Positions 1 through 64,000 of a DNA stretch of 64,000 nucleotides are shown here, one piece after another. Source of the DNA: a virus; the IMG/VR virus record IMGVR_UViG_3300035158_000222, positions 35,955 to 99,954 of that record; one strand, written 5' to 3'. The notes below the pieces were generated by a model, which was given only the letters and a program-made list of their open reading frames with translations, searched no databases and was not told the DNA's origin. Positions within the stretch are counted from its first letter, which is position 1, and each line of letters starts with the position of its first letter. Both the position numbers and the translations under genes were made by a program.

Positions 1-251
1 CCGGCTCCCCAGAATTTGAAGTTGGTAACCTGAGTGTCTGGCTCAGTAGTACCTAATTCAAAGTGTAACCACTTCTCGTAAGAGTAAGCGTAACCCGCAC
101 TTGGGATGGTGATCGGATTGGATGTTCTGTTTCCAGAACTGTTGGTGCAGTTATCGGCTGTGATAAAGTCGATACCTGTACCGGTAATATCCGTTTCCGT
201 AGGACCAGCGCCAAAGTTACAAGTTAAGTTTACATCAGCTGGACTTGCCAT
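1..251 (-). CDS. Beta-rich phage structural protein, cut by the left edge
   Basis: The frame opens at ATG 251 and stays open to base 1, giving 83 residues and no stop. It begins MASPADVNLTCNFGAG and has a SYEKWLHFELG segment and an FKFWG segment. Short beta-rich proteins of this look sit at the ends of phage structural operons, where they are usually annotated as hypothetical virion or decoration proteins. It is the last leftward gene visible, 43 bases after the 66-residue gene. The structural role is inferred from operon position and composition only. Confidence 0.6.
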   Translation of the reverse strand, partial: MASPADVNLTCNFGAGPTETDITGTGIDFITADNCTNSSGNRTSNPITIPSAGYAYSYEKWLHFELGTTEPDTQVTNFKFWGA

Positions 252-294
252 AGTTTTGGTTCACTATGTTAATTAATAAATAAAACCGTACGGC

Positions 295-495
295 CTACTT
301 CGGCCCTACAGTCTTTTGAGCTGGAAATTCAGCAGCATCATTGCTGATGACCTCGAATAACCCGCCCTTGCCTTCAGCAACAATAGCGTCATACCGAGAA
401 TTCGGCATAGATACTATGTTACCCTTTGAGGCGTGAAACTCAGGACACATGAAACTCGCGTGCTGAGCGTCGCCTTTGAATCTTGCTTTTACCAT
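295..495 (-). CDS. Small protein behind a structured leader
   Basis: This is a 66-residue soluble protein starting MVKARFKGDAQH and rich in Ala, Lys and Glu, with no recognised domain. It follows its own sigma70-like promoter and a compact leader that ends in an intrinsic terminator 15 bases before the ATG. Its expression may therefore depend on read-through of that terminator. Position among structural genes suggests a minor virion protein or a regulator. I do not recognise the family. Confidence 0.55.
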   Translation of the reverse strand: MVKARFKGDAQHASFMCPEFHASKGNIVSMPNSRYDAIVAEGKGGLFEVISNDAAEFPAQKTVGPK

Positions 496-611
496 ATGTG
501 TTACAGATAAATTAAAAACTGCCTGTCGGCAGCTGATACGAGCAAGTAGAGCAACGTATCAGTTGCCTATAAACTTGCTCCGACGACTAATCGCAGGAGT
601 CCACACATTAT
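496..611 (-). ncRNA. Pseudoknotted leader RNA ending in a terminator
   Basis: Transcription from the promoter at 618-646 should start near 611. The RNA can form an outer stem (573-580 with 540-547), a hairpin inside it (562-566 with 551-555), and a pseudoknot in which the whole six-base hairpin loop (556-561) pairs with 534-539. A GC-rich hairpin (519-523 with 528-532) and a T-rich tract follow, as in an intrinsic terminator. The gene ATG is at 495. This is the layout of a transcription-attenuating riboswitch or of a short terminated RNA. I know of no riboswitch class it matches. Confidence 0.6.
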
Positions 612-617
612 ACTTTA

Positions 618-646
618 ATTATATCACAGTTTTGCGTCAAACTCAA
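618..646 (-). promoter_or_regulatory. Sigma70-like promoter of the structured leader
   Basis: On the minus strand the -35 is TTGAGT (641-646) and the -10 is TATAAT (618-623), with a 17-base spacer and TGTGA directly before the -10. It drives the leader RNA and the 66-residue gene. It lies across the 3' end of the upstream HNH gene. Confidence 0.65.
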
Positions 647-992
647 TATGGCACTTCTTACATACGGGCTTATAATCATCTAGATTGCGCCTGTACTTGT
701 GATCTATATTGGACCACTGAGTTGCCATGTTGTCGCAGTATGTGCATTTGTGAGTTCTGGCAGCGCCCTTATGGCGGCCTACCCACATATGTATAGCTTT
801 ATATTTAGCATCACTTCCTTTCCATTTAGAGCTATTACTGCTCTGCATATGGGGCCGAGATATTCCTTTAGTAGGATTATTCTTCCCCTTCCAATAACTC
901 GTGCGTCCTTTGCACGAATTACTTATCTTTTCTTTGGTTTTGGCAGAATGCTTTCTGCCTAGATTTGTTTTGTGACCCTTTTGAAAAGCCAT
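624..992 (-). CDS. Free-standing HNH homing endonuclease with NUMOD3 motif
   Basis: The product has 122 residues. Residues 12-25 (GRKHSAKTKEKISN) match the NUMOD3 DNA-binding motif of intron-type endonucleases. The C-terminal half holds the nuclease core: CTYC, then WSNIDHKYRR, then CKKCH. Such enzymes cut a target gene and spread by copying. The gene has its own promoter and is flanked by two near-repeats of the TATAAT-to-GTGTGGA segment, so it looks like an insert in the structural operon. I see no group I intron core around it. Confidence 0.85.
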   Translation of the reverse strand: MAFQKGHKTNLGRKHSAKTKEKISNSCKGRTSYWKGKNNPTKGISRPHMQSSNSSKWKGSDAKYKAIHMWVGRHKGAARTHKCTYCDNMATQWSNIDHKYRRNLDDYKPVCKKCHIEFDAKL

Positions 993-1034
993 AAATATAA
1001 GTAGTTATAATATGTTCCACACATTGTTACTTAT

Positions 1035-1063
1035 ATTATATCAAAGATTTGTCCTGTGGACAA
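1035..1063 (-). promoter_or_regulatory. Sigma70-like promoter of the HNH gene
   Basis: The -35 is TTGTCC (1058-1063), the spacer 17 bases and the -10 TATAAT (1035-1040) on the minus strand. Predicted start is near 1028, leaving a leader of about 35 bases. Downstream of the -10 the sequence resembles the region after the next promoter at 618-646, sharing AATGTGTGGA, as though one promoter had been duplicated around the HNH gene. Confidence 0.6.
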
Positions 1064-1485
1064 CTTATGCCCTTCCGCAATATCTCTTTATTGAACAGAC
1101 CTTTGTCAATTTTATTCACTAATGCATGTAAAGGAAAGTAATTTATTGACGTATTTCCTATCTTATCTACCCTAACTTCAAGGACAAACCGCCTATCTAC
1201 ATTGATTCCTGCAATGATTTTAGCCTGTAATTTCTGGTCACCGATCTCTAATTTGCCTCCGGATGATATAACGGAAGCTACTGCCTCGTTTAGAAAATAG
1301 TAATAGTGATACTTTCTTATGCTAATCTTAGGCGTTATCCGTGATTTATTAACGAATGTTGAGACCGGATGAGTCAATGCCAGTGCAGATATTGACACAT
1401 CGGCAGGAATGTCTTCCCATGTAAAAGGCTTGTCCCCCGTGTTTTCCACAAACCTTCGGTTATCATTAGTGTAAGCAATAAACAT
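1036..1485 (-). CDS. Hypothetical protein in the structural operon
   Basis: The product has 149 residues, soluble and rich in beta-forming residues, starting MFIAYTNDNRRF. I see no known motif, signal peptide or membrane segment. The start is preceded by TAAAAT, and a copy of the CGAACTTAAGTTCG palindrome lies about 60 bases upstream, so this gene may be under separate control. The last codons overlap the promoter of the downstream HNH gene. Confidence 0.6.
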   Translation of the reverse strand: MFIAYTNDNRRFVENTGDKPFTWEDIPADVSISALALTHPVSTFVNKSRITPKISIRKYHYYYFLNEAVASVISSGGKLEIGDQKLQAKIIAGINVDRRFVLEVRVDKIGNTSINYFPLHALVNKIDKGLFNKEILRKGISCPQDKSLI

Positions 1486-1543
1486 ATTTTAGCTAGGATT
1501 AGTGTAATTCACCTTAGTGAATGAAATTGTCCTATGGAAGTTA

Positions 1544-1557
1544 CGAACTTAAGTTCG
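1544..1557. promoter_or_regulatory. 14-bp palindrome CGAACTTAAGTTCG, copy 1
   Basis: A perfect dyad between the stop of the structural gene at 1565 and the start at 1485. The same 14 bases recur at five other intergenic sites. No T-run follows on either side, so it is more likely a protein-binding operator than a terminator. Confidence 0.7.
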
Positions 1558-1564
1558 CACTTTA

Positions 1565-2200
1565 TTAAGTGGTTATCCCCATCTCTGGGGCGTCTACTGT
1601 ACCGGATTCCGGTAGGGTTAACTTATATGGCCCGGCACTCCAGTCCGTCCCGGCATTGCAGTATCGCACGCCGTGTGTTCCTGGAGTAAACTCAGTCCAT
1701 GTAGGGCTGGCCTCTGTCCCTTCGTTTGCATAGAAGCTAATAGAAGGAGTTGACCCCGAATATCTGTATCGGATCTGTATTACGTGTGCCAGTGAACTTG
1801 TACTAGGAACGGCCGCATCATACGGTACTTCCGCGCCTAGGTTAAAATATATAGACTCACCAGCGCTAGGAGTAACACTAGCTTCAACATAATTTGTATC
1901 TCCCATAAGGCGGTTAGGACTAGCAGCACCGGCCGTGGCGGCAGCTGGCTTCCAGTCGTCACCAGGCGATGTAGATGTCGTGTCAACAGCATAGAGCATT
2001 GGTATGTTCCCATTACCGGTTGTTCCGATAAAAATCTCTTTGGCCACAGATGCGCCGGGTGTAGTCTGCGCAGGGAAGGTTAATGCATTGTCCCATGCCT
2101 CTACGTATGGAGCTACGGATAAGGATTGAGAGAATGTAACCTTGAATACGTATCGCGCGTTCTGGTTACCGGCTCCTGTGATTTGTAATGGAATAGCCAT
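1565..2200 (-). CDS. Beta-rich virion protein, probably decoration or fibre
   Basis: The product has 211 residues, starting MAIPLQITGAGNQNARYVFKV, with low lysine, high Ser/Thr/Gly and alternating hydrophobic residues typical of phage beta-sandwich proteins. I see no signal peptide or catalytic motif. It sits in the leftward structural operon between the tail-fibre-like gene and the small genes at the left edge. A role on the virion surface is inferred from composition and context. Confidence 0.6.
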   Translation of the reverse strand: MAIPLQITGAGNQNARYVFKVTFSQSLSVAPYVEAWDNALTFPAQTTPGASVAKEIFIGTTGNGNIPMLYAVDTTSTSPGDDWKPAAATAGAASPNRLMGDTNYVEASVTPSAGESIYFNLGAEVPYDAAVPSTSSLAHVIQIRYRYSGSTPSISFYANEGTEASPTWTEFTPGTHGVRYCNAGTDWSAGPYKLTLPESGTVDAPEMGITT

Positions 2201-2273
2201 AGGTTTAGGTCTTGTATGTTAGTAAAGTGCGGACCCCGCCCCGACCTTTAGACGCAGGGCCCGCGTAAGATGT

Positions 2274-2642
2274 TTAGCCATCTTGCCTTGGGACGTTGTC
2301 GAATCTCAAGGATTTCTTAGTCTTCTGTCTGTTTTTATCCCGTACGATCTTCTCAGCTTTTAGAAAGTGTTGAAGAGCTTCAGGATCGGAACAGTTAGGC
2401 ATAGCCAGGTCGTCCCTGGTAAGCTTAGCAACGCGTTCCCGCATCTCTTTGGGTACGTGCTCAAGCTTCTCTTTCATTCCTACTATATCGGATGAAAGAT
2501 CTACTTCCTTTACTGTGTCAGTCTCAGGCGCGGGTATAACCCTGTCCTGAGGATTGTTGTCAGGATTTTTAATCTCCCGACCGTCGACGTTTGGAGCGCC
2601 ACCTGCTTGGGCCTCCATGTCTAATGGTTGTCCTTTTGACAT
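2274..2642 (-). CDS. Hydrophilic hypothetical protein
   Basis: The product has 122 residues. The N-terminal 45 residues look disordered (Pro, Asn, Asp, Gly), and a charged helical C-terminal half follows (KEKLEHVPKEMRERVAKL). The start lies in GACCACTTATG, close to the GACCACTATG box seen at other structural genes. It is separated by 8 bases from the 100-residue gene. Small helical proteins next to tail genes often act in assembly, but the family is not recognised. Confidence 0.55.
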   Translation of the reverse strand: MSKGQPLDMEAQAGGAPNVDGREIKNPDNNPQDRVIPAPETDTVKEVDLSSDIVGMKEKLEHVPKEMRERVAKLTRDDLAMPNCSDPEALQHFLKAEKIVRDKNRQKTKKSLRFDNVPRQDG

Positions 2643-2650
2643 AAGTGGTC

Positions 2651-2953
2651 TTAGTTATTGTTTATAAAGTCTAGTAGTCGGCCGACTACTACAGCCATGA
2701 ATGAGGAGTTGCCATCAATGACCTTCTCAAGGAATTCGACATCTTCCTTGGTAAGCTCTAGCTCTTCCTTCGCATCCAGGATCTTACCGCCAAGACTATA
2801 AGCCCTAACGTTTTCTCCTGAACCAGGCTGGCCCTGATGCGTCTCACAAGCAGACACAAGGGCTGATCGATAAGTCATCGCCGCTGTCGGCGTTAACATT
2901 ATCTTGCCACCGTTTAGGGTGGTCATCTCTTGATCAAGATTTTTTAATTTCAT
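2651..2953 (-). CDS. Hypothetical protein, possible tail-assembly factor
   Basis: The product has 100 residues and is mainly helical, with a hydrophobic C-terminal stretch (FMAVVVGRLLDFI) that is too short and mixed for a clear membrane anchor. The start is in a perfect GACCACTATG box. It lies just downstream of the tail-fibre-like pair. No motif identifies its function. Confidence 0.55.
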   Translation of the reverse strand: MKLKNLDQEMTTLNGGKIMLTPTAAMTYRSALVSACETHQGQPGSGENVRAYSLGGKILDAKEELELTKEDVEFLEKVIDGNSSFMAVVVGRLLDFINNN

Positions 2954-2969
2954 AGTGGTCTATATTAAT

Positions 2970-3254
2970 CTAGACGTCGGTCGCTCCAGCGAAGTCGTCT
3001 AGTGTTTTAAGCCATGTATAAAGGTCTGCTCTACTCTCTTTCGATTCGTCCTCGCATATATATTTGCGTGTCTCTAAATAGTCACGCTCGTCTGCATTTC
3101 TGGCATCTTCGTTAAAGTAGAATGCGACCATCACTGAGTTGCCGACAGGATCATTGGGATTAGTAGAGCCTATATAAATTATCTCTACTATTCTGGCATA
3201 AGAAGAATTGGCCACGACTCCTTTGTCTAGTGTTGTGTCTAATTGTAGTGCCAT
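2970..3254 (-). CDS. Hypothetical protein next to the tail fibre
   Basis: I place the start at ATG 3254 (MALQLDTTLD), four bases after the stop of the upstream gene, giving 94 residues. An in-frame ATG at 3323 would add 23 residues but overlap the fibre gene by about 65 bases. The protein is acidic, with VEIIYIG and VMVAFYF beta segments and a helical C-terminus ending TWLKTLDDFAG. The close coupling suggests a partner or chaperone of the fibre protein; this is inference. Confidence 0.55.
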   Translation of the reverse strand: MALQLDTTLDKGVVANSSYARIVEIIYIGSTNPNDPVGNSVMVAFYFNEDARNADERDYLETRKYICEDESKESRADLYTWLKTLDDFAGATDV

Positions 3255-3258
3255 ATGT

Positions 3259-5601
3259 TTATGAGGCGCCAAGTACCCATTTGCCAAGACCGAAGTCCCA
3301 TATAGGCGTATAGGTTTTGCCACCTACTTTAATAGCAGCAGTAGAACACTCCAGAAAACCGGAGCACCTTACGCTGCCTGTTACGTATAATTCTTTATTA
3401 AAATATATTGTGCCAAATGAATAGTGCATTCTTCCCTGTTGCGAGACCCCAAACTCTACAGCTCCCTCTGCCCTAAGATCTCCCTGCGTCCAGATATTAT
3501 CATCAACAACCGCAGCCCACTGTGCTCCGCGCCTGAACGCAAAGTCAATATTACTTGGTACATATAATATCATACTATTTGGATAAGATCCTTCACGATA
3601 GATTTTATAGTCTGGCCTTGAGCCTACATATACATCAGCAGTAGAAGACCAGTTTGTTCCTCCTGTACAGTACATCATATCATGCGCATTCCCGGCCGGG
3701 AGTGCGGCACCGCCTCCTATGTCTGCCCACCCGGTATCATATCTCACTCTTACCTGATTAGTAGAATCATTGTAATACATTGCACCTATAGTATTGCCCT
3801 GGTCGGACGAGTTTGTATATAGTGCCAGGTTACCGAATAGGTCAAGTGAATATTCCCCGTCAGGTGTTCCGTTGAATCTGGCAATCGCTCCACTACCACT
3901 ATTCTCGATCTTAAGAAAATTACTTGTCGATAAGCTAAGGACATTCTGGTACCCCCAGGAAGTATATGAAGTATCTACATACATTTGGAAGTATAAGCTT
4001 CCGGTATTGTCGGCAGCTGAGAATGCTTTACCCCAGGCTGTACGCACACCAGTATTCAGAATTCGCACAGTATTGTTTGCGATTGATATATCATCTATGT
4101 TAAATAGCGTTTGTGATCCACCTGTCTCACCTTGGATATGTCCTACTTCATTCTCATTCTCATCAAAGAAGTATAGTCCCTCAGAATTAAGCATGACTCT
4201 CTTCTTAGATACTGATCCCTCTGCCCGGTAGATATCGAGACGTGGTAGCGGTGTTCCGCCAGGATCGCTTGAGTCACCCTGCGTAATCTGGACAAGATCG
4301 ATTGGGTTTCCAGGATGCGTCCAACTTCCATTATGAGAATATGCTGCCTGAATATGTCCACGTGAAGAGCCCGGACCTATGCACATTTGAATTCTCGTTT
4401 CTCCAGAGCCTACAGTCTTGTCCTTTGTAAGACAGGCAGAGCTCATTACCCATCCTGCTATATCTCCGTAGTCAGCCTGAAGATATTTACCTGATATATA
4501 TAGGGAGTTGATCTCATCACCTGTTATGGTATTGGCCGCAATCTCATTGGCAGTAATCGTATTTGCAAAGATCTCATTAGCTGTAATTGTATTTGATGCT
4601 ATGTTATCTGCTGTTATGAATACATTTTGACCATCGCTTCCAAATACCTGGAACACGGCTTTCTTGCTTGCCTCTGCATTGGCCTTGGCTACACAGATCA
4701 ATATCTTCCCGCTTCCTACTGCTGTCTCAGGATCAGTAGTTACGCTGAGTGTGGATGATCCACTGTAGTAGATATAATATACAGTACCTCCGGTCATGTT
4801 GCCCGTATTGCCTGAGTTGATAGAATAATCCGTACCATCCATCAGATGTATCTCTCCACTTGTCCACTCTACAGTATCGTTATCGGTGGCTGAGAATACC
4901 ATGTCATGGCTCCAACCCTGGATAGATGGCTCAGATCCTGATAGTAGTCCTGTTAACTGTACGTTGTCTATATCTCCGCCTAGGATTCTTATATCGTTGA
5001 AGTATCCTATTCCGGTAAGGTATTCAAGTTTGTAGCCCGGCGGATAGCCGTCAGACTCTATATCACCCTGGACGATAATGTCACCCTTGATGTATAGCTT
5101 TCCTTCGCTGTCATTCCAGAGAATGAACTCGTCAGAATTTATATCACCGATTATAACATCGCCTTTGTCCAGATTCTCTGCCGGGGATGTTCTCCACTGA
5201 ACGTTTGTGTTCTTAATGTAGAATGCGAATATGTTATCCCTACCGGAAAAGCCCAACATACCTTCGTCACTCATTATAAGAGAAGGATTAGACTCCATTG
5301 GTTTCTCTCCGATAGAGATGAATCTGTTAACCCCGTCTAGCTTGATAGTATCGCCTATCGTGATAACCGTGTTCGCGTGCAAAGCTCCGGTCCGGATAGA
5401 TGCAGGATCGGTAGACGGCCCGCCCGTATAGTCCTCTGCGCCGCTTGCGATGATCTTACTTCCGGGAGTATTTGATATCATCCACCTTTCGAACCCAGGC
5501 ATCTGCATAATCAAACGCCCCCTCGTATCCCTTTTGAATTCGGGCTTGTAGGGATCAATCTCTACATCTTTGATTGCATGTACGTTTTTATGCTTCGCCA
5601 T
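3259..5601 (-). CDS. Large tail fibre or tail-tip protein
   Basis: The product has 780 residues. Residues near 330-365 carry a repeated TANEI-x-ANTI pattern typical of the fibre-like parts of phage J-type tail-tip proteins and of collagen-free beta-helical fibres. The rest is Gly/Ser/Thr/Asn-rich beta structure, and the C-terminus (VGGKTYTPIWDFGLGKWVLGAS) resembles a compact receptor-binding tip. No intramolecular chaperone or enzymatic motif was seen. Its start overlaps the nuclease gene upstream by 14 bases. Host adsorption is the likely role. Confidence 0.7.
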   Translation of the reverse strand: MAKHKNVHAIKDVEIDPYKPEFKRDTRGRLIMQMPGFERWMISNTPGSKIIASGAEDYTGGPSTDPASIRTGALHANTVITIGDTIKLDGVNRFISIGEKPMESNPSLIMSDEGMLGFSGRDNIFAFYIKNTNVQWRTSPAENLDKGDVIIGDINSDEFILWNDSEGKLYIKGDIIVQGDIESDGYPPGYKLEYLTGIGYFNDIRILGGDIDNVQLTGLLSGSEPSIQGWSHDMVFSATDNDTVEWTSGEIHLMDGTDYSINSGNTGNMTGGTVYYIYYSGSSTLSVTTDPETAVGSGKILICVAKANAEASKKAVFQVFGSDGQNVFITADNIASNTITANEIFANTITANEIAANTITGDEINSLYISGKYLQADYGDIAGWVMSSACLTKDKTVGSGETRIQMCIGPGSSRGHIQAAYSHNGSWTHPGNPIDLVQITQGDSSDPGGTPLPRLDIYRAEGSVSKKRVMLNSEGLYFFDENENEVGHIQGETGGSQTLFNIDDISIANNTVRILNTGVRTAWGKAFSAADNTGSLYFQMYVDTSYTSWGYQNVLSLSTSNFLKIENSGSGAIARFNGTPDGEYSLDLFGNLALYTNSSDQGNTIGAMYYNDSTNQVRVRYDTGWADIGGGAALPAGNAHDMMYCTGGTNWSSTADVYVGSRPDYKIYREGSYPNSMILYVPSNIDFAFRRGAQWAAVVDDNIWTQGDLRAEGAVEFGVSQQGRMHYSFGTIYFNKELYVTGSVRCSGFLECSTAAIKVGGKTYTPIWDFGLGKWVLGAS

Positions 5602-6280
5602 ATATTTTCTTTTTACCGTATATAGAATTACGCAACTTCTTATGTCTAGTTAATGCCGGGTGTATCTTCGGCTCACGTTTTCTCGCAGCCAGTCTTGCTC
5701 GCATAGCCTCTATCTTTCTGAACTCAGCTTCGCTATCCCTGATCTCGGGGCCAACAGTACCAGGAATTCTTCTCTCGAATACCTCTGGTATATCTCTCGC
5801 GAATAGTCTTGCTACTCCACCGTAGATCTCTGTATCCCACCAGATAACAACTTTGCCTCCGTTAGGATTTCCATTTGGTATTGTCGGTACTCCGCCTTCG
5901 TATATCGTATAGCCAGCCATCAGCCAATATGCTTTCTTCAACTGATCGCTATCCCTATTCATCGTATGCCAGTATGTACCAAATACCTCTATGTATATAT
6001 TACAATCGGGTAGCTCGAAGTCTGGGATCCAGACGTCTTCCGGGTTGTATGTTCCCGGGTTATCCGGCATATGGTATTGGAAGTTGAAATTAACACGAAG
6101 TCTTACGAGATGATTATACACCATCTTCTCCGGGACGGTTCCTGGAACCTGCCCGGTAATGTCAAAGAATGACCAGCTGTCAACCTCAGCTATCACATCT
6201 CTTTGTTGTAGGCCTCTTTCATCGCTAAGGTTCTTCGGCCTTTTATATGTTCTGATGTATCTTCGTGATCGTATAGACAT
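5588..6280 (-). CDS. Vsr/DUF559-like PD-(D/E)XK nuclease
   Basis: I start at ATG 6280 (MSIRSRRYIRTY), giving 230 residues; an upstream in-frame start would run through the tRNA-like sequence. The core reads IPDFELPDCNIYIEVFGTYWH, then LKKAYWLMAGYTIYEGG and VVIWWDTEI. This is the D...E-x-(F/V)-G-x-YWH...W-D pattern of very-short-patch-repair and DUF559 nucleases, an Mg-dependent DNA-cutting fold. The C-terminus is very basic. A nuclease inside a tail-gene operon is unusual and could be carried in the virion or act in DNA processing. Confidence 0.7.
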   Translation of the reverse strand: MSIRSRRYIRTYKRPKNLSDERGLQQRDVIAEVDSWSFFDITGQVPGTVPEKMVYNHLVRLRVNFNFQYHMPDNPGTYNPEDVWIPDFELPDCNIYIEVFGTYWHTMNRDSDQLKKAYWLMAGYTIYEGGVPTIPNGNPNGGKVVIWWDTEIYGGVARLFARDIPEVFERRIPGTVGPEIRDSEAEFRKIEAMRARLAARKREPKIHPALTRHKKLRNSIYGKKKIYGEA

Positions 6281-6282
6281 AT

Positions 6283-6382
6283 AGTTGGTGGAGGACTCGA
6301 ACCTCTTCTTGCTTTGGGTAATGAATTTAGGTACATTACTTATTCGCAGAGTAGTACACCCCACTACCAGCACCAACGTATT
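6283..6382 (-). other. tRNA-like sequence lacking an anticodon arm
   Basis: On the minus strand the 5' bases GTTGGT can pair with ACCAAC near the 3' end, and a T-arm-like GAGG-TTCGAGT-CCTC lies where a T arm belongs. The middle holds a GTAATG/CATTAC hairpin with a ten-base loop, not a seven-base anticodon loop. It may be a decayed tRNA or a tRNA-mimicking leader of the nuclease gene. It is not called as a working tRNA. Confidence 0.4.
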
Positions 6383-6383
6383 A

Positions 6384-6662
6384 CTATAAGACAGCGTCTT
6401 TCAAAGCTTTTTGGATTCTGAATTTAACTACTGTTTTGGCAGGAATCTTGATAGATTCGCCGGTCGCTGGGTTTCTACCCATGCGTGCTTTGCGGAAAGC
6501 TTTCACTAACTTGCCGAAGCCAGGTAGTGTGAACTCGCCGTCTTCCTTGACGTACTCGTACGCCATGGCTGTCAGCCCGTCGAGGACTTTCTGAACGGTC
6601 TTCTTGTCCACCTCGGTTAAGGTTGACAAGTTGTCCGTCAGTTGCGACTTTGTCATTGACAT
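6384..6662 (-). CDS. HU/IHF-family DNA-binding protein
   Basis: The product has 92 residues. The family signature is clear at the C-terminal side (GRNPATGESIKIPAKTVVKFR), preceded by GFGKLVK and an N-terminal helix pair starting MTKSQLTDNL. The HU beta-arm proline of the RNPATG loop is present. HU bends and condenses DNA. The gene sits in the virion operon, so a role in organising packaged or injected DNA is possible. Some phages encode HU homologues for late transcription or genome compaction. Length matches bacterial HU. Confidence 0.93.
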   Translation of the reverse strand: MSMTKSQLTDNLSTLTEVDKKTVQKVLDGLTAMAYEYVKEDGEFTLPGFGKLVKAFRKARMGRNPATGESIKIPAKTVVKFRIQKALKDAVL

Positions 6663-6699
6663 GTTTTTGTGTCCTGCCTTCCCCAGCAGGAATCAATTT

Positions 6700-9297
6700 T
6701 TAAGCTTCTCGAAGCCTGACCTGTAATCGGTCAGAGCCTCTACCATCAAGTGACTGCTTGGTTTGACTAGGAGAGCCGGACTCCATAATCACGGTATGGA
6801 TATCTGATCCAACCATGACATAGCTTTCGGCACTCTTAATCTCAAGGTCATTGCGAGGCTCCATATCGTGCGCGCTGCGACTATCCTCCTGGTCCCTATG
6901 GACAGAGCACGAGTAATCGCCTAGGCCATCGAAATAGTCGGAGACCTCTTTGATAGTTTTATCTTTATAGACGTAGCTGGTATCAGGTGTACCATCTACG
7001 GCCGTAGATATCAGATAATTGGTTCTATCTATCGTACAGATGCATGATGTCCCTGCACCGTCATAGCTTAGTTTCAGCCCAACCTCACTATTATTATCAG
7101 GACCTATGAAGTTCAGGACCTGCTTGAGGCCCGCGCTTGCATTAAGATCGCTTATGATTTCCTCTCTTGTTCTCGGGAATTCCCTGTCCTTATATAGGAC
7201 CTGTTTGTCACCAAGATTATCTTCAAGCCAGTCTTCTGCCAGAATGGTAAAGTTGAATGATCTCTTAACTAGAACATCCTCTGACGGTTTCTCCAGAATG
7301 TATTTCCAGAGAAGATCAGTGACTACCGGAGTCTTGTCAGTATCTGTTGTCTCAAGAGTATTCTTGATTTGAATTCTGTTTCCTACGGTCGGATTAGGAA
7401 GTTCGTATACGCTCTCTGCGGTAGAGCCATCACCACTGTATACACTTGAGTCTGTCCAGCTGGAACCTATGGCAGCCGAACAGTCTGTGTCTTTTCTAAA
7501 TGATAGTTTCGAAGTTGTATCTGTCGGGAACGCATCGTATATCACAGATACATTCGAATAGAGCTTCATGATCTTCACGAGGTTCTCGTCGATTATAGAT
7601 GTGACATAGTATCCGCTCGACACATGGGGTCCGTCAACCTTATTGAATGTTTCCCATGTATTGTCTGAATAGAAGATAAATACTTTCTCCGGATCCCAGC
7701 CTGCCATATGTACAGGTTCCTTCGCCAGTTGCTTCACGATCCACCAGTATTTAGGCTGACCCTGGTAGTTCAGGTTCGCGCGCAATAAATACCAAGTGCT
7801 GCCATCATTAGATACACATGCGTATACATCGTTACCAGAGGTATGTATGTGCCGGCCAGACTTAAAGGTGAACCCTTCCTCTAGGTGTGTAAAAGCTGTG
7901 GGGAAAAGCTGTGAACCATCTGTGTAAAAGATACCCTGTTCTTCTACTGTAAATATTGCGAAAGCATTCCATCGCTCCATTCCTCTGAAGTTATTGGCGT
8001 TTATGTAGTCAGGAAAGTGCCAGATATTAAGTCCGGAGCTTCCACCTACGAATGCCCACAGTCCTCTATCGGTACCGGCTATAAAGCTCTTAGGAATAGC
8101 TGTTGCATTTAATACAGTACCTTCTCCGCTTGGCACTACCCACAGTGGATCAGGCGGCTCTGGAGTCCAGTTATATCCGTCAGTAGATTGTCTGATACCA
8201 TCATTGAACCAGCCGAATGCGTAGTCTGACTCAACCATTACGTAATAGAGCTTATCTATGGTATCTCTCTTAAGAACAAACTGGAAGTCACTATTGTCCC
8301 TGTCCTCCCATTCTGTGGTATAGGTTAATGCATTACCTTCTGCATAGGCAGCTTTAGATCCGTCAGTCCTGCCCCAATGGTAGCAGTTAGAGCTATCTCC
8401 TCCGGAGTATGTAGCATGGATAAAGTATTTTAGTCCGGCCCTCAGATCAAACTGTGTGGTATTATACGGAGCTTTTTCAACCCATGTATATGTCCCGCTG
8501 ACATCACCGGGTGCTATATTGAAGTGAGTTACTTCAGCTGAAGTATCGGGTAGGCCTCTGTTCTCCGTGTCTTCTTCGTAGATAGTCACCACTAGATTCC
8601 CTGGAGGAGAACCTGTTTTTCTTAATTTGAGTCCTAATGTATAGAAAGTATCCCCGCTCATGGGGACCCTGAATGACTGCGCGAATTGAGATCCGCTATG
8701 TATATGAGTATCTGTATCTGGTGTATGGTCAAAATCCGGTAGAGGGAACTGGGTCGATATTGCAATCTTCGTCCATGTATCACCCGAGTCTGGGGTTTCA
8801 TTTACGTACGTAAAGCCGTTCCCCAGTGCTGCAAATAGCCTTCCCCCTATCTCGTAGAATTCTGTAATAGTTTTATCCGTATCTGTAATTGTATGAACTA
8901 TACTAAAACTTGTACCGTTCGTGGATTTGATGATATGGCCCTGGTCGTCACCCAGATAGAGTTCGTTTCGTCTTCGGTGATGCGCGGTTATATTCCCGAT
9001 ACTGAGTCCGTGAGAGAATGATTCGGTATCGCGCTCTAGTTTATATTCACCGGGCTTGGATAGATCAAGGCCCTGGCAGTAGAATCCCATTGCTGGATCT
9101 ACTAGGAACTTCTGGTTCATCCCCTTAGAGAACTCTGTCATAGCGCCGACATTCCAGAAGTCCATACTGGAATACTCTCTCCTACCGGTATTCATCCTCG
9201 TACCCATAAGAGTAGACGGAGATGACCGGAAGGATCTATCTTCTATTTTATAACCCTTGTAGTCTAAATAGACATCAAAGCGGTTTTGTAATTCCAT
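6700..9297 (-). CDS. Large virion protein with propeller-like repeats, possible tail nozzle or hub
   Basis: The product has 865 residues. It has many short repeats of beta strands with aromatic and glycine turns (YLGDDQGHI, FAALGNGFTYV, DRGLWAFVGG, VYACVSNDG, FIFYSDNTWE), as in beta-propellers used by short-tailed phages for the nozzle or tubular protein B. Residues 205-310 look like a carbohydrate-binding beta-sandwich insert. It lies directly downstream of two small connector-like genes, which fits a tail-tube or hub part. The name rests on fold style and gene order, not on a specific family match. Confidence 0.6.
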   Translation of the reverse strand: MELQNRFDVYLDYKGYKIEDRSFRSSPSTLMGTRMNTGRREYSSMDFWNVGAMTEFSKGMNQKFLVDPAMGFYCQGLDLSKPGEYKLERDTESFSHGLSIGNITAHHRRRNELYLGDDQGHIIKSTNGTSFSIVHTITDTDKTITEFYEIGGRLFAALGNGFTYVNETPDSGDTWTKIAISTQFPLPDFDHTPDTDTHIHSGSQFAQSFRVPMSGDTFYTLGLKLRKTGSPPGNLVVTIYEEDTENRGLPDTSAEVTHFNIAPGDVSGTYTWVEKAPYNTTQFDLRAGLKYFIHATYSGGDSSNCYHWGRTDGSKAAYAEGNALTYTTEWEDRDNSDFQFVLKRDTIDKLYYVMVESDYAFGWFNDGIRQSTDGYNWTPEPPDPLWVVPSGEGTVLNATAIPKSFIAGTDRGLWAFVGGSSGLNIWHFPDYINANNFRGMERWNAFAIFTVEEQGIFYTDGSQLFPTAFTHLEEGFTFKSGRHIHTSGNDVYACVSNDGSTWYLLRANLNYQGQPKYWWIVKQLAKEPVHMAGWDPEKVFIFYSDNTWETFNKVDGPHVSSGYYVTSIIDENLVKIMKLYSNVSVIYDAFPTDTTSKLSFRKDTDCSAAIGSSWTDSSVYSGDGSTAESVYELPNPTVGNRIQIKNTLETTDTDKTPVVTDLLWKYILEKPSEDVLVKRSFNFTILAEDWLEDNLGDKQVLYKDREFPRTREEIISDLNASAGLKQVLNFIGPDNNSEVGLKLSYDGAGTSCICTIDRTNYLISTAVDGTPDTSYVYKDKTIKEVSDYFDGLGDYSCSVHRDQEDSRSAHDMEPRNDLEIKSAESYVMVGSDIHTVIMESGSPSQTKQSLDGRGSDRLQVRLREA

Positions 9298-9658
9298 ATT
9301 TTTTTCTTAGCTTCTTGATGCGCTGGCGCACTCTGTAGTTGTGCATCCATACGCGATTGTATTCCTTACGCGATGGGTTGGGAGGCATCTCCCATATCGT
9401 GAGGTCTAGCTTCCTTCCCCTTATTCTAATTTCAGTACCCGTGATCTCTATTACAGGTTTCTTTGGTTTAGGCTTCCAGCCGTTCTTTGGGAGCTTGCTA
9501 AGTTCGTCTCTCGGAATCTGTTTAAGATTCTTTTTTCTTCCGAAGCCAGTCATCTTTGGAGATGGCTTCAGCGAACCGTCTTCCTTGAATACCGGTCCGT
9601 ACGTTTTCGGATCACGCTTTCTTGCCTCCCTACAGTACTGTTTGTAAGTTTTTCCCAT
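9275..9658 (-). CDS. Basic protein of the connector region
   Basis: I start at ATG 9658 (MGKTYKQYCREARKRD), giving 127 residues. It is extremely basic at both ends, with a short beta segment in the middle (IEITGTEIRIRGRKLDLTIW). Its stop overlaps the start of the 865-residue gene by 23 bases, so the two are probably translated together. Nucleic-acid binding or a head-tail joining function is possible; no family is recognised. Confidence 0.55.
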   Translation of the reverse strand: MGKTYKQYCREARKRDPKTYGPVFKEDGSLKPSPKMTGFGRKKNLKQIPRDELSKLPKNGWKPKPKKPVIEITGTEIRIRGRKLDLTIWEMPPNPSRKEYNRVWMHNYRVRQRIKKLRKKYGITKPL

Positions 9659-9659
9659 G

Positions 9660-10304
9660 TTAGAATACCTTGACAGGATTTGAGTTAGTAAGCTTACGTT
9701 TCTCCAGTTCGATCTCTGAAGTAAGATCTCTGTAAATAGCCAGCAGCTCATAGCTGTTAGCTCTGCCTACCAGAGTTCTGTATCGGTCAAGCTTAATGTT
9801 GTCCATTAGAATCCGCATGATTCCTTCCTTCCTGCAGACCTTTCTGAACAAACCAAACTCTGCCTTATCAAGGTTGATTGAACCATCACCGGCTGTATCC
9901 GGAATATTACTTAGCCAATGTATCTCTATCGTAGGATAGGATGAGGACGGCTTAAGGTCCTGCTCGGCATAAGTCTTAGGATCCAGTCTCAGCATCTTGA
10001 GTTCTTTGTCAAATACCCAGTTGATATACAGCCATCGCTTTCCGTTAGCGTCAATCAGATACACGTTCTTTATATCCTGCAATCCTTCGTAGGTAGTGGC
10101 GCTTGACATATCTATCTCGTGTGTATCTGTATCCACAGTGCTATACGCTATCTGTGCAGTATTTACGAACATCACTTCTGGGGATAACTCACTGCCGGTT
10201 TGGTTGACAATATCCAACCATTCTGTCGAAGTTACGACTACCATGGTCGGATCTTTAGTGGCCTGGGCTAGATCTTCTATGAATTTTTTGACAGTAATTG
10301 CCAT
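9660..10304 (-). CDS. Putative head-tail adaptor protein
   Basis: The product has 214 residues, opening MAITVKKFIEDLAQATKD with a helical start, a beta middle and a long helical end (RTLVGRANSYELLAIYRDLTSEIELEKRKL). Size and layout are like helical adaptor proteins that sit under the portal in short-tailed phages. It lies between the giant internal-protein gene and the tail genes. The assignment is by position and secondary-structure style only. Confidence 0.45.
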   Translation of the reverse strand: MAITVKKFIEDLAQATKDPTMVVVTSTEWLDIVNQTGSELSPEVMFVNTAQIAYSTVDTDTHEIDMSSATTYEGLQDIKNVYLIDANGKRWLYINWVFDKELKMLRLDPKTYAEQDLKPSSSYPTIEIHWLSNIPDTAGDGSINLDKAEFGLFRKVCRKEGIMRILMDNIKLDRYRTLVGRANSYELLAIYRDLTSEIELEKRKLTNSNPVKVF

Positions 10305-10321
10305 ATGTTTACACTTATTAC

Positions 10322-13300
10322 TTATATTTTAGCACGTTCAGGAACTCTGGTCAAAACCTTCCGGTCTTCCAGAGTATTACTGAATTCCTCGTTCGTGAAT
10401 GCGATAACGTTTGTTACAATGAATGGATTCACGTCGCCCCAGCCTTTTAGCGGCTTAGGCAGGGTTGACAATGGGTATCTGCGCATAACTCTCAGTAGTT
10501 CTGACCTTAGCAGCGGTAGTTCCTCGAGATCCTTCTGTCTCAGTGCATTGACTCTGGCTATTCTGGCTTCCCACCATTGATCCCATTGCGCGTCTGTCCA
10601 GACTGATCTGTCTTGCCAAGTGCCTCGCTTCACAAGAATATCCTCTACTTGCTTCTTAATATCAAATGGGATATTTTTTCTGAACTTGTTTTGCTGTCTC
10701 ACAGCCCATGCCTGGTCAGGCCTTTTGTTGTCTTCGATGCGTAAGCCCTCTTCCATTTGTCTACCTAGGGACAGATAGGACAGGAACTTCTTCTCTGGAT
10801 GGCGCTTAAAGTATTCATTGCGCAACCAGGATGGTAGCATCTTGAAATAATATGTTGACATGAACGTGCCAAACGTTGTGGCCCATGTGCTCATAGCTCT
10901 CCCGTACAGCTTGTTTAACAGCCATCTGCCTTCCTCGGTTCTAGTATCCGGTACGGCAGGAAGAAGATCTTTGAACTTCTCTGCGCTTCTCCATTGCTTC
11001 TGCTCTACAGCTTCGAAGAACTTCTCAGCCTTACTAAACTTGTTGCGTGTAGTATCGAACTTTGATCTGTCTGTCCAGTATGATGTAGGCATCTTGGATA
11101 CTTCCCAGTATTCCTCTAGCTCTGGATATCTATCCAGGAATGTCTGTCTCAATTCGTATTGCTTATCAGAATCTTCGTGCTCGATCTTAAAGTAGGCTCT
11201 CTGAAGTAGGCGTATTCTCCGTATCCCCGGAGGAACCTGGAGTAGCAGATAGCGATCTAAGTCTTCATGTTCTAATAGGAATTCGCGCCTCTCGCTGTCG
11301 TAATCGAGGGCGTTGTATTGCTCCATGAGCGTGTCCATAGCCTGCTGCTTGGGAGTGCGTGTTATTTCCCTATCGGATTTAAACCACTGTTCGAATTCAG
11401 GGTTGTCATCAAAATACTTCTGAGCTTTAGCCCGGGCCTCAAAATAGTCAAGGTAGTACTGCCGACCTTTACCATCAGCCTCGACCTTGTCTATTATCGT
11501 ATAATATATTTCACGTTGTAAATTAAATGCGACTTCTTCTTCGCTTATATCCTTGTCGCGATCCCACCATTCTCTGAGCTTAGGATTCTCTCGCAGGAAT
11601 TCTCTCCGTTCTTTCCGGCCTTCCCACGACTCTCTGTCTATAGCTTCGTACTGTTTCCATAGAGTATATGCTTCGATAGCTCCTGGGTTTGCACTATCGT
11701 GGCGTAGTCTGTAGTCCTTGTTGGCATCAGAGAAGTAGAACTCAAGCGCAGCAGCACGTCCGTCTTTCTCTTTGATATTGTTATGATCGTACCAGAACTT
11801 GTAGTATCCGACTATTCCCGGCTTATCTCTCTCCCATGCGTCTCTTTGAGTTTTGTTTTCGGCTTTGAAGAAGTATCCTAACCTGTCTTGGAATTCCTCA
11901 AACTCCTGCATCTTAAGAGCCATAGGATAGTATACCTTCCTGTCAGGGTGGATATCAAAGTATCTGTTCCGGAACCATTCTTCCTGGTCGTATACGAATT
12001 GGTAGATAATGCCTGGATCTTTCTCAAACTTGTCAGCTGCGTCTTTCCATACTCGCTGGTAATCTACTACAGAGTGTACTCCGTCTATCTTCTTGTTCTC
12101 ATGATAGGTCTCTCTTGCTTTCTTATTCTTTTCTGACCAGAACCAGACTGTGGCCAGGTTAGTTCTTTTTCCGGTAAGGAGTTCGTTCTCTTCGTCGCGC
12201 TTCTGTAGCTCCAGCCAGGTACGGACATACGGATACGTGATTCGTTTCCATGTGTTATGTTCCTTACTGAAATAGAATTCTCGGAAGTCATCCCATCCTT
12301 TGTTGCCCTTCTTCTGGAAGAACAGGTCGAAATATATCGTACTATCGTCCACCTCTCTTGCCTTGGTCAGGCCGTCATACAGTTGCTTCAGTTTGTCATA
12401 GTAGTTATATGTTCCCGGTCTTCTTCTGTCCCAGGCCTTGAGTGCGTTCTGATTCTTCCAGATATAATCGTATAGGCCTTTCCAGTCTGCTGGATCGAAT
12501 CCGGTTTTATCCTGGGTATCTACTATCTTCTGGCGCCTGATATTAGTCTCCTGTACTAACGGGAAGTACAGTCTAGCATCAGGATTGGAAAGATAGTACC
12601 ACTTCCTGAACCAGCCAGGCTTGGCATTGAACCAGTTAAAGAAGTCTGTGTCTTCTTCACGCTCTATGCGCTGAATCATTTCTCCCCACCAATTACCGTA
12701 TTGTACACGCTTCTCATAGTATTCACGCTGCCACGGCGGCATCTCGTCAAGATATCTTTGCTTCCACTTAGGTATGCTAAGGATAAGATCTTCTAACCTC
12801 TTGTTATATTTATCCCAGTACTTATTAGCTTCCTCATCTGGGAGTTCGTCTAGGTTATCCGGTAGGGTAGCAAATACCAGAGACATGCGTCCGTAGAAAC
12901 GCGCATCTTCATCTCGCGCCTGTTCCTGCGCCTCCAGGCCTAGGGCCTGCCATCTTTGGTAATCAACTTCGGCTTCTTCCTTGTATATTTGAGGATCAAG
13001 GAATGTAACTATAGCATCATACTTCTCGAGTATTTTAACAACCTCGTCAATATTCTTGACTTTCAAGTTTCCAAATTTATCGAATAGTTCAGCGCGCAGC
13101 TCCGCCTCCTTGAACGGCTTCTTGAACGGATGTGAGATACCGGCCAGATTCATTCTGGCTATCTTGTTTTGATCTACATCTCTCGTAGTCGTTAGCATCT
13201 TCCTTATGGATGCTTCAACCTGGGCCATCTCGAACTTACGCTTACCGAGTATCTGCTTAGACGTAATGCCGTATTGTTTCTCAAGATCATCAAAGTGCTT

Positions 13301-16300
13301 TTCTACTATGTGCTTGATATCAGGATTCTGTGCCAGCCACACGTCACCTGATCCGTCTTTCTCCCACTCCTTCTCGAAGTAGACCTGGATAACAATAAAC
13401 TTATGAAGATCATATATCTTTTGTTCTTTAGATTTTCCCTTGGCTTTGTTGATCCGGTCCATCTGCAAGAGCATGTTATATTGCTGGAAGTACTTCCATA
13501 GATCCGGGTTCTCTGCCTCAAGTGACCGCTTGAATAGATCTCTCTCATGAGGAGGAAGTTTGTTCAATGAGTCCCAAACGAATGCTACGTCCTCGAGCTC
13601 AAGATAGTTCAGACCGAACCATTTGAATATAGCCCGCACCTTCTTGGAATTATACCAGGCAGTACCTCTAAGCTGGACAGCATAATCAGTTTCGAATATT
13701 GATTCCATAACTCTTAGCGGAGGAAGGTATGCCATCATGAACGTCACAAGAGCACTGGGCTCATCGGAATATGTTAGCTCGTCTGTAAATCTTGAAGCAT
13801 CTCTCTCTTTGTATCTTCTTTGTTCCTCGGCAAACCAACCATACTTACCGAAGTCACGCATAAGCGGACCAGTCTCGTGGAATCCCCTCTTGCCTACAAG
13901 CTCGATTCCTCCCGCGAAGAACGGTCCCCACCCGAGAGCGAATGACATCTTTAGCGGATTATCAGCGAACTTCTTCAGCGACTCGAATGGATCTACTATC
14001 ACCCTTAGGTATTCAAGAACACCAAAGTGAGGCAGTACCCATATCTTGTCACCGAACGGAACTCTTTCCTTGAACTGGTCAGGCATGTCAGCAGACAGCT
14101 TGTCATATGCATCAAGCAGAGCGTTAGAGGCCTGATATACGCCAGGACCATACTTGATCATAGCTCCGAGATACAGTCCGATGGACTTAGCAGTAAACGC
14201 GTAGAACGGGAAGAATGTTCTGAAGAATCTTCCTGCAAGTGTCAGATCACGATAGTCGTATAGGAACTTCTTAACCTTGATCTCTGTCTTGGCCTTATTG
14301 AAAGCCTTCCTGTACATCAGGTCATGAGCCATGATTACCCTACGCATATTCTCTAGTTGTGCTGCCATGGATACATAGTCCGCGAAGAATACTCTGCCTG
14401 CAAGCTTGAGCTTACGCGCAGTTTTTCTGGCTACTACAAAATTGTTCAAAGGTTCAGAGTCCATGTAATCTCTCAGAACACGTACGTGCCCTTCGGCTTT
14501 CTTCGGATCAGCCAGGTACTGCACAAGACCTGCTGATGTAATACTCTCCCAGTCTCCCAGCTCAATAGCTTCGTTAACCAGGTTCTTATTTCTAGGCTTG
14601 ATAGACTCCATGTATGCTTTACGTACGCGCTTACTTCTCAGCATTCCAGGTATACTTCTGGAGTCTTTCTTTGCCTTCAAGTATGCCTCGAGATTGTACA
14701 CACCAATGTCTGCCTCCTTGCCGATCATTAGCTTAGTGAACTCACGAACATTGATCAAGTGCTTCTTCATCCGTAATGCAGTTGCCTCTGCCTGTAGCCT
14801 ACTGATATCAATAAACAGCCTTACATTTCTGGTTCCCATTATTACTCTCATGGAGTCACCAAGATAGTTCCAGAGTAGCCAGCCCGGTCTCAACATAAGT
14901 ACTGACCATATGAATGTACTGAATGCTGTCCGCCTTATTGTCTTCTGTACCTGGTTAACATCCGGTAAGGTCTTTAGGAATAACTTATTGGCCCGCTCAT
15001 AGTACCTCAGATTTCTCGGCACCTCACCTACAAGCTGTTCGTGAATGCCGTTGAACGTATCGTCAAACTCTTGTCTCTGTCTCTCGTGAAGATAGAACAT
15101 GTGATTAGCCATCTTACGCTTGAAGCTTTCGATAAGTCTGCTAGGCATATCGAATTTGAAAACATATCTCTTGATGTTCTTTGATATCTCAATGGCCTGT
15201 CTGTGGTGTTCGTCGATCAAACGTTCCTGCCAGTCGAGTAACGGCTTACCATTATTCTGTTCCATAAACCCCTTTCTTATCTCATCTCTGTATTCTTTCA
15301 TGGCTGAGTCTATCCCCTTATCGAATTTTTCCTTTAACTCCTGACGTCCCTTGATAGATGCCCAGTCCACCATGATATCCTTAATAGGTTTCTGGAAGTA
15401 TGAGTTATGGTACATGTTCATCTTGTCTGTAATAAACCATGGCGGGAACTTGTTCGGATCACCCATCCACTTGCTGACAGATTCTTGTAGCTCCTGCCTA
15501 AGCTTAGCTTTTATGAGCTCTTCGTGCTTTAGAATATTAACAGTACCAGGCAGACTAAACTTTTCGTATAGGTCTCTCATCGCCTTGGTTCTGAACTGTC
15601 TGGTGGTCGGGAACATCAGGTCAACATGCTTGGCCTTAGTCACCGTCTTCTTTAACTTGGGGTCGCGCATAGATATCTTAACCGGATTACCGTTACGTAT
15701 AGCCATGATATTCTTCTCGTTAAAACTCATGAACGCCACCTTGCTATTAGGTAGAGATGATACGAATTCGAATACAGCCTTTTCGCCGGGCATCATCTTG
15801 ACTCCATTGAATACGAACCTTGTTCCATTATTGTATCCATACATGATAGCCTTTCTCTGGTCTGGATTCAGGAACGTACTCCGTCCTCCGACTACAAGTA
15901 TATTAGAACCTCTGACAAACTTCTTATAGTCAGCAGCTTCTCCAACGCCCACGTTATGTCTGATCATATCCGCCTCTAATCCAGCCAGCGCCATATCTCT
16001 GGCAGATCTCTCGGCTATCTGTGGTCTAGATTCCAATAGAGAGTCAATCGTTATATTGCCTTTCTTGTCAACACCGAAGAACTCGGACGCAAAACTATCC
16101 GGATCTACGGGGAAGTGACCCGGGAATCCAGGCTTAGGATCGGCTGCGGCACGCACTATCTGGTCAAAGTCTTCTCTCATTAAGTTGTGCATAGCTCTGT
16201 CCTCGGGTAGCATTCCCTTACCATACATAGAATTCTTAAGGTGCCACGGGCTAGCCAGCTCACTACTCTCACCGAATATCCAGATAGCACCACGCTCTTT

Positions 16301-19300
16301 CATCTTGTCGACCATCTTTGTTACAGCCCTGGCCTCCACATCGTTCATACCAAAGCCTTCACCGACTAGGATTCGGCCCAGGTTGTCGGGGTGGAAATCA
16401 GGATCTACAATGACAGTCATGTTTTTAATATATCCCCTTACTTCGTTGGCTTGTCTTATCAGTTCTTCTTTCTGTGCGCCTACCATTCTTGTAGAACGTC
16501 TCTCTAGGTCTTTCCGGAAGGAGTCAAGAGTTTCCTTTAGGGTCCCGCTCATATCGAAGACCACCGGGAAATCCTTCTCCCGCCCAGTCTTTCTGAACAG
16601 TCCTTTAATAGCCGCGTGTACTTCCGTCATGCTTCTCGCATTGCCTACCTGCACTATATCAGCCTTCATAATTTTTATCTGGCCTAGATCTTTGGCAGAC
16701 GGTAGCTTGTCGTAGAATTGTTTTTTAATATCTGCTGCAGTAATGCGCGGCACTTCAGTAGTTGGATGAGTAACGGTCGGGACACCGATTTCCTTCAGGC
16801 CCTCTCTTGTTAAGAGTTTGTCGCCCATGTCTGCGATAGCATTGTGTAGTGCGCCCATCGCGGCTCCCATCTCAGGAGTGATATGTCCCTTGTCCGCCCA
16901 GTATACTCCATCTATCGGAATAGGAATATGATTATGTCTGGCTACAGCCATTGGAATTACAGACTTCTTGATAGCCTTTAGTCTGACCAGAGCCTCTTGA
17001 TTTGTTCTATAGTTGAATAGTATATCGTTATAGTCTATGTCAGGATCGCCTGTCCTTAGAGTTTTCTCCTGTCTCTTCATAGAATCCTGTACTCGCTTTA
17101 TCTCCCTATCAAGTTCGTCGTAGACATGTCTGGCTATAGTAGTATTTATGTTCCCATCCTTATCCACAATCTTTCCGTCCGGAGTATCACCGGTCAGAAG
17201 GAATCTCTCTACAGACATATCGTGTCTCATTCTATTTTCGACAGCAGCAAGATCAGTAGAAACTTCGTCTACCTTCTTGTCCAGTTTCTTGATCTTGGCA
17301 TCTCGTTCTTTCTTGAGTATGTCTATACCATCGCGTATCTGCTTTCTCTTAACTGTAAACTCTATAGCAGATTCGGCAACGATCTTTCTCATGCCAGCTC
17401 TTGCCTTCGGATCTTTTTCTTTATCGATCATCTTCTTAGCTTTCTCTCTTTGTCTATTGTATAGAGCCTGTCCATCTTCGATAACCTTATACTCACCGTT
17501 GATTCGCTTCTCGTAATCTCGCTCTATCTTTCTCGTCTGATTCGACAGGTCTTCAAGCTGGTCATTCAAACCTTTGATCTGTTTTCTATAGTCTGCCTTG
17601 TCAGACTTATCGTTGACCCACCTAGCCAGATCGTCTGGACCTATCTTATTCGCAACGTCAAATGCCACTCCAAGATTCTTCACGAGCTCTTCTGCAGAGA
17701 AATCTCTGATAGCCTTAGGAAGTTTCTTGGGCTTGAATGCTTCGCGCGCGGACTTGCTCAGGAGGTGTTTACCTATAACGTTACCACCAACCTGGTTAAG
17801 CTTGGACACTTCGGCAGCAGCTTTCGCATCCTCGGACGGACGCCTTGTGACTTTCCATTCCCAGTCATCAAACTTCTCTCTTGATATAGCTAGCTGTCTC
17901 TTTCTATATTCGTCACCCTTCTTGACTATCTTCTTCTTCTTAATCCGTTCCATGGCACTAGGATTCTCGCCCACATCATCAATCATCTTCTGGAATCTAG
18001 GAATAGGACCGTCTGTCATGTCGTCTAGATCAACGCGGATAAGAGGGGTTCTGGACCATCGAGGAGTTTCGAATGATACCTTAGCGCCCTTAATCTTCTT
18101 GAGCTTGGTATAGAATACTCCAGGATTAGCAATGTCTGGTTTTGTCTCCATTGTCTCCTTGCCGGTTCTTAAATCTACAGTCTTCTTACGCGGACCAACA
18201 TAATCTCCTCTACCATTGACCCAGTTAGAATGCTCCCTCTGCAATAATTTAGAGAATGCTTTTCCCTCTGGAAGCGAAGACTTTATTTCTCCGGACAATA
18301 TCCCGCTAAATATAGTTGCAGTTGAATCAACTACGTCTGCTAGCATCCCAAACTTTCTTAGTTCATCTATGCCACCATGTGCATCTTGCCAGGCAGCATA
18401 AGCCTTGTATAGAGCACGCTCTGCCGGAGGAACTTGCTTTTCTAGGAACTGCTTACCGAACTCGCCTATATTTATCTTGTGTCCTCTCATCATATCCCAT
18501 ATTTCTCTACCAAAATGTTTATAGTTCAGCTCAGCAGATTCTTCTACAGTATAGTAAAGCTTGCTTGCGAGACTATTTCCCTCAATAAGATCTGATGCCT
18601 TTCCGGTAGGAAGATATACAGACCGGTATCCCTCGGCCTTCTTGTTGTACAGCGCATGGCGTATTGTAATATCAAACCAGCTATCATAGAGATCGGCATA
18701 CCGCTTGTACACATCATAGTCCGCGATCTTCCTGCCCTTGACCGCCTTGTTAGATAGGATATCCATGAATGTAGTTCTGTATCTCTTCTCTTGACCCTGA
18801 TAGTAATCTATAATCTTCTTCGCAGAGTCCAGGTTTTTATATAGACCTCTTTTAAATTCGAGTCTACCTATCTTTACCTTCAGCGTACGACCAGCTTTGA
18901 AGTTAGCATTTAGATCAACTATGTTCTTGTAATACTTTCTATCGAGGTCATACAGTAGCTTACCGGTAGTAGTATCGGTACCAAGGCGCTTTGACTGCTC
19001 CTCTACGAATGCTAATACATAGTCTGCCATTGGATCGTGCGGTCCGAACTGTTTTTTTCTTAGCTTAGAGAGCTCGCCAAGTCTTGGCATAGTTTTTAGT
19101 TTACCTGCATCAAGCTTTGAATTCAGCTCTGCTATACCAAGGATAGTAGCATTAAGATCTCCTCTTGCCTCCGGTTCATACTTATACACGCTGTCTATCC
19201 GGCTGAATATACCCTTGTCCTTCGCGCCTGCTATTAAATCAGAAGTAAGTTTGTGTTTCTCTAGCCACTTGATAATATTCTTGCCTGCCTCATTTCTACG

Positions 19301-22300
19301 ATACAGACTGGTATTTTGTTCGATAAATATTTGTCCCTGCTTTGCCGCTAACTCCTTCGCAGGAATTTTTTCCGCTTCACTTTCGAGCCTGGCAAACTCT
19401 GCCTTATAGTCTTCTGCGAATTTAGCTATGTCTTTTCTCTGCTGCGTATTGCCATCGAAGTACATTCTAATAAGTTTATTCTCTATCTTGTTCGAGGTGA
19501 CATCGAAGGTTATGTCCCTATTAGCTTTTATATTCAGATCAATCTCATGAACAGCTTTCTCACTCGCCTTAGCAACATCATTGTAATTATCCATGGCACT
19601 CATCAGTTCCAGATCATTCTTATATTTAGCCAGCATTGATACTCTATTTTTTGCTTCTCTCTTCGCGACCTCTTCTATACCGGTAATACCGCCAGCTATC
19701 TCGTAGTCTCCATTAACAAAAGACTTCTTGATTTCCGGCAGAATGTCAGACTGGAACTCATGGATAAACACATCGTCCCCGATCTTAAACTCGGCATACC
19801 AACCAATACCATTGTATCGCTTCTTTGCCTCGCGGATACCAAACCTGTGGGCATTGGTTATAACTGCATCATCGACAAACAGCCTGCGCTTGTACTCTAT
19901 CGGAACCTTCTTCTTTTGTATATCTGTCATAGGCCCGATAGGAATAAGATTTTTAATTCCATACATTTCATGCCCAGTAACATCTACTACTCCAAGATCA
20001 TATCTTTGTCTCAGCCAATTTCTGTATGCATCGGCAAGCTCTGATGCTGGCATGGACTTTTCCTTGGTTGTCTCCAATAGATCCTTCCTGAATAATTCCA
20101 TGGCCTCAAGCTCGGCCTTCTTAATGCCCTCAAACTTAAATGGAGATGTAAGGGCTATGGCAGTGTCCGGCTTCTTCTCACCTAGCCAGTCTACAAATTT
20201 ATATTTAAGCTCGACAGGGTTCACTCTCTTAGATATGGCTTTCATGTCTGCGTCCTTTTGATTGAGCAGTTTTCTTTTTACTTTGAATCCGGAGAATGAT
20301 CCGTCAGTAAGGGCCCTGTCAAGATTGTCAACCGTTCTGGTTCTTGGATTATACGGACCCTGTGGCAGCACATACATTCTATCTACATACATATCTGCTC
20401 TCTGTTCAGCAGTAAGGTTGGTACCCAGCTCACGCTCTATAGCATCATCTACGGCAGAGTACTTTGCTGCATCGCCTATATCTACCTTACGTTTCTCGAG
20501 TGCAATAAGATTACCGATATCCTCCAGTGTAAGATCCGGCCTTAGTTCTCCTGGTCTGATCACTTCTCTCTTTCCAAACATAACATTAAAGTAATCGGCT
20601 ACTCTATCCAGGAGCTCTCTGACTTTACTAATGAGTCTTTGTCCCGTAGTAAGGGAGATTTTATCGGCAGCATACCTACCGATTGCCTCGGCAATACCCT
20701 CCTTATAGAAGTCTTCACTCCCGACTTTGATCTCAGGATACTTCTTCTCAATGTATTTAAGTATCTCGCCCTCGGTATCTAGTTCCTTCTTGAGGGCTTT
20801 ATAGAGATCAACATTCTCGCGAGAAATTACTTCTATGAATGGGTGAGCTATCTCATGGAATGGCGTTGAGGCCTTTGCGTAGGCACGGTTAATGTAGACC
20901 TGGCCATTTACGAATTGACCAGCCCATTTCATTTCCCTCCGATTAATTACTTTTACCTTCACGCCGAATCTGCTTGCGACTTGATAAGACGCACTGTCTA
21001 TCGCATACCTAGACATCTTCTTACCATAGGCCTGCTTCTCCAGCTTAGTCTTAGGCGGAGGGAGCAATAGAACCTCAGGCGGGGCCGGGTCTACGTTTAT
21101 TGTCTTGGGCCTTCTTGCTTCCGGATCTCTTACGAATCTAACTATATCAATAGCACCAAGTTCTTTCTTGGCGGCATAGAACGCAGCATTCCATTCCCGC
21201 AGCTTATCAAGATATTTCTCATAGGAAAGGATTTCTCTCGGGCTCTTGATATCTCTCAGCAGCGCTCCCACCTCTTCAGGCGTCAGCTTCTCGAACGCTT
21301 CCTCTCTGTCTACTTTATTTCTGTAGTCACGGGTCACGCGCTTACCACCGCTTCTCTCGCGTCTTAGTCTGGTTGCCTCGCGGGCTATACCCTCCTCAGA
21401 GAGTCCTACTAACATTCTTTGTTCTATATCCGATAGTTCAGTAAATTCCAACAGGAGCTCCATGGCAGTCTTAGTCTTCACGATGGATCCTGTCTCATCA
21501 CGTATACCTACAATCGGAGTAGCCAGAGCCTTCTCAAAGTTCCTTAGATAGTACTCAGGATTCTCTGCAGCCTTAACCGGATCAACAGACTGTGAGATCA
21601 GGTGGATAGAGTCATTGGCTCGGAACCCAGAACCGGCAGGAAGTCTGTCCTCCAGGATCGCATATACGATTGGATCATACGTTCCCTTGGCACGGAGCCT
21701 TTGCATGATCTCGGCAGATGTAAGAGTTTCTTCTATCTTAGCTTGAGGTGCAAGAACTTCGAAGTGTGTATCTTCGACAAAGCTCGGATGCTCTCTCATG
21801 TAATTGATAATGGCACGCTCTTCCGCGCTGTCACCAAACCACGCGAACTTCTTTCCATACCATGGGTTCGGCTTTCCCTTAGCATCAGTGGGATGCAGAA
21901 TAATCTCCAGCTCTCTCGCCAGCTCAGGAGTTACAAAGTAGTCCTCTGAGACATGCTTCTGCTTAGAGATTCTTCTATCTGGAGTTACTCTGTCGACGAA
22001 CTTAAGTTCGGGAACTGCCATCTTCTTTGCGTAGTCTTTGCCAACATCCTGGAGTTTTTTCCACTCTACTCTTTTGGCTTCGTATGCTTTCTGCCACTTA
22101 TCTATCGTGGCCTTGCTTCTCTTTTTCTTCTTGGCTATGTTTAGTTTCTCCTGAGTCACAAGCATATCTATCTTTGCCTGTGCCGCTCTTTGCTCCATTT
22201 CATTCAGCTTATCTATAACCGCTCTGTCTACAAGTCTGGGCTCAAGAACCTTCCAGACACGAGACCGCTGGTTATTCTCGAATACATCCTGCATGATCTT

Positions 22301-25300
22301 CGGGATAGATCTGGTTGTGGCACCGGGCTCCTTATCCATCTTCATTAGAATATCAAGGCCACCCTTTTGGATCTCCTTCGTGAACTTGTTGAACTTCTCC
22401 GTGAAGGCTTCCTTCGGGACCTTACGCCTCAGGATATAGGAAACTTGCTTGTTGAGTTTTCGCTCCGCGAACCAGAATTCATAATCATTCCATAGCTCAG
22501 ACATCTTGCGCACTTGTTCGTCAGTGTACTTCTCAAAGCTCCAGCCCTTGTTGCCCCCCTCCTTCTCGGGCACCATACCAGGCCATTCCTTCAGCTTATC
22601 CTTTAGGGTAGTGAATTGATTAGCATCTTTAGTCTTATTTAATTCGAATTTAGTATACAGAGCAAACTCCTTCTTGGTAGTTTCGTATAGGGCAGCGTCA
22701 GTTCTGGCCTTCAGGATATCGTCCCTTCTGGTAACAGCCCACATCGTACCAAGAGTATTGAAGTTTCTAAGTAGTTCGTTAATATTCTGATCAGTTAAAT
22801 ATCTACCTCTCATTATCATCTCTACGATATTGTACGGAGCCTTCGGGAAGAACGCTGGCTTGTCACCGCCAAGTTTCATCAGGAAGTATACCAGCTCATC
22901 AGCCGGGGTAAGTTTGAACGGGGCATCCGGTCTGTCTATCCAGATCTTCTTCTCCCTGTCCCACATCTTGGTAACCTGATACGATCTGTCTAGAACATTC
23001 CTTAGCTTCGCGTATAGGTTAGGATTAGTATAGTATAGATTTTCTAATCCGATAGCAGAGGAAAATACCAAGTCGACTTCGGGATCATACGGGGTGTACC
23101 TTCCTTCACCGATCTCATGAACACCGGTACGCTTCCACATTTCACGCACACCGGTCTTCGGATCTTTGATGCCGCCCTCGTAAGTTCTCTGTACAACATC
23201 CTGGATAGGATAAAGTTCGGACATTTGCTTTGTCCATACTACTTGCTTTTTATTTTTAACGACATCGAACTTGCCCAGTATGCTGGTAAGCTCTCCTCTC
23301 TGAGCGCTGTTCAGGAACTGATGGTACCACCCAACCTTCGGGTTTAGGTATGCTGTACGCAAAAGATTGTATACAACGACCGGCCCCATCTCACCTCTAT
23401 TCTTGGCAGCCTCAACATACTCGATAATAGTTTTGGTCTTACCCTTTGATGTGGCAGTAAGTTTCCTTGTCTTAGGATCGAATTGGAACTTCTGATTCTT
23501 CTCAAAGAACAGTGTCTTCCAGTTATCAGATATCTTACCTATCGTAAACCGTCTTGAGTTCTCTATCTGCTGCTGTGCAATAGCTGTGAATGCACCAAGA
23601 AGATCTCCGGACAATCCCATTCTTGTCTTTCTTGTACGTCTGTACATTACCCTGTACACGCCAGTATCAGGGTCCCTGAGGATCAGATTCTGATTATTTT
23701 TCCATAACGCCTGATCGTGTGGGTGAAGGGCACTGAAGTCGTCAGGAGTAATCCCGTAGAAGACAAAGTCATCAGTTACCTTTATCGGAACAGCCTGGTC
23801 TGCTTCAACCATTCTGCGGAAGAAGTCATCACGCTTCCTGTATATATCAGCAGCCTCAACAGCTCTGTCTATTGATCCATGATATTTCTTTGGATAGTCT
23901 TCATAGAGTTTCTTCTTAACCCTGTCCAGCTCTTCGGTTGTTTTAATCATACGTTCTCTTTTAATAACCTTACCGTCCTTGTCTACCTTCTCTATTACCC
24001 TGAACAGATCAAGTAATGCCTGTCGTCCAACCTTGTCCAAGTTTGCAACCTGCTCTCCATAGTAGACAAGTTCGAACCGCCCAAGGTTTCTGGATTCAAA
24101 TATCCTCTGCCTGAATTCTTTCAGGAAGTTGTCCGGAGACACTATTACTCCTACTCCTCGAGAGATGTTGTTCGGATCAAAGGCTTCACCATAAAGTCCG
24201 CGATTAAGTTCTACAACTTCATTGAACAAATCAGTATCAGCCTTGATCTCATCACTGACAAGATCCTTAAGTTTGGTCTTATCCTTCTTCACGAGAACTC
24301 TTTTGTAATAGGTCTCCGGGAACATTTGCATCAATCGTCTGATGTCCTCTGTCGCCAGGCCCATAGTTTCGTTGAATTTCCAGAAGACATCTTCAGCATC
24401 TGCGCTGGCTCTGATAGGATCTGCAACGTACTCCCTGAGATAGTTCTTTACCCTGGTGGCCGGGAGGTCGAATTCCCCGGATACCTTAGCCACTGCTTCT
24501 ATGAACTTAACTTCATTCTGCGCACGCAAAACTCCCAGCTCCTGATCGGTTAACTGGGTAATCTTTTTTCCTTTGTACGGAAGTAGTTTAGCTAGTGAGA
24601 TACCTCGCCACTTCATCGAAGCAACGGTTAAGGTATTGAGATTTATCTTATTGGGCTCAAAAGTTGTTAAGAGTTCACGGAATGTTGTCGCATCCTGCGG
24701 GGAGTAGAACCTCTCGGTCGGAACTTTCCCCTTCCGGATAACGTTATCCAGGCTCCAGATAAATTCGAATGTCCCGAGCGCGGCGCGCTTAAATCCTGTG
24801 CGCTCTGCATCGTCAAGAAGCTTGTATGCGATCTTCTGTCCCAGTGGTCTCATCAATCTTCTTGTCCCCCTACCAACCGGATACCACAATAGATCAATGG
24901 GGTCAGTCACAATCATCAAGGCTTCATCGAGAAGCTCAGTAAAAACAGGATAGTTGTTCTGCAACTTAACCCTGGTCTGGTCATTAAGTATGTTTAGGAA
25001 TGATATATCGTCCTCTCTTGTGATAGGAATCTTGATCTCTGTACCGGCCGGTATCTTTGTAATATCTTTGATTCCCATTGCATACAGGTCATTACGCATT
25101 TGAATATCAGCAATGATCTTCATTCTGTCAGGACCGGCAGGCACTATATCCATGAGGCTGCCTTCTTTTTCAAACCTATATTTAAACTCGTTGCGCGCGT
25201 CACGCATCCAGTTGTATGTCTTCTCCCAGTTCTTCATGATCTGCGGAACATCTTTAGCTCCTTTGTATAGCAGGATTTCTGTTCCTATCGGAATCTTATC

Positions 25301-28153
25301 AAAGTCTTTGATGTGAGGATTCAGTTTCTTAACGGCTTCTATCCGCTCCTCGGGTGTAGGCTCTACGAATCCGACAACGGCATCCAGGTCCCATGGATCC
25401 ATGAATGATTCTAGTGGACCCTCGAACTCTGTCACGATCTTTCTGTCGTCAAGCCTGCTCCAGAGTTGCTCCTGATCTACAGTATGGTCGGGATAATTCA
25501 ACCATCGTCTTACCATCCGGATAGACATTAGTGCCTTGTCTATGGGCCCTGCATCGTCAGGCTCCATAATAACCTGGCCAAGTTTAAATTCATTCGGCAT
25601 ACCAAGAGACTTCATCTTCTTGTTAAGGAAGTTATCGGTCTCCATACCGATCCACTGCAGGAAGTTTTCGAATTCATTTACTGTAGCTAGCGTGGCTGGC
25701 CAAGCCTCTTTGAACAGGAGATTGTTATACTTCATTAGACCTTCGAATACGACCTGTGACGGTTTCCATTTGACTTCCTTGCCGGTAACCTTACCCCACA
25801 ACTTTCTTGGTCCCCAGGTAATGCCATCCGCAGTATATAGCGGAGCCTTAATGTATGGAGATATAATAACCGCATCGAATAGAGCCCAGGCTCTGCTACC
25901 CAACAGATCATATGTCAGACGTGCTCTTGATGGAGCCTCCCTATATGCCTCAATGATGCTGGTCGGCTTTACTAACCTTGCCTTCTCGAATGCCGCATGT
26001 TGCTTAGATTCATTATTTAATTCTTCGATCTCCTGGAATTGTCTTGCCCTGGCTTCCATCTCATTGGCTTCATCTATCTTCTTAAACGAATCAAGCAGCT
26101 TATTATAGAACCGGTCCAGTTCCTCGTTATATGATTTAAGTTCATTGTCATATTGCTCCTGGAGATCGGTAAGCTTTTGATTATCTGTCTGGACTCTTGA
26201 GTAGTTGTTTCTGATCCAGGATTCATTCTCTCTATATGAGGCTGCTATCTTCTGTGCATTGCTAAGCTCTCCGGCATTCATGATCTTACCTGCGATAACC
26301 GCATCCTGGAATGTAGGATTATTAACAAGGTCTTCAAGCCTTGGTCCGATATTATTCAGGATGGTTTCCTTCACATTGATTCTCTCTGCTATCTTATTTC
26401 CTTTTGTTACTTCGAGATTATATTTATCTAGAGTGCTGTGAAACTTTTGGGCCAGATCGTTGATCTTGATTATCCTATCCCTGTTCAGCATCCCATATGT
26501 CGTATGTGTCATCTGTTCGAACTCTGTCATCGCATCGAATCTGTAGCTATCCTCGATATACTTGTCCATCTCAGGATCAATCAATGAGTCAAGCTCTGCC
26601 TTCTGATCCAGCATCTCGTCCATCATCTCGTCAGCAGATTTAGACACGTCATCAAATTCGCTGGTAAGTATCTTAACTTCTTCCGATGTGGCAGATATAT
26701 CCGATAGGGATTCTGCGATATCGCCCATCTCTGATATCGTCTCTTCGATCACGCGGTGCTTCTCTTCGGGCACAGTGGTAAGGTCCAGCTTATACATCTT
26801 ATCCGTAGCATCCCTGGATAGCTGCAGGAGATCGGCTATATCATTGAACTTCCGCGTAGTTCTGTCCTGCACCTGGTATAGCGGGCTATCTTCCGGAAGG
26901 GCAAACATCTCTGCTTTCCTTTCCATTTCTTTTAATGCTTCCTCTCCCATCTTTTCCATGTCATATAGGGGCCTTCCTTTCTCATCTATCGGAATTGCAA
27001 TCCCAAGCTTCTTGGCTTCTTCAAGTGCTGGGCCTCTAAGCCAATCGAACTCAGCCTGTCGTGTTGACTCGGCTTTCTGCTGTTCTATCTCAAATGCCTT
27101 AGGGGCTGTGGTCTTTCTGATTCTCTGTACCTCTCCCTTCTGGGATACAAGAGTAAAATCATATTGGTTGTATATATCGAGAACCTCTTCGTAGCCCTTG
27201 CCCTGTTTGATTGCTTCATCGATTCTATCTTTCAGTTCTTCAATCTTCTTATCGGTTACTGGCTTGTTTAGGAAGTTCTTAACCGCATCGTCTATTCTAA
27301 CTTCCTCCTCGGCATCAAGCATAGTCTTAACTGCATTACCGAATCCCTTGCGGATCTTGTCCTGGACCGTTGCCTCTGGGGCATTGGTTCTGATACCGAT
27401 GCTCGGAAAATAAGTGTTTGTTACAGGAATAAAGTAGTCGGTCATTCCTTCTCTGATTTTTTGTTTAAGACCTTCGAACTTCTTTGCATCTTCCGGGGCC
27501 TTGGGTTGGAAGAATTCATCGAATCTCTCTCCGAGTTTATCCATCTGTTCGGTCACGTCTACTCCGAATATACTAAAAAAAGACCTGGCCTCGTCCGGTT
27601 CAGGGACGGGTTCAGGTCTCTTTTCGGGAGCCCTTGGTCTAAGCTCTGGGGGAACTTCAGCTTCTGGAATGATATCTACTCTGGGTTCGGGAACTTCCGG
27701 CTCTACAACTTCCACCTCTACAGCCTCTGGAGGAGGTACAATCTCCACCTTGGGCTCTGGAATTTCCGGCTCAACTACTTCTACTTTCGCCTCTGGGAAC
27801 TCGGGTTCAACAACCTCTACCTTTTGCTTCTTGGCTAGGTAGCGTTCGTATGCGCCTTCTTCGCGCCATTCTTTCCCCAGGTCTTTATCGATTTGTTCGT
27901 CTGCTACGTTTGGGAAACGTGCCTTCACTTCGTTCCATACCGGACCCCAGTCAACTCCTGTTTGCAACTTTCGTATACCCTCTTTGATAGCATCATCGTA
28001 TTGAGTGGCCGGGACAACAACCTCCTGCCCTACTTTAATCACATTGGGATCTGTTATGTCTTTATTCAGTTGAAGGACAGTGTTAAGATCCGACCCATAT
28101 TGTTTTGCAATATTGGTCAAAGTCTCGCCACCTTTAACGACATGGCGTATCAT
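10322..28153 (-). CDS. Giant 5,943-residue LysM and metallopeptidase polyvalent protein
   Basis: One unbroken frame covers 17.8 kb. Residues 3-49 form a LysM peptidoglycan-binding domain (HVVKGGETLTNIAKQYG). Residues about 110-185 are Pro/Glu/Val repeats (VEVVEPE-type linker). Coiled coils follow. A zincin motif HEIAH is at residues 2433-2437. Near residue 2796, FIHEFQSDI resembles the EIQSD core of domains in large phage polyvalent proteins. Hydrophobic stretches near 4407-4430 and 4640-4670 could insert in a membrane. The last 1,000 residues hold aromatic repeats. It is probably packaged in the virion and injected with the DNA, acting on the cell wall and on host defences. Those roles are inference from the polyvalent-protein class. 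Confidence 0.8.
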   Translation of the reverse strand: MIRHVVKGGETLTNIAKQYGSDLNTVLQLNKDITDPNVIKVGQEVVVPATQYDDAIKEGIRKLQTGVDWGPVWNEVKARFPNVADEQIDKDLGKEWREEGAYERYLAKKQKVEVVEPEFPEAKVEVVEPEIPEPKVEIVPPPEAVEVEVVEPEVPEPRVDIIPEAEVPPELRPRAPEKRPEPVPEPDEARSFFSIFGVDVTEQMDKLGERFDEFFQPKAPEDAKKFEGLKQKIREGMTDYFIPVTNTYFPSIGIRTNAPEATVQDKIRKGFGNAVKTMLDAEEEVRIDDAVKNFLNKPVTDKKIEELKDRIDEAIKQGKGYEEVLDIYNQYDFTLVSQKGEVQRIRKTTAPKAFEIEQQKAESTRQAEFDWLRGPALEEAKKLGIAIPIDEKGRPLYDMEKMGEEALKEMERKAEMFALPEDSPLYQVQDRTTRKFNDIADLLQLSRDATDKMYKLDLTTVPEEKHRVIEETISEMGDIAESLSDISATSEEVKILTSEFDDVSKSADEMMDEMLDQKAELDSLIDPEMDKYIEDSYRFDAMTEFEQMTHTTYGMLNRDRIIKINDLAQKFHSTLDKYNLEVTKGNKIAERINVKETILNNIGPRLEDLVNNPTFQDAVIAGKIMNAGELSNAQKIAASYRENESWIRNNYSRVQTDNQKLTDLQEQYDNELKSYNEELDRFYNKLLDSFKKIDEANEMEARARQFQEIEELNNESKQHAAFEKARLVKPTSIIEAYREAPSRARLTYDLLGSRAWALFDAVIISPYIKAPLYTADGITWGPRKLWGKVTGKEVKWKPSQVVFEGLMKYNNLLFKEAWPATLATVNEFENFLQWIGMETDNFLNKKMKSLGMPNEFKLGQVIMEPDDAGPIDKALMSIRMVRRWLNYPDHTVDQEQLWSRLDDRKIVTEFEGPLESFMDPWDLDAVVGFVEPTPEERIEAVKKLNPHIKDFDKIPIGTEILLYKGAKDVPQIMKNWEKTYNWMRDARNEFKYRFEKEGSLMDIVPAGPDRMKIIADIQMRNDLYAMGIKDITKIPAGTEIKIPITREDDISFLNILNDQTRVKLQNNYPVFTELLDEALMIVTDPIDLLWYPVGRGTRRLMRPLGQKIAYKLLDDAERTGFKRAALGTFEFIWSLDNVIRKGKVPTERFYSPQDATTFRELLTTFEPNKINLNTLTVASMKWRGISLAKLLPYKGKKITQLTDQELGVLRAQNEVKFIEAVAKVSGEFDLPATRVKNYLREYVADPIRASADAEDVFWKFNETMGLATEDIRRLMQMFPETYYKRVLVKKDKTKLKDLVSDEIKADTDLFNEVVELNRGLYGEAFDPNNISRGVGVIVSPDNFLKEFRQRIFESRNLGRFELVYYGEQVANLDKVGRQALLDLFRVIEKVDKDGKVIKRERMIKTTEELDRVKKKLYEDYPKKYHGSIDRAVEAADIYRKRDDFFRRMVEADQAVPIKVTDDFVFYGITPDDFSALHPHDQALWKNNQNLILRDPDTGVYRVMYRRTRKTRMGLSGDLLGAFTAIAQQQIENSRRFTIGKISDNWKTLFFEKNQKFQFDPKTRKLTATSKGKTKTIIEYVEAAKNRGEMGPVVVYNLLRTAYLNPKVGWYHQFLNSAQRGELTSILGKFDVVKNKKQVVWTKQMSELYPIQDVVQRTYEGGIKDPKTGVREMWKRTGVHEIGEGRYTPYDPEVDLVFSSAIGLENLYYTNPNLYAKLRNVLDRSYQVTKMWDREKKIWIDRPDAPFKLTPADELVYFLMKLGGDKPAFFPKAPYNIVEMIMRGRYLTDQNINELLRNFNTLGTMWAVTRRDDILKARTDAALYETTKKEFALYTKFELNKTKDANQFTTLKDKLKEWPGMVPEKEGGNKGWSFEKYTDEQVRKMSELWNDYEFWFAERKLNKQVSYILRRKVPKEAFTEKFNKFTKEIQKGGLDILMKMDKEPGATTRSIPKIMQDVFENNQRSRVWKVLEPRLVDRAVIDKLNEMEQRAAQAKIDMLVTQEKLNIAKKKKRSKATIDKWQKAYEAKRVEWKKLQDVGKDYAKKMAVPELKFVDRVTPDRRISKQKHVSEDYFVTPELARELEIILHPTDAKGKPNPWYGKKFAWFGDSAEERAIINYMREHPSFVEDTHFEVLAPQAKIEETLTSAEIMQRLRAKGTYDPIVYAILEDRLPAGSGFRANDSIHLISQSVDPVKAAENPEYYLRNFEKALATPIVGIRDETGSIVKTKTAMELLLEFTELSDIEQRMLVGLSEEGIAREATRLRRERSGGKRVTRDYRNKVDREEAFEKLTPEEVGALLRDIKSPREILSYEKYLDKLREWNAAFYAAKKELGAIDIVRFVRDPEARRPKTINVDPAPPEVLLLPPPKTKLEKQAYGKKMSRYAIDSASYQVASRFGVKVKVINRREMKWAGQFVNGQVYINRAYAKASTPFHEIAHPFIEVISRENVDLYKALKKELDTEGEILKYIEKKYPEIKVGSEDFYKEGIAEAIGRYAADKISLTTGQRLISKVRELLDRVADYFNVMFGKREVIRPGELRPDLTLEDIGNLIALEKRKVDIGDAAKYSAVDDAIERELGTNLTAEQRADMYVDRMYVLPQGPYNPRTRTVDNLDRALTDGSFSGFKVKRKLLNQKDADMKAISKRVNPVELKYKFVDWLGEKKPDTAIALTSPFKFEGIKKAELEAMELFRKDLLETTKEKSMPASELADAYRNWLRQRYDLGVVDVTGHEMYGIKNLIPIGPMTDIQKKKVPIEYKRRLFVDDAVITNAHRFGIREAKKRYNGIGWYAEFKIGDDVFIHEFQSDILPEIKKSFVNGDYEIAGGITGIEEVAKREAKNRVSMLAKYKNDLELMSAMDNYNDVAKASEKAVHEIDLNIKANRDITFDVTSNKIENKLIRMYFDGNTQQRKDIAKFAEDYKAEFARLESEAEKIPAKELAAKQGQIFIEQNTSLYRRNEAGKNIIKWLEKHKLTSDLIAGAKDKGIFSRIDSVYKYEPEARGDLNATILGIAELNSKLDAGKLKTMPRLGELSKLRKKQFGPHDPMADYVLAFVEEQSKRLGTDTTTGKLLYDLDRKYYKNIVDLNANFKAGRTLKVKIGRLEFKRGLYKNLDSAKKIIDYYQGQEKRYRTTFMDILSNKAVKGRKIADYDVYKRYADLYDSWFDITIRHALYNKKAEGYRSVYLPTGKASDLIEGNSLASKLYYTVEESAELNYKHFGREIWDMMRGHKINIGEFGKQFLEKQVPPAERALYKAYAAWQDAHGGIDELRKFGMLADVVDSTATIFSGILSGEIKSSLPEGKAFSKLLQREHSNWVNGRGDYVGPRKKTVDLRTGKETMETKPDIANPGVFYTKLKKIKGAKVSFETPRWSRTPLIRVDLDDMTDGPIPRFQKMIDDVGENPSAMERIKKKKIVKKGDEYRKRQLAISREKFDDWEWKVTRRPSEDAKAAAEVSKLNQVGGNVIGKHLLSKSAREAFKPKKLPKAIRDFSAEELVKNLGVAFDVANKIGPDDLARWVNDKSDKADYRKQIKGLNDQLEDLSNQTRKIERDYEKRINGEYKVIEDGQALYNRQREKAKKMIDKEKDPKARAGMRKIVAESAIEFTVKRKQIRDGIDILKKERDAKIKKLDKKVDEVSTDLAAVENRMRHDMSVERFLLTGDTPDGKIVDKDGNINTTIARHVYDELDREIKRVQDSMKRQEKTLRTGDPDIDYNDILFNYRTNQEALVRLKAIKKSVIPMAVARHNHIPIPIDGVYWADKGHITPEMGAAMGALHNAIADMGDKLLTREGLKEIGVPTVTHPTTEVPRITAADIKKQFYDKLPSAKDLGQIKIMKADIVQVGNARSMTEVHAAIKGLFRKTGREKDFPVVFDMSGTLKETLDSFRKDLERRSTRMVGAQKEELIRQANEVRGYIKNMTVIVDPDFHPDNLGRILVGEGFGMNDVEARAVTKMVDKMKERGAIWIFGESSELASPWHLKNSMYGKGMLPEDRAMHNLMREDFDQIVRAAADPKPGFPGHFPVDPDSFASEFFGVDKKGNITIDSLLESRPQIAERSARDMALAGLEADMIRHNVGVGEAADYKKFVRGSNILVVGGRSTFLNPDQRKAIMYGYNNGTRFVFNGVKMMPGEKAVFEFVSSLPNSKVAFMSFNEKNIMAIRNGNPVKISMRDPKLKKTVTKAKHVDLMFPTTRQFRTKAMRDLYEKFSLPGTVNILKHEELIKAKLRQELQESVSKWMGDPNKFPPWFITDKMNMYHNSYFQKPIKDIMVDWASIKGRQELKEKFDKGIDSAMKEYRDEIRKGFMEQNNGKPLLDWQERLIDEHHRQAIEISKNIKRYVFKFDMPSRLIESFKRKMANHMFYLHERQRQEFDDTFNGIHEQLVGEVPRNLRYYERANKLFLKTLPDVNQVQKTIRRTAFSTFIWSVLMLRPGWLLWNYLGDSMRVIMGTRNVRLFIDISRLQAEATALRMKKHLINVREFTKLMIGKEADIGVYNLEAYLKAKKDSRSIPGMLRSKRVRKAYMESIKPRNKNLVNEAIELGDWESITSAGLVQYLADPKKAEGHVRVLRDYMDSEPLNNFVVARKTARKLKLAGRVFFADYVSMAAQLENMRRVIMAHDLMYRKAFNKAKTEIKVKKFLYDYRDLTLAGRFFRTFFPFYAFTAKSIGLYLGAMIKYGPGVYQASNALLDAYDKLSADMPDQFKERVPFGDKIWVLPHFGVLEYLRVIVDPFESLKKFADNPLKMSFALGWGPFFAGGIELVGKRGFHETGPLMRDFGKYGWFAEEQRRYKERDASRFTDELTYSDEPSALVTFMMAYLPPLRVMESIFETDYAVQLRGTAWYNSKKVRAIFKWFGLNYLELEDVAFVWDSLNKLPPHERDLFKRSLEAENPDLWKYFQQYNMLLQMDRINKAKGKSKEQKIYDLHKFIVIQVYFEKEWEKDGSGDVWLAQNPDIKHIVEKHFDDLEKQYGITSKQILGKRKFEMAQVEASIRKMLTTTRDVDQNKIARMNLAGISHPFKKPFKEAELRAELFDKFGNLKVKNIDEVVKILEKYDAIVTFLDPQIYKEEAEVDYQRWQALGLEAQEQARDEDARFYGRMSLVFATLPDNLDELPDEEANKYWDKYNKRLEDLILSIPKWKQRYLDEMPPWQREYYEKRVQYGNWWGEMIQRIEREEDTDFFNWFNAKPGWFRKWYYLSNPDARLYFPLVQETNIRRQKIVDTQDKTGFDPADWKGLYDYIWKNQNALKAWDRRRPGTYNYYDKLKQLYDGLTKAREVDDSTIYFDLFFQKKGNKGWDDFREFYFSKEHNTWKRITYPYVRTWLELQKRDEENELLTGKRTNLATVWFWSEKNKKARETYHENKKIDGVHSVVDYQRVWKDAADKFEKDPGIIYQFVYDQEEWFRNRYFDIHPDRKVYYPMALKMQEFEEFQDRLGYFFKAENKTQRDAWERDKPGIVGYYKFWYDHNNIKEKDGRAAALEFYFSDANKDYRLRHDSANPGAIEAYTLWKQYEAIDRESWEGRKERREFLRENPKLREWWDRDKDISEEEVAFNLQREIYYTIIDKVEADGKGRQYYLDYFEARAKAQKYFDDNPEFEQWFKSDREITRTPKQQAMDTLMEQYNALDYDSERREFLLEHEDLDRYLLLQVPPGIRRIRLLQRAYFKIEHEDSDKQYELRQTFLDRYPELEEYWEVSKMPTSYWTDRSKFDTTRNKFSKAEKFFEAVEQKQWRSAEKFKDLLPAVPDTRTEEGRWLLNKLYGRAMSTWATTFGTFMSTYYFKMLPSWLRNEYFKRHPEKKFLSYLSLGRQMEEGLRIEDNKRPDQAWAVRQQNKFRKNIPFDIKKQVEDILVKRGTWQDRSVWTDAQWDQWWEARIARVNALRQKDLEELPLLRSELLRVMRRYPLSTLPKPLKGWGDVNPFIVTNVIAFTNEEFSNTLEDRKVLTRVPERAKI

Positions 28154-28328
28154 ATTTTTAAACAGGGTAACTAACTACCCCCTCAACACGTTATAACTAC
28201 ATCGGCCTCAATAGGCATCTATCGTGGCTGGCCCACGTTGAGGGGTACGGCTCCATCCATAACGGAGGGATGTCCGCGCAAAAGATATGGGGCACCTACG
28301 CCAAGCCTCATGTAGAGGGGGCAATCAG
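28154..28328 (-). other. Multibranched RNA leader of the giant gene
   Basis: This gene-free stretch is densely self-complementary. A 9-bp helix (28179-28187 with 28237-28245) closes a junction holding two hairpins, 28205-28216 and 28223-28237. Upstream in the RNA, CATCC/GGATG and CCTC/GAGG hairpins also form. No promoter is obvious, so it is read through from the upstream gene. It may regulate or stabilise the giant mRNA. Confidence 0.5.
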
Positions 28329-28742
28329 TTATTCCCACATCATGAATGATTTGATCTTGTTAACGTTTGGAGCAAATGCTCCCTTCTCTTTCTTCTCCTT
28401 CTCGAGAGTGATAACCTCTCTCGACAGACCAAGTTTACCGTAATACAACTTGGTCAGATCGTATGCATTCGTGATGATCTTCCTATGCCTGTAGATTCCT
28501 TTGTCATCTTTAACCGGGTCGTAGACGAAGGGGAAGTTAAGTTTTCCCAGATCGATTCCATGGTTCTTGTTGTGAATGACGGTCAGGTCCGGGTCAACTT
28601 CGTGTACGAGTTTCTTCAGTTTCTTCAGATCCTTTTCAAAATAATGCAGTACATCAGCCTTGTTATCGGAGATGTTTATATGCCTCGTAGCTATGAAGGC
28701 ACAGAAGAATGATTCTTGTGGATAAATATTTACTGTGGTCAT
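28329..28742 (-). CDS. Hypothetical protein on a leaderless transcript
   Basis: The product has 137 residues, starting MTTVNIYPQESFF, soluble and Lys/Asp-rich, with no recognised motif. Its promoter (-35 28772-28777, -10 28749-28754) has a predicted start site exactly at the A of the ATG, so the mRNA should begin with the start codon. It is the first gene of the transcript that also carries the giant gene, and may need to be made in step with it. Confidence 0.65.
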   Translation of the reverse strand: MTTVNIYPQESFFCAFIATRHINISDNKADVLHYFEKDLKKLKKLVHEVDPDLTVIHNKNHGIDLGKLNFPFVYDPVKDDKGIYRHRKIITNAYDLTKLYYGKLGLSREVITLEKEKKEKGAFAPNVNKIKSFMMWE

Positions 28743-28748
28743 ATCTAC

Positions 28749-28777
28749 AGTATATCACAAAAAGAAAACGAACGCAA
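28749..28777 (-). promoter_or_regulatory. Leaderless sigma70-like promoter upstream of 28742
   Basis: Minus-strand -35 TTGCGT (28772-28777), 17-base spacer ending TGTGA, -10 TATACT (28749-28754). The usual start point seven bases on is 28742, the first base of the ATG. The -35 touches the stop codon of the glycyl-radical gene. Confidence 0.65.
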
Positions 28778-28933
28778 TTATGCGCTCGCCTTCTTAGTGG
28801 CCTTATCAATATCGAAGGTCTTTCTCTCGAAAAACTCTGCTTGCTTTCCGTCATTCCACTGGCTTACTGGTCTCAGATACCCCGTCACTCGGCTGTACAC
28901 TTCGCACTTCGTTCTCTTTTTTTCGTTCTTCAT
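28778..28933 (-). CDS. Stand-alone glycyl-radical domain of anaerobic ribonucleotide reductase
   Basis: This 51-residue gene lies out of frame with its neighbour and overlaps it by 83 bases. It reads KCEVYSRVTGYLRPVSQWN, then DGKQAEFFERKTFD. This is the C-terminal glycyl-radical segment of class III ribonucleotide reductase (NrdD): R-V-x-G-Y with the radical glycine at residue 18, followed by the conserved WN-x-GK-x-EF-x-R-K. NrdD makes deoxynucleotides without oxygen. A separate radical domain could repair an oxygen-damaged host NrdD, as GrcA does for pyruvate formate-lyase. The catalytic barrel is not in this window. Confidence 0.85.
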   Translation of the reverse strand: MKNEKKRTKCEVYSRVTGYLRPVSQWNDGKQAEFFERKTFDIDKATKKASA

Positions 28934-29162
28934 CTTGTTTCTGCCTACGTTCAGCCTCTATAGTTTTCAGTGGTCTATAGTCGCGAAAGGTTTCGGGGAC
29001 TGTAAATCCCTTGGCTTTGTTCTCTTTCGCGATTTCGACATTGGCTTCAAAGATAGCTTTGCGCCCTGCCGTTGTTCTGCACGTCTTACAGTACATAGCT
29101 TTCGAGCCATAGCGCTCGCCGCAATATGTACATTCGAAGATACCGCCAGAATAGTTTGACAT
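28851..29162 (-). CDS. Zinc-ribbon protein with charged tail
   Basis: The product has 103 residues. Residues 11-29 carry CTYC and CKTC pairs spaced as a zinc ribbon, followed by a charged helix rich in Glu, Lys and Arg. Small ribbons of this type bind nucleic acid or partner proteins. The gene follows the structured RNA at 29205-29325 and a palindrome. Its last 28 codons overlap the glycyl-radical gene in a different frame. It is the first gene of the leftward direction. Confidence 0.65.
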   Translation of the reverse strand: MSNYSGGIFECTYCGERYGSKAMYCKTCRTTAGRKAIFEANVEIAKENKAKGFTVPETFRDYRPLKTIEAERRQKQDEERKKENEVRSVQPSDGVSETSKPVE

Positions 29163-29187
29163 AAACGTATTTTTATTTTATAAGTCA

Positions 29188-29201
29188 CGAACTTAAGTTC
29201 G
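29188..29201. promoter_or_regulatory. 14-bp palindrome CGAACTTAAGTTCG, copy 2
   Basis: Perfect dyad between the terminator of the structured RNA and the ATG at 29162. It is flanked by TTTTTATTTTA and TAAAATAAAAA, so the symmetry extends outward with a small offset. Likely an operator for the leftward zinc-ribbon and glycyl-radical genes. Confidence 0.7.
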
Positions 29202-29204
29202 TAA

Positions 29205-29325
29205 AATAAAAACAGACCGGGGGGCCAGCCTGCTTTTAGGAAGCGACTAGGTTGTACAGGCAATAAAAAGTATTGGTTTTATAGCCTCTATTACGTAGTC
29301 GCTTATCCACAGGCTCTCTAGCCTT
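29205..29325 (-). ncRNA. Structured small RNA with its own promoter and terminator
   Basis: The RNA should start near 29325 and end in the T-tract near 29205, about 120 nt. It holds a 5' hairpin (29312-29323, GGCT/AGCC), a 9-bp long-range stem (29296-29304 with 29241-29249) enclosing two hairpins (29281-29291 and 29261-29275), and a terminator hairpin (29225-29232 with 29213-29220, loop CCCC) followed by TTTTTATTTT. No frame inside it looks coding. It may be a trans-acting RNA or an attenuating leader of the gene at 29162. Confidence 0.75.
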
Positions 29326-29331
29326 ATTGTA

Positions 29332-29360
29332 ATTTTAGCACGCCCTGTGTGGAGTGTCAA
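29332..29360 (-). promoter_or_regulatory. Strong sigma70-like promoter of the small RNA
   Basis: Minus-strand -35 is a perfect TTGACA (29355-29360), spacer 17 bases, -10 TAAAAT (29332-29337). It is the best-matched promoter on the leftward side and has no protein gene between it and the terminator at 29205. Confidence 0.75.
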
Positions 29361-29949
29361 GCAAAATGTTTCTATACTGTCAAGTTTCCTATCCGATAGG
29401 AAGGAATAGGAGCTGGTATTCGATTCTCGATAGTTCCCCTATTTACATCCCCTCGGTTTACGAACCTGAAGTTCGTAAAAGTAGGGTCATCCCCAAAGTA
29501 AATATCTTTTAGTATATAGAAAGACATAGTTACACTATATATATTAATATATATATATAATACTATATGTAGCTTGATTAGGCCATGGAATACCCCGGCC
29601 GTCAAGGACAACAAGGACATGAAAATACCGTCATTACCGACATATCGCCAACTGCTCCGGGGGAATACAAGCTTATTATCTAATACTAGCCAAGGATCGG
29701 TTGTTGTGATGGCGCATGGATTTGTGAGGGCGCTGATCAATATCGACGTACTGCCGCAATACGGCATAAAAGGTTCGAATCCATGGGCCCCCCATGAACT
29801 ACCGGTAGTTGTTAAAGTTAGTATATAACTACAACAAAGCATGAACTACCAGTGTTGCTTGTGCTAGGATTAGCCACATTCTTCTCGGCCGATGTAGAAT
29901 TGGCACATAACAAGTAAACAAATTAGATCAAAAATCGTCTTAGGTTCTA

Positions 29950-30012
29950 AATTTAAAAAAAGGTATCAGGCGAGGGGGACGAATTTAAAAAATGGTATTA
30001 GGCAAGGGGGAC
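29950..30012. repeat. Two tandem 31-bp repeats
   Basis: Units at 29950-29980 and 29982-30012 differ at three positions. Each is an AATTTAAAAAA block followed by a GGTAT-AGGC-AGGGGGAC block. The AT-rich plus purine-rich layout resembles iterons or binding sites near phage origins. Confidence 0.7.
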
Positions 30013-30225
30013 CCTTAATTTCACACTCTCTTTTTTGCCTTCGGGGGGAATCACTTATATATATTAACTAATATTAGTAGGTATCATGCTACGCATGTCT
30101 CATACCACGGTACTGTATGCAGGGAGCATTCTATGCTCTCATTTAAAATATTCGTCTAACGGCCGCAGGAAGTCTCTACCCACGGTCATGACGGCGGTGT
30201 GTTTTCTGATGACACAAGAAAAAAA

Positions 30226-30239
30226 CGAACTTAAGTTCG
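30226..30239. promoter_or_regulatory. 14-bp palindrome CGAACTTAAGTTCG, copy 3
   Basis: Perfect dyad 47 bases upstream of the first rightward gene. It lies inside a wider inverted repeat, GACACAAG (30211-30218) and CTTGTGTC (30252-30259). A further half-site, GAACTT, overlaps the right arm. Confidence 0.7.
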
Positions 30240-30286
30240 TCAAAGGTCGAACTTGTGTCGCGCTAAAACTTAATATACCCGTGCGT

Positions 30287-30493
30287 ATGAACAAGATTAG
30301 CATGTATCAAACTGTCCCTGAATGGGCCCTCAAACGAGGTGTCACCATCCATGGTTGGCACGTACTTGAGAGGATTTTCAGGACAGTTCCCGAAGATATG
30401 CACAAAGACGCTATCTTCGACAATATGCCATATGAAGACGCCTGTTGCATAAATCAGGCCAGAATATATGGCAGAGACAAGGGTTTGCTTTAA
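30287..30493 (+). CDS. Hypothetical small protein, first rightward gene
   Basis: The product has 68 residues from ATG 30287 (MNKISMYQTVPEWALKRGVT). A longer in-frame opening exists upstream but would translate the palindrome, so I reject it. It is soluble, with a helical middle (HVLERIFRTVPEDMHKD). Its place just after the switch region and operator-like palindromes suggests an early or regulatory protein. No family recognised. Confidence 0.5.
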   Translation: MNKISMYQTVPEWALKRGVTIHGWHVLERIFRTVPEDMHKDAIFDNMPYEDACCINQARIYGRDKGLL

Positions 30494-30586
30494 ACCCGCT
30501 TAAATTACGTAGTTTAAGCTAAATTAACATGATTGCCCTACTTCAGAGGCTCTGAGGAGTCATGGACTGGACAATCCACTAAGATT

Positions 30587-30928
30587 ATGGCTTTAATACA
30601 CATGATCCAAGAAAACACTAATAATAGTAAAGGAACTCCCCGAAAAGAGGAAGTTTCCGTGTTAATCGGCAAGGCTTGGCCTAAAGAGGACGGTAGATTT
30701 ACAATGTCTCCCCTATCGGAACCAGTAGAGGGAAAGAAAGGCGAATTCAAGGTATCAGATGTCTATCCTCTGATCCTAACTGCATATACTCGCCTAACCT
30801 TCGGTGTGAATAAGAATTGTAACAAAGAGAAGAATCAGAACACCCATTGGGCGTTTCTGAACATAGAGAAAGACAGAATCGATGAGTATAAGGAGCTTTG
30901 CTCTAAGATTGGCCAAACAATCGATTAG
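30587..30928 (+). CDS. Hypothetical early protein
   Basis: The product has 113 residues from ATG 30587 (MALIHMIQENTNN), preceded by ATT as at many starts here. It has a beta-rich middle (EVSVLIGKAW, GEFKVSDVYPLIL) and a helical end. A clear terminator lies 32 bases after the stop, so this gene and the 68-residue gene form a short early unit. No motif recognised. Confidence 0.6.
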   Translation: MALIHMIQENTNNSKGTPRKEEVSVLIGKAWPKEDGRFTMSPLSEPVEGKKGEFKVSDVYPLILTAYTRLTFGVNKNCNKEKNQNTHWAFLNIEKDRIDEYKELCSKIGQTID

Positions 30929-30959
30929 GAAAGTAAGTAAGCTGTGTTGATGGAAAGAG

Positions 30960-30991
30960 AGAGGTCGGTTCACTCCGGCCTCTTTTCTTTT
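30960..30991 (+). terminator. Intrinsic terminator after the first rightward genes
   Basis: Nine-base-pair stem AGAGGTCGG with CCGGCCTCT (one T-G pair), six-base loop, then TTTCTTTT. It follows the stop at 30928. Confidence 0.85.
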
Positions 30992-31279
30992 CACGTCAGG
31001 TAGGAATAAATCTCTCCCCACGGTCCTGTTGGCGGTATTGCAGGCCGCCCTGCCTTAAATAAATAGAATATATTAGTGTATGTATCTGTTCGGTAGAATG
31101 TGTGTGTATGTGTAATGTAATGTGTGAGTGAGACTCACTCCTCTACTAACCTGCCCCATTTCTCTGGGGTTCTGGGCATGATCCCCTCTACCGGATAAGA
31201 TACTATAAAGGTCTATACACTTCTCTATTATATATTCTATAGGCATATTCATTAACCGGCCGAAGGAGGTCGTAAAACT
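30992..31279. other. Gene-free stretch with hairpins
   Basis: The first part (31011-31036) repeats, with changes, a block at 30173-30198: TCTCT, CCCACGGTC and GGCGGT in order. Next come a GT-rich run, a GAGTGA/TCACTC hairpin and a CCCC/GGGG hairpin. The end carries AAGGAGGT, the best Shine-Dalgarno sequence in the window. No coding frame is convincing. Confidence 0.5.
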
Positions 31280-31483
31280 ATGGGTAAAGATGAAGGTGCC
31301 AGGAACTTCCGATATAGCAGGAAGATATACCTGGCTAATTACCAGCCCAAGAAGAAGTATGAATCCGAAGAGTTCGCTTGCGAACATGATTCATTCGAAG
31401 AGGCCCGGGCTGTTGTAGAAGAGGCCGTTAAGAACAGGATCGCTGAGCTCACGGGTATGAAGGAGGTCCCCACGAAAGAATAG
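31280..31483 (+). CDS. Hypothetical small protein with a strong Shine-Dalgarno
   Basis: The product has 67 residues, MGKDEGARNFRYSRK, with a basic beta-like start and an acidic helical end. AAGGAGGT lies ten bases before the ATG, unlike nearly all other genes here, so it is probably made at high level or by a different start mode. A long leader with hairpins precedes it. No family recognised. Confidence 0.6.
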   Translation: MGKDEGARNFRYSRKIYLANYQPKKKYESEEFACEHDSFEEARAVVEEAVKNRIAELTGMKEVPTKE

Positions 31484-31505
31484 TGAGGTATCAAAGTTCG
31501 TTTCG

Positions 31506-31519
31506 CGAACTTAAGTTCG
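31506..31519. promoter_or_regulatory. 14-bp palindrome CGAACTTAAGTTCG, copy 4
   Basis: Perfect dyad 22 bases after the stop at 31483. A TTGACA (31528-31533) follows, and then a second inverted repeat, TGATT-CTAATATTAG-AATCA (31534-31557). This is the likely control region of the small-gene cluster starting at 31588, though its -10 box is weak. Confidence 0.7.
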
Positions 31520-31587
31520 TCACTGTTTTGACATGATTGGCTAATATTAGTTAATCATGATTTTATTCATGTAATTGTGATGTACCT

Positions 31588-31815
31588 ATGAGTTTCATGC
31601 GATTTATAATTAATTTCCAGCGTAGAATTGGTGGTCCTTCCAAGCGTATACGAAAGCACAGAATGCGTAGGATTGTCAAGAGAACCTGGGCTAAGCACAG
31701 GATCAAGGAACCACTCGTGACTGCAGAGCGCATAGCGTTTCTAGTCATCGCAATTATAATAATCCTTGGTGCTGTAACGTTCTGTTCTCATCTAGCTGGA
31801 GCCATGCAGCAATGA
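31588..31815 (+). CDS. Small basic membrane protein
   Basis: The product has 75 residues. A very basic N-terminal half (RRIGGPSKRIRKHRMRRIVKR) is followed by one membrane helix at about residues 48-66 (IAFLVIAIIIILGAVTF). The basic part should stay in the cytoplasm. Its stop overlaps the next ATG in ATGA, so translation is coupled. Small membrane proteins in early phage operons often act on host membrane functions; no specific function can be given. Confidence 0.65.
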   Translation: MSFMRFIINFQRRIGGPSKRIRKHRMRRIVKRTWAKHRIKEPLVTAERIAFLVIAIIIILGAVTFCSHLAGAMQQ

Positions 31816-32207
31816 TAGTCAAGTACTACAAGTTTATGTTCTTTAACAATGAATTTAGACTGGTCATGCATGATCTTGAGCATTATGCCAAGCGATACGG
31901 TACGTATGGTTATCATGGTATGATACTGAAGCATGATGAAAGATTTGTTGTAGCTATGGAGCGAAACTACAAAGATAGAAACTTCGGCACTAAATTAAAC
32001 TGGATGTTTTTCCAATATGTTCCTGTTCTTAAGCTACCCAGGCTATGTGTGTCGCCAGTCTCAGCTCTTGTTATTTATAACGAGACGCTTAATAAGCTTA
32101 AGTCTGCGATGAAGTATCGTCCAGACATGTATCAACCATATGACTATAGTCGTAAGGAGCAACAAAAAACCCGCCGGTCGGTCAGAGTACATGACCGTCA
32201 CGGGTAA
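31812..32207 (+). CDS. Hypothetical protein of the small-gene cluster
   Basis: The product has 131 residues, rich in Tyr, His, Lys and Phe, starting MIVKYYKFMFFNNEF. It has no clear membrane helix. Its aromatic/basic style and length resemble the genes at 32429 and 32956, so the three may be diverged relatives. Overlap with both neighbours is short, as expected in a packed phage operon. Confidence 0.6.
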   Translation: MIVKYYKFMFFNNEFRLVMHDLEHYAKRYGTYGYHGMILKHDERFVVAMERNYKDRNFGTKLNWMFFQYVPVLKLPRLCVSPVSALVIYNETLNKLKSAMKYRPDMYQPYDYSRKEQQKTRRSVRVHDRHG

Positions 32208-32427
32208 GGTCCTAAGTAAAGAAGCAGGACCAGAAGAGAATACGTTCTGGCTAAAACAAAATACTAACAAGTCATCGGACTGGGCCCAGCTAGCCCGTAA
32301 AGGTCATGAAGTCTTCCACCTTATGAATACCAATAGGTTTGGCAGGGCTTCAGGGTTTGCCGGTAAGATCAGGATCGATGGCAAAGTAATGTCTTATGAC
32401 GAAGCGAGAGATAAGTACGGGTGCTAG
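32191..32427 (+). CDS. Hypothetical protein
   Basis: I take ATG 32191 (MTVTGKVLSKEAGP), giving 78 residues and a 17-base overlap with the gene before; ATG 32140 would give 95 residues with a long overlap. It is soluble and basic, ending KVMSYDEARDKYGC. No recognised domain. Confidence 0.5.
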   Translation: MTVTGKVLSKEAGPEENTFWLKQNTNKSSDWAQLARKGHEVFHLMNTNRFGRASGFAGKIRIDGKVMSYDEARDKYGC

Positions 32428-32428
32428 G

Positions 32429-32743
32429 ATGAACGAACACGATCTGTTTAAATATAACGGTAATTCATCCAAGATAGTCATGAGAAGGAAGATCATGAAT
32501 CGTACGTTTGTTGTTCATGAGATAGATCGTGGCAAAATGTACGGTACCATTGAATTCATGAAGGATGATATGTTCAAGAAAGCTAAGATGGTGCGTCATA
32601 AGATATTAGAATCAAAGGTCGAAGCACTTGTCCTTTGTGCCAAGTGGTACAAATGGACTAGGATTCAAGTAATATTTGGACTCTCGATGATGGCAGCAGC
32701 TGTGTCTTTGCCTATCATTGGAGCAATATTCAGCTATGATTGA
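32429..32743 (+). CDS. Single-span membrane protein
   Basis: The product has 104 residues from ATG 32429 (MNEHDLFKYNGN). The first 78 residues are soluble and basic. A membrane helix lies near the C-terminus (VIFGLSMMAAAVSLPIIGAIF). This C-tail-anchor layout is shared with the gene at 32956. Its stop overlaps the next start. Confidence 0.6.
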   Translation: MNEHDLFKYNGNSSKIVMRRKIMNRTFVVHEIDRGKMYGTIEFMKDDMFKKAKMVRHKILESKVEALVLCAKWYKWTRIQVIFGLSMMAAAVSLPIIGAIFSYD

Positions 32744-32966
32744 GCCAAAGAACATGTCCGATGATGAGCTGATAGTTCATCACCGTGACGTAGTAGATGA
32801 AATTAAACGAAGAGCAGCTAGAGACTTGCCCGAGCACAATCGCAAGCGTAAACTATGCAAAGGCTGTGTGAATAATGAGATATTCACGATCTGCCCGAAG
32901 CTAGAGGTCGCTACGCTTGAGCGAGGTAAGCTCAACTGCTTTAAAGCAATAATATATGGATGTTGA
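32736..32966 (+). CDS. Small protein with SDDEL motif and cysteine pair
   Basis: The product has 76 residues from ATG 32736. The N-terminal helix (NMSDDELIVHHRDVVDEIKRRAARD) closely resembles the start of the 53-residue product at 33291 (LSDDELVAFYRLAIKEIRRRV), so the two are paralogues. The C-terminal half has CKGC and two more cysteines that could bind zinc. Function unknown. Confidence 0.6.
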   Translation: MIEPKNMSDDELIVHHRDVVDEIKRRAARDLPEHNRKRKLCKGCVNNEIFTICPKLEVATLERGKLNCFKAIIYGC

Positions 32967-33312
32967 TAAGAAATGGACTACGCTCGAGCATCGGCATATG
33001 ATGAAGTATACGATTCATAAAAGACGGCTCGGAGCAATGTATTTTCTTATTCTGGCATATCCTGCACACCATCTCAATGGAGCAAGGCGCAACATTACTG
33101 AGTATGATGTCAGAAGATTTAGACTAGAACATGACGACAAGATGGTCGATCGTATGACATGGGGTCCGTATAGGACAAAGATCGAAGCCATGGTCAAGTT
33201 TAGCAGGATATACAGAGTAGCTCTGCTGCAGTATAGAGTTGCCGTAGGTGGCATGATCCTTGGATTTGCTATCTGCGTCATAACACTAATATGTTCGATG
33301 TTAAAGGGCTAA
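32956..33312 (+). CDS. Single-span C-tail membrane protein
   Basis: The product has 118 residues, mostly basic and soluble, with one membrane helix at the end (GGMILGFAICVITLICSML). The layout matches the protein at 32429, suggesting duplication followed by divergence. It overlaps the gene before by 11 bases and the next by 22. Confidence 0.6.
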   Translation: MDVDKKWTTLEHRHMMKYTIHKRRLGAMYFLILAYPAHHLNGARRNITEYDVRRFRLEHDDKMVDRMTWGPYRTKIEAMVKFSRIYRVALLQYRVAVGGMILGFAICVITLICSMLKG

Positions 33313-33452
33313 GCGACGACGAGCTCGTAGCTTTCTACCGACTGGCGATCAAGGAGATAAGGCGCCGGGTCGCTGAGAGCGTGAGAATACGTGAGTTTAT
33401 TTCTTCTCATCGGGCTAAGCGAAATGAACGAAGTAAAGAGCGAGGCAATTAA
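33291..33452 (+). CDS. Short helical protein, paralogue of 32736
   Basis: The product has 53 residues from ATG 33291 (MFDVKGLSDDELVAFYRL). It shares SDDEL-x6-(D/K)EI-(K/R)RR with the gene at 32736 but lacks the cysteine part, ending in a basic tail (RAKRNERSKERGN). It overlaps genes on both sides. The clear paralogy supports it as a real gene. Confidence 0.6.
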   Translation: MFDVKGLSDDELVAFYRLAIKEIRRRVAESVRIREFISSHRAKRNERSKERGN

Positions 33453-33690
33453 CGTAGATTATTGGATCGTTATGGAGAAGATAGATATAGATGGCTGGGA
33501 TGAGGTAAATAGATATCCCACTAAGTGGTTGTATCAAATCAGGATATGTAAAATGACAAAGTATTTCATGAATGATGACAGAATGCAGAGGTTTGAATTC
33601 AGAGCGGGTGATACTATCTATGACGTACGCACAAATAATCTACTTGAGGCTCATGTAATCTATACTAAGCTCAAAGAAAAATATGCCTGA
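33424..33690 (+). CDS. Hypothetical protein
   Basis: The product has 88 residues from ATG 33424 (MNEVKSEAINVDYW), of mixed alpha/beta style, ending HVIYTKLKEKYA. It overlaps neighbours on both sides by a few bases. No motif recognised. Confidence 0.55.
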   Translation: MNEVKSEAINVDYWIVMEKIDIDGWDEVNRYPTKWLYQIRICKMTKYFMNDDRMQRFEFRAGDTIYDVRTNNLLEAHVIYTKLKEKYA

Positions 33691-33895
33691 CAAACATAAA
33701 GTCAAAACGCTTCTTGACAATCTCCCCGTTCTATCGGACGCTCCGTCTGATAATAAGGGTAATCTGGATGTCAAGGCGTATAATAAAACCAAGGAGGTTA
33801 AATGGGTTATTCGTAAGCTCAAAGAAGAGAACGTAGACGGAGCCTGGCTCCGTGGCAACGGCTTTTTGATAGCTGCGATGATCCTGGATATATAA
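33683..33895 (+). CDS. Hypothetical protein
   Basis: The product has 70 residues, MPDKHKVKTLLDNLP, with a helical C-terminal half (VKWVIRKLKEENVDGAWLRG). It overlaps the gene before by 8 bases in TATGCCTGA. No family recognised; it could be an adaptor for the following gene, which begins two bases later. Confidence 0.55.
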   Translation: MPDKHKVKTLLDNLPVLSDAPSDNKGNLDVKAYNKTKEVKWVIRKLKEENVDGAWLRGNGFLIAAMILDI

Positions 33896-33897
33896 TT

Positions 33898-34485
33898 ATG
33901 AAAAAGATAAATGTAACAGTAAAAGGACTATGTCCTATTCTCCATGCTAGGCATCCTACTCCCAAAGAGGAAGCCGAGATACTAAAGCGCAAGTCAAATC
34001 CTAAGTTTAAGGTGAAGGACATGACCGACGAAGAAAAATTTGAGATGCATTCATATAAGGTAGCGAAGAAGTTTGTCCTACCTAGTGAGATGTTCGAGGC
34101 AACCATGGTAAAGGCTGCTGTTCAGGTTAAGATGGAAGGAAAGAAGACGTATAAGGATGCATTCAAGGGAGGGATAATAGTTAATCCGGAAATGATCCCA
34201 TTCAAAACACAGAAGGTAGTAATGAAAGACACTCCGCAGAAGGGTGCATGGTGGATGTTTGGTAAATGGGGCCGCAATCCGAGCACTCGTGGTGCTATGT
34301 GGATTGTTAGGCCAAGATTGGATGAATGGGAATTAGACTTTACTATAGATCTGCTCATGGATGAGCTGATCCCCGTCGATGTAGTAAAAGGCGTATTAAC
34401 ATTCGCAGGAATGTATATTGGAGTTGGTGCTTGGCGTCCGAAGTTCGGTCGCTTTGAGGTTACCAAGTTCAAGGTACAAAAGTAA
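33898..34485 (+). CDS. Conserved phage protein ending in the GxWRPxFGRFEV motif
   Basis: The product has 195 residues. The C-terminal motif GVGAWRPKFGRFEV and the middle VLPSEMFEATMVKAA plus KKTYKDAFKGG match a protein family common in phages and prophages, often near recombination or replication genes. I recall no proven function. The compact fold with a glycine-rich ending is reminiscent of RAMP/Cas7-like proteins, but that is a guess. The start is TAATTATG, directly after the previous stop. Confidence 0.6.
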   Translation: MKKINVTVKGLCPILHARHPTPKEEAEILKRKSNPKFKVKDMTDEEKFEMHSYKVAKKFVLPSEMFEATMVKAAVQVKMEGKKTYKDAFKGGIIVNPEMIPFKTQKVVMKDTPQKGAWWMFGKWGRNPSTRGAMWIVRPRLDEWELDFTIDLLMDELIPVDVVKGVLTFAGMYIGVGAWRPKFGRFEVTKFKVQK

Positions 34486-34487
34486 TT

Positions 34488-34787
34488 ATGTTTAGGAAAC
34501 CCAAAAAGGAACCTAAGACTAGGTTCGCTCCCGACAATCTTAAGACTCTGAAAGGCAGTGACATGATTCAAATGTCACGTGAGCTTCTCGACGCAGCCGT
34601 GCGTTCGACAGAGATACTTAAGCTTAAACCTGGAGAGATGACTCCTGAAAAATTGAAGGAGGCCAAAGTTGTTCTTGGCTATGTTAATGCTACGAATAAT
34701 GTCATGAAGACTAGGATAAATATCCTAAAGATGACTGGTATTCAAGCAAAATGCAAAGCTATCAAGAGCAAATCAAAATCACTTTAG
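34488..34787 (+). CDS. Hypothetical helical protein next to the pentamer array
   Basis: The product has 99 residues, MFRKPKKEPKTRF, with a very basic disordered start and helices after residue 25. It ends KAIKSKSKSL, a basic tail suited to nucleic-acid contact. It is the last gene before the noncoding pentamer array, so it is a candidate array-binding protein by position only. Confidence 0.55.
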   Translation: MFRKPKKEPKTRFAPDNLKTLKGSDMIQMSRELLDAAVRSTEILKLKPGEMTPEKLKEAKVVLGYVNATNNVMKTRINILKMTGIQAKCKAIKSKSKSL

Positions 34788-34802
34788 GCACATACAGTAT
34801 AG

Positions 34803-35184
34803 CTTCTGAAGTTCAGTCAGGTTCAGTGCCGTAAACTGATGTTCAGTGGACTCAAGTAGCGTGATGTATAGTAATGCTTCTATAGTCCAGTTGTGTCTAG
34901 TATCGTATTGTGAACTGGTGTGAACTTTTGTCTTGCAAAGTGAAGTAATGTAATGCTTCTGCAGTTTAGTGGCGTGTTGTGGTCTAGTGTTGTGTGCAGT
35001 TCAGCAAAGTGATGTAGTTTAATGTACAGTAATGCTTCTTCAGTACAGCAAGGTGTTGTAAACTTGTGTTTTGTGGACTAGCGTAATGTGAAGTAAAGTA
35101 ATGCTTCTGAAGTCTTGTCTAGTTATGTCAACTAATCTGTTGTTCAGTGATGTGTTGTGAGGTGAACTAATGTAAAGTATAGAT
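34803..35184 (+). repeat. Noncoding array of five-base words, five units
   Basis: The plus strand divides into consecutive pentamers of form NNNGT or NNNCT: cttct gaagt tcagt caggt, and so on. Five units start with CTTCT at 34803, 34877, 34956, 35035 and 35104. The first four end AATG, and that four-base word resets the register. Units hold 14, 15, 15, 13 and 15 pentamers. I count 72 pentamers, 53 ending GT, and only three without T at position five. Stops fill all frames, so it is not coding. A 7-bp hairpin (35183-35202) closes the array. Confidence 0.9.
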
Positions 35185-35245
35185 CGTAGATTTAACTACG
35201 ATAAAATAAAACAAACACTAAAAGTTTAATTATTACAGGAAGTTT

Positions 35246-35467
35246 ATGAAAAATCTAAGAGCAAGCAGGTTCTACAAACAGCTTGATAGCTACAAGGCCA
35301 TCGCATATGCCGAAGGCTTCTGCGAGGGCGAAGGAGCTAGTGAGTATGAACAGCTCTGTGCCTGGCAGTATCTAGTAGATAAAAGGTTGACTGGCCAGCT
35401 ACAGGGATGGTTCGGTAGAACTGCACAATCATTAATTCATTCTGGCCATATTAGGCCACCCAAATAA
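35246..35467 (+). CDS. Small protein with AYAEGFCEGEGASE segment
   Basis: The product has 73 residues, MKNLRASRFYKQLDSY. AGGAAG lies close upstream, one of few Shine-Dalgarno-like sites. The segment AIAYAEGFCEGEGASE recurs almost unchanged in the short product at 35664, so one arose from the other. The acidic glycine-rich loop looks like a metal or partner-binding site. Function unknown. Confidence 0.65.
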   Translation: MKNLRASRFYKQLDSYKAIAYAEGFCEGEGASEYEQLCAWQYLVDKRLTGQLQGWFGRTAQSLIHSGHIRPPK

Positions 35468-35469
35468 TT

Positions 35470-35532
35470 ATGACTAGAGGTAGACCAAAAATCCCAACTG
35501 GATCAAGAAGCTGGACATATGCAGAAGTATAA
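35470..35532 (+). CDS. Possible 20-residue AT-hook-like peptide
   Basis: ATG at 35470 follows the previous stop in TAATTATG. The peptide MTRGRPKIPTGSRSW contains RGRPK, similar to an AT-hook core. It overlaps the start of the next gene. Very short, so uncertain. Confidence 0.35.
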   Translation: MTRGRPKIPTGSRSWTYAEV

Positions 35533-35758
35533 ATCAATAAAGACTATCTGGCCGTTCCAGCATGGCTATGGTGTATACTTTAAGCGTGCAGGAAATAAGA
35601 TACTGATCTGTGATGGCTGGACCAAGGCCGAGGCAGATGAGTATGCCAGACAGCTAAACAACAATGAGAAACCCGAGAGCGACAAAGTTCTACAAAGAGT
35701 TAACTCCGTATCTCGCCACAGCCTATGCAGAAGGTTTCTGCGAGGGCGAAGGAGCTAG
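35519..35758 (+). CDS. Hypothetical protein overlapping a duplicated segment
   Basis: The product has 79 residues, MQKYKSIKTIWPFQHGYGVYFKR. The first 50 residues look like a folded alpha/beta domain (KILICDGWTKAEADEYARQL). The last 30 overlap the 35664 gene in another frame and look unlike normal coding, so the C-terminus was probably extended when the duplicated segment arrived. Confidence 0.55.
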   Translation: MQKYKSIKTIWPFQHGYGVYFKRAGNKILICDGWTKAEADEYARQLNNNEKPESDKVLQRVNSVSRHSLCRRFLRGRRS

Positions 35759-35771
35759 TGAGCTGGAATGA
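35664..35771 (+). CDS. Truncated paralogue of the 35246 gene
   Basis: A 35-residue frame, MRNPRATKFYKELTPYLATAYAEGFCEGEGASELE. It matches the first 30 residues of the 35246 product and then stops where that product continues with YEQLCAW. It may be a live mini-protein or a fragment left by duplication. Confidence 0.45.
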   Translation: MRNPRATKFYKELTPYLATAYAEGFCEGEGASELE

Positions 35772-35782
35772 GGAAGAATAGT

Positions 35783-35839
35783 ATGGCTAAGAAAAGGGGT
35801 GCATCTAAGCATCAAGTTAAACAAGATCAATATGTCTAA
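35783..35839 (+). CDS. Possible 18-residue peptide
   Basis: ATG at 35783 in TAGTATG context; reads MAKKRGASKHQVKQDQYV, very basic. Its stop overlaps the next ATG in TATGTCTAA. Listed because start context and coupling fit its neighbours, but the length makes it doubtful. Confidence 0.3.
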   Translation: MAKKRGASKHQVKQDQYV

Positions 35840-36086
35840 ACGAAGAATATTTACTGTTGGTCAGTTGATCGAACAGTTAAAGGAGTACAAGGAAGATCAC
35901 ATCGTTATCATGTCATCGGATGCTGAGGGCAATCAGTATTCTCCATTCTCTGCTATAGAGCATGGACTGTATGAGGAAAATCTCCCATACAGCGGTGAGC
36001 GAGTTGATAGTGTAGACGGAGAGATATGTCCGGACGAAGAACAGCCTGATGGCGAACATGCTGTCTTCTTGTACCCACTGAATTGA
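35832..36086 (+). CDS. Hypothetical acidic protein
   Basis: The product has 84 residues from ATG 35832 (MSKRRIFTVGQLIEQLKEYKEDH). The opening FTVGQLIEQL...IVIMSSDAEGNQYSPFS resembles a small phage protein family of unknown function with a VGELI-x4-L-x4-D-VVVSSDxEGN pattern. The rest is acidic (DGEICPDEEQPDGEH). Function unknown. Confidence 0.65.
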   Translation: MSKRRIFTVGQLIEQLKEYKEDHIVIMSSDAEGNQYSPFSAIEHGLYEENLPYSGERVDSVDGEICPDEEQPDGEHAVFLYPLN

Positions 36087-36087
36087 T

Positions 36088-36360
36088 ATGACCAAAGTAA
36101 AACTAATCAGGCTATGGGATCTTAAGAAGGGTGCCAAGATCCATGGCCTTAAGACATCGCTCAATGAGGGCGATTCATTCAAGGACAGGGTGATCACTTT
36201 TGACCATGTCGATGGCATGTATTCGTATAATACTGTCACTGACAGCAAGGGAGAGAAGCATGTATTACATCTTCGCAACTCCATGTGGTTGAAGAAGGTC
36301 GATGATCACTATGAAATGGCATCCGATAAGGAGATAGAAAAATATGCGCCTAGTGAGTAG
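36088..36360 (+). CDS. Hypothetical beta-rich protein
   Basis: The product has 90 residues, MTKVKLIRLWDLKKGAKIHGL. Alternating polar and hydrophobic strands suggest a small beta barrel (ITFDHVDGMYSYNTV, GEKHVLHLRNSMWLKK). The start is TGATATG, straight after the previous stop. No family recognised. Confidence 0.6.
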   Translation: MTKVKLIRLWDLKKGAKIHGLKTSLNEGDSFKDRVITFDHVDGMYSYNTVTDSKGEKHVLHLRNSMWLKKVDDHYEMASDKEIEKYAPSE

Positions 36361-36526
36361 TGTTTACTTCCACTTCTTTAACCAGTGGAAGTATATCCTC
36401 GGCAAGGAATATAGATTTACTAAACTAGATCTACTTAGAATCCATGTCGAGGAGAAGAATCAGGGTATACTGAGCTTATCCTTGACTGTACTGGGCTTGC
36501 AGTTTTCCATCAATTATGTCAAGTAA
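36344..36526 (+). CDS. Short hydrophobic hypothetical protein
   Basis: The product has 60 residues, MRLVSSVYFHFFNQWKYI, rich in aromatic and hydrophobic residues but without a full membrane helix. It overlaps genes on both sides by 11-17 bases. Start in ATATG context. Confidence 0.5.
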   Translation: MRLVSSVYFHFFNQWKYILGKEYRFTKLDLLRIHVEEKNQGILSLSLTVLGLQFSINYVK

Positions 36527-36683
36527 AAAAGTAATCATCACCGTCGAAGGCGGTTGCGTAACAGATGTCTCCGGCTTGCCGGAAGACTATGATTACGAGA
36601 TCGTTGACATGGACGTTGATGAGATAGGTTGTTATGCCCAAACAAATCAAGCCGAAGGCGAAGCCCAGGAAAAAACTGACTAA
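36516..36683 (+). CDS. Small acidic phage protein (VEGG...GLPEDYDYEIVD type)
   Basis: The product has 55 residues from ATG 36516. It reads VIITVEGGCVTDVSGLPEDY, then DYEIVDMDVDE. This pattern, an opening strand, then D-(V/I)-x-GLP, then YEI-x-D-x-D, recurs in tiny proteins of many phages and plasmids with unknown function. It overlaps the following basic gene by 50 bases in another frame. Confidence 0.7.
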   Translation: MSSKKVIITVEGGCVTDVSGLPEDYDYEIVDMDVDEIGCYAQTNQAEGEAQEKTD

Positions 36684-36819
36684 ATCTCAGAGGGAGAAAC
36701 TTGAAGTTGTCCTGGCTTGGTATAATTTTGCCTGGACCATGGAACAGGATAGGCATAGGGATAGTCAGAAGAAACTGGGCAATAAGGCCACAGAGATGAT
36801 CGAAGAGATTATTCTCTGA
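36634..36819 (+). CDS. Small basic helical protein
   Basis: The product has 61 residues, MPKQIKPKAKPRKKLTKSQREKLEVV. A basic disordered N-terminus is followed by one long helix. It overlaps the acidic 55-residue gene; an acidic and a basic protein from overlapping frames might interact, but nothing proves it. Confidence 0.5.
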   Translation: MPKQIKPKAKPRKKLTKSQREKLEVVLAWYNFAWTMEQDRHRDSQKKLGNKATEMIEEIIL

Positions 36820-36861
36820 TTAAGTAAATAAACAATGTAACAGGCCCTATTAAGGGTGCTA

Positions 36862-37188
36862 ATGAACACTATGAGCAAACTAAAAGAGAAGAAACAAGAC
36901 CTGACACTCGATGACTTCAAGTTCTTGAGTGCAGGCAAGCTGCGTAAGATGGAGATTAGATTTAACTCCAACACCAGCAACAAACTCATGGCCAAAGCCT
37001 CATTCATTATCGAGAACGAAAGGGAGGACACTGAAGTGGCAATCTATACCAAGGGTAAAGATTTCGAAGAGGTAATGAGAAAGGTCCATGACTGGCATGA
37101 GAATTATTACAAGAATATAAAGGTATTCGGTAAGTTGACTGGCAGGGAGAAGGACGAGGAGGCGTCGAAGAGTTCGATGCCGTTCTAG
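36862..37188 (+). CDS. Hypothetical protein
   Basis: The product has 108 residues from ATG 36862 (MNTMSKLKEKKQDLTL); ATG 36871 is an alternative. A single alpha/beta domain (ASFIIENEREDTEVAIYTKG) ends in an acidic, serine-rich tail ending SSMPF, as in some single-strand DNA-binding proteins whose C-terminal tip recruits partners. That similarity is weak. Confidence 0.55.
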   Translation: MNTMSKLKEKKQDLTLDDFKFLSAGKLRKMEIRFNSNTSNKLMAKASFIIENEREDTEVAIYTKGKDFEEVMRKVHDWHENYYKNIKVFGKLTGREKDEEASKSSMPF

Positions 37189-37226
37189 TCCGGCCCAATT
37201 CATTCTTCTACCGGATCATAACCCAT

Positions 37227-37559
37227 ATGGGTTGTCTAACTAAAGATGAATTCAAAGTTGTTGAAGCCATGCGAGAGCAGGGCGGCAGCTTTGTTCAAGC
37301 CTTAGCGGAATGCTTCCATAGAGCAGACATGTATAATAAGTCTAAGCTCAAGGCAGCATTTCCTGTCTACTGGAGACAGTATGAACAGCTCGCTGGTATC
37401 AATCCAGAGCTTCCTCAACCTGAGGGAACAAAGGGATATCAGACAAATGTTGACGAGCACATAGCCAATGCTGACAGTAAGTGGGATCCCAATATGGCAG
37501 AACAGGCCAACCAAGATTTCAAGGAAGGCCAGTTCTCTGGTGATGCTCACCTAGTTTAA
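37227..37559 (+). CDS. Hypothetical helical protein
   Basis: The product has 110 residues, MGCLTKDEFKVVEAMREQGGSFVQALAECF. It is helical, with a conserved-looking aromatic cluster (FPVYWRQYEQLA) and a Gln/Asn/Asp-rich tail. The first 60 residues resemble short phage proteins found near nuclease or replication genes. Function unknown. Confidence 0.6.
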   Translation: MGCLTKDEFKVVEAMREQGGSFVQALAECFHRADMYNKSKLKAAFPVYWRQYEQLAGINPELPQPEGTKGYQTNVDEHIANADSKWDPNMAEQANQDFKEGQFSGDAHLV

Positions 37560-37566
37560 TTTGTTC

Positions 37567-37611
37567 GTAACCGAGACCTGAAATAATATAGCTTATTTCA
37601 TTTCCGGTTAC
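37567..37611 (+). other. Nested intergenic hairpin
   Basis: GTAACCG (37567-37573) pairs with CGGTTAC (37605-37611), and inside GAAATAA pairs with TTATTTC. No T-run follows. It lies between two rightward genes and could be an mRNA processing or protective element. Confidence 0.6.
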
Positions 37612-37624
37612 TCACTAAGATCTT

Positions 37625-38653
37625 ATGAAGATCAAAATTAGATGGAGAAAAACAAGACTCTCCACAGATGATCTGGGCCTGGCTAACAGCGTAATGGCTC
37701 ACATCAAAAATGTAACAAAGCAGGAGAAGATTCTGGAAGGAATGCGCTCTATTGCCAAGGGCATGAGAGAGGTCCTGACAGACATGGAGAAGCTGGCCGA
37801 TGACTTGAAGAATGTATCAAAAGAAAAGGCTGATTCAGTTGGTGATAAGCTCACCAAGATGGCTGAAGAGAATATCGGTAAGGTCAAAGTCGTGCCGGTT
37901 ACTCTAAGCAAGAAGGGAGTGGAACTTCATGAAGCCATGAATCCTGAGGAGGTCACTGATCTGCCTATGGCTCTCAGTAAGACTGAGCCCACCGAAGAGG
38001 AAACATTGACTACTGTTAAGCACGCTACTCACGGAACCAAGAGGACCAGTAAGAACTGGACAATTGACGAGGATAAGTACATCGTCAAGCATCTTCACCT
38101 GGATCCGAGAGAACTGGCTACCCATGACTTCCTTCTGAAACGCCATACTACTAATGCTATTCGCTGCAGGCAGTCCGTAATCAAGTGCCGGAACTTCAAG
38201 AAGCTCGGCAGAGGCAGAGGTAGAGTTCTCAAGAAACATATGGATCGTGGCTACAATGTACGAAGAAAGAAGAAGGCTCCTGATTTCTGGGGAAAAGAAG
38301 AAGAACGATACCTTCTGGATAATTCCCATGAGCCGATCTCTACTCTAATGAAGGCCCTGCCCGGCAGGACCAGGTCAGCTATTACTTCTAAGCGTAATAG
38401 TATGAAGAAGAAACAGGCAAAGGAGACAGCCAACGGAAGAGCTCGTGTTAGCAAGCTCTTGAAGAAACGAGACGAGACTAAGGGACACAGGCCATGGAAC
38501 CAGCTCGAGAAGAACTTTGTTGTTGATAATCTGAACAAGAGTCCGAAGTGGCTGGCCAAACAGGATATTCTGAAGGGACGTTCATTGAATGCTATCGGAG
38601 TGATGAAATGTAATTTAAAGAGGGAACAGAAAAAGCTAGCCGGTACAGGCTAA
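37625..38653 (+). CDS. Protein with three Myb/SANT-like DNA-binding repeats
   Basis: The product has 342 residues. After a coiled-coil start (residues 10-80), three repeats of about 45 residues begin KNWTIDEDKYIVKHL (near 140), PDFWGKEEERYLLDN (near 220) and HRPWNQLEKNFVVDN (near 290). Each has the W...E-x2-(Y/F) first helix and a later R-(S/T)-x-(N/S)-AI recognition helix typical of Myb/SANT-like HTH units. It is basic overall. It is likely a DNA-binding regulator or genome organiser. Three tandem Myb-like units are uncommon in phages. Confidence 0.7.
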   Translation: MKIKIRWRKTRLSTDDLGLANSVMAHIKNVTKQEKILEGMRSIAKGMREVLTDMEKLADDLKNVSKEKADSVGDKLTKMAEENIGKVKVVPVTLSKKGVELHEAMNPEEVTDLPMALSKTEPTEEETLTTVKHATHGTKRTSKNWTIDEDKYIVKHLHLDPRELATHDFLLKRHTTNAIRCRQSVIKCRNFKKLGRGRGRVLKKHMDRGYNVRRKKKAPDFWGKEEERYLLDNSHEPISTLMKALPGRTRSAITSKRNSMKKKQAKETANGRARVSKLLKKRDETKGHRPWNQLEKNFVVDNLNKSPKWLAKQDILKGRSLNAIGVMKCNLKREQKKLAGTG

Positions 38654-38669
38654 TCCCTCGTACTAACTT

Positions 38670-39281
38670 ATGAAGAGTAACTTAAGAAGACTGCTCGAGG
38701 AATTTCTTCCTGATGATGTCATAGACAGTATTGAGCAGCGTGCTAAAGAGATGAGCTTAAAGACTGGTACGGTCAAGCCAAAAGGCAGAAAGGCAAAGCA
38801 GATGCAGAAGCTACTGGAAGCCCGTGGCAGACGCTGTCAAATATGCGGGACAGAAGATCGTCTTCTTACTATAGATCACATCATCCCGAAGCAGCTGCTT
38901 CTGGATATGGGTCTCGAAGATTTCTTCTGGGATGAAGATAACTTCGAACTGATGTGCAAGGAATGTAATGTGAAGAAGTCAAACAGATTGGACTTCGATA
39001 ATTCGAAGACCGTAGCTCTGTTGGAGAAATATCTTAAGCTCTTCAAAGCCAGGCAATATGAGTCATCGAAGAAAGATCCTGTCGCAGATCGACAAGATCA
39101 AGCAATCGAAGATACGATTCAAGAATCAGGGCGGGTTCGTCATGCATCTTTGGATGAAGACGAAAGAGAACCAGAACTACCTGATGGATCAACTTGTCAA
39201 AGCCATCCCACATGCGGAGGCAAAGGACAAGATTGTAATCATAGCAGTTCAGCGCCCGAATGTAATCCTCTCAAAGAATGA
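38670..39281 (+). CDS. HNH endonuclease
   Basis: The product has 203 residues. The HNH core is at about residues 50-115: CQIC, then LTIDHIIPKQ, then NFELMCKECNVKKSNR. This fold binds one metal and nicks or cuts DNA. The last 75 residues overlap the next gene in another frame and look unlike normal protein (DGSTCQSHPTCGGKGQDC), so an earlier stop may have been lost. It could be a free-standing homing enzyme or a phage replication or packaging nuclease. Confidence 0.8.
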   Translation: MKSNLRRLLEEFLPDDVIDSIEQRAKEMSLKTGTVKPKGRKAKQMQKLLEARGRRCQICGTEDRLLTIDHIIPKQLLLDMGLEDFFWDEDNFELMCKECNVKKSNRLDFDNSKTVALLEKYLKLFKARQYESSKKDPVADRQDQAIEDTIQESGRVRHASLDEDEREPELPDGSTCQSHPTCGGKGQDCNHSSSAPECNPLKE

Positions 39282-39420
39282 GAAGGACTACAGATTCCTG
39301 GTTGAGTATTCTTTCGTTTGCAGAATGTGCCATAAGACAGTCTTGAATACTGTCAATGCATATTCTCTGGACTCTGGCTTTCCCATAGTCTGCGAGTTCT
39401 GCGTTGACAGACTGCAGTAG
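39058..39420 (+). CDS. Zinc-ribbon-like protein
   Basis: The product has 120 residues, MSHRRKILSQIDKIKQ, from ATG 39058 in ATATG context. The C-terminal half has CRMC and CEFC pairs (residues about 89-116) spaced for one zinc. The 223-base overlap with the HNH gene is the longest same-strand overlap in the rightward early block. Codon and residue patterns favour this frame in the overlap. Confidence 0.6.
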   Translation: MSHRRKILSQIDKIKQSKIRFKNQGGFVMHLWMKTKENQNYLMDQLVKAIPHAEAKDKIVIIAVQRPNVILSKNEKDYRFLVEYSFVCRMCHKTVLNTVNAYSLDSGFPIVCEFCVDRLQ

Positions 39421-39421
39421 C

Positions 39422-39634
39422 ATGGCAATAACAAAGTATAAGGATCGTCATAAGAATACTATAATAATCAGGGAGATGGACGACGGTCATCTCATGAACG
39501 CTTATTACTACTTCATTGATAGGCGTGAAGATATGATAGATGCTAAACGATCCGGCGTCGATCTGTTCCACATCTCCCTGCTAATCAATGCTCTCCTTCA
39601 AGAAATAAGCAGGAGAGGATTGTTCGAGTATTGA
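39422..39634 (+). CDS. Hypothetical protein
   Basis: The product has 70 residues from ATG 39422 (MAITKYKDRHKNTIII). A beta start leads to two helices (MNAYYYFIDRREDMIDAKRSG, LFHISLLINALLQEISRRG). It starts immediately after the previous stop and ends two bases before the next start. No motif. Confidence 0.55.
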   Translation: MAITKYKDRHKNTIIIREMDDGHLMNAYYYFIDRREDMIDAKRSGVDLFHISLLINALLQEISRRGLFEY

Positions 39635-39635
39635 T

Positions 39636-39920
39636 ATGACTAAACATATCTGGGAAAAACTCAAGGACAAATTAGGCAAGTTTGAATGTCATTCTTGCTG
39701 TAAAAAGGTCGATAATAAGGAGGCAGTTAAGAATAAAGTTTACTTTGAACGATGGTATGGTGACAATCCTGGATCCGCAGTCGAAGCTCATCTCTGCGAT
39801 GAATGTGCTGCACCGATTATCCCTATCCTCAAGAGGGCTAGGGCTAATCAGTCTATACTCAAGAAGCAGAAGGAGCTGGATCCACATGATCAGAAGAAGC
39901 CATATCACTTCGACAACTAA
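39636..39920 (+). CDS. Zinc-binding protein with two cysteine pairs
   Basis: The product has 94 residues. CHSC (with an extra C) at 19-23 and CDEC at about 54-57 form a likely zinc site around a beta hairpin; the C-terminus is a charged helix. It lies just upstream of the uracil-DNA glycosylase gene and may work with it, but co-operonic position is the only evidence. Confidence 0.6.
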   Translation: MTKHIWEKLKDKLGKFECHSCCKKVDNKEAVKNKVYFERWYGDNPGSAVEAHLCDECAAPIIPILKRARANQSILKKQKELDPHDQKKPYHFDN

Positions 39921-39922
39921 TT

Positions 39923-40630
39923 ATGACTATCAAGATTAGATCAAACAAGCCTAAACCTGAACGTCTCATAGTAGATTCTACTGATCTACTCTTTGAGATC
40001 AAGCAGGAAGTAGTTAAATGTACCAAGTGCGAGCTACACAAGAGCCGTCGTATTCCGGTAGTGGGCGTAGGAAATCACAATGCCGACGTATTATTCGTCG
40101 GAGAAGCGCCCGGAGAAGAGGAAGAGAAGGTCGGTATCCCGTTCGTTGGTCCAGCTGGACGTGTCCTTGACCAGCTGCTGAAGAACATCAAGCTCAAGAG
40201 AGATGATGTTTACATCGCAAACACAGTGAAGTGTCGTCCTCCTCTGAATCGTGATCCCAGCGCTGAAGAGAAGGAGGCCTGTGTTAATTATCTTCTGGCT
40301 CAGATCACAGCCATCAAGCCCAAGGTCATAGTCTGCTTAGGCAGGAATGCGGTTCAATCTGTATTTCCACACTATGGCCTGGTCGAGGAGCCAAAGCTCC
40401 CGATGCGGGATCTTCATGGCATGGTGTATGAACCAGATCAGCTGTTCATTGACAACTCAAGGCGTCTAGGTGATGATGCTATGGCTGATATTAAGCTCAT
40501 GGTGTGTTATCATCCAGCCTATGCATTACATAATTCAGCTGGACTTCCCGCTATCAAGGCGGATTTCCAGAAGTTAAGAGATTACCTTGATGGAAAGGTC
40601 GGAGGTAATCAGACACAAATATGCGTGTAG
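39923..40630 (+). CDS. Family-4 uracil-DNA glycosylase (iron-sulfur type)
   Basis: The product has 235 residues. The family pattern is clear: KCTKCELHKSR (first two iron-sulfur cysteines), LFVGEAPGEEEEKVGIPFVGPAG (catalytic GEAPG-x-x-E and FVGPAG), IANTVKCRPP (third cysteine), EACVNYL (fourth) and a late CYHPAYAL holding the substrate-binding HP. It removes uracil from DNA to start base-excision repair. In a phage it protects the genome or processes deaminated DNA. It overlaps the next gene by 10 bases. Confidence 0.93.
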   Translation: MTIKIRSNKPKPERLIVDSTDLLFEIKQEVVKCTKCELHKSRRIPVVGVGNHNADVLFVGEAPGEEEEKVGIPFVGPAGRVLDQLLKNIKLKRDDVYIANTVKCRPPLNRDPSAEEKEACVNYLLAQITAIKPKVIVCLGRNAVQSVFPHYGLVEEPKLPMRDLHGMVYEPDQLFIDNSRRLGDDAMADIKLMVCYHPAYALHNSAGLPAIKADFQKLRDYLDGKVGGNQTQICV

Positions 40631-41040
40631 CAATACCAACATTAAGAGAACTCCTGGCCCTTGGGCTAGTTGCGAAGGCAGACGAATATTCTATCAAGAG
40701 CCTTTTCCGATGCATTGGACGTCCGTTTCCACAAGCTAGGGCTATCCTTTATGATACCTTGGAAAACTTTGACTGTTTTGTAAGCTTTGAAATGGGTTAC
40801 AACTCAAGATGTGTGACTTTTGAATCTGTCGTACTTAGAGATCATTTCAAGAGAGTGGCAGATTTATTCAGGGAATGGCGACAGCATAGTGAGAAAGATA
40901 GTTCGACCCAGTATCAGCGTTGGTATGACAATGTTCCTAAGCCAGCCGGACAAAGCCGCAAGTATTTCGAAAACCCCAGGTATAAGGACACTCCTCTTCC
41001 CTATCGGATAAGGATGTCCACCTGGTGGTACTATCGCTAG
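40621..41040 (+). CDS. Hypothetical protein downstream of the glycosylase
   Basis: The product has 139 residues, MRVAIPTLRELLALGLVAKADEYS. A helical first half and a basic aromatic tail (DTPLPYRIRMSTWWYYR). It is coupled by overlap to the uracil-DNA glycosylase gene. No known domain. Confidence 0.55.
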   Translation: MRVAIPTLRELLALGLVAKADEYSIKSLFRCIGRPFPQARAILYDTLENFDCFVSFEMGYNSRCVTFESVVLRDHFKRVADLFREWRQHSEKDSSTQYQRWYDNVPKPAGQSRKYFENPRYKDTPLPYRIRMSTWWYYR

Positions 41041-41041
41041 T

Positions 41042-41404
41042 ATGTCTAAGAATATAAAGAGAGTCTCAGTAGGTGACTACATTATTGTCGTGTATGACAG
41101 TGAGGATAACTTTAGTATGATGACCGAGAGATACCAGGTTATGGTTATCTTCAAAGATATGGAAGCTAATCCGTACGTAGTTCTGAAGGAGATCTATAAT
41201 TATCGTAATATAATCGAAGCTCTTGTGAAGTTCGAGAAATGTATACAGGAAGCAAAGAAGAAGCCTGCTGTCTTTGATTTCGATAAGTGGCAATTCTCTA
41301 AGAGAAAGCTGGCGATAAAGCAGTCTGCACTAGCTAAAATAATGAACCAAGCATATGGTGTACCCGATGAAATCCTTGACGAAGAACCAGAAGAGAGCAT
41401 GTAA
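41042..41404 (+). CDS. Hypothetical protein
   Basis: The product has 120 residues, MSKNIKRVSVGDYIIVVYDSEDNF. A beta-rich N-terminal half (YQVMVIFKDMEANPYVVLKEI) and a helical, acidic C-terminus ending EEPEESM. Start in TAGTATG context. No family recognised. Confidence 0.55.
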   Translation: MSKNIKRVSVGDYIIVVYDSEDNFSMMTERYQVMVIFKDMEANPYVVLKEIYNYRNIIEALVKFEKCIQEAKKKPAVFDFDKWQFSKRKLAIKQSALAKIMNQAYGVPDEILDEEPEESM

Positions 41405-41690
41405 GATGTTCTCGGATGCGTGTGTTGATGAGTTTCATATCAGACCTGAGGATGACGATAACCTTATACTCCAGTCCGCATTGCGGTTCCAGGAGTTTAT
41501 AGGCGGGTTCACGAGTCTGAACGTTGATACTGATTGGCATCGCAACTTTGTCGAGGTCAAAATTAAATACGCGCTTAAAGGTCTATACGAGACCATGAGA
41601 GAAAAGTATGGGAGTTATGAAGAATATTCTTATAGAAGCTCAAGGCAATATCAAGAAAGCCGAAAAGCTTCTAAAGCAAAGAGCCTATGA
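41367..41690 (+). CDS. Hypothetical helical protein
   Basis: I take ATG 41367 (MKSLTKNQKRACKMF), giving 107 residues and a 38-base overlap; ATG 41406 would remove the overlap and 13 residues. It is helical with an aromatic middle (DTDWHRNFVEVKIKYAL) and a basic end. No domain recognised. Confidence 0.5.
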   Translation: MKSLTKNQKRACKMFSDACVDEFHIRPEDDDNLILQSALRFQEFIGGFTSLNVDTDWHRNFVEVKIKYALKGLYETMREKYGSYEEYSYRSSRQYQESRKASKAKSL

Positions 41691-42373
41691 AAAAACCAGA
41701 AAAGGAACTGCCAAGGTGGCAGATAGTAGCAATCCGGATAGATATCTGGACTTACCTGAGGATAAGCAAAGTGATAATCTGGATAGCTCACAAGACAAAC
41801 AAACACAAACATAAACAAATGGTCTTCCTGTTATCGGCCGTACTCGTAGCTTTGTTCACGAACGTGGGTAGCTGGCTTATAATAGATGAGGCCCTAGGTA
41901 TCGAGCTATTCTTTGTGGCAATCATCGTTTCTATCTTCATAGCAATAATTGTTTGGAAGCTTGCTTTCCACTTGAAGAAAACCGAGAAGTATAATCCAAT
42001 CTGGGAGGATCGTAAGAACCCGAACCATCAGAAGATTGGGACGGAGACTGCAGCATTAATGCTGGTAGTTCATGCTAGATCTCGATGCATCACTGTACCG
42101 CTCCTGCATTTGATCGTGTTTTATTTCATGACCATAATGGGAGCACTTGCACTATCCGGAGACATCGGTGGCATTCTAAGTCTACTACTGTTCTTCTTCT
42201 GGTTCAGTGCTAACTATCTTGAGGTCTACATTGATTGCATATGTGACCTAGGTGACCCCCCAAAAAAGAAAGACAAATCAAAAGCAAAATCAAAACAAGC
42301 TCTTACAAATTTACAACAGAAGGTTTGGGACAAGCTTGTCGGAGACATGGCTCCTGCCCCAAGCCCCTGCTAA
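41687..42373 (+). CDS. Multi-span membrane protein
   Basis: The product has 228 residues. About four membrane helices are visible: residues 45-65 (MVFLLSAVLVALFTNVGSWLI), 72-92, 134-155 and 160-180. The basic C-terminal tail (PPKKKDKSKAKSKQ) should be cytoplasmic. Membrane proteins of this size in phages include superinfection-exclusion and lysis proteins, but no family could be assigned. It lies directly upstream of the MoxR gene. Confidence 0.65.
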   Translation: MKKPEKELPRWQIVAIRIDIWTYLRISKVIIWIAHKTNKHKHKQMVFLLSAVLVALFTNVGSWLIIDEALGIELFFVAIIVSIFIAIIVWKLAFHLKKTEKYNPIWEDRKNPNHQKIGTETAALMLVVHARSRCITVPLLHLIVFYFMTIMGALALSGDIGGILSLLLFFFWFSANYLEVYIDCICDLGDPPKKKDKSKAKSKQALTNLQQKVWDKLVGDMAPAPSPC

Positions 42374-42379
42374 AGAACT

Positions 42380-43504
42380 ATGAAAAAGACTGTAAACCTG
42401 CAGCAGGTTAACATCAGACAGCTCAAATCCGTGCTCCCCCACTTTTTCTTCAACAGGATACCGTTGTATCTCTGGGGCAGGCCGTCAACTGGGAAGACCA
42501 GTGCCGTAAGGCAGTTCGCCCAGGAGGAGGCAAAGCGCCGAGGTCTTAAGTATTCTGAGGATAAGTTCGGAGAGAAGTTCTTTACCATGAAGGTCATTAC
42601 TCTATCCCAGTTCGATTCTCCCGATCTCAGAGGAATGCCAGAGGTAGTAGAGACTGATCACGGGAAGGTCACTGAATTCGTACCAACTGCTGAACTTCCA
42701 AGGGAAGGCCAGGGAATATTATTCTTTGATGAAATGAATCTGGCGGATGATACCACCCGTGCGGCGTGCTATCAGATTATCCTCGAGGGCAGATATGGTT
42801 CCCTACCGGCAGTAAAGAATAAGAACGGAAAGGATTCTTACTGGAGAGTAGCTGCCAGTAATACAGAGAATGATTTCTGCAGCGTAAATGTGACATCTCT
42901 CGCACTGCTCCGGAGGTTTTCACATCTCGAGGTAATGCTGAATGTGGATGAAGTAGTGCAGTATTTCATGAGAAAAGGTCATGACCCCCGTGTAGTGGCA
43001 TTCATGAAGAACTTCGCTGAAGATCTTTTCCCGCAGAAATGGGATGAGAAACTCCTGGATAATAAAGCCAATCCGTTTCCCAGTACCTGGGAGAATCTGG
43101 CTACTATGATCCCGAATATCCAGGACGACGAGATGCTGTTTCACCTTGCAGCATCATGCGTCGGTGCCCCAGTAGCGTCAAAGTTCGTTGACTATGCTAA
43201 GCTTATCCAGACCCTGGATATGAAGAAGATCCTTTCTGACCCCAAGAAAGAGATCGGTAAGCTTAAGAAGCATGGCGACAGGGCATCCTTGCTTTATGCC
43301 GTGATATTTAATATCGCAAACCGGTGGCATAAGAAGGAGAAGATTGTCACTGGCCAGAAGGTCATTGACATTGCCAACGAGCTGCCGGTCGAATTCGCAA
43401 CTTCTTTCGTCCAGAATGTAGCGAATACGCGGCTCAATGAACTGACCAAGGTTAAAGGATTTGATAATCTCTTAACGAAGTTTGGGCGATACTTCGACAT
43501 CTAG
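42380..43504 (+). CDS. MoxR-type AAA+ ATPase
   Basis: The product has 374 residues. Walker A is GRPSTGKTS (residues about 33-41), the Walker B region ILFFDEMN (about 113-120), followed by sensor-1 ASN and an arginine-rich segment (LALLRRFSHL). The DSPDLRGMPE loop and the helical C-terminal part match MoxR-class chaperone ATPases. These pair with VWA-domain proteins to remodel or load metal into target complexes. The VWA partner lies two genes downstream. Confidence 0.88.
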   Translation: MKKTVNLQQVNIRQLKSVLPHFFFNRIPLYLWGRPSTGKTSAVRQFAQEEAKRRGLKYSEDKFGEKFFTMKVITLSQFDSPDLRGMPEVVETDHGKVTEFVPTAELPREGQGILFFDEMNLADDTTRAACYQIILEGRYGSLPAVKNKNGKDSYWRVAASNTENDFCSVNVTSLALLRRFSHLEVMLNVDEVVQYFMRKGHDPRVVAFMKNFAEDLFPQKWDEKLLDNKANPFPSTWENLATMIPNIQDDEMLFHLAASCVGAPVASKFVDYAKLIQTLDMKKILSDPKKEIGKLKKHGDRASLLYAVIFNIANRWHKKEKIVTGQKVIDIANELPVEFATSFVQNVANTRLNELTKVKGFDNLLTKFGRYFDI

Positions 43505-43505
43505 T

Positions 43506-43853
43506 ATGGGAAGTAGAAAACAAATTCTCCCAGATAATATAGACCAGTCAAAGAACAACGAACATACTGTATATAAGATCGAGATTGGATATCACAAGCT
43601 CTGTACTACTGATAAGGAGGCAGCATTCAAGGTCTGGCAGGCACTAGCAGATAATTTCTTTGAACTCAAGGACCTGAATAGCGGCGACTATAGTGGACCT
43701 AGGTTCAATCATCGTGATCCGGTAAACGTGAAGCTAGCAGGAGAGAGAGAAAAGATCTGGGATTCTTATGAAGATGCCAAGCGGGCACACGTTGCCTACT
43801 CGGCACTAAAGCCTCAGCCTGGAAAAGAAAAGGCTGACGATTCAACATCATGA
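43506..43853 (+). CDS. Small protein between MoxR and VWA genes
   Basis: The product has 115 residues from ATG 43506 (MGSRKQILPDNIDQSK). A beta-hairpin region (YKIEIGYHKLCTTDKEAAFKVWQAL) precedes a charged helical tail. Its stop overlaps the VWA start in ATGA, so the three genes are probably made together. It may be a cofactor of the MoxR-VWA machine; unrecognised family. Confidence 0.6.
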   Translation: MGSRKQILPDNIDQSKNNEHTVYKIEIGYHKLCTTDKEAAFKVWQALADNFFELKDLNSGDYSGPRFNHRDPVNVKLAGEREKIWDSYEDAKRAHVAYSALKPQPGKEKADDSTS

Positions 43854-45037
43854 ACATCGAAGATAGAATCAAGAAAGCCAAGATCTGGCTGATCACCAAA
43901 CGTCCATGGTTCGGCCAGCTATCTTGTTATGTCAATGAGATCAAGAATGATAAGATTCCTACTGCGGCGATAGATCTCAAAGGCAACATGTATTACAACC
44001 CGGAGTGGATGGATAGTCTTAAAGACGAAGAGTTAAGGGGAGTGCTCATGCATGAGATCCTGCACTTGGCATTCCTGCATATCCCGAGGTGTGGGGACAG
44101 GGATAAATTAATCTGGAATGTAGTGGCTGATCTGAAAGTTAACATGGAAATCATAAACGAGCATGGCGTGGATATTTCCAAGGAAGCAATCAGACCTAAC
44201 CGCAACAGTGATTCTGCTATCCTGGATAACCACACTATACGCAAGGTTTCTGATAAGACTGCAGAGAATGTCTATACTGAAGTTCGCAGGAAGATGAAGA
44301 GTGCACCATCTAACTATGTGCCTGATCTGATCATTGTTGCCAACACGCCGCAAGAGGAAGAGGATCTCAAGAAGAAAGGCTTCAAACCGGTGAAAGCCTC
44401 TCAAGCTGGCAAGCTCAGCAGGAACTGGCAGTCTCGTGTCTTTTCCGCCAGCCAAACAGCTAAAGGAGACATGCCAGAAGGAGTAAAGCGAGAGCTATTT
44501 AAACTCGAGCAAGGTGAACTCCCGTGGCACAACATCCTTAAGACTAGATTCAGGAAGCTTGCAGTCAAGCATTCCTGGAAGAAGCCGAGCAAACGGTATC
44601 TGCCCTGGTACTTCCCTGGACGTACAAGGAACGAGGGAATAAAGGTCGTCGGGGCAATCGATACTTCAGGTTCGATGAGCAAGGACCAGATATCTAAAGC
44701 AGTAAATGAACTGTATGGACTGACCAGAGCATTCCAATTCCTGGATCTATGGGTGATGGACTGTGATGCGGCAGTGTATAATACAAAGAAGACAAAGCAG
44801 CATGAGCTGGCCAACCTGATCCTGCAAGGCGGCGGAGGAACTGACTTCCGTCCTGTGTTTAACTGGATCAAGAAGGAGCTAAGCGATGATATTGACTGTC
44901 TTCTGTTCTTCACTGATCTCTATGGAGATTTTCCAGGGAAGAAGCCGCCGTACGAAACCTTCTGGATCACTGATACGAAGAATCATGATATCCCGTTTGG
45001 CCGCAAGCTGATGCTTGAGGGCGATATAGAAAACTAA
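43850..45037 (+). CDS. VWA-domain protein with metallopeptidase-like N-terminus
   Basis: The product has 395 residues. The N-terminal domain holds HEILHLAFLH (residues about 68-77), an HExxH zinc site as in the DUF2201 putative metallopeptidase domain. The C-terminal half is a von Willebrand A domain with the MIDAS motif DTSGSMS (about 269-275) and a later GGGGTDF. This fusion accompanies MoxR ATPases in bacteria. It could cut or remodel host proteins or assemble phage parts. Both metal-site motifs are intact. Confidence 0.85.
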   Translation: MNIEDRIKKAKIWLITKRPWFGQLSCYVNEIKNDKIPTAAIDLKGNMYYNPEWMDSLKDEELRGVLMHEILHLAFLHIPRCGDRDKLIWNVVADLKVNMEIINEHGVDISKEAIRPNRNSDSAILDNHTIRKVSDKTAENVYTEVRRKMKSAPSNYVPDLIIVANTPQEEEDLKKKGFKPVKASQAGKLSRNWQSRVFSASQTAKGDMPEGVKRELFKLEQGELPWHNILKTRFRKLAVKHSWKKPSKRYLPWYFPGRTRNEGIKVVGAIDTSGSMSKDQISKAVNELYGLTRAFQFLDLWVMDCDAAVYNTKKTKQHELANLILQGGGGTDFRPVFNWIKKELSDDIDCLLFFTDLYGDFPGKKPPYETFWITDTKNHDIPFGRKLMLEGDIEN

Positions 45038-45038
45038 T

Positions 45039-45079
45039 ATGCATGGTTCCCCGTCTGAGAGCAGGCGGGGAGCCTGCAT
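45039..45079 (+). other. 17-bp intercistronic hairpin
   Basis: ATGCA at 45039 begins an inverted repeat that pairs through to TGCAT at 45079, with one bulged T, two T-G pairs and a GAGAGC loop. It fills the gap between the VWA stop and the next ATG. No T-run follows, so it may act in mRNA processing, stability or partial attenuation. Confidence 0.75.
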
Positions 45080-45087
45080 TAAACCTT

Positions 45088-46077
45088 ATGAGCTTACATC
45101 AAAAGCTAATCGATATTCGTCTGGCCAAGGGTGAATATCACCATCTGCAGAAGAGATTCTACGCAGAGCTAGCTGTTAGATTCCCGTATATTATGACCAG
45201 GGATATGAAGAAGCTAAGCATGAAACTGTCCGAAGAGATGGATATATTCCTGTGTGCATGTCTGAAGTACAAGTCCACCAGGATTGAGCTGGAGACCGAG
45301 AAGAAGAAGTGGAGGGCCGGTACTCATGGAGTACTACCGGTGATTGTTTCAAGGAAGCCAGGAATGAGATACAAGCATTCAGAGATAAAAGACATTGATC
45401 TGATAGACCGCAGATTATTTTTTAAGTCACGGTTAAAGCTATATAGTAAGTACCTCAAGAAGGAAGACGACAGCATCTCTAAACGGATGATGGTTGACTT
45501 TATGCCCATGACTACTCATGGATCAGTGCACCAGGATAAGTTCCAGGACTTCGTAGATCTTCAGCATGATATAGTTAAGTCTCTTCCTGATATCTATGGG
45601 TATATCCCGTCCAGTGAGGACCATAATCTCAACAATCTATACTATTATAACCCATATCATTACAGTGACACTATGAACCCAAAGGAGATAGATGGAAAGA
45701 CCATTAATCAGTGCTACGGTGAGGCAGTAACTGATAATCTGATACTATATTTTCTCCCGAGGTCAATATGTTTCAACCTTCTATCGGATAAGAAGGACGA
45801 AGACGAGAGTAACTCGCACGAAGTAAGTATCAGATGTCCAATGGAGGGTATCACTGACTATGGTAGTGACGAGGAGATCGACTATTTGAAGCATAGGCCT
45901 ATGCAAAATCCTCTTCACACGATGCTAAAGGAGATCATCTCTAACTTCGACAGGATCCGGGAGATCATGGAGAAGACTGAAAAGCATAAGCAGGAGACCT
46001 ATGTCCAGTGTATGTCATATATGAAACGTGCTAAGAAAGTAACCACACCATTCAAGGTGTTAAACGAACTCTTATGA
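45088..46077 (+). CDS. Large hypothetical protein
   Basis: The product has 329 residues from ATG 45088 (MSLHQKLIDIRLAKG); upstream in-frame codons would lie in the hairpin. It is mostly helical, with a Tyr/Asn-rich middle (LNNLYYYNPYHYSDTM). No metal, nucleotide or membrane motif was seen. Its stop overlaps the next start in ATGA. It is one of the two largest unknowns of the early block. Confidence 0.6.
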   Translation: MSLHQKLIDIRLAKGEYHHLQKRFYAELAVRFPYIMTRDMKKLSMKLSEEMDIFLCACLKYKSTRIELETEKKKWRAGTHGVLPVIVSRKPGMRYKHSEIKDIDLIDRRLFFKSRLKLYSKYLKKEDDSISKRMMVDFMPMTTHGSVHQDKFQDFVDLQHDIVKSLPDIYGYIPSSEDHNLNNLYYYNPYHYSDTMNPKEIDGKTINQCYGEAVTDNLILYFLPRSICFNLLSDKKDEDESNSHEVSIRCPMEGITDYGSDEEIDYLKHRPMQNPLHTMLKEIISNFDRIREIMEKTEKHKQETYVQCMSYMKRAKKVTTPFKVLNELL

Positions 46078-46871
46078 AGGGAAAAATCGAGGATATCAAA
46101 AACAGGTATGAGCTGTATAGCCATAAATGCAGCATGAAGAATAAGCTTGAGTCAGAGATCGAACGACTGGATGATAAGATAACCAAGGGAATTAGAAGCC
46201 TCTTTTCCGAGGATGTAAAGAAGTTCGCGGACAACTATAAGGAGGGTAACTCAGTTATCGATGATGCCATTGATGGTATGCGGGACGAATGGCGCGTGCT
46301 TGCAGCGTCCTGCTGTGCTATCACGAAGTCATTCGAGATAAGCGATTGGAGAGGACGAGCTATCTATCTACATAAGGAATACGGCTTCAAGAGGTTCCGT
46401 GAGTATAGAGCCTGGGATCCGTTCCGGTACTCAATGCATACTGCCAGAAACAATGAGTATGATTTCAAGTGGGATAATTATATGCATATATTTACCAGGG
46501 ATAATCAGAAACTGGAGCTACATAAGATGGTTAATAATCCCAGAGTGAATCAGAAGAAGGCACAGGCATTGTTTACTATGACTAATACAATGTGCAAGCT
46601 TCTCATGGACTTGAATAAGCTATGCAGTAAGTACGAAGAGCAACTTCGGAATGCGAATCATTACCTGTCAGATAGTCTCTACTTCGATGATAGGGATGAC
46701 TTTAAAGCGATGATTAAGGATGCACAGAAAGCATCCAAGACTTTGACTAACGCGTTAGGAGAATTCAAGTCTCTCTCTAATGCCTGGCATACGGAGTGGG
46801 AATTCTACCGTAAATTCAATACAGAATATAAGGTTCTCATACAGTTGACTGGCAAAGAGCTCAAGTCATAA
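46074..46871 (+). CDS. Large helical hypothetical protein, last of the early block
   Basis: The product has 265 residues, MKGKIEDIKNRYELYSHKC, largely alpha-helical with coiled-coil-like ends (residues 1-45 and 165-250). It is coupled to the gene before by a 4-base overlap. A strong terminator follows nine bases after the stop. No family recognised; coupled production suggests it forms a complex with the 329-residue protein. Confidence 0.6.
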   Translation: MKGKIEDIKNRYELYSHKCSMKNKLESEIERLDDKITKGIRSLFSEDVKKFADNYKEGNSVIDDAIDGMRDEWRVLAASCCAITKSFEISDWRGRAIYLHKEYGFKRFREYRAWDPFRYSMHTARNNEYDFKWDNYMHIFTRDNQKLELHKMVNNPRVNQKKAQALFTMTNTMCKLLMDLNKLCSKYEEQLRNANHYLSDSLYFDDRDDFKAMIKDAQKASKTLTNALGEFKSLSNAWHTEWEFYRKFNTEYKVLIQLTGKELKS

Positions 46872-46879
46872 GAAGGCAG

Positions 46880-46913
46880 GCGGGGTGTTTGATTACACCT
46901 CGCTTGTTTTTTT
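46880..46913 (+). terminator. Intrinsic terminator of the early operon
   Basis: Nine-base-pair stem GCGGGGTGT (46880-46888) with ACACCTCGC (46895-46903), six-base loop, then TTGTTTTTTT. The T-tract doubles as the -35 region of the next promoter. Confidence 0.88.
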
Positions 46914-46932
46914 ATGAAAAGAATGTTATACT
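46904..46932 (+). promoter_or_regulatory. Sigma70-like promoter of the packaging operon
   Basis: -35 TTGTTT (46904-46909), 17-base spacer, -10 TATACT (46927-46932). Predicted start near 46939, giving a 39-base leader before the ATG at 46978. The -35 is embedded in the terminator T-tract, joining operon end and operon start. Confidence 0.65.
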
Positions 46933-46977
46933 ATAAGCAACCACGGTTTTATATTTAAAAACTACAGTCCACAAAAC

Positions 46978-47241
46978 ATGGATAAGAGCAAAGAAATAAA
47001 AGTCGTGCCTCCAAAGCCGACCAAGAAAAAGGGGAAGGCCAAGCCTAAGCATAAAGAGATCTACTTGCATTCACTTGTAGCTCTGGCAGCCCTCTGGCTA
47101 GCCATTTTTGTCTTAGTATCAATCATTCAAATGCCATGGTATATGCGCATTCTGGCTCTAATATTAGGGTCATTTTTAGTTTTCGACATACACCATTCTA
47201 TCAAGCATTATGTCAAATCCAGGGGACAAAGCTCTAATTAA
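46978..47241 (+). CDS. Two-span membrane protein ahead of the terminase
   Basis: The product has 87 residues. A basic start (PPKPTKKKGKAKPKHKE) is followed by two membrane helices at about 30-48 and 52-70. Size and layout are like holins, but the lysis partner is not visible, and position at the head of a packaging operon is unusual for one. It overlaps the small terminase gene by 32 bases. Confidence 0.6.
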   Translation: MDKSKEIKVVPPKPTKKKGKAKPKHKEIYLHSLVALAALWLAIFVLVSIIQMPWYMRILALILGSFLVFDIHHSIKHYVKSRGQSSN

Positions 47242-47797
47242 ATACAAAGCGGAAGAGAAGAAGTTCTGGAACAGTAGCCAGAACCTAAATGTGTACAATC
47301 TTTTCGTCCAGGGTAAGGCGATAGTTGATATTGCAGGCACCCTGAAGATGCGCCCTGTAACTGTGGAAAAGATAATCACTAGGAGTTTTTTTGTCAAAAG
47401 ACTCGAGCATCACCTGCGTGGAGTCATGTTTACTACCCAGGTAGCACAGATACTGGCGAAGGACAACATCTTCTCTAAACTTTGGGAGCGAGTACGGGAT
47501 AATATCGAAGATATCCCGCCTGAGATTTGCTTAAAAGAACTAACCAAGCTCTTCCCTCAGAAGAAAGATGGATTAATAATCAATCCCAAGAACATGAACA
47601 TATTCATGAAGGTTATGCAGGATACTCCACCCGAGAAACTGGGTGAGAGGCTGGAAGAAATAGAGGACGACTTCGGTTTTGAGGGGCTGGATGAGGATGA
47701 CAAAGCTAAATATCCTGAGCTGGAAGGGCCTAAAGACGATGGTATCAAACAAGGGGATCCTGAAGTGGATCAAACAAAAACAAATAAGGACGAATAA
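47210..47797 (+). CDS. Small terminase subunit (HTH DNA-binding)
   Basis: The product has 195 residues. Residues 26-60 (NVYNLFVQGKAIVDIAGTLKMRPVTVEKI) form a helix-turn-helix as in phage small terminases that recognise the packaging site. The middle is helical and the C-terminus acidic (EEIEDDFGFEGLDEDDK), suited to contact the large subunit. It lies directly upstream of and overlaps the large terminase, the usual order. The assignment rests on HTH plus position. Confidence 0.75.
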   Translation: MSNPGDKALIKYKAEEKKFWNSSQNLNVYNLFVQGKAIVDIAGTLKMRPVTVEKIITRSFFVKRLEHHLRGVMFTTQVAQILAKDNIFSKLWERVRDNIEDIPPEICLKELTKLFPQKKDGLIINPKNMNIFMKVMQDTPPEKLGERLEEIEDDFGFEGLDEDDKAKYPELEGPKDDGIKQGDPEVDQTKTNKDE

Positions 47798-50231
47798 GGG
47801 TCTTCCGGTAGAGTTCAGAGACCACGGATTCCTCCTGGATTACGTGCGCGATCCGCACAACCGCATTGTTGTGCGTAAATGCACGCACCCAGATACAAGG
47901 GTTCTTAGGTCTGATCTTAAATGGGTTAAGATAAAGAATCTCAATAAAGGAGATTCTTTAGTGGGGATTACAGAGAGCGCACCATCTGGACGTGGAGCCA
48001 GAAGGAGGTTCGAAGATACTGTAGTGCTTGATAAGTGGATTACAAACAAGAGAGCATTTAAGATGACTCTCGAAGATGGAAGAAGTATAATAGTATCAGA
48101 GGATCATCTGTTCCTTGCAATGAAATCAAAAGGCAGGGCCGGTAACCAATATGACTGGCATGAGCTAAGAAATCTTGATCCCGGTGACTACGTTCGGGTA
48201 GTCTTTGATGTATGGGATGGTCCAAACTACGAATGTGGCTGGATAGCTGGCATACTTGATGGTGAAGGATCACTTAAGGTATCAAGGAAGTCCGGAGGAT
48301 CTGACCTGGTTATATCACAGAGACCCGGAATAGTGTCCGACAGGATAGATAGATACCTCAAGAGTCGTAAGTTCAAGTATCATGTACGTGATGATGATAA
48401 GCCAGATAGTAATGGTCCAGTACGTAGATTTGTTCTGTCCAGAACAAGTGAGATCATTAGGCTACTTGGCAAGACACAGCCATCAAGATGGATAGGAAAG
48501 AAGTTCTGGCTCACCATGGCACTTGGAATGGCAGGACCGAAATCAAAGATGAAGATAGCCTCGATAGAATCTGCCGGTAGAGCAGATCTTGTGGACATCG
48601 AGACAAGTAATCACACGTTTATAGCTGAGGGTATAGTCACTCACAACTGTACACAGGTGGGAGCATCCTTTTCCACTAACATAAAGATGCTGCACCTGGG
48701 AGACCAGGCGCCACTGACTACTATATACACATTGCCTACATCGTCCGAGGCCAAGAACTTCGTACTTACAAAGTTTGATCCCATGGTAGAGAGATCACCA
48801 GGACTTCTTGAGATGGTACAGAAAGTTATTCTCCGTGAGAAGATCCTATACAACAGCGTAGTTAAACGCATCGGGCCCAGCTATTACTTCTTCCGTGGAT
48901 CCTGGACCACGTGGGGCGCGCAGTCCATTGATGCTGACGTCCTCGTGGTAGACGAACTCGACTTCCAGAGAGAAGACGTAAGACAAATGTGGGAAGAGCG
49001 GACCGAGGGATCCGCATCGCAGGATATTATCTACTGGATTGGATATCCAAGCATTCCTAACTTCGGCATTGAAGAGCTGTATGATTCGTCCGATCAGCGC
49101 CACTGGTATATAGAATGCGGCCATTGCTTCAAGCGACAGACTCTTACATTCCCGGAAAATATAGACTTCGCTAAAGAAATCTTCCAATGCAAGTTCTGCG
49201 CCGGCGAACTGACGCCCGAGATGCGCCGAAGAGGAATATGGAAAGCCCACAAACCAGGCCGACAGATACACGGATACTGGATCAATAAGCTTATGGCCCC
49301 GTGGATAACAGCCCCTAAGATCATTCATAGATTTAAAAACGACACCCCAAAGAAGTTCCATAACTATACGCTGGGCCTACCATTCCAGGATAAAGAGACT
49401 GAGATTACTGACGAGGTAGTCGAAAGATCCCTAATGGAAGAGGACAAATACATGGCCTGCAAGAGAGATGAGAAAGCTAAGATAATCCTGGGCATTGACC
49501 AAGGTGATATCTTTCACATCCTGGTAGCCATTGCCCTACCGGATAGATTAGTAGTAGTAGGGGCCCACGAGGAGGATTCTGAAGATAAGCTTGAGAAGCG
49601 AATCAAGTTCTACAATCCTGATATGGTAGTCATGGATATGTTCCCCAACCGTCATACTGCCAAGAAGATGCGCAGAAAGATAGGGGAGAATAAGTTCTTC
49701 ATGGGTAAGGAGCGCAACTGGTCAGAGACGTCCAAGCAGCGTAACTATTGGAGCACTAACAGATCGATGGGTGAGATCGGCATAGAGAGGACTGAGTCTA
49801 TCGACGCCATGATGGAATACATCATGAAAGGCGCCATCAGATTCAGACGTTCTATTCCGAACTTACTGAGTAAGGACAAACATAACCCAGGTGTCATTCA
49901 ACATATTAGAAATCTGGTACCTGATACCCAGGAGCGTTTCGGTAAATTGCGCAGAGTTTGGAAGAAGACTGGCCCAGAGCACTACGCGCATTCACTGAAC
50001 TTCCTGGTTGTTGCCTGCCACACATTGTTTCCTGGCTGGCAGTCACGAGAGATGATAGTCCCATCCTCTGACTTACTGGCTGTACCAAAGCCTAAGCCAT
50101 GGTACGTTAAGGATTTCGAACGAAGGACTAGATCACTATCGGGAAATGACACTGTCATTATCCCACAGGGGAGCGACCCCGTGGAGCCCGAGGACATAGT
50201 TCCGAGGAATCCAGGTGATATTTATTGCTAA
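47739..50231 (+). CDS. Large terminase (GpA-like) interrupted by an intein
   Basis: The product from ATG 47739 has 830 residues including a 256-residue intein; a start at 47679 is possible. The host protein reads IVVRK, then after splicing CTQVGAS, the Walker A-like K-x-x-Q-x-G-x-S of GpA-family terminases. Walker B is VLVVDELDF. A cysteine ribbon (CGHC...CKFC) lies between. The nuclease half shows GIDQGD, VVMDMFP and a late HSLNF, acidic and helical motifs of the RNase-H-like domain. It translocates DNA into heads and cuts it. Confidence 0.92.
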   Translation: MVSNKGILKWIKQKQIRTNKGLPVEFRDHGFLLDYVRDPHNRIVVRKCTHPDTRVLRSDLKWVKIKNLNKGDSLVGITESAPSGRGARRRFEDTVVLDKWITNKRAFKMTLEDGRSIIVSEDHLFLAMKSKGRAGNQYDWHELRNLDPGDYVRVVFDVWDGPNYECGWIAGILDGEGSLKVSRKSGGSDLVISQRPGIVSDRIDRYLKSRKFKYHVRDDDKPDSNGPVRRFVLSRTSEIIRLLGKTQPSRWIGKKFWLTMALGMAGPKSKMKIASIESAGRADLVDIETSNHTFIAEGIVTHNCTQVGASFSTNIKMLHLGDQAPLTTIYTLPTSSEAKNFVLTKFDPMVERSPGLLEMVQKVILREKILYNSVVKRIGPSYYFFRGSWTTWGAQSIDADVLVVDELDFQREDVRQMWEERTEGSASQDIIYWIGYPSIPNFGIEELYDSSDQRHWYIECGHCFKRQTLTFPENIDFAKEIFQCKFCAGELTPEMRRRGIWKAHKPGRQIHGYWINKLMAPWITAPKIIHRFKNDTPKKFHNYTLGLPFQDKETEITDEVVERSLMEEDKYMACKRDEKAKIILGIDQGDIFHILVAIALPDRLVVVGAHEEDSEDKLEKRIKFYNPDMVVMDMFPNRHTAKKMRRKIGENKFFMGKERNWSETSKQRNYWSTNRSMGEIGIERTESIDAMMEYIMKGAIRFRRSIPNLLSKDKHNPGVIQHIRNLVPDTQERFGKLRRVWKKTGPEHYAHSLNFLVVACHTLFPGWQSREMIVPSSDLLAVPKPKPWYVKDFERRTRSLSGNDTVIIPQGSDPVEPEDIVPRNPGDIYC
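47880..48647 (+). mobile_element. Intein with LAGLIDADG-type endonuclease in the terminase
   Basis: The intein starts at Cys (CTHPDTRV) and ends HTFIAEGIVTHN, with Cys as the next residue: all splicing residues (Cys1, block F/G His-Asn, Cys+1) are present. An N-terminal LEDGRSIIVSEDH matches block B. The endonuclease motif WIAGILDGEGSL is LAGLIDADG-like. The element is in frame and should remove itself from the protein. It sits at the ATPase P-loop, where most terminase inteins insert. Confidence 0.93.
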
Positions 50232-50245
50232 CTCGTACTTCGAGT

Positions 50246-52807
50246 ATGAATCTCAAAACATTATTTGCGCGTGTTATTCAGGCGCAAGAAAAACACATCA
50301 CCTTCTTAGACGCAACCCAGAAGAACCTGGCGTACTTCCTGTTCGGCAAGAACATTGATCTTGTCAAGAAGTACACCATCCCTAAGATAGATATTCTGGG
50401 AGTAGTCAACAGCTTCACTCCTGCACCGGACAATCCGTTGCATCACATCGTGGCTTCGTTCACTGATGAGATAGCAGCCTCTGAATTCAGGACCACTGTG
50501 AAGCCTCATCCGGTCCAGGGTAAGGAACCGTATGAGTCGTATGGTGAAATGCTGGAGACCCAGTTGGCCAGGGTCCACCAGTTAAGTAAACGAAGGCTGT
50601 ACCTAAAGCCTATGGTCTTCGAGCTACTTGCCCATGGCTACTTTGGATTATACTTTGACGGATTCAGGTACTATTACCTGACCGCGTATGATCTATTCCC
50701 TGGTGATCAGAACATACATGATATCCAGGATCAACAGTTCATAGTAAGAAAGACCTCGGTCAACAAGATGACCCTTCAAGTTGCGGGCATTGACCCGACC
50801 CAGGAGTCTCCTGAGCCGGCCGAGTATAGTCATCTCGATGATCTGGAGATGTTCACTCTGTATGATGTATACGTGAAGACACATGATCTGAACGTAGCCT
50901 TCACGCAGAAGGGAACAGTAGTTTACCAGCAGCCATTCAGGTATCCGAAGAGATTTCCAATTGCAGTAGCCAATACATCAGAGCTGATGACGTCATTCTA
51001 CAGTGTGCCGATCATCAGCCAGCTCATTCAAAAGCTTATCGACTATCAGAAAGCACGGACATCCATTAAGGAATCGTCCAGCTCTATCGCTAAGCCTATT
51101 CTGACTTACGATTCAGACTCCGGTATTGACGTCAATAAGCTGCACGCCGCCCTAAAGATGGGATACAAGCACGTCATTGTCGGTAAAAACAGGGAAGGAG
51201 ATATTAACTTTAAGCAACCGGGACATCTTCCGACGTATGCTCAGCAACTGCCTGATAATATTGAAGAGGATATTATGAAATTCCTGGGGCTTAATAAGAC
51301 CTTCATGGGAATGCCGAACGTAGGGGCCCGTGAGAGAGGCGCCCTTGCCAGGCTGTTAAAGACGTCATTCAGGAAGCTAGCATCTATCTCAGGTCTTGTT
51401 GAAGAATGCTTTAGCGATATGGACAAGTACATCATTGACTTCTGGAACGATCATCGCATCACTACCAGCAGACGCACAGGTCTTAACCTGGAGGAGATCT
51501 TCTCCTGTACATCCGGACACAACGTGGAGTACGTACCGTCCGAGCGGTTCAGAGCCTACTCTTCTGAGGACTCTCTTGAGAAGAAAGCTTTCGTCCTCAA
51601 TAAGTGGAAGGCTAAGATGATCCCGACTGAGGCTGCACTAGAACAGATGGGTGAAGACCAGCCACGCAAGCTTATTAAGCAAATGAAGAACCAGATGATG
51701 GATGACCAGGAATTCTCCATTGAGCTGGGACAAAAAGCACGGACAAAGATCTCCAAGTCTCTGTTTGACGAGGTCTCTGAGAGACTGAATGGACAGCTGA
51801 ACTGGAGATATTATCTTACCCCTGTGTCTGACGGTAAGCTTATGGTAAAGGTCCACATCGCAGAGGCTAAGCTGACATCATTCCTACTCTCTGACTTTTC
51901 CGATAAGGTAATGATAGACGCCTATGCTGACGATGTTGCCCCATCGGCAGAACAGATCACACCGGAGACTGCACCTGAACTGCCGCCAGCTCCACCGGAA
52001 GTTCCCGCTGAACCAACGGCAGCTGCTGCTGAACCGGTACCATCGGAGCCAGAGCGAAGAGGGAGACCGGCGCCTGTACCTCCTGTAGAAGAGCCGGTAA
52101 AAAAAGGAGAGGCGCCTGAAGCTTCGATTCCCACGGTCCCAGGAGAAGAAGAACCGGCGCCTGCACCAGTCGGAGAGGGATTCAGTGAGTCAAAGATCGA
52201 AGCATATGTAGCCAAATCAAAACCTATCTACAACTCCCAGAAATATTTTGACCTGCCTGGTATGTACATAGTAGAGCCGCACGCTAAGTGGGTATACCTT
52301 GGAAGAAAACTGGCCTTAGTATTAGGACAGGAAGCTCCCAACCAACTCAATAAGCCGATGCTCTTCTGTGGAAAACAAGTATATGGTGTTATAATCCTTC
52401 GTGAGATTGTCAGTCAGTTTGACTTTAAGGCTACGCAGCGATACCATATGGTATCCGATAAGGATAAAGCCAAATGGTGGGGCAGCAAGCCCGTGTTCCT
52501 TTATATGTTCGAGTTCTATCCGTTTAAGTTTGCCGTGGATTACAACAGAAAGCCTGGAGTAACCACGTTCTTCGGCGATGTAGAGATAGCTGAACAGCCT
52601 GAACCTCCATCAAAGATGCCAACGCTGAAAGGCGCTGATGTCGTTACGACTGAGACTAGTGAGGAAGAAGGGCATAAGCATACAGCTACCTTCTATCGGA
52701 ATTCAGGAAATGGTAGAACAAGTACGGACAAGGACCACTTTCATTTAATTAAAGAGTTTAAGATTCAAGAGTATCATAATCATACTCATGATCTGAACTA
52801 CGAATAG
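50246..52807 (+). CDS. Portal protein with long disordered and histidine-rich tail
   Basis: The product has 853 residues from ATG 50246 (MNLKTLFARVIQAQ). The body has the portal style: FGLYFDGFRYYYLTAYDLFPGD, then a long helix and KFLGLNKTFMGMPNVGARERGALARLL. After about residue 570 come Pro/Glu/Ala repeats (PELPPAPPEVPAEPTAAAAE). A folded tail domain ends in histidine-rich HKHTATF and YHNHTHDL. The portal is the dodecameric DNA gate of the head. The tail domain is an extra not usual in portals and may bind metal. Confidence 0.82.
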   Translation: MNLKTLFARVIQAQEKHITFLDATQKNLAYFLFGKNIDLVKKYTIPKIDILGVVNSFTPAPDNPLHHIVASFTDEIAASEFRTTVKPHPVQGKEPYESYGEMLETQLARVHQLSKRRLYLKPMVFELLAHGYFGLYFDGFRYYYLTAYDLFPGDQNIHDIQDQQFIVRKTSVNKMTLQVAGIDPTQESPEPAEYSHLDDLEMFTLYDVYVKTHDLNVAFTQKGTVVYQQPFRYPKRFPIAVANTSELMTSFYSVPIISQLIQKLIDYQKARTSIKESSSSIAKPILTYDSDSGIDVNKLHAALKMGYKHVIVGKNREGDINFKQPGHLPTYAQQLPDNIEEDIMKFLGLNKTFMGMPNVGARERGALARLLKTSFRKLASISGLVEECFSDMDKYIIDFWNDHRITTSRRTGLNLEEIFSCTSGHNVEYVPSERFRAYSSEDSLEKKAFVLNKWKAKMIPTEAALEQMGEDQPRKLIKQMKNQMMDDQEFSIELGQKARTKISKSLFDEVSERLNGQLNWRYYLTPVSDGKLMVKVHIAEAKLTSFLLSDFSDKVMIDAYADDVAPSAEQITPETAPELPPAPPEVPAEPTAAAAEPVPSEPERRGRPAPVPPVEEPVKKGEAPEASIPTVPGEEEPAPAPVGEGFSESKIEAYVAKSKPIYNSQKYFDLPGMYIVEPHAKWVYLGRKLALVLGQEAPNQLNKPMLFCGKQVYGVIILREIVSQFDFKATQRYHMVSDKDKAKWWGSKPVFLYMFEFYPFKFAVDYNRKPGVTTFFGDVEIAEQPEPPSKMPTLKGADVVTTETSEEEGHKHTATFYRNSGNGRTSTDKDHFHLIKEFKIQEYHNHTHDLNYE

Positions 52808-52808
52808 T

Positions 52809-52919
52809 ATGGCCCTATCAGAAAGAGAAACTAGCACGAAGCAGAAGTTTATCCTTCGTAAGAAGGCAGCGAAGAAGCTTCGTAAGAAGGTCATAAAGAG
52901 GGCCACTGCTAACTACTAA
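52809..52919 (+). CDS. Tiny basic protein
   Basis: The product has 36 residues, MALSERETSTKQKFILRKKAAKK, ending KKVIKRATANY. It starts in TAGTATG right after the portal stop. A lysine-rich helix of this type could bind DNA or the portal during assembly. Too short for family recognition. Confidence 0.5.
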   Translation: MALSERETSTKQKFILRKKAAKKLRKKVIKRATANY

Positions 52920-52923
52920 ACAT

Positions 52924-53103
52924 ATGGCAAAGAAGTGGATTCAAAAAGCCTTTAAGGATATCAAGAAGCGTGGAACAGAGGGCGTCTGTACAGGAGCTAA
53001 GTTCGGCGGACCGACCTGTCCTCCGGGATCTAAGCGGTACAATATGGCCAAGACTTTGCGAAAGTTAGCGGCTAGACGCGTTCGTAAAGCACGCAAAGGA
53101 TAA
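52924..53103 (+). CDS. Small basic virion-type protein with a cysteine loop
   Basis: The product has 59 residues, MAKKWIQKAFKDIKKRGTEG, then CTGAKFGGPTCPPGSKRYN and a basic helix. Very short basic proteins with a GxKFGxxxCPPGSxxYN loop are common between portal and scaffold genes in phages, probably as packaged or assembly proteins. That role is general knowledge of gene order, not a proven function. Confidence 0.65.
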   Translation: MAKKWIQKAFKDIKKRGTEGVCTGAKFGGPTCPPGSKRYNMAKTLRKLAARRVRKARKG

Positions 53104-53112
53104 TCAGACTTG

Positions 53113-53126
53113 CGAACTTAAGTTCG
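53113..53126. promoter_or_regulatory. 14-bp palindrome CGAACTTAAGTTCG, copy 5
   Basis: Perfect dyad ending four bases before the -35 box of the promoter at 53131. This direct contact with a good promoter is the best evidence that the palindrome family binds a transcription regulator. Confidence 0.75.
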
Positions 53127-53130
53127 TAGT

Positions 53131-53159
53131 TTGACGACCACTAATAATTATTATATAAT
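53131..53159 (+). promoter_or_regulatory. Leaderless sigma70-like promoter
   Basis: -35 TTGACG (53131-53136), 17-base spacer, -10 perfect TATAAT (53154-53159). Seven bases after the -10 is the A of ATG 53166, so the mRNA should begin at the start codon. It drives the 50-residue gene and the scaffold inside the head operon. Confidence 0.75.
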
Positions 53160-53165
53160 TAAAGC

Positions 53166-53318
53166 ATGACCACTATGAGAGACAAAGAAACTTACCAGAA
53201 GGCTGCGGGTATTATCCGTAAAGGCCTTCAGGCTAAGCCAAGTGGGGAAGGCACAAATAATCAACCTAATGATCCTCAGCCAGCTGACCCAAAGCCAGCG
53301 GGAGAGGAACAGAAGTAG
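53166..53318 (+). CDS. 50-residue scaffold-associated protein
   Basis: Reads MTTMRDKETYQKAAGIIRK, then ends PQPADPKPAGEEQK. The Pro-Ala-Asp-Lys repeat matches the repeats of the next gene, so the two are related in sequence style and probably in function. ATG 53175 in the GACCACTATG box is an alternative start. It is the first gene after a leaderless promoter. Confidence 0.6.
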   Translation: MTTMRDKETYQKAAGIIRKGLQAKPSGEGTNNQPNDPQPADPKPAGEEQK

Positions 53319-53324
53319 ACCACT

Positions 53325-54233
53325 ATGGATCCCAACAACCCACTAGATCCAAATGGTAACCCGTTACCGGATCCAAATGCTGCAGGTAATCCGCCAGCCG
53401 CGGACCCTCAGCCAGCTAATCCCCCAGCTGGAGATCCCCCAGCAGACCCAAAGCCTGCTGATCCTCCGGCGGGAGATCCTCCGGCAGATCCGAAACCTGC
53501 CGACCCCAAAGCAGGTGATCCCCCAGCGGATCCCAAACCTGCTGAAGATCCTAAAGATAAAAGGATCGACTCTCTTCAAGAGACGCTAGATGCGGCCCTG
53601 GAAGAGATTCAGAAGTTCACTACAAAGAAAGACGACGAACCTGAGATCAAGCCTGGCGATCCAAAGCCAGCAGATCCTGCTGACCCGAAACCGGCTGATC
53701 CTAAGCCGGCTGATCCAGCTCCCCAAGATCCGAAGCCTGCCGATCCTGCACCGCAGGACCCTAAGGCAGCTGACGATAAACCATGGAAAGCTGAGCTGCA
53801 GAAGATGAGAGAAGAGAATGAAGCTAAGTTCCACGAGATGGCTCTGCGTGACGAGATGGTCGGTATAACAGCCGAGCTCAAGTCCGCTATCGTAGCATAT
53901 CCTAGTGCTGACGAGAATAAGATTCTCTTGGAAGTTGAATCAGGTTCTGATAAGTCCATTATGGACTTGGCGAAAGCACAGCATGAAGCACACAATTCCT
54001 TAGTTGATAATATACGTAAGGAAGAAGCAGAGAAAGCCAAAGAGGCTCTTGCAAAAGAGAACGAGGGCAAGATTACAGTCCCTCAATCCTCTGGTTCTTC
54101 TGCGGCTCCAACAGGTACGCCTGACCCGAACCAACCCACCCAGCCGGGTGGACAAGGTTCACTCCACACCAAGCAGGCTCATGACCGCGCTTGGGCGGAT
54201 GCCACTAAGGCAGCGAAGGCAAACCTCCAGTGA
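53325..54233 (+). CDS. Capsid scaffolding protein, proline-rich
   Basis: The product has 302 residues. Residues 1-85 and 110-150 are Pro/Ala/Asp/Lys repeats (PADPKPADP), disordered. The rest is helical and coiled coil (KPWKAELQKMREENEAKF, then DNIRKEEAEKAKEALAKENEG), ending with a small basic C-terminus (RAWADATKAAKANLQ), the usual capsid-binding end of scaffolds. It lies between portal and capsid genes, the standard position. The start is in a GACCACTATG box. Confidence 0.8.
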   Translation: MDPNNPLDPNGNPLPDPNAAGNPPAADPQPANPPAGDPPADPKPADPPAGDPPADPKPADPKAGDPPADPKPAEDPKDKRIDSLQETLDAALEEIQKFTTKKDDEPEIKPGDPKPADPADPKPADPKPADPAPQDPKPADPAPQDPKAADDKPWKAELQKMREENEAKFHEMALRDEMVGITAELKSAIVAYPSADENKILLEVESGSDKSIMDLAKAQHEAHNSLVDNIRKEEAEKAKEALAKENEGKITVPQSSGSSAAPTGTPDPNQPTQPGGQGSLHTKQAHDRAWADATKAAKANLQ

Positions 54234-54269
54234 GTATAAACCGTTGTTCTATTAATTACTAATTTCAAC

Positions 54270-54275
54270 TATAAT
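54270..54275 (+). promoter_or_regulatory. Possible -10 box of the capsid gene
   Basis: A perfect TATAAT eleven bases before the capsid ATG. A TTGTTC lies 20 bases upstream of it, which is too far for a standard spacer. A capsid-specific promoter is plausible but not certain. Confidence 0.4.
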
Positions 54276-54286
54276 AGGACAACTAT

Positions 54287-56748
54287 ATGGCGGAAACCGT
54301 ACTTAACGAACTGCAGACCTCTACACATCAGAGGTTTATGCCGCTCGTTACAAACCAAATTTACGAGGGTTCCCCGATTACAGAACGTATCTTTAAAGCT
54401 TCGCAAGAGGGCGACTTCGGTCTAGCTCTTCCTAGCTTTGACGGTCGTGAAATCGTTGAGCCGCTCGAGGTTGGTTACGTTACAGCTCAAACCAAAGGTG
54501 GAGCTACTGACGTTACTGACTCCGTGGGTTCCTATCTCACCACAACCACTTGGGCTGCTGGTGAGCAAGACATTTTGTCAGGTGCCCATTATCCGTAAAC
54601 ATTTTCTGCGGATATAAAATCTGTCTTGATAAAGGGAAAGCTGAAATTGCTAATCCTTACCAAGCAGAGGACTTTATAAATTAACGCATGTTCAATTATG
54701 CACAAGAGTAAAATGGCACAAGTTGCCTATCTTGCTGGGATAGTTGATGGCGAGGGATCGTTCACGATCAGGAAGAAGACGTACTCCAATGGACGTACGC
54801 TCTATACTCCACGTATTACTATTGGTATGAACGATGCACGTCCGCTAGACCTGGCATACGGTATGTTCGGCGGGGCAATAAGGGCCCGACGGACCACCGG
54901 AACTAATGTACCATGCATCTTCCACTGGGAGATATCATGTACAAAGGCCAAGAAAGCAGCAAAGATATTGCTGCCATATCTACGGGTCAAGCCGGATCAA
55001 GCTCGATTACTTATCGATATGCAGACTAGGATAGAAATTGGAAAGAAGAATAGAACCTGGTCAATAAAGAGCGGTAAGAATTCTATAGATCCTTTGCCGG
55101 ATCATGAGCTACAAGTTCGTAAAGAGATGTGGCTCAAGATGAAAGAATTAAATTCCCCTCGCAATGTTAGTCCTCGTGCAGGTGCAGAGACTAAGCAGAC
55201 AGAACTAGAAGGTAAATATTCTAAACTTCTAGTAAGCGATAGTCCGAGCCCTAAGGAATAGAAACTTAGGGAAGGTACATTGGGAAGATATTTGCTAATG
55301 TTAGCCTATAACTTAGCAGATCATATAAATATTATATGGTATGTCGTTCCTTAAATCACTTTTAATTAAGGCAGAGGCTGAGATTGCTAATGCCTAGCAA
55401 GCAAAATGAAGAAAGATAAAGCTCTTCAAGTTGCTTATGCCGCAGGCCTATTCGATGGAGAGGGATGCATAGTCGCTCTCAACAGAACTGACAGAAAAGG
55501 ACACCATTATCGTATTGCTCTCCAGATATGGATGAGCTCAAGCGAATGGGTGGACCATATGATCGGAATGTTTGGTGGAAAGGTCAGGCTTTCATACGGC
55601 GGGACGAAGAAGCCCGGGTGGATCTGGGATCTACAGGGCTTACCCAAAGTAAAGAAAGCATTAAAGACCATGCTTCCATTCCTAAAGGTGAAACGAATAG
55701 AGGCAGAGCTGGCTATCAGACTAATAGACCGGATGATCGTAGCCCAACGTAGAAATACTAAAGGCGTACGATACAACAAAGGTTTGTCAAAACATGAGAT
55801 AGCACAGCGGCAGAAGTTACTTGACGCGATCAAGGATCGCAAACAGATCCAATTCGGTATACCTAAGTGCATACCAAGGGATCAGCATAAATTCATTTGT
55901 GCAGCTGTAGAGACTAAGTATAGTGACACTGTTAAATCAAAGACAGTGAGGCCATAGTCCGACACCAAGTTAAATCAAGCTTGGCTAAAACAGTTAGGTA
56001 TCACGTTACCATCAAGATTCATAACCTGCGTCTTGCTGAGAACCAAGGTGCTTCCCGGATCATTGACATCGCTGCTATTAAGCTGCGAAACGCTACAAAG
56101 CGATTAAGAAATGCCATCGTTGCCGACTTCTACGGAAGTCAGGTTGACGGCGATGCTTCTGGTAAGATGGTAGGACTTGGTGGCGCTGTCCAAGGCGACC
56201 CAGGATCTGAAACTCTTGTCGGCGGAATCGACATGGATACCAATTCATGGTGGAGAGGCTATGTTGACAGTTCAACAACTGTTCTGACATGGGATGCTCT
56301 TAATGCTATGTGGTACGACACTAAGAGATTTGGTGACCAAGATCCTCCAACGGTCATGGTCTGCTCTCCTGGTGTACTCGAAGCATATGAAAACAGTCTG
56401 AGTAAGGTAGTACCTACTGGCCCAATTGCTGGTGGAACAGCTTACTTCTCTGGCACTCGCTTCGGTTCAGACATTTCAAAGAGTCGTGTTGCTTTCGGTG
56501 GATATGATGGCTTTATCTTCAAGGGTATTCCGATGATCGAAGATCGTCACTGCCCGTCATCTCACCTTTTCATGATCAACGAGAACTACCTTAACTGGAG
56601 AGTTCTGCAGAACTTCATGAGCACAGGTTGGATGCAGCTGAAGTCACAAGGTAAGGACTACGTTCAGTTGACTATCAACGGATACGGTGCTCTTACTTTC
56701 AACGCACTGCAAAAGCACGGTAAGTTCAACAACATTACAGAAGCCTAG
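54287..56748 (+). CDS. Major capsid protein (HK97 type), gene split by tandem group I introns
   Basis: Exon 1 is 54287-54596 and the last exon 55994-56748; joined they give 354 residues. Exon 1 contains GREIVEPLEVGYV and TWAAGEQDILSGAHYP; the last exon gives RYHVTIKIHN, LRLAENQG and LRNAIVADFYGS. This is the order of an HK97-type capsid family with GR-x-IVEPL, then QD-(V/I)...W, then I-x-G-LEE-x-x-NSG and TSLYS. Both exon ends are in the same phase. A further 81-base in-frame exon between the introns is possible but would insert 27 residues into a conserved strand. Confidence 0.85.
54597..55274 (+). mobile_element. Group I intron 1 in the capsid gene
   Basis: P1 pairs exon TATCCGT with GCGGATA, giving the required U-G at the splice site after 54596. 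The core has P7 GACTA (55189-55193) with TAGTC (55240-55244), P8 ACTAGAAG/CTTCTAGT, and P9 CCCTAAG (55249-55255) with CTTAGGG (55265-55271). The upstream GAAATTGCTAATCCTTACCAAGC has the P/Q character. The 3' end is not certain; a G at 55274 keeps frame with a mini-exon. Confidence 0.8.
54698..55261 (+). CDS. LAGLIDADG homing endonuclease of intron 1
   Basis: The product has 187 residues. YLAGIVDGEGSFTI is the LAGLIDADG motif. Later LPYLRVKPDQARLLIDM matches the C-terminal part of the single-motif family, which works as a dimer. The last 25 codons run through the P7-P8 core of the ribozyme, so protein and RNA share sequence. It spreads the intron to intronless capsid genes. Confidence 0.88.
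   Translation: MHKSKMAQVAYLAGIVDGEGSFTIRKKTYSNGRTLYTPRITIGMNDARPLDLAYGMFGGAIRARRTTGTNVPCIFHWEISCTKAKKAAKILLPYLRVKPDQARLLIDMQTRIEIGKKNRTWSIKSGKNSIDPLPDHELQVRKEMWLKMKELNSPRNVSPRAGAETKQTELEGKYSKLLVSDSPSPKE
55357..55993 (+). mobile_element. Group I intron 2 in the capsid gene
   Basis: The core is clear: P7 GACTA (55912-55916) with TAGTC (55955-55959), P8 CACTGT/ACAGTG, P9 CCAAG (55965-55969) with CTTGG (55980-55984), and a final G at 55993. The P/Q region TGAGATTGCTAATGCCTAGCAAGC resembles intron 1, so the two introns are related. The 5' splice site near 55356 (CCTT before AAAT) is a guess by analogy, because its P1 pairing is poorer. Confidence 0.7.
55406..55957 (+). CDS. LAGLIDADG homing endonuclease of intron 2
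   Basis: The product has 183 residues. YAAGLFDGEGCIVAL is the LAGLIDADG motif. LPFLKVKRIEAELAIRLIDRM and a GLSKHEIAQRQKLLDAIK helix follow. It is a paralogue of the intron 1 enzyme in length and order, though the residues differ considerably. The last codons overlap the P7-P8 core, as in intron 1. Confidence 0.88.
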   Translation: MKKDKALQVAYAAGLFDGEGCIVALNRTDRKGHHYRIALQIWMSSSEWVDHMIGMFGGKVRLSYGGTKKPGWIWDLQGLPKVKKALKTMLPFLKVKRIEAELAIRLIDRMIVAQRRNTKGVRYNKGLSKHEIAQRQKLLDAIKDRKQIQFGIPKCIPRDQHKFICAAVETKYSDTVKSKTVRP

Positions 56749-56762
56749 TTGATATAGAAACT

Positions 56763-56797
56763 AAAAAAAGACTCACCTTTATCGGGTGGGTCTTTTT
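56763..56797. terminator. Two-way intrinsic terminator
   Basis: AAAGACTCACC pairs with GGTGGGTCTTT around a short loop, with A-run on one side and T-run on the other. It ends both the rightward head operon and the leftward gene whose stop is at 56801. Confidence 0.88.
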
Positions 56798-56800
56798 GTA

Positions 56801-57079
56801 TTAGAGTTCTAAATCTTCTAGGCAGGATACTTTCTTGGGCCATTGCCATTGGCTTGGGCCCTCTCCCTCAAGGATTCCCTTGGCGAAGAAGATGCCGCCT
56901 GTATTGCTCATAACGAACAAGTCACAGACCAGGCATTTGTCACCAGTGCTCTCTATCTCACCCATTTCTACCTTTTGGATGATTGCTGGCGACTGGATAG
57001 GAGGATACTTTCCATCGGCTGATCCCGGATGGTTATATATCACAACCCTACCCATGCTAGGTAATTTGGTTGTATTCAT
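56801..57079 (-). CDS. Small phage protein of the GRVVxYN...GPSQWQWP type
   Basis: The product has 92 residues, MNTTKLPSMGRVVIYNHPG. It has an oligonucleotide-fold-like layout of strands (PAIIQKVEM, CLVCDLFVMS) and ends EGEGPSQWQWPKK. Many phages encode short proteins with G-(R/D)-VVxY...PA-(I/V)-(V/I)...W-x-WP near structural or glycosyltransferase genes; no function is proven. It overlaps the next leftward gene by four bases. Confidence 0.65.
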   Translation of the reverse strand: MNTTKLPSMGRVVIYNHPGSADGKYPPIQSPAIIQKVEMGEIESTGDKCLVCDLFVMSNTGGIFFAKGILEGEGPSQWQWPKKVSCLEDLEL

Positions 57080-57711
57080 ATTTCTAGTAAATTGCAGGCC
57101 TTTATATGTTTACACTTGAGCCGGTAGTCCATGTAAATCTTGTATCCCTTTGCTCCTGCGTTAACGCAGAAGTACATATCCTCTCCATACTCTACCATAC
57201 CATTGCTATCCTTCTGTGTTCTAAAGATGGGATGATAGAGTTTGGTAGCTCCCTTGGACAACATGACGCATCCGAAACCAACAGCGTCTACTCGTTCCAG
57301 TTTTTTACCCTCATAGCTGACGAAGCCGGAGCCTTTTTTCTTTAGCTTGTAGCCGTTCCATTTTTTCTCAAGGCACTTCTTATCAAAGTTAGGCTGTATT
57401 AGGGGACATGCAGCTGCTACTATATTCCTTGACTTCATTGCATCTACCATCTGATCTAAGGCCTCTACCGGAGGGACGATGTCGTCATCGATCATCATAA
57501 GATAATCATACGGCAGATTGTGAAAGTACTTCACGATCTTGTTTCGGCATACATCGATGGGCTGCGTGAATGGCTCGAAATGTATAGCTATACGATGATC
57601 TGATTTGTGGCTCCAATTAAGGAGACGCATCATCAGCTCAAAGTATACCTGGCCAGTCCTTGTAGGAATGGCTATAAAGACTCTTTTGATTTTATCTGTT
57701 TCGTCTTTCAT
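57076..57711 (-). CDS. GT-A type glycosyltransferase
   Basis: The product has 211 residues. VFIAIPTRTGQVYFELMM opens the nucleotide-sugar fold. YLMMIDDDIVPPVEAL supplies the DxD metal motif. VDAVGFGCVMLSKGA and YGEDMYFCVNAGAKGYKI complete the family pattern (ED as likely catalytic region). Such phage enzymes modify DNA bases, virion proteins or host surface sugars. Neighbouring methyltransferase and redox genes do not decide which. No signal peptide, so it acts in the cytoplasm. Confidence 0.82.
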   Translation of the reverse strand: MKDETDKIKRVFIAIPTRTGQVYFELMMRLLNWSHKSDHRIAIHFEPFTQPIDVCRNKIVKYFHNLPYDYLMMIDDDIVPPVEALDQMVDAMKSRNIVAAACPLIQPNFDKKCLEKKWNGYKLKKKGSGFVSYEGKKLERVDAVGFGCVMLSKGATKLYHPIFRTQKDSNGMVEYGEDMYFCVNAGAKGYKIYMDYRLKCKHIKACNLLEI

Positions 57712-57832
57712 AGATATATTGAAAGGGGATCATAATTGATCCCCCTTCGATTGCCATATAATTCTTCATTCGGCAGTGACGGTTCCCTAATGGGACGTAT
57801 ATACCTGATGAGATGTACTCGAGAGTACTAGC
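57712..57832. other. Gene-free gap with three hairpins
   Basis: Contains GGGGATC/GATCCCC (57725-57731 with 57738-57744), a TCCC/GGGA hairpin near 57775 and the near-palindrome GTACTCGAGAGTAC near 57820. On the minus strand the first is followed by TTTC only, so it is at best a weak terminator or an attenuator ahead of the glycosyltransferase. Confidence 0.55.
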
Positions 57833-58114
57833 TTACATACCACTGACGGCGGTACCAGGAGCGCTAGCTACATGCTCATCACCCTGATCTGGAGCAGCTT
57901 CTTTAGGAGCCTCTTCCTTCGGGGCTTCTTCGGCTGGCTGCTCGTCCTCCACGGGACTTCCATCTGGATTCACTGGCTTGCCTGTGTTGACATCAACACC
58001 TGGCATTTGTGGTCCAGCTGGTACTTCTACCCCCGGAGCTGAAGCTTCGGCTTGCGGCTGTTCCGCATCCTTTGCTTCTAAATTGGCGTCGCCATTTAAT
58101 TTTTCTTCAGACAT
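57833..58114 (-). CDS. Acidic, disordered Pro/Ala/Glu-rich protein
   Basis: The product has 93 residues from ATG 58114 (MSEEKLNGDANLEAK); ATG 58141 would add MFKRLIKRF but overlap the gene before. It is almost entirely Ala, Pro, Glu, Gly and Asp with repeats (EEAPKEEAPKEAAP), so it is disordered. Possible roles are a linker, a DNA mimic or a virion surface tail; none can be chosen. Confidence 0.6.
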   Translation of the reverse strand: MSEEKLNGDANLEAKDAEQPQAEASAPGVEVPAGPQMPGVDVNTGKPVNPDGSPVEDEQPAEEAPKEEAPKEAAPDQGDEHVASAPGTAVSGM

Positions 58115-58125
58115 AAATCTTTTAA

Positions 58126-58383
58126 TTAGTCTTTTAAACATAGCTTTGTTAGCTTAGCTAAGTTATCTTCATCGTAACCTACTATATAATTGTAATCGTC
58201 CTCCTCAAGTTTATACTCTACAAGCGGCAACTGCTCGGTACCTGCTCTCTTCATAGACTTCAACGCTGTCTCAAGGTCTGCGTCAGCGTCTATAACCTCG
58301 AGGTCTACACCCCTGTTTAAGAGATATACTTTTACGAGGAGGCAAGACTTACAGCCTGCAACTGTGAAGAGTTTAACTTTCAT
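58126..58383 (-). CDS. Glutaredoxin/thioredoxin-like protein
   Basis: The product has 85 residues. It starts KLFTVAGCKSCLLVKVYL, the strand-CxxC-helix of glutaredoxins (Cys 11 and 14). GTEQLPLVEYK supplies the cis-proline (QLP), and GYDEDN leads the last helix. It can reduce disulfides, often as the electron donor of ribonucleotide reductase, which fits the RNR glycyl-radical gene elsewhere in the window. It overlaps the methyltransferase gene by 11 bases. Confidence 0.85.
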   Translation of the reverse strand: MKVKLFTVAGCKSCLLVKVYLLNRGVDLEVIDADADLETALKSMKRAGTEQLPLVEYKLEEDDYNYIVGYDEDNLAKLTKLCLKD

Positions 58384-58936
58384 ATATGGCTACGATCTGC
58401 CCCTTATAAATTACATGCCTAGCAGCAGTTCCGCATTTCTTATAAAAATCGGGAACTGACTCAAACACCTGTAGGTGTGCTGTATATGGCATATTCATGG
58501 GGCTGCTTATAATTACATTATAGCTTATTTTTCTGCACCTGTCTAATACTTCTTTCGGGTTTTCCAGGTGCTCCAGGACATCCAATAAAAAAGTAGCATC
58601 GAACTTTTGGTCTGGATGTGCTACTTCAAAGATGTACTGGTTCAAGTCCATTAGGAGATATTCAGGGCCGGGGTACCACTGACCTGCGCGATCCATTCGA
58701 ACTACCGAGTAATCCACGCCGGTTACTTTGTACTTCATCCTATCGGATAGATAAAAGGAGAACCTTCCGTCTCCACATCCGAGATCAAGTACCCTTCCTT
58801 TGTGTGGTATATCAGCTTTCAGCTGCCCAAGAACTTCCGGAATATCCTCGGGCGATAGCGCTGTACCGTAACCAGGATGTGAATTATAGTGGTCCTGTAG
58901 TTCCTTTTCCTTTTTGTTCTTGACTTTTATTTCCAT
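58373..58936 (-). CDS. SAM-dependent methyltransferase (class I)
   Basis: The product has 187 residues. VLDLGCGDGRFSFYL is the SAM-binding motif I. VTGVDYSVVRMDRA supplies the acidic end of strand 2, and FDATFLLDVLEHLENP motif IV-like, as in small-molecule or sugar methyltransferases. There is no DNA-methylase DPPY/NPPY motif. With the glycosyltransferase it may build a modified sugar. It overlaps genes on both sides. Confidence 0.85.
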   Translation of the reverse strand: MEIKVKNKKEKELQDHYNSHPGYGTALSPEDIPEVLGQLKADIPHKGRVLDLGCGDGRFSFYLSDRMKYKVTGVDYSVVRMDRAGQWYPGPEYLLMDLNQYIFEVAHPDQKFDATFLLDVLEHLENPKEVLDRCRKISYNVIISSPMNMPYTAHLQVFESVPDFYKKCGTAARHVIYKGQIVAIYES

Positions 58937-59204
58937 CTATCATGATGACGATAGACTTATCGTCTTTAAATTTGTTAACCATATCATTGTAGGAAACAAG
59001 TGCATCCATGATGTTATCATAGTTCAAATGCTCCGCAAGAGGAAGAGAATGTACTCCGTCATAGCCATAGGCGTAGACGTTATACTCTGTCTTGCCCTTC
59101 AGGGAAATTGATTGAGTCATTGCGACTCTTACCTTGTTTCCCTTGCTTGCCAGGCTCTTGAAGTCCTGGTATGTTATTGTTTCTTCGACGTCTTTGAATG
59201 ACAT
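58884..59204 (-). CDS. Hypothetical protein
   Basis: The product has 106 residues from ATG 59204 (MSFKDVEETITYQDF); the upstream in-frame opening looks noncoding. It is an alpha/beta protein (KVRVAMTQSISLKGKTEYNVYAYG) with a helical middle and basic end. It overlaps the methyltransferase start by about 50 bases. No family recognised. Confidence 0.55.
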   Translation of the reverse strand: MSFKDVEETITYQDFKSLASKGNKVRVAMTQSISLKGKTEYNVYAYGYDGVHSLPLAEHLNYDNIMDALVSYNDMVNKFKDDKSIVIMIDGNKSQEQKGKGTTGPL

Positions 59205-59313
59205 GTAGTTTCCTTTTGATACGATAGCGCTCGGCCCTATCTGCCTGATGCTTCCTTTTCTTCCGTGTTCCCCAGCCGTCGCCTTTTTTGTATGACTTAG
59301 TTGAAAATGCCAT
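59080..59313 (-). CDS. Very basic small protein
   Basis: The product has 77 residues, MAFSTKSYKKGDGWGTRKKRK, with long Arg/Lys runs (RAERYRIKRKLHVIQRRRR). The first 45 residues look real; the rest overlaps the gene at 59204 in another frame and may be an extension. The start is CATATGG, with a palindrome copy 75 bases upstream. Nucleic-acid binding is likely from charge alone. Confidence 0.55.
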   Translation of the reverse strand: MAFSTKSYKKGDGWGTRKKRKHQADRAERYRIKRKLHVIQRRRRNNNIPGLQEPGKQGKQGKSRNDSINFPEGQDRV

Positions 59314-59561
59314 ATGAATTGGGGAAAAATTTGCTCACCCAGTGACACTTCCTTAATAGGCGGTATGGGTGGGTGTGTTTAGAGGCAACGAACTTAAGTT
59401 CGTGTGTGCCTTTTGCTTAACATGAGCCATAGACAGCGTCATCCGGTAGGATTAAGAATTAGAGGATGGGCTGACGAACCATGGGCTGGCTAGGCTCTAC
59501 ATGGTATTTCGGCGGTGCTCCTAATGGAACCCTATGGCAGTGTGTTGCTGCGCTTGCCTTA
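59314..59561. other. Gap between the tRNA array and the basic-protein gene
   Basis: Apart from the palindrome at 59389-59402 and its flanking GGCA/TGCC arms followed by TTTT on the plus strand, I see no gene or strong promoter here. On the minus strand it is the 3' end of the tRNA transcript. Confidence 0.5.
59389..59402. promoter_or_regulatory. 14-bp palindrome CGAACTTAAGTTCG, copy 6
   Basis: Perfect dyad upstream of the leftward gene at 59313 and downstream of the tRNA array. GGCA and TGCC extend the pairing outward, so here it might also form a hairpin. Confidence 0.65.
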
Positions 59562-59656
59562 GACTGAAAGTGGGATTCGAACCCACGTTCCCGCCGGTTG
59601 CTGGTTCAATAACCGAGCGTTCCTTGCGGAGTCCTTACCGACTAGACGATTTCAGT
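59562..59656 (-). tRNA. tRNA-like gene, anticodon not assignable
   Basis: Acceptor ACTGAAA/TTTCAGT and T arm GTGGG-TTCGAAT-CCCAC are perfect, and the D arm is normal. Between them lie 44 bases: a 5-bp stem TCCGC/GCGGG contains a 31-base loop with a second stem CGGTT/AACCG. No seven-base anticodon loop is seen. It is either a tRNA with an insertion or a tRNA-like RNA. Confidence 0.5.
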
Positions 59657-59704
59657 CTGCTCACCCTAACTGAATAGAGCGGGCATCGTTTTCCCAAACG
59701 AGTG

Positions 59705-59776
59705 AGCATGTACAGGGAATCGAACCCTGCCCCTCTGGTTGGAAGCCAGACGTGCCGCCGTCAACACCTCACATGC
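59705..59776 (-). tRNA. tRNA-Gly (anticodon TCC)
   Basis: Acceptor GCATGTG/TACATGC, anticodon arm TCTGG-CTTCCAA-CCAGA, T arm CAGGG-TTCGATT-CCCTG. No encoded CCA. Confidence 0.9.
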
Positions 59777-59843
59777 GTTTATGACAGAGGTACTGTGGAA
59801 TACCCGGGTTCGCCACAAGCACTCGAGCCTCTCTCCTGTCCGG
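59777..59843 (-). other. Short spacer with inverted repeats between tRNAs
   Basis: Contains GACAG/CTGTC and TGTGG/CCACA pairs enclosing a CCCGGG core. It does not fit a tRNA model and has no frame. It could be a decayed tRNA or a processing signal. Confidence 0.4.
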
Positions 59844-59915
59844 AGCCTCTAGTAAGAGTCGAACTCACGTCAACGGATTACAAATCCGCCGCTCTGCCAA
59901 TTGAGCTATAGAGGC
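59844..59915 (-). tRNA. tRNA-Thr (anticodon TGT)
   Basis: Acceptor GCCTCTA/TAGAGGC, anticodon arm GCGGA-TTTGTAA-TCCGT, T loop TTCGACT. Its U8-A9-G10 forms the stop codon of the HNH remnant upstream. Confidence 0.92.
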
Positions 59916-60074
59916 TTATGTTCCTTCCTGTGACAGTCGGAACATAGTATAATACATTTCTTTATTTCTTCCATGATTCTTTCTCGTCCCCATCCAAGCC
60001 TTCTCGCATAGTTAGCAGCAGTCGCTCTCGTATCTCTTTTTAAAATGCTTTTTACGAACGACTTCGAAGTCTCT
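59906..60074 (-). pseudogene. C-terminal remnant of an HNH endonuclease
   Basis: An open frame without ATG reads NYARRLGWGRERIMEEI, then KKCIILCSDCHRKEHKPL. This matches the end of HNH enzymes with an EIxKCxxLCxxCHRxEH pattern. The first cysteine pair and DHH part are missing. Its stop codon lies in the tRNA-Thr gene. It overlaps the 67-residue gene in another frame, so decay or a frameshift is likely. Confidence 0.55.
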
Positions 60075-60215
60075 CATGCGTCCGTGTTCGTTAGTGACAT
60101 GGCTAGAGTAGTCATATGGACCATTCTCACCAGCATCATAAATGACACCTAGATAATCTTCTAGGTCTCGTACTCTTTGTAAGAGTTTTTTGTACTTGCT
60201 TTTTCTTCGGAACAT
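60012..60215 (-). CDS. Small basic protein inside the tRNA array
   Basis: The product has 67 residues, MFRRKSKYKKLLQRVRDLEDYLG. A coiled-coil start and a beta tail (RMRDFEVVRKKHFKKRY). It lies between tRNA-Pro and tRNA-Thr. Its 3' end overlaps the HNH remnant. Function unknown. Confidence 0.5.
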   Translation of the reverse strand: MFRRKSKYKKLLQRVRDLEDYLGVIYDAGENGPYDYSSHVTNEHGRMRDFEVVRKKHFKKRYESDCC

Positions 60216-60250
60216 AATGGCTGATACTCAATTATTATGTTAATAAGTGT

Positions 60251-60323
60251 CGGAGAGGTCGGATTCGAACCGACGACCTTACGGACCCAAACCGTACGCC
60301 CTACCAGACTAGGCCACACTCCG
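60251..60323 (-). tRNA. tRNA-Pro (anticodon TGG)
   Basis: Acceptor CGGAGTG/CTCTCCG with one T-T mismatch, anticodon loop TTTGGGT, T arm GTCGG-TTCGAAT-CCGAC. Discriminator A. Confidence 0.9.
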
Positions 60324-60431
60324 AGGCTTTTCAGAGGACCATTCCTGCTTTTGTTTGCCTTCTTCCCATGTAGTAGTGCACCACATACCGGCCCTCTTAA
60401 CGTATTTAATTTTAGGTTTTCTTTTAATCAT
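60309..60431 (-). CDS. Tiny protein ending inside tRNA-Pro
   Basis: The product has 40 residues, MIKRKPKIKYVKRAGMWC, then TTTWEEGKQKQEWSSEKP. The (C/T)-TTW-E-x-GKQKQEW pattern recalls small phage proteins of unknown function. Its TAG stop is at bases 13-15 of the tRNA-Pro gene. Confidence 0.55.
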   Translation of the reverse strand: MIKRKPKIKYVKRAGMWCTTTWEEGKQKQEWSSEKPRSVA

Positions 60432-60433
60432 AG

Positions 60434-60507
60434 TTGGAACGGTAGGATTTGAACCTACGACTACACGGATATCAGCCGTGCGCTCTACCGGGCTGAGCTA
60501 CGCTCCA
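60434..60507 (-). tRNA. tRNA-Ile (anticodon GAT)
   Basis: Acceptor TGGAGCG/CGTTCCA, anticodon arm CACGG-CTGATAT-CCGTG, T loop TTCAAAT. Confidence 0.92.
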
Positions 60508-60513
60508 TGGTAG

Positions 60514-60585
60514 TTCAGGAGGTAGGATTCGAACCTACGATCTTCTGGTCCAAAGCCAGATGACTTGCCGCTTGTCCACTCCTGA
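60514..60585 (-). tRNA. tRNA-Gln (anticodon TTG)
   Basis: Acceptor TCAGGAG/CTCCTGA, anticodon arm TCTGG-CTTTGGA-CCAGA, T arm GTAGG-TTCGAAT-CCTAC. Confidence 0.92.
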
Positions 60586-60591
60586 GTGCAG

Positions 60592-60666
60592 CCGAGAGAG
60601 TAGGATTCGAACCTACGACATCCGGTTTAGAAGACCGGTGCTCTATCCGGGCTGAGCTATCCCTCG
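60592..60666 (-). tRNA. tRNA-Arg (anticodon TCT)
   Basis: Acceptor CGAGGGA/TCTCTCG, anticodon arm CCGGT-CTTCTAA-ACCGG, T arm GTAGG-TTCGAAT-CCTAC. Discriminator G. Confidence 0.92.
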
Positions 60667-60669
60667 TGG

Positions 60670-60741
60670 AAGCGACAAGGGGAATCGAACCCCTGCTTGC
60701 AAGGATGAAAACCTTGTGTCCTACCATTAGACCATGCCGCC
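60670..60741 (-). tRNA. tRNA-Glu (anticodon TTC)
   Basis: Acceptor GGCGGCA/TGTCGCT with wobble pairs, anticodon arm CAAGG-TTTTCAT-CCTTG, T arm AGGGG-TTCGATT-CCCCT. Confidence 0.92.
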
Positions 60742-60747
60742 ATACTG

Positions 60748-60821
60748 TGGACAGTGCGGGAATCGAACCCACGACCTCCGGCTTGCAAAGCCGATGCTCT
60801 ACCAGCGTGAGCTAACCGCCC
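60748..60821 (-). tRNA. tRNA-Ala (anticodon TGC)
   Basis: Acceptor GGGCGGT/ACTGTCC, anticodon loop TTTGCAA, T arm GTGGG-TTCGATT-CCCGC. Discriminator A. Confidence 0.92.
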
Positions 60822-60827
60822 TAGATG

Positions 60828-60900
60828 CTCCTAGGGCTGGGCTCGAACCAGCGGCCTCCTGGTTAACAGCCAGGCGTTCCACCAACTGAACTACCTAGGA
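60828..60900 (-). tRNA. tRNA-Asn (anticodon GTT)
   Basis: Acceptor TCCTAGG/CCTAGGA, anticodon arm CCTGG-CTGTTAA-CCAGG, T arm GCTGG-TTCGAGC-CCAGC. Its U8-A9-G10 is the stop codon of the membrane mini-protein upstream. Confidence 0.92.
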
Positions 60901-61046
60901 TTATCCTTGTGTTTTATATAAAAACCAACAGCAAGAATTCCTACTATCATACCTATTAAGAATATTGATATATCTACGATTAAGTCCATAGGAAGTTCTA
61001 TTGTATATTGATTAATTTTGTATATGGTCCTCTCACAATTTTCCAT
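60891..61046 (-). CDS. Mini membrane protein inside the tRNA array
   Basis: The product has 51 residues from ATG 61046 (MENCERTIYKINQYT). One membrane helix spans about residues 20-43 (LIVDISIFLIGMIVGILAVGFYI), with a charged tail KHKDNPR. Its stop is in tRNA-Asn. Function unknown. Confidence 0.55.
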   Translation of the reverse strand: MENCERTIYKINQYTIELPMDLIVDISIFLIGMIVGILAVGFYIKHKDNPR

Positions 61047-61063
61047 AGTTTCTATGTCATATG

Positions 61064-61083
61064 CCCGAGTACGGGGATTTGAA
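61064..61083 (-). pseudogene. 3' piece of a split tRNA-Asp
   Basis: Holds T loop TTCAAAT, the 3' T-stem CCCCG, acceptor strand TACTCGG and a G discriminator. These pair with CGGGG and CCGGGTG of the 5' piece at 61615-61670. Confidence 0.8.
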
Positions 61084-61088
61084 CCAAG

Positions 61089-61160
61089 CGCCTCAAGGGA
61101 GAATCGAACTCCCAGCACCTGGTAGACAGCCAAGTATGTTAGCCATTACACCATTGAGGC
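61089..61160 (-). tRNA. tRNA-Asp (anticodon GTC), intact copy in the cassette
   Basis: Acceptor GCCTCAA/TTGAGGC, anticodon arm CTTGG-CTGTCTA-CCAGG, T arm GGGAG-TTCGATT-CTCCC, discriminator G. Confidence 0.92.
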
Positions 61161-61598
61161 TTTCCATCTGTATATAGTATTGTAGGATACGTTAATCTCT
61201 TTGCCTATTTCTCTATATGATAATCCCTTATTTAATAATTTATCTATTTGTTTTCCTCTCTTAGTATATTCTACTTCAGCTGCTTTGATGTCATGCTCTC
61301 TATCTTTAAGAATATTAAGCGCAGTTATAGCTTCTTGTTTCTTAACTTTCAAATGAGGAATTATCATTTCAAGAAATAGTATAAGATCTGATGACTTACT
61401 ATGATAATATGTCCATGCTTGCTTCCAATGTTTCTTTCTAGTCTTTACCTTAGTTATACCGCCATAGCCTAAGAACTCTTTGATCTCATTTAGTATTTCT
61501 TTATTTGTCTGTGATATCTGTATTCTAAATCTTTTGTTTCTTGCTCTAGTAATAGTACCTTCACCATCAAAGAATCCAGCTAAATATTGTATATTCAT
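61146..61598 (-). CDS. LAGLIDADG homing endonuclease with C-terminal HTH
   Basis: The product has 150 residues. YLAGFFDGEGTITRA is the LAGLIDADG motif at the N-terminus, and IIPHLKVKKQEAITALNIL matches the family's second half. The C-terminus (GLSYREIGKEINVSYNTIYRWKAS) is a resolvase-like helix-turn-helix for extra DNA contact. The last codons and stop lie in the tRNA-Asp gene. Confidence 0.9.
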   Translation of the reverse strand: MNIQYLAGFFDGEGTITRARNKRFRIQISQTNKEILNEIKEFLGYGGITKVKTRKKHWKQAWTYYHSKSSDLILFLEMIIPHLKVKKQEAITALNILKDREHDIKAAEVEYTKRGKQIDKLLNKGLSYREIGKEINVSYNTIYRWKASMV

Positions 61599-61614
61599 AT
61601 ATTCGTAGTTAATC

Positions 61615-61670
61615 CCCCGGATCTCCTGCGTGACAGGCAGGCGCTTTGAACCTGACTAAGCTACACCCGG
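61615..61670 (-). pseudogene. 5' piece of a split tRNA-Asp (anticodon GTC)
   Basis: Acceptor strand CCGGGTG, D arm, anticodon arm CCTGC-CTGTCAC-GCAGG and T-stem strand CGGGG are all present. The partner strands lie 531 bases on, at 61064-61083. Without trans-splicing it cannot give a tRNA. Confidence 0.8.
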
Positions 61671-61675
61671 TCTGG

Positions 61676-61748
61676 TGTCCCGGGCGGGAATTGAACCCGC
61701 TGCGCCTAGGGCTTCAACCTAGCGCTCTACCGGTGAGCTACACGAGAC
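61676..61748 (-). tRNA. tRNA-Phe (anticodon GAA)
   Basis: Acceptor GTCTCGT/CCGGGAC with one mismatch, anticodon arm CTAGG-TTGAAGC-CCTAG, T arm GCGGG-TTCAATT-CCCGC. Confidence 0.88.
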
Positions 61749-61828
61749 ATGTGGAAGGGGTAAGGAGATCACCTTCCACGGAGCAGTCTCTGAAAAGAGA
61801 CCGCGAAAACACCTTATCTATAAATGAA
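61749..61828 (-). other. Two hairpins 3' of the large RNA domain
   Basis: GTGGAAGGT/ACCCCTTCCAC (8-9 bp) and GTCTCT-TTTC-AGAGAC follow the large RNA in transcript order, just before tRNA-Phe. They may be part of the same RNA or processing signals. Confidence 0.5.
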
Positions 61829-62182
61829 AGAACAAAGTGCAAGCGAGGTGGGATTACCATCACCCACAATCCTCGACGTACTATCAGCTTTTAGATTTGA
61901 GCCATCCATAGGCCCACCTATGGACTGCTGCCCTTGCCGTACGTGGCTTCTTGGGCAATCCGTACCACGGCGGCAGAGTTCTGGCCGAGGCCTTCGACCT
62001 TCCTCCACGTCCGTTCACGTTACGGAGCCAGATTCAGTTTATTTGCTGGCACTTTGCAACCAGTAGGTACAGTAATATTCTGCGAGAATGCACGCTAGCC
62101 CCTTTCTCACCTGTCGGGCGTCGCGCCGCACTAGGCCCTGATTCCTACAACCTTATTATGCGACTCACCTGCACTTTGTTCT
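61829..62182 (-). ncRNA. Large ornate noncoding RNA inside the tRNA array
   Basis: The ends pair as a 19-bp helix: 62164-62182 with 61829-61847 (AGAACAAAGTGCAGGTGAG in the RNA, two wobble pairs). Inside are CCATAGG-TGGG-CCTATGG, a CTGCC...GGCAG and GTGG...CCAC nested stem, and GTGGG...CCCAC. No coding frame on the minus strand fits. Position among phage tRNAs, size and closed architecture recall GOLLD and ROOL RNAs, but no consensus could be checked. Confidence 0.7.
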
Positions 62183-62188
62183 CTATTG

Positions 62189-62260
62189 GGTGTCTAGAGA
62201 GAATCGAACTCTCGTTGACGGGGCCACATCCCGCTGTTCTACCATTGAACTATAGACACC
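62189..62260 (-). tRNA. tRNA-His (anticodon GTG)
   Basis: Acceptor GTGTCTA/TAGACAC with an extra 5' G facing the C discriminator, the tRNA-His hallmark. Anticodon loop ATGTGGC, T arm GAGAG-TTCGATT-CTCTC. Confidence 0.9.
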
Positions 62261-62268
62261 GTAGTTGG

Positions 62269-62342
62269 CACCGGGTCCGGGTGTTGCGCCCGGTACTTCG
62301 GTTTTGGAGACCGATGTGATAGCTGTCGTTCACCAACCCGGC
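62269..62342 (-). tRNA. tRNA-Trp (anticodon CCA) with unusual loops
   Basis: Acceptor GCCGGGT/ACCCGGT, anticodon arm TCGGT-CTCCAAA-ACCGA. The T arm is CCGGG-CGCAACA-CCCGG: the loop lacks the TTC motif. The D loop lacks the usual GG. Stems are strong, so it may be a specialised or decayed tRNA. Confidence 0.7.
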
Positions 62343-62348
62343 TTGTTG

Positions 62349-62419
62349 AGCTCTGGGTCGGGGTCGAACCGACGATTGATGGTCTGCAACCACCCGCCTT
62401 ACCACTTGGCCACCAGAGC
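62349..62419 (-). tRNA. tRNA-Cys (anticodon GCA)
   Basis: Acceptor GCTCTGG/CCAGAGC, anticodon loop TTGCAGA, T arm GTCGG-TTCGACC-CCGAC. Discriminator T(U), as in tRNA-Cys. Confidence 0.92.
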
Positions 62420-62422
62420 CTG

Positions 62423-62468
62423 TGGGCCGGGTAGGACTCGAACCTACGATATCCCTGAGGGAGCCGGG
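62423..62468 (-). pseudogene. 3' piece of a split class II tRNA
   Basis: Holds the 3' anticodon-stem strand CCCGG, a long variable arm (TCCC-TCA-GGGA), T arm GTAGG-TTCGAGT-CCTAC and acceptor strand CCGGCCC with A discriminator. The matching strands GGGTCGG and CCGGG are at 63025-63057. The long variable arm means Leu, Ser or Tyr. Confidence 0.75.
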
Positions 62469-62472
62469 ACTG

Positions 62473-62555
62473 TGGGCAGTGAGAGAGTCGAACTCCCTGA
62501 GCCCGAAGGCAACTGGTTTACAGCCAGCACCGCTACCCCTACGGATTAACTGCCC
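62473..62555 (-). tRNA. tRNA-Tyr (anticodon GTA), intact copy in the cassette
   Basis: Acceptor GGGCAGT/ACTGCCC, anticodon arm GCTGG-CTGTAAA-CCAGT, long variable arm, T arm GGGAG-TTCGACT-CTCTC. Class II as expected for bacterial-type tRNA-Tyr. Confidence 0.92.
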
Positions 62556-63012
62556 TTGTTTGAGAGTGACAGTTTGGACAAAGTATCTGTAAGTTTTCAA
62601 GTCTGTTATCTGTATGATCCTCATTAAGATGATGAAGATGTAGTACTAGTTTGTTCTTATTCCAGATATTAGATTGTCCGCACTTTTCACACTCTTCTTT
62701 CTTTAGCTTGAACTTATATAGCTTTTCTTTAATCCTGTGACTTTTCCATCCAAGACCATTCTTGCATAATACATATTTCTTGAATGTTTCTACAGTATGT
62801 TCATTAGTTACATTTGCTTTGGTTGATGACCATCCACGTTTCTTGAAGTGAGAGGTATTTATTCCACATTCCTTGATGCGTTTGCATATCAAGTTATGGC
62901 TGCCACCTCCGACCCTTAGGCCAAGCTCTCTTACTATATCTGCTACGTTATTATGTTTGTTAACAAGCTTGGTTAGTAATTGCTTGGTATATTTTGATGA
63001 TCCTTTCTTCAT
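62539..63012 (-). CDS. HNH homing endonuclease with N-terminal HTH
   Basis: The product has 157 residues. The first half has an HTH-like segment (NNVADIVRELGLRVGGGSHNLICKRI), and the C-terminus is a complete HNH core: CEKC, LVLHLHHLNEDHTDNRLENL, then CPNCHSQT. The end (RAVNP and stop) is encoded by the tRNA-Tyr gene. A free-standing homing enzyme that probably targets tRNA genes. Confidence 0.9.
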   Translation of the reverse strand: MKKGSSKYTKQLLTKLVNKHNNVADIVRELGLRVGGGSHNLICKRIKECGINTSHFKKRGWSSTKANVTNEHTVETFKKYVLCKNGLGWKSHRIKEKLYKFKLKKEECEKCGQSNIWNKNKLVLHLHHLNEDHTDNRLENLQILCPNCHSQTRAVNP

Positions 63013-63024
63013 AAGTTCTAAGTT

Positions 63025-63057
63025 AACCCGGAGTAATTGCCGCTATACGACCGACCC
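63025..63057 (-). pseudogene. 5' piece of a split class II tRNA
   Basis: Acceptor strand GGGTCGG, a D arm (GTATAGCGGCAATTAC) and anticodon-stem strand CCGGG followed by TT. All strands pair with the 3' piece at 62423-62468. The anticodon itself is lost in the junctions. Confidence 0.72.
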
Positions 63058-63116
63058 ATTATAAAGCCTACTGGTTACACCAGTGATGATGGCTATAATA
63101 ATGTTGTCGGCTAGTA

Positions 63117-63470
63117 TTACGCATAGTTCATGGGTAGTTCGTACGGGTATGTCTTGCCAGGTTTTTTGCCCCTGTCAAGAAGATATACGAACTCTATATT
63201 ATATAATTCTGTTAAAGATTCTCTTAGTGTCCGGTAGGGAGCAATGGCCGCAATGATCACACTCTTCTTCTCTTCAACGCTGATCCTATAGGCCTCACGC
63301 CCGATCTCCAGGCAGTTAAGATACCGGCCGTTCTTAGACATATCACGGTTCTTTGTCTTTTTCCGGAAGTCGTCGCCGTCTATGATGACTGAATCGGGTA
63401 TTAATTTCGCTAGCTTCCGGGACAATGTTGTCTTACCGGAACCGCTATTACCTGTTATCCATAGGATCAT
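63117..63470 (-). CDS. P-loop kinase, adenylylsulfate-kinase-like
   Basis: The product has 117 residues. GNSGSGKTTLSRKLA is the Walker A loop, and VIIDGDDFRK matches the DGD-x-x-R of APS kinases and related small kinases. The usual length is 170-200 residues, so the lid and C-terminal part are short. In phages such kinases can phosphorylate nucleotides, sugars or RNA ends. With tRNAs next door, RNA repair is a possible but unproven role. Confidence 0.75.
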   Translation of the reverse strand: MILWITGNSGSGKTTLSRKLAKLIPDSVIIDGDDFRKKTKNRDMSKNGRYLNCLEIGREAYRISVEEKKSVIIAAIAPYRTLRESLTELYNIEFVYLLDRGKKPGKTYPYELPMNYA

Positions 63471-63471
63471 A

Positions 63472-63741
63472 TTATTGGTTATACTCGACTAATCTAGCTA
63501 TCCACTGTTTAAATTCTCTATAGCTGTAAGAGTGTTTCGCTCTGTTGCATATAATACACGCGGTAACACAGTTGCTTTTAATATAGCCGAGTTTATTATT
63601 TACCCTATCGATACCATTATATGTAACGTCTTTGCCACCTGGATACTTTCTTTTAAGGGTTTGCCATGGCTGGCATCCACAATAATGACATGGTAGAGAT
63701 ATTAGTAATTTGAATCTTTCAAGGTATGGTCCTTGGCACTA
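63472..63741 (-). CDS. HNH endonuclease frame without a clear start codon
   Basis: From 63741 the frame reads LPCHYCGCQPW, YPGGKDVTYNGIDRVNNKLGY, then NCVTACIICNRAKHSYS and EFKQWIARL, a typical HNH family with CxxCG, NGIDRV-x-N and C-x-x-CN. No ATG, GTG or TTG opens it after the in-frame stop at about 63742, so it may be 5'-truncated or frameshifted. It ends one base before the kinase gene. Confidence 0.65.
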
Positions 63742-63747
63742 TCAGTC

Positions 63748-64000
63748 TTACTCAAGACTACCCAGTGCCCGAACTTCATCTTCTTTATATTTCTTAGCTT
63801 TGGCATTTCTGATTCTTGTTCCAGATATAGATTCAAGCTCCGGTGATAGTCTGATTTGATGATAAGAATAGCCCGGGGTTCGTCCGACTACTACGCCCTC
63901 TATATCGGGAATAGTTATTATCTTTAATAAATTGTTTCCTCCAAAGGCCTTGCGTACCATCTTCTTTCGTTCCTTGTATGTATGCGGATTATCTTTGCTC
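63748..64000 (-). CDS. NMN adenylyltransferase-like nucleotidyltransferase, cut by the right edge
   Basis: The frame is open from the window edge to the stop at 63748, 84 residues. DNPHTYKERKKMVRKAF matches the NP-x-T-x-x-ER segment and LESISGTRIR the ISGT-x-IR signature of NMNAT-type cytidylyltransferase-fold enzymes, which make NAD from NMN and ATP. The catalytic HxGH lies outside the window. Phages use such enzymes to restore NAD during infection. Confidence 0.75.
   Translation of the reverse strand, partial: SKDNPHTYKERKKMVRKAFGGNNLLKIITIPDIEGVVVGRTPGYSYHQIRLSPELESISGTRIRNAKAKKYKEDEVRALGSLE

What the first reader, a model, noticed from the sequence alone, without database searches (positions are those of the whole stretch)
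34803..35184. Noncoding array with a strict five-base period (NNNGT words)
The whole 382-base stretch divides into pentamers that end in GT or CT. I count 72 pentamers: T at position five in 69, G or C at position four in 71. Five units each open with CTTCT; in the first four the four-base word AATG ends the unit and resets the register. The first three bases vary freely, so selection holds spacing, not sequence. A five-base step is half a DNA turn. It is also the step of TRAP, the ring protein that binds NAG triplets with two-base spacers in RNA. I know of no described phage element of this form. A ring-like or filament-forming RNA or ssDNA-binding protein reading one GT per subunit is my inference.
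Basis: seen in the sequence. Interest (0 to 1): 0.95.

Follow-up and report, generated by a model that had tools for sequence, protein, structure and literature searches.

The report
Phage RNA-guide array, VIPR family variant
The odd five-base rhythm is real: it is a set of five small guide RNAs next to the gene for their Cas7-like protein, a variant of the VIPR phage-against-phage targeting systems first described in 2026, here with three rather than two varying bases per five-base step.

Summary
It is not an orphan element. The gene two places upstream (33898-34485, phrog_4652) is a homologue of the solved SUSP1 Vipr protein (PDB 36pp, profile E 6.6e-29) with a predicted Cas7/RAMP fold. Searching by array pattern alone recovers this gene (27 of 42 non-repetitive array loci, 0 of 240 background loci). 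Searching by protein recovers adjacent five-base arrays in nearly all loci, including Felix O1-like E. coli phages. The locus is therefore a VIPR system (preprint PMC13142463): an RNA-guided, DNA-binding Cas7-like protein with pentameric guide RNAs. It differs from described GGY/NN arrays: only (G/C)T is fixed and three bases vary; guides are packed without a 3' tail, separated by a 4-base TTCT that resets the register; the partner gene is not detectably vap1. Two sister viruses (L490, L491) share this design (Vipr 54-57% identical) with entirely different guides. No target was found, so how the third base is read is open. TRAP-like reading is rejected; a filament taking one GT step per subunit was a good guess.

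The parts
33898..34485 (+). vipr-like gene (195 aa, phrog_4652), Cas7/RAMP-fold protein expected to bind the guide RNAs
   Evidence: phrog_4652 E 3.7e-18; profile with 14 relatives hits PDB 36pp_D 'SUSP1 Vipr protein' E 6.6e-29; AF2 model pLDDT 84, pTM 0.79, Foldseek best hits type VII Cas7 and Csm3; conserved G-loop GxGxxRPxxFGRF
34488..34787 (+). partner gene, 99 aa, candidate accessory (vap-like position) of unknown function
   Evidence: 41% identical homologue at the same place in L437/L491 and a homologue in G020/L490; no detectable similarity to the vap1-type proteins, no Pfam/PHROG family
34803..35184 (+). array of five guide units, pentamer register N1N2N3-(G/C)-T
34804..34877 (+). guide unit 1: handle TTCT (34804-34807) + 14 pentamers, ends AATGC
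   Evidence: sequence
34878..34956 (+). guide unit 2: handle TTCT + 15 pentamers, ends AATGC
   Evidence: sequence
34957..35035 (+). guide unit 3: handle TTCT + 15 pentamers, ends AATGC
   Evidence: sequence
35036..35104 (+). guide unit 4: handle TTCT + 13 pentamers, ends AATGC
   Evidence: sequence
35105..35178 (+). guide unit 5: handle TTCT + 14 pentamers, ends AAAGT
   Evidence: sequence
35183..35202 (.). 7-bp hairpin ATCGTAG-ATTTAA-CTACGAT at the array's 3' end; possible RNA 3' end or processing signal (no T run on the + strand)
   Evidence: (listed as terminator-like on the - strand only)

Best explanation
34803-35184 encodes five guide RNAs (vrRNAs) of a phage-borne VIPR system. It lies 16 bases after the partner gene and is probably transcribed with vipr (33898) and the partner gene (34488). 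The Vipr protein, a single-RRM relative of Cas7/Csm3, is expected to assemble as a filament on each unit, one subunit per pentamer. The constant (G/C)T dinucleotide would be held or flipped out at the subunit junction, and the variable bases N1N2 (and perhaps N3) would pair with a double-stranded DNA target at three DNA bases per step. By analogy with the tested SUSP1 system, binding would block transcription of genes of a competing virus or satellite. TTCT with the preceding AATGC marks the unit boundary and resets the register. Shown here: the array, its linkage to Vipr homologues, the predicted RAMP fold, and the replacement of guides between sister viruses. Inferred: transcription, filament assembly, DNA targeting and repression in this virus. 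Not known: the targets, and whether the third base is read.
For: (1) Protein identity: phrog_4652; PDB 36pp_D SUSP1 Vipr, E 6.6e-29 with a 15-sequence profile; predicted RAMP fold, best structural matches type VII Cas7 and type III Csm3, E from 4.7e-6. (2) Array to protein: a scan for 14 consecutive [GC]T pentamers in viral contigs, with no protein information, gave 120 loci. 31 hold a Vipr homologue in the fetched DNA; 27 of the 42 whose array is not a simple repeat; 0 of 240 loci from unrelated pattern scans, 2.08 Mb. phrog_4652 in 17 of 20 selected records (two of them picked by protein, one the window's own), 0 of 14 control genomes. (3) Protein to array: adjacent arrays at L125, L126, L394-L397, L490, L491, Felix O1-like phage Alf5 and Gordonia phage MakoManhole, and two of three plasmid hits, L398 and L400. 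(4) Sister loci with the same handle and pentamer grammar but different guides: L437/L491 and L490. Their vipr genes align at 80% DNA identity while blastn aligns nothing in the arrays. (5) Published experiments: SUSP1 vrRNA expression, co-purification with Vipr, sequence-specific DNA binding and repression (PMC13142463).
Against: The fixed motif is not GGY: position 3 is A/T-rich and variable. There is no long structured 3' tail as in the type II systems. The partner gene shows no similarity to vap1. No transcription evidence exists. The array's predicted RNA folding is no weaker than that of shuffles (z -0.07), so the RNA is not specially unstructured.
Confidence: 0.93

Rival explanations
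1. Same family, but a contiguous triplet code: in this clade all three variable bases pair with three successive target bases (one codon per pentamer), with no skipped base.
For: Position 3 is not fixed here or in L021, L126, L064. Read as triplets, the 67 window pentamers contain no stop codon (column shuffle mean 4.07, P 0.0047), only in this frame and strand. Positions 1 and 2 have codon-like composition.
Against: With positions 1-2 kept and only position 3 shuffled, P is 0.054; sister arrays show no stop depletion (5 of 98, 4 of 83). Position 3 avoids C in all three sister arrays, which also fits a relaxed protein preference. No target was found with which to test it.
Confidence: 0.3
2. 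Double-stranded DNA element (centromere, replication origin or chromatin-like binding site) read at half-turn spacing.
For: A five-base step is half a helical turn; sequence variation with fixed spacing is compatible with a filament on DNA.
Against: Multi-unit structure with handles; linkage to a RAMP homologue rather than a par or origin gene; small-RNA and co-purification data for homologues (PMC13142463); array on the vipr strand in the window and both sisters.
Confidence: 0.03
3. TRAP-like ring protein or RNA sponge that binds the array to titrate a host regulator.
For: Regular short motif with spacers, as in NAG repeats.
Against: No TRAP homologue at the locus; the constant element is GT/CT with varying bases before it; the adjacent conserved protein is a RAMP; the variable bases turn over completely between relatives, which a sponge would not need.
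Confidence: 0.02
4. Mutational or compositional artefact such as a decayed microsatellite.
For: Many loci that match the same pattern are simple repeats (73 of 115).
Against: The variable bases are diverse (28 distinct triplets among 67), shuffles do not give the pattern, and it is conserved with the same handles in sister viruses.
Confidence: 0.01

Closest known systems
VIPR type II (Escherichia phage SUSP1 / Felix O1-like phages; PMC13142463; PDB 36pp)
   Same: Homologous Vipr protein, short two-gene locus, non-coding pentanucleotide arrays with a constant and a hypervariable part, phage-encoded.
   Different: Fixed motif GGY/NN there, (A/T-rich variable)-(G/C)-T here; ~100-nt RNAs with a conserved 3' tail there, tightly packed units with only TTCT/AATGC boundaries here; vap1 there, a 99-aa protein without detectable similarity to it here.
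VIPR systems with 'related consensus' or staggered, overlapping arrays (other types in PMC13142463)
   Same: The preprint states that other types use related consensus motifs and different array architectures.
   Different: Its supplementary figures could not be read here, so it is unknown whether this exact GY/NNN, tail-less form is among its seven types.
Class 1 CRISPR effectors (type VII Cas7, type III Csm3)
   Same: RAMP fold, glycine-rich loop, guide RNA coated by repeated subunits.
   Different: No CRISPR repeats and no cas family detected among the neighbouring proteins scanned; five-base rather than six-base RNA step.
TRAP (trp RNA-binding attenuation protein) sites
   Same: About five-base repeat step in RNA.
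   Different: TRAP needs NAG triplets and an 11-mer ring protein; neither is present.

Membership tests
VIPR | Vipr protein: single-RRM RAMP homologue with G-loop | tested here: met
   36pp_D SUSP1 Vipr E 6.6e-29; RAMP fold; conserved GxGxxRP..FGRF loop
VIPR | Non-coding tandem pentanucleotide arrays beside vipr that alternate a fixed motif (GGY or a related consensus) with hypervariable bases | tested here: met
   the consensus here is (G/C)T with three variable bases
VIPR | Guides hypervariable between related loci while gene and register are kept | tested here: met
   L490 against L491: vipr 80% DNA identity, no blastn alignment in the arrays
VIPR | Accessory vap gene of a known class | tested here: inconclusive
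   A conserved 99-aa partner exists but does not match vap1-type proteins; other vap classes were not available for comparison
VIPR | vrRNA transcribed and bound by Vipr | not testable with these tools
   Needs sRNA-seq and pull-down
VIPR | DNA targeting with a one-base skip (N1N2x) | tested here: inconclusive
   No targets found, so no rule can be read off
VIPR type II | Strict GGY/NN motif | tested here: not met
   Position 3: 33A 5C 3G 26T
VIPR type II | Conserved structured 3' tail on each vrRNA | tested here: not met
   Units follow one another with only AATGC-TTCT between them
CRISPR-Cas | Palindromic repeats with spacers, and cas1/cas2 or effector cas genes | tested here: not met
   No such array and no cas family among the neighbouring proteins scanned
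TRAP binding sites | NAG triplets with 2-3-base spacers plus a TRAP protein | tested here: not met
   Position 3 is A in only about half of the pentamers and position 4 can be C; the neighbouring proteins scanned match no TRAP family

The most novel reading that the evidence does not exclude
A VIPR clade in which every variable base of N1N2N3-GY is read, so that guide and target pair in uninterrupted triplets (one codon per pentamer) while the GY dinucleotides are looped out, with tail-less guides delimited only by TTYT and a new accessory protein. This would be a contiguous target code carried by an interrupted guide, intermediate between the noncontiguous VIPR code and CRISPR guides.
Probability: 0.27. 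Interest if true: 0.8.

Novelty: new variant of a known kind. Interest (0 to 1): 0.62.

Why it matters
VIPR was reported only in 2026 as a noncontiguous RNA-guided system that may precede CRISPR. This locus and its two sisters show that the guide grammar itself varies: the fixed part can shrink from three bases to two. That makes a sharp question testable, namely which of the five RNA positions are read. The pattern-first route also finds Vipr loci without any protein search: the scan recovered arrays with GGY, AGC, GAC, CAC, GTC and GTT fixed triplets in loci with Vipr homologues.

Tried and rejected
Rfam at gathering threshold: only tRNAs. TRAP, CRISPR and simple-repeat readings: rejected as above. 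The codon reading of the triplets looked striking at first (0 of 67 stops) but weakened under the stricter shuffle and in sister arrays, so it is kept only as a rival. Homology of the 99-aa partner to vap1: not detected. One parsing slip (unit A0 of L490 out of register) was corrected.

Full report
Check of the observation. Parsed from 34803, the stretch is 5 CTTCT words plus 67 pentamers. Self-identity at lag 5 is 0.459 against 0.278 in dinucleotide shuffles; 14 of 14 successive pentamers end in [GC]T, against at most 10 in 500 shuffles. Over the whole 99,954-base virus record the pattern occurs only here and on this strand. No ORF of 40 aa or more covers it, and Rfam has no match there.

What it is next to. 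The array begins 16 bases after the stop of a 99-aa gene (34488-34787), which follows a 195-aa gene (33898-34485), all on the + strand. The 195-aa protein belongs to phrog_4652, function unknown. A profile built from it and 14 relatives hits one solved structure strongly, PDB 36pp, 'SUSP1 Vipr protein', E 6.6e-29. Its AlphaFold model (mean pLDDT 84, pTM 0.79) matches type VII Cas7 and type III Csm3 subunits best, E from 4.7e-6. The relatives share a conserved glycine-rich loop, GxGxxRP..FGRF, as expected of RAMP proteins.

Linkage, both ways. A profile search of all ORFs found Vipr homologues in 31 of them. Among the 42 loci whose array is not a simple repeat, 27 carry one in the fetched DNA. 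Among 240 loci fetched by unrelated patterns (2.08 Mb) none does. In the other direction, loci found by protein have arrays beside the gene: L125 and L126, four bacterial genome contigs L394-L397, L490 and L491, the Felix O1-like phage Alf5 and Gordonia phage MakoManhole, and two of three plasmid hits (none was detected at L399).

What is known. A full-text search found one paper that describes this: PMC13142463, a bioRxiv preprint of April/June 2026, read. VIPR systems are phage-encoded. A Vipr protein (ancestral RAMP) binds vrRNAs made of 9-16 YNNGG repeats. The NN dinucleotides pair with double-stranded DNA with one skipped base per step, and binding represses transcription. Many guides are reported to point at competing phages or satellites. 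Its model phage SUSP1 is among the records hit by the Vipr homologues. The present locus is a member of this family in the broad sense (membership table).

What differs. In most arrays examined here three bases are fixed per pentamer and two vary: GGY, AGC, GTC and GTT directly on the vipr strand, GAC and CAC from arrays read on the opposite strand in the scan. In the window, L021, L126 and L064 position 3 is not fixed. In the tree the window pairs with L021, weakly supported, and L126 and L064 fall with GGT-type loci, so the loosened form may have arisen more than once. Unit architecture also differs: the separator is a four-base handle TTCT after an AATGC pentamer, and there is no long tail. 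A scan for AATGCTTCT plus three GT steps found one Vipr-bearing locus among 89 hits, L437. It is the same contig as L491. L491 and its relative L490 have Vipr 54-57% identical to the window's and a homologue of the 99-aa protein at 40-41% identity. Their arrays are delimited by TTCT or TTTT with the same N3-GY grammar. Between L490 and L491 the vipr gene aligns at 80% DNA identity but nothing in the arrays aligns: the register is kept, the guides are replaced.

How the third base may be read. Reading the window units as successive triplets gives no stop codon in 67 (expected about 4, P 0.005), which would fit guides matching coding sequence in sense, with position 3 at the wobble base. A stricter shuffle of position 3 alone gives P 0.054, and the sister arrays show no depletion. 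Position 3 composition does not differ significantly between the three arrays (P 0.19) and avoids C throughout, so a relaxed protein preference explains it as well. The question stays open. No target was found for any guide by any of the routes tried, which is unsurprising for an uncultivated virus but leaves the mechanism here inferred from the homologous SUSP1 system.

Verdict. It is a new variant of a recently described kind. The TRAP analogy fails; the filament idea stands as inference supported by the predicted fold and by the published relative.

Noticed in passing
L437 3441-4034 (the same contig as L491): A zinc-ribbon ORF ending in an HNH-like motif lies between vipr and the partner gene in this sister virus; it is absent in the window and in L490.
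   Followed up: no
window 54287-56748: The major capsid gene appears split: a 103-aa ORF, then two homing-endonuclease-like ORFs (phrog_5046), then an ORF matching a major head protein family from profile position 91 on. Probably introns; the 103-aa piece itself matched no family and no intron family was detected.
   Followed up: partly
window 47679-50231: Terminase large subunit ORF (phrog_675, E 9.9e-90) whose N-terminal part looks like an intein with a LAGLIDADG-type stretch.
   Followed up: no
window 10322-28153 (-): A single 5943-aa ORF that begins with a LysM-like stretch, possibly a giant virion or injected protein.
   Followed up: no
window 59561-62555 (-): Cluster of 15 tRNA genes.
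   Followed up: no
L028 2215-3394: A very large canonical array: 13 GGT/NN segments in about 1.2 kb downstream of one vipr gene, promising for target decoding.
   Followed up: no
L043, L115, L091: Multi-unit arrays with fixed AGC/NN motif beside vipr, up to 10 units; a well-sampled clade for studying the fixed-motif change.
   Followed up: no
L053, L074, L078, L085, L055 and others: Arrays detected as GNNGT or CNNGT on the strand opposite vipr, i.e. NN-CAC and NN-GAC on the vipr strand: further fixed-motif variants.
   Followed up: partly
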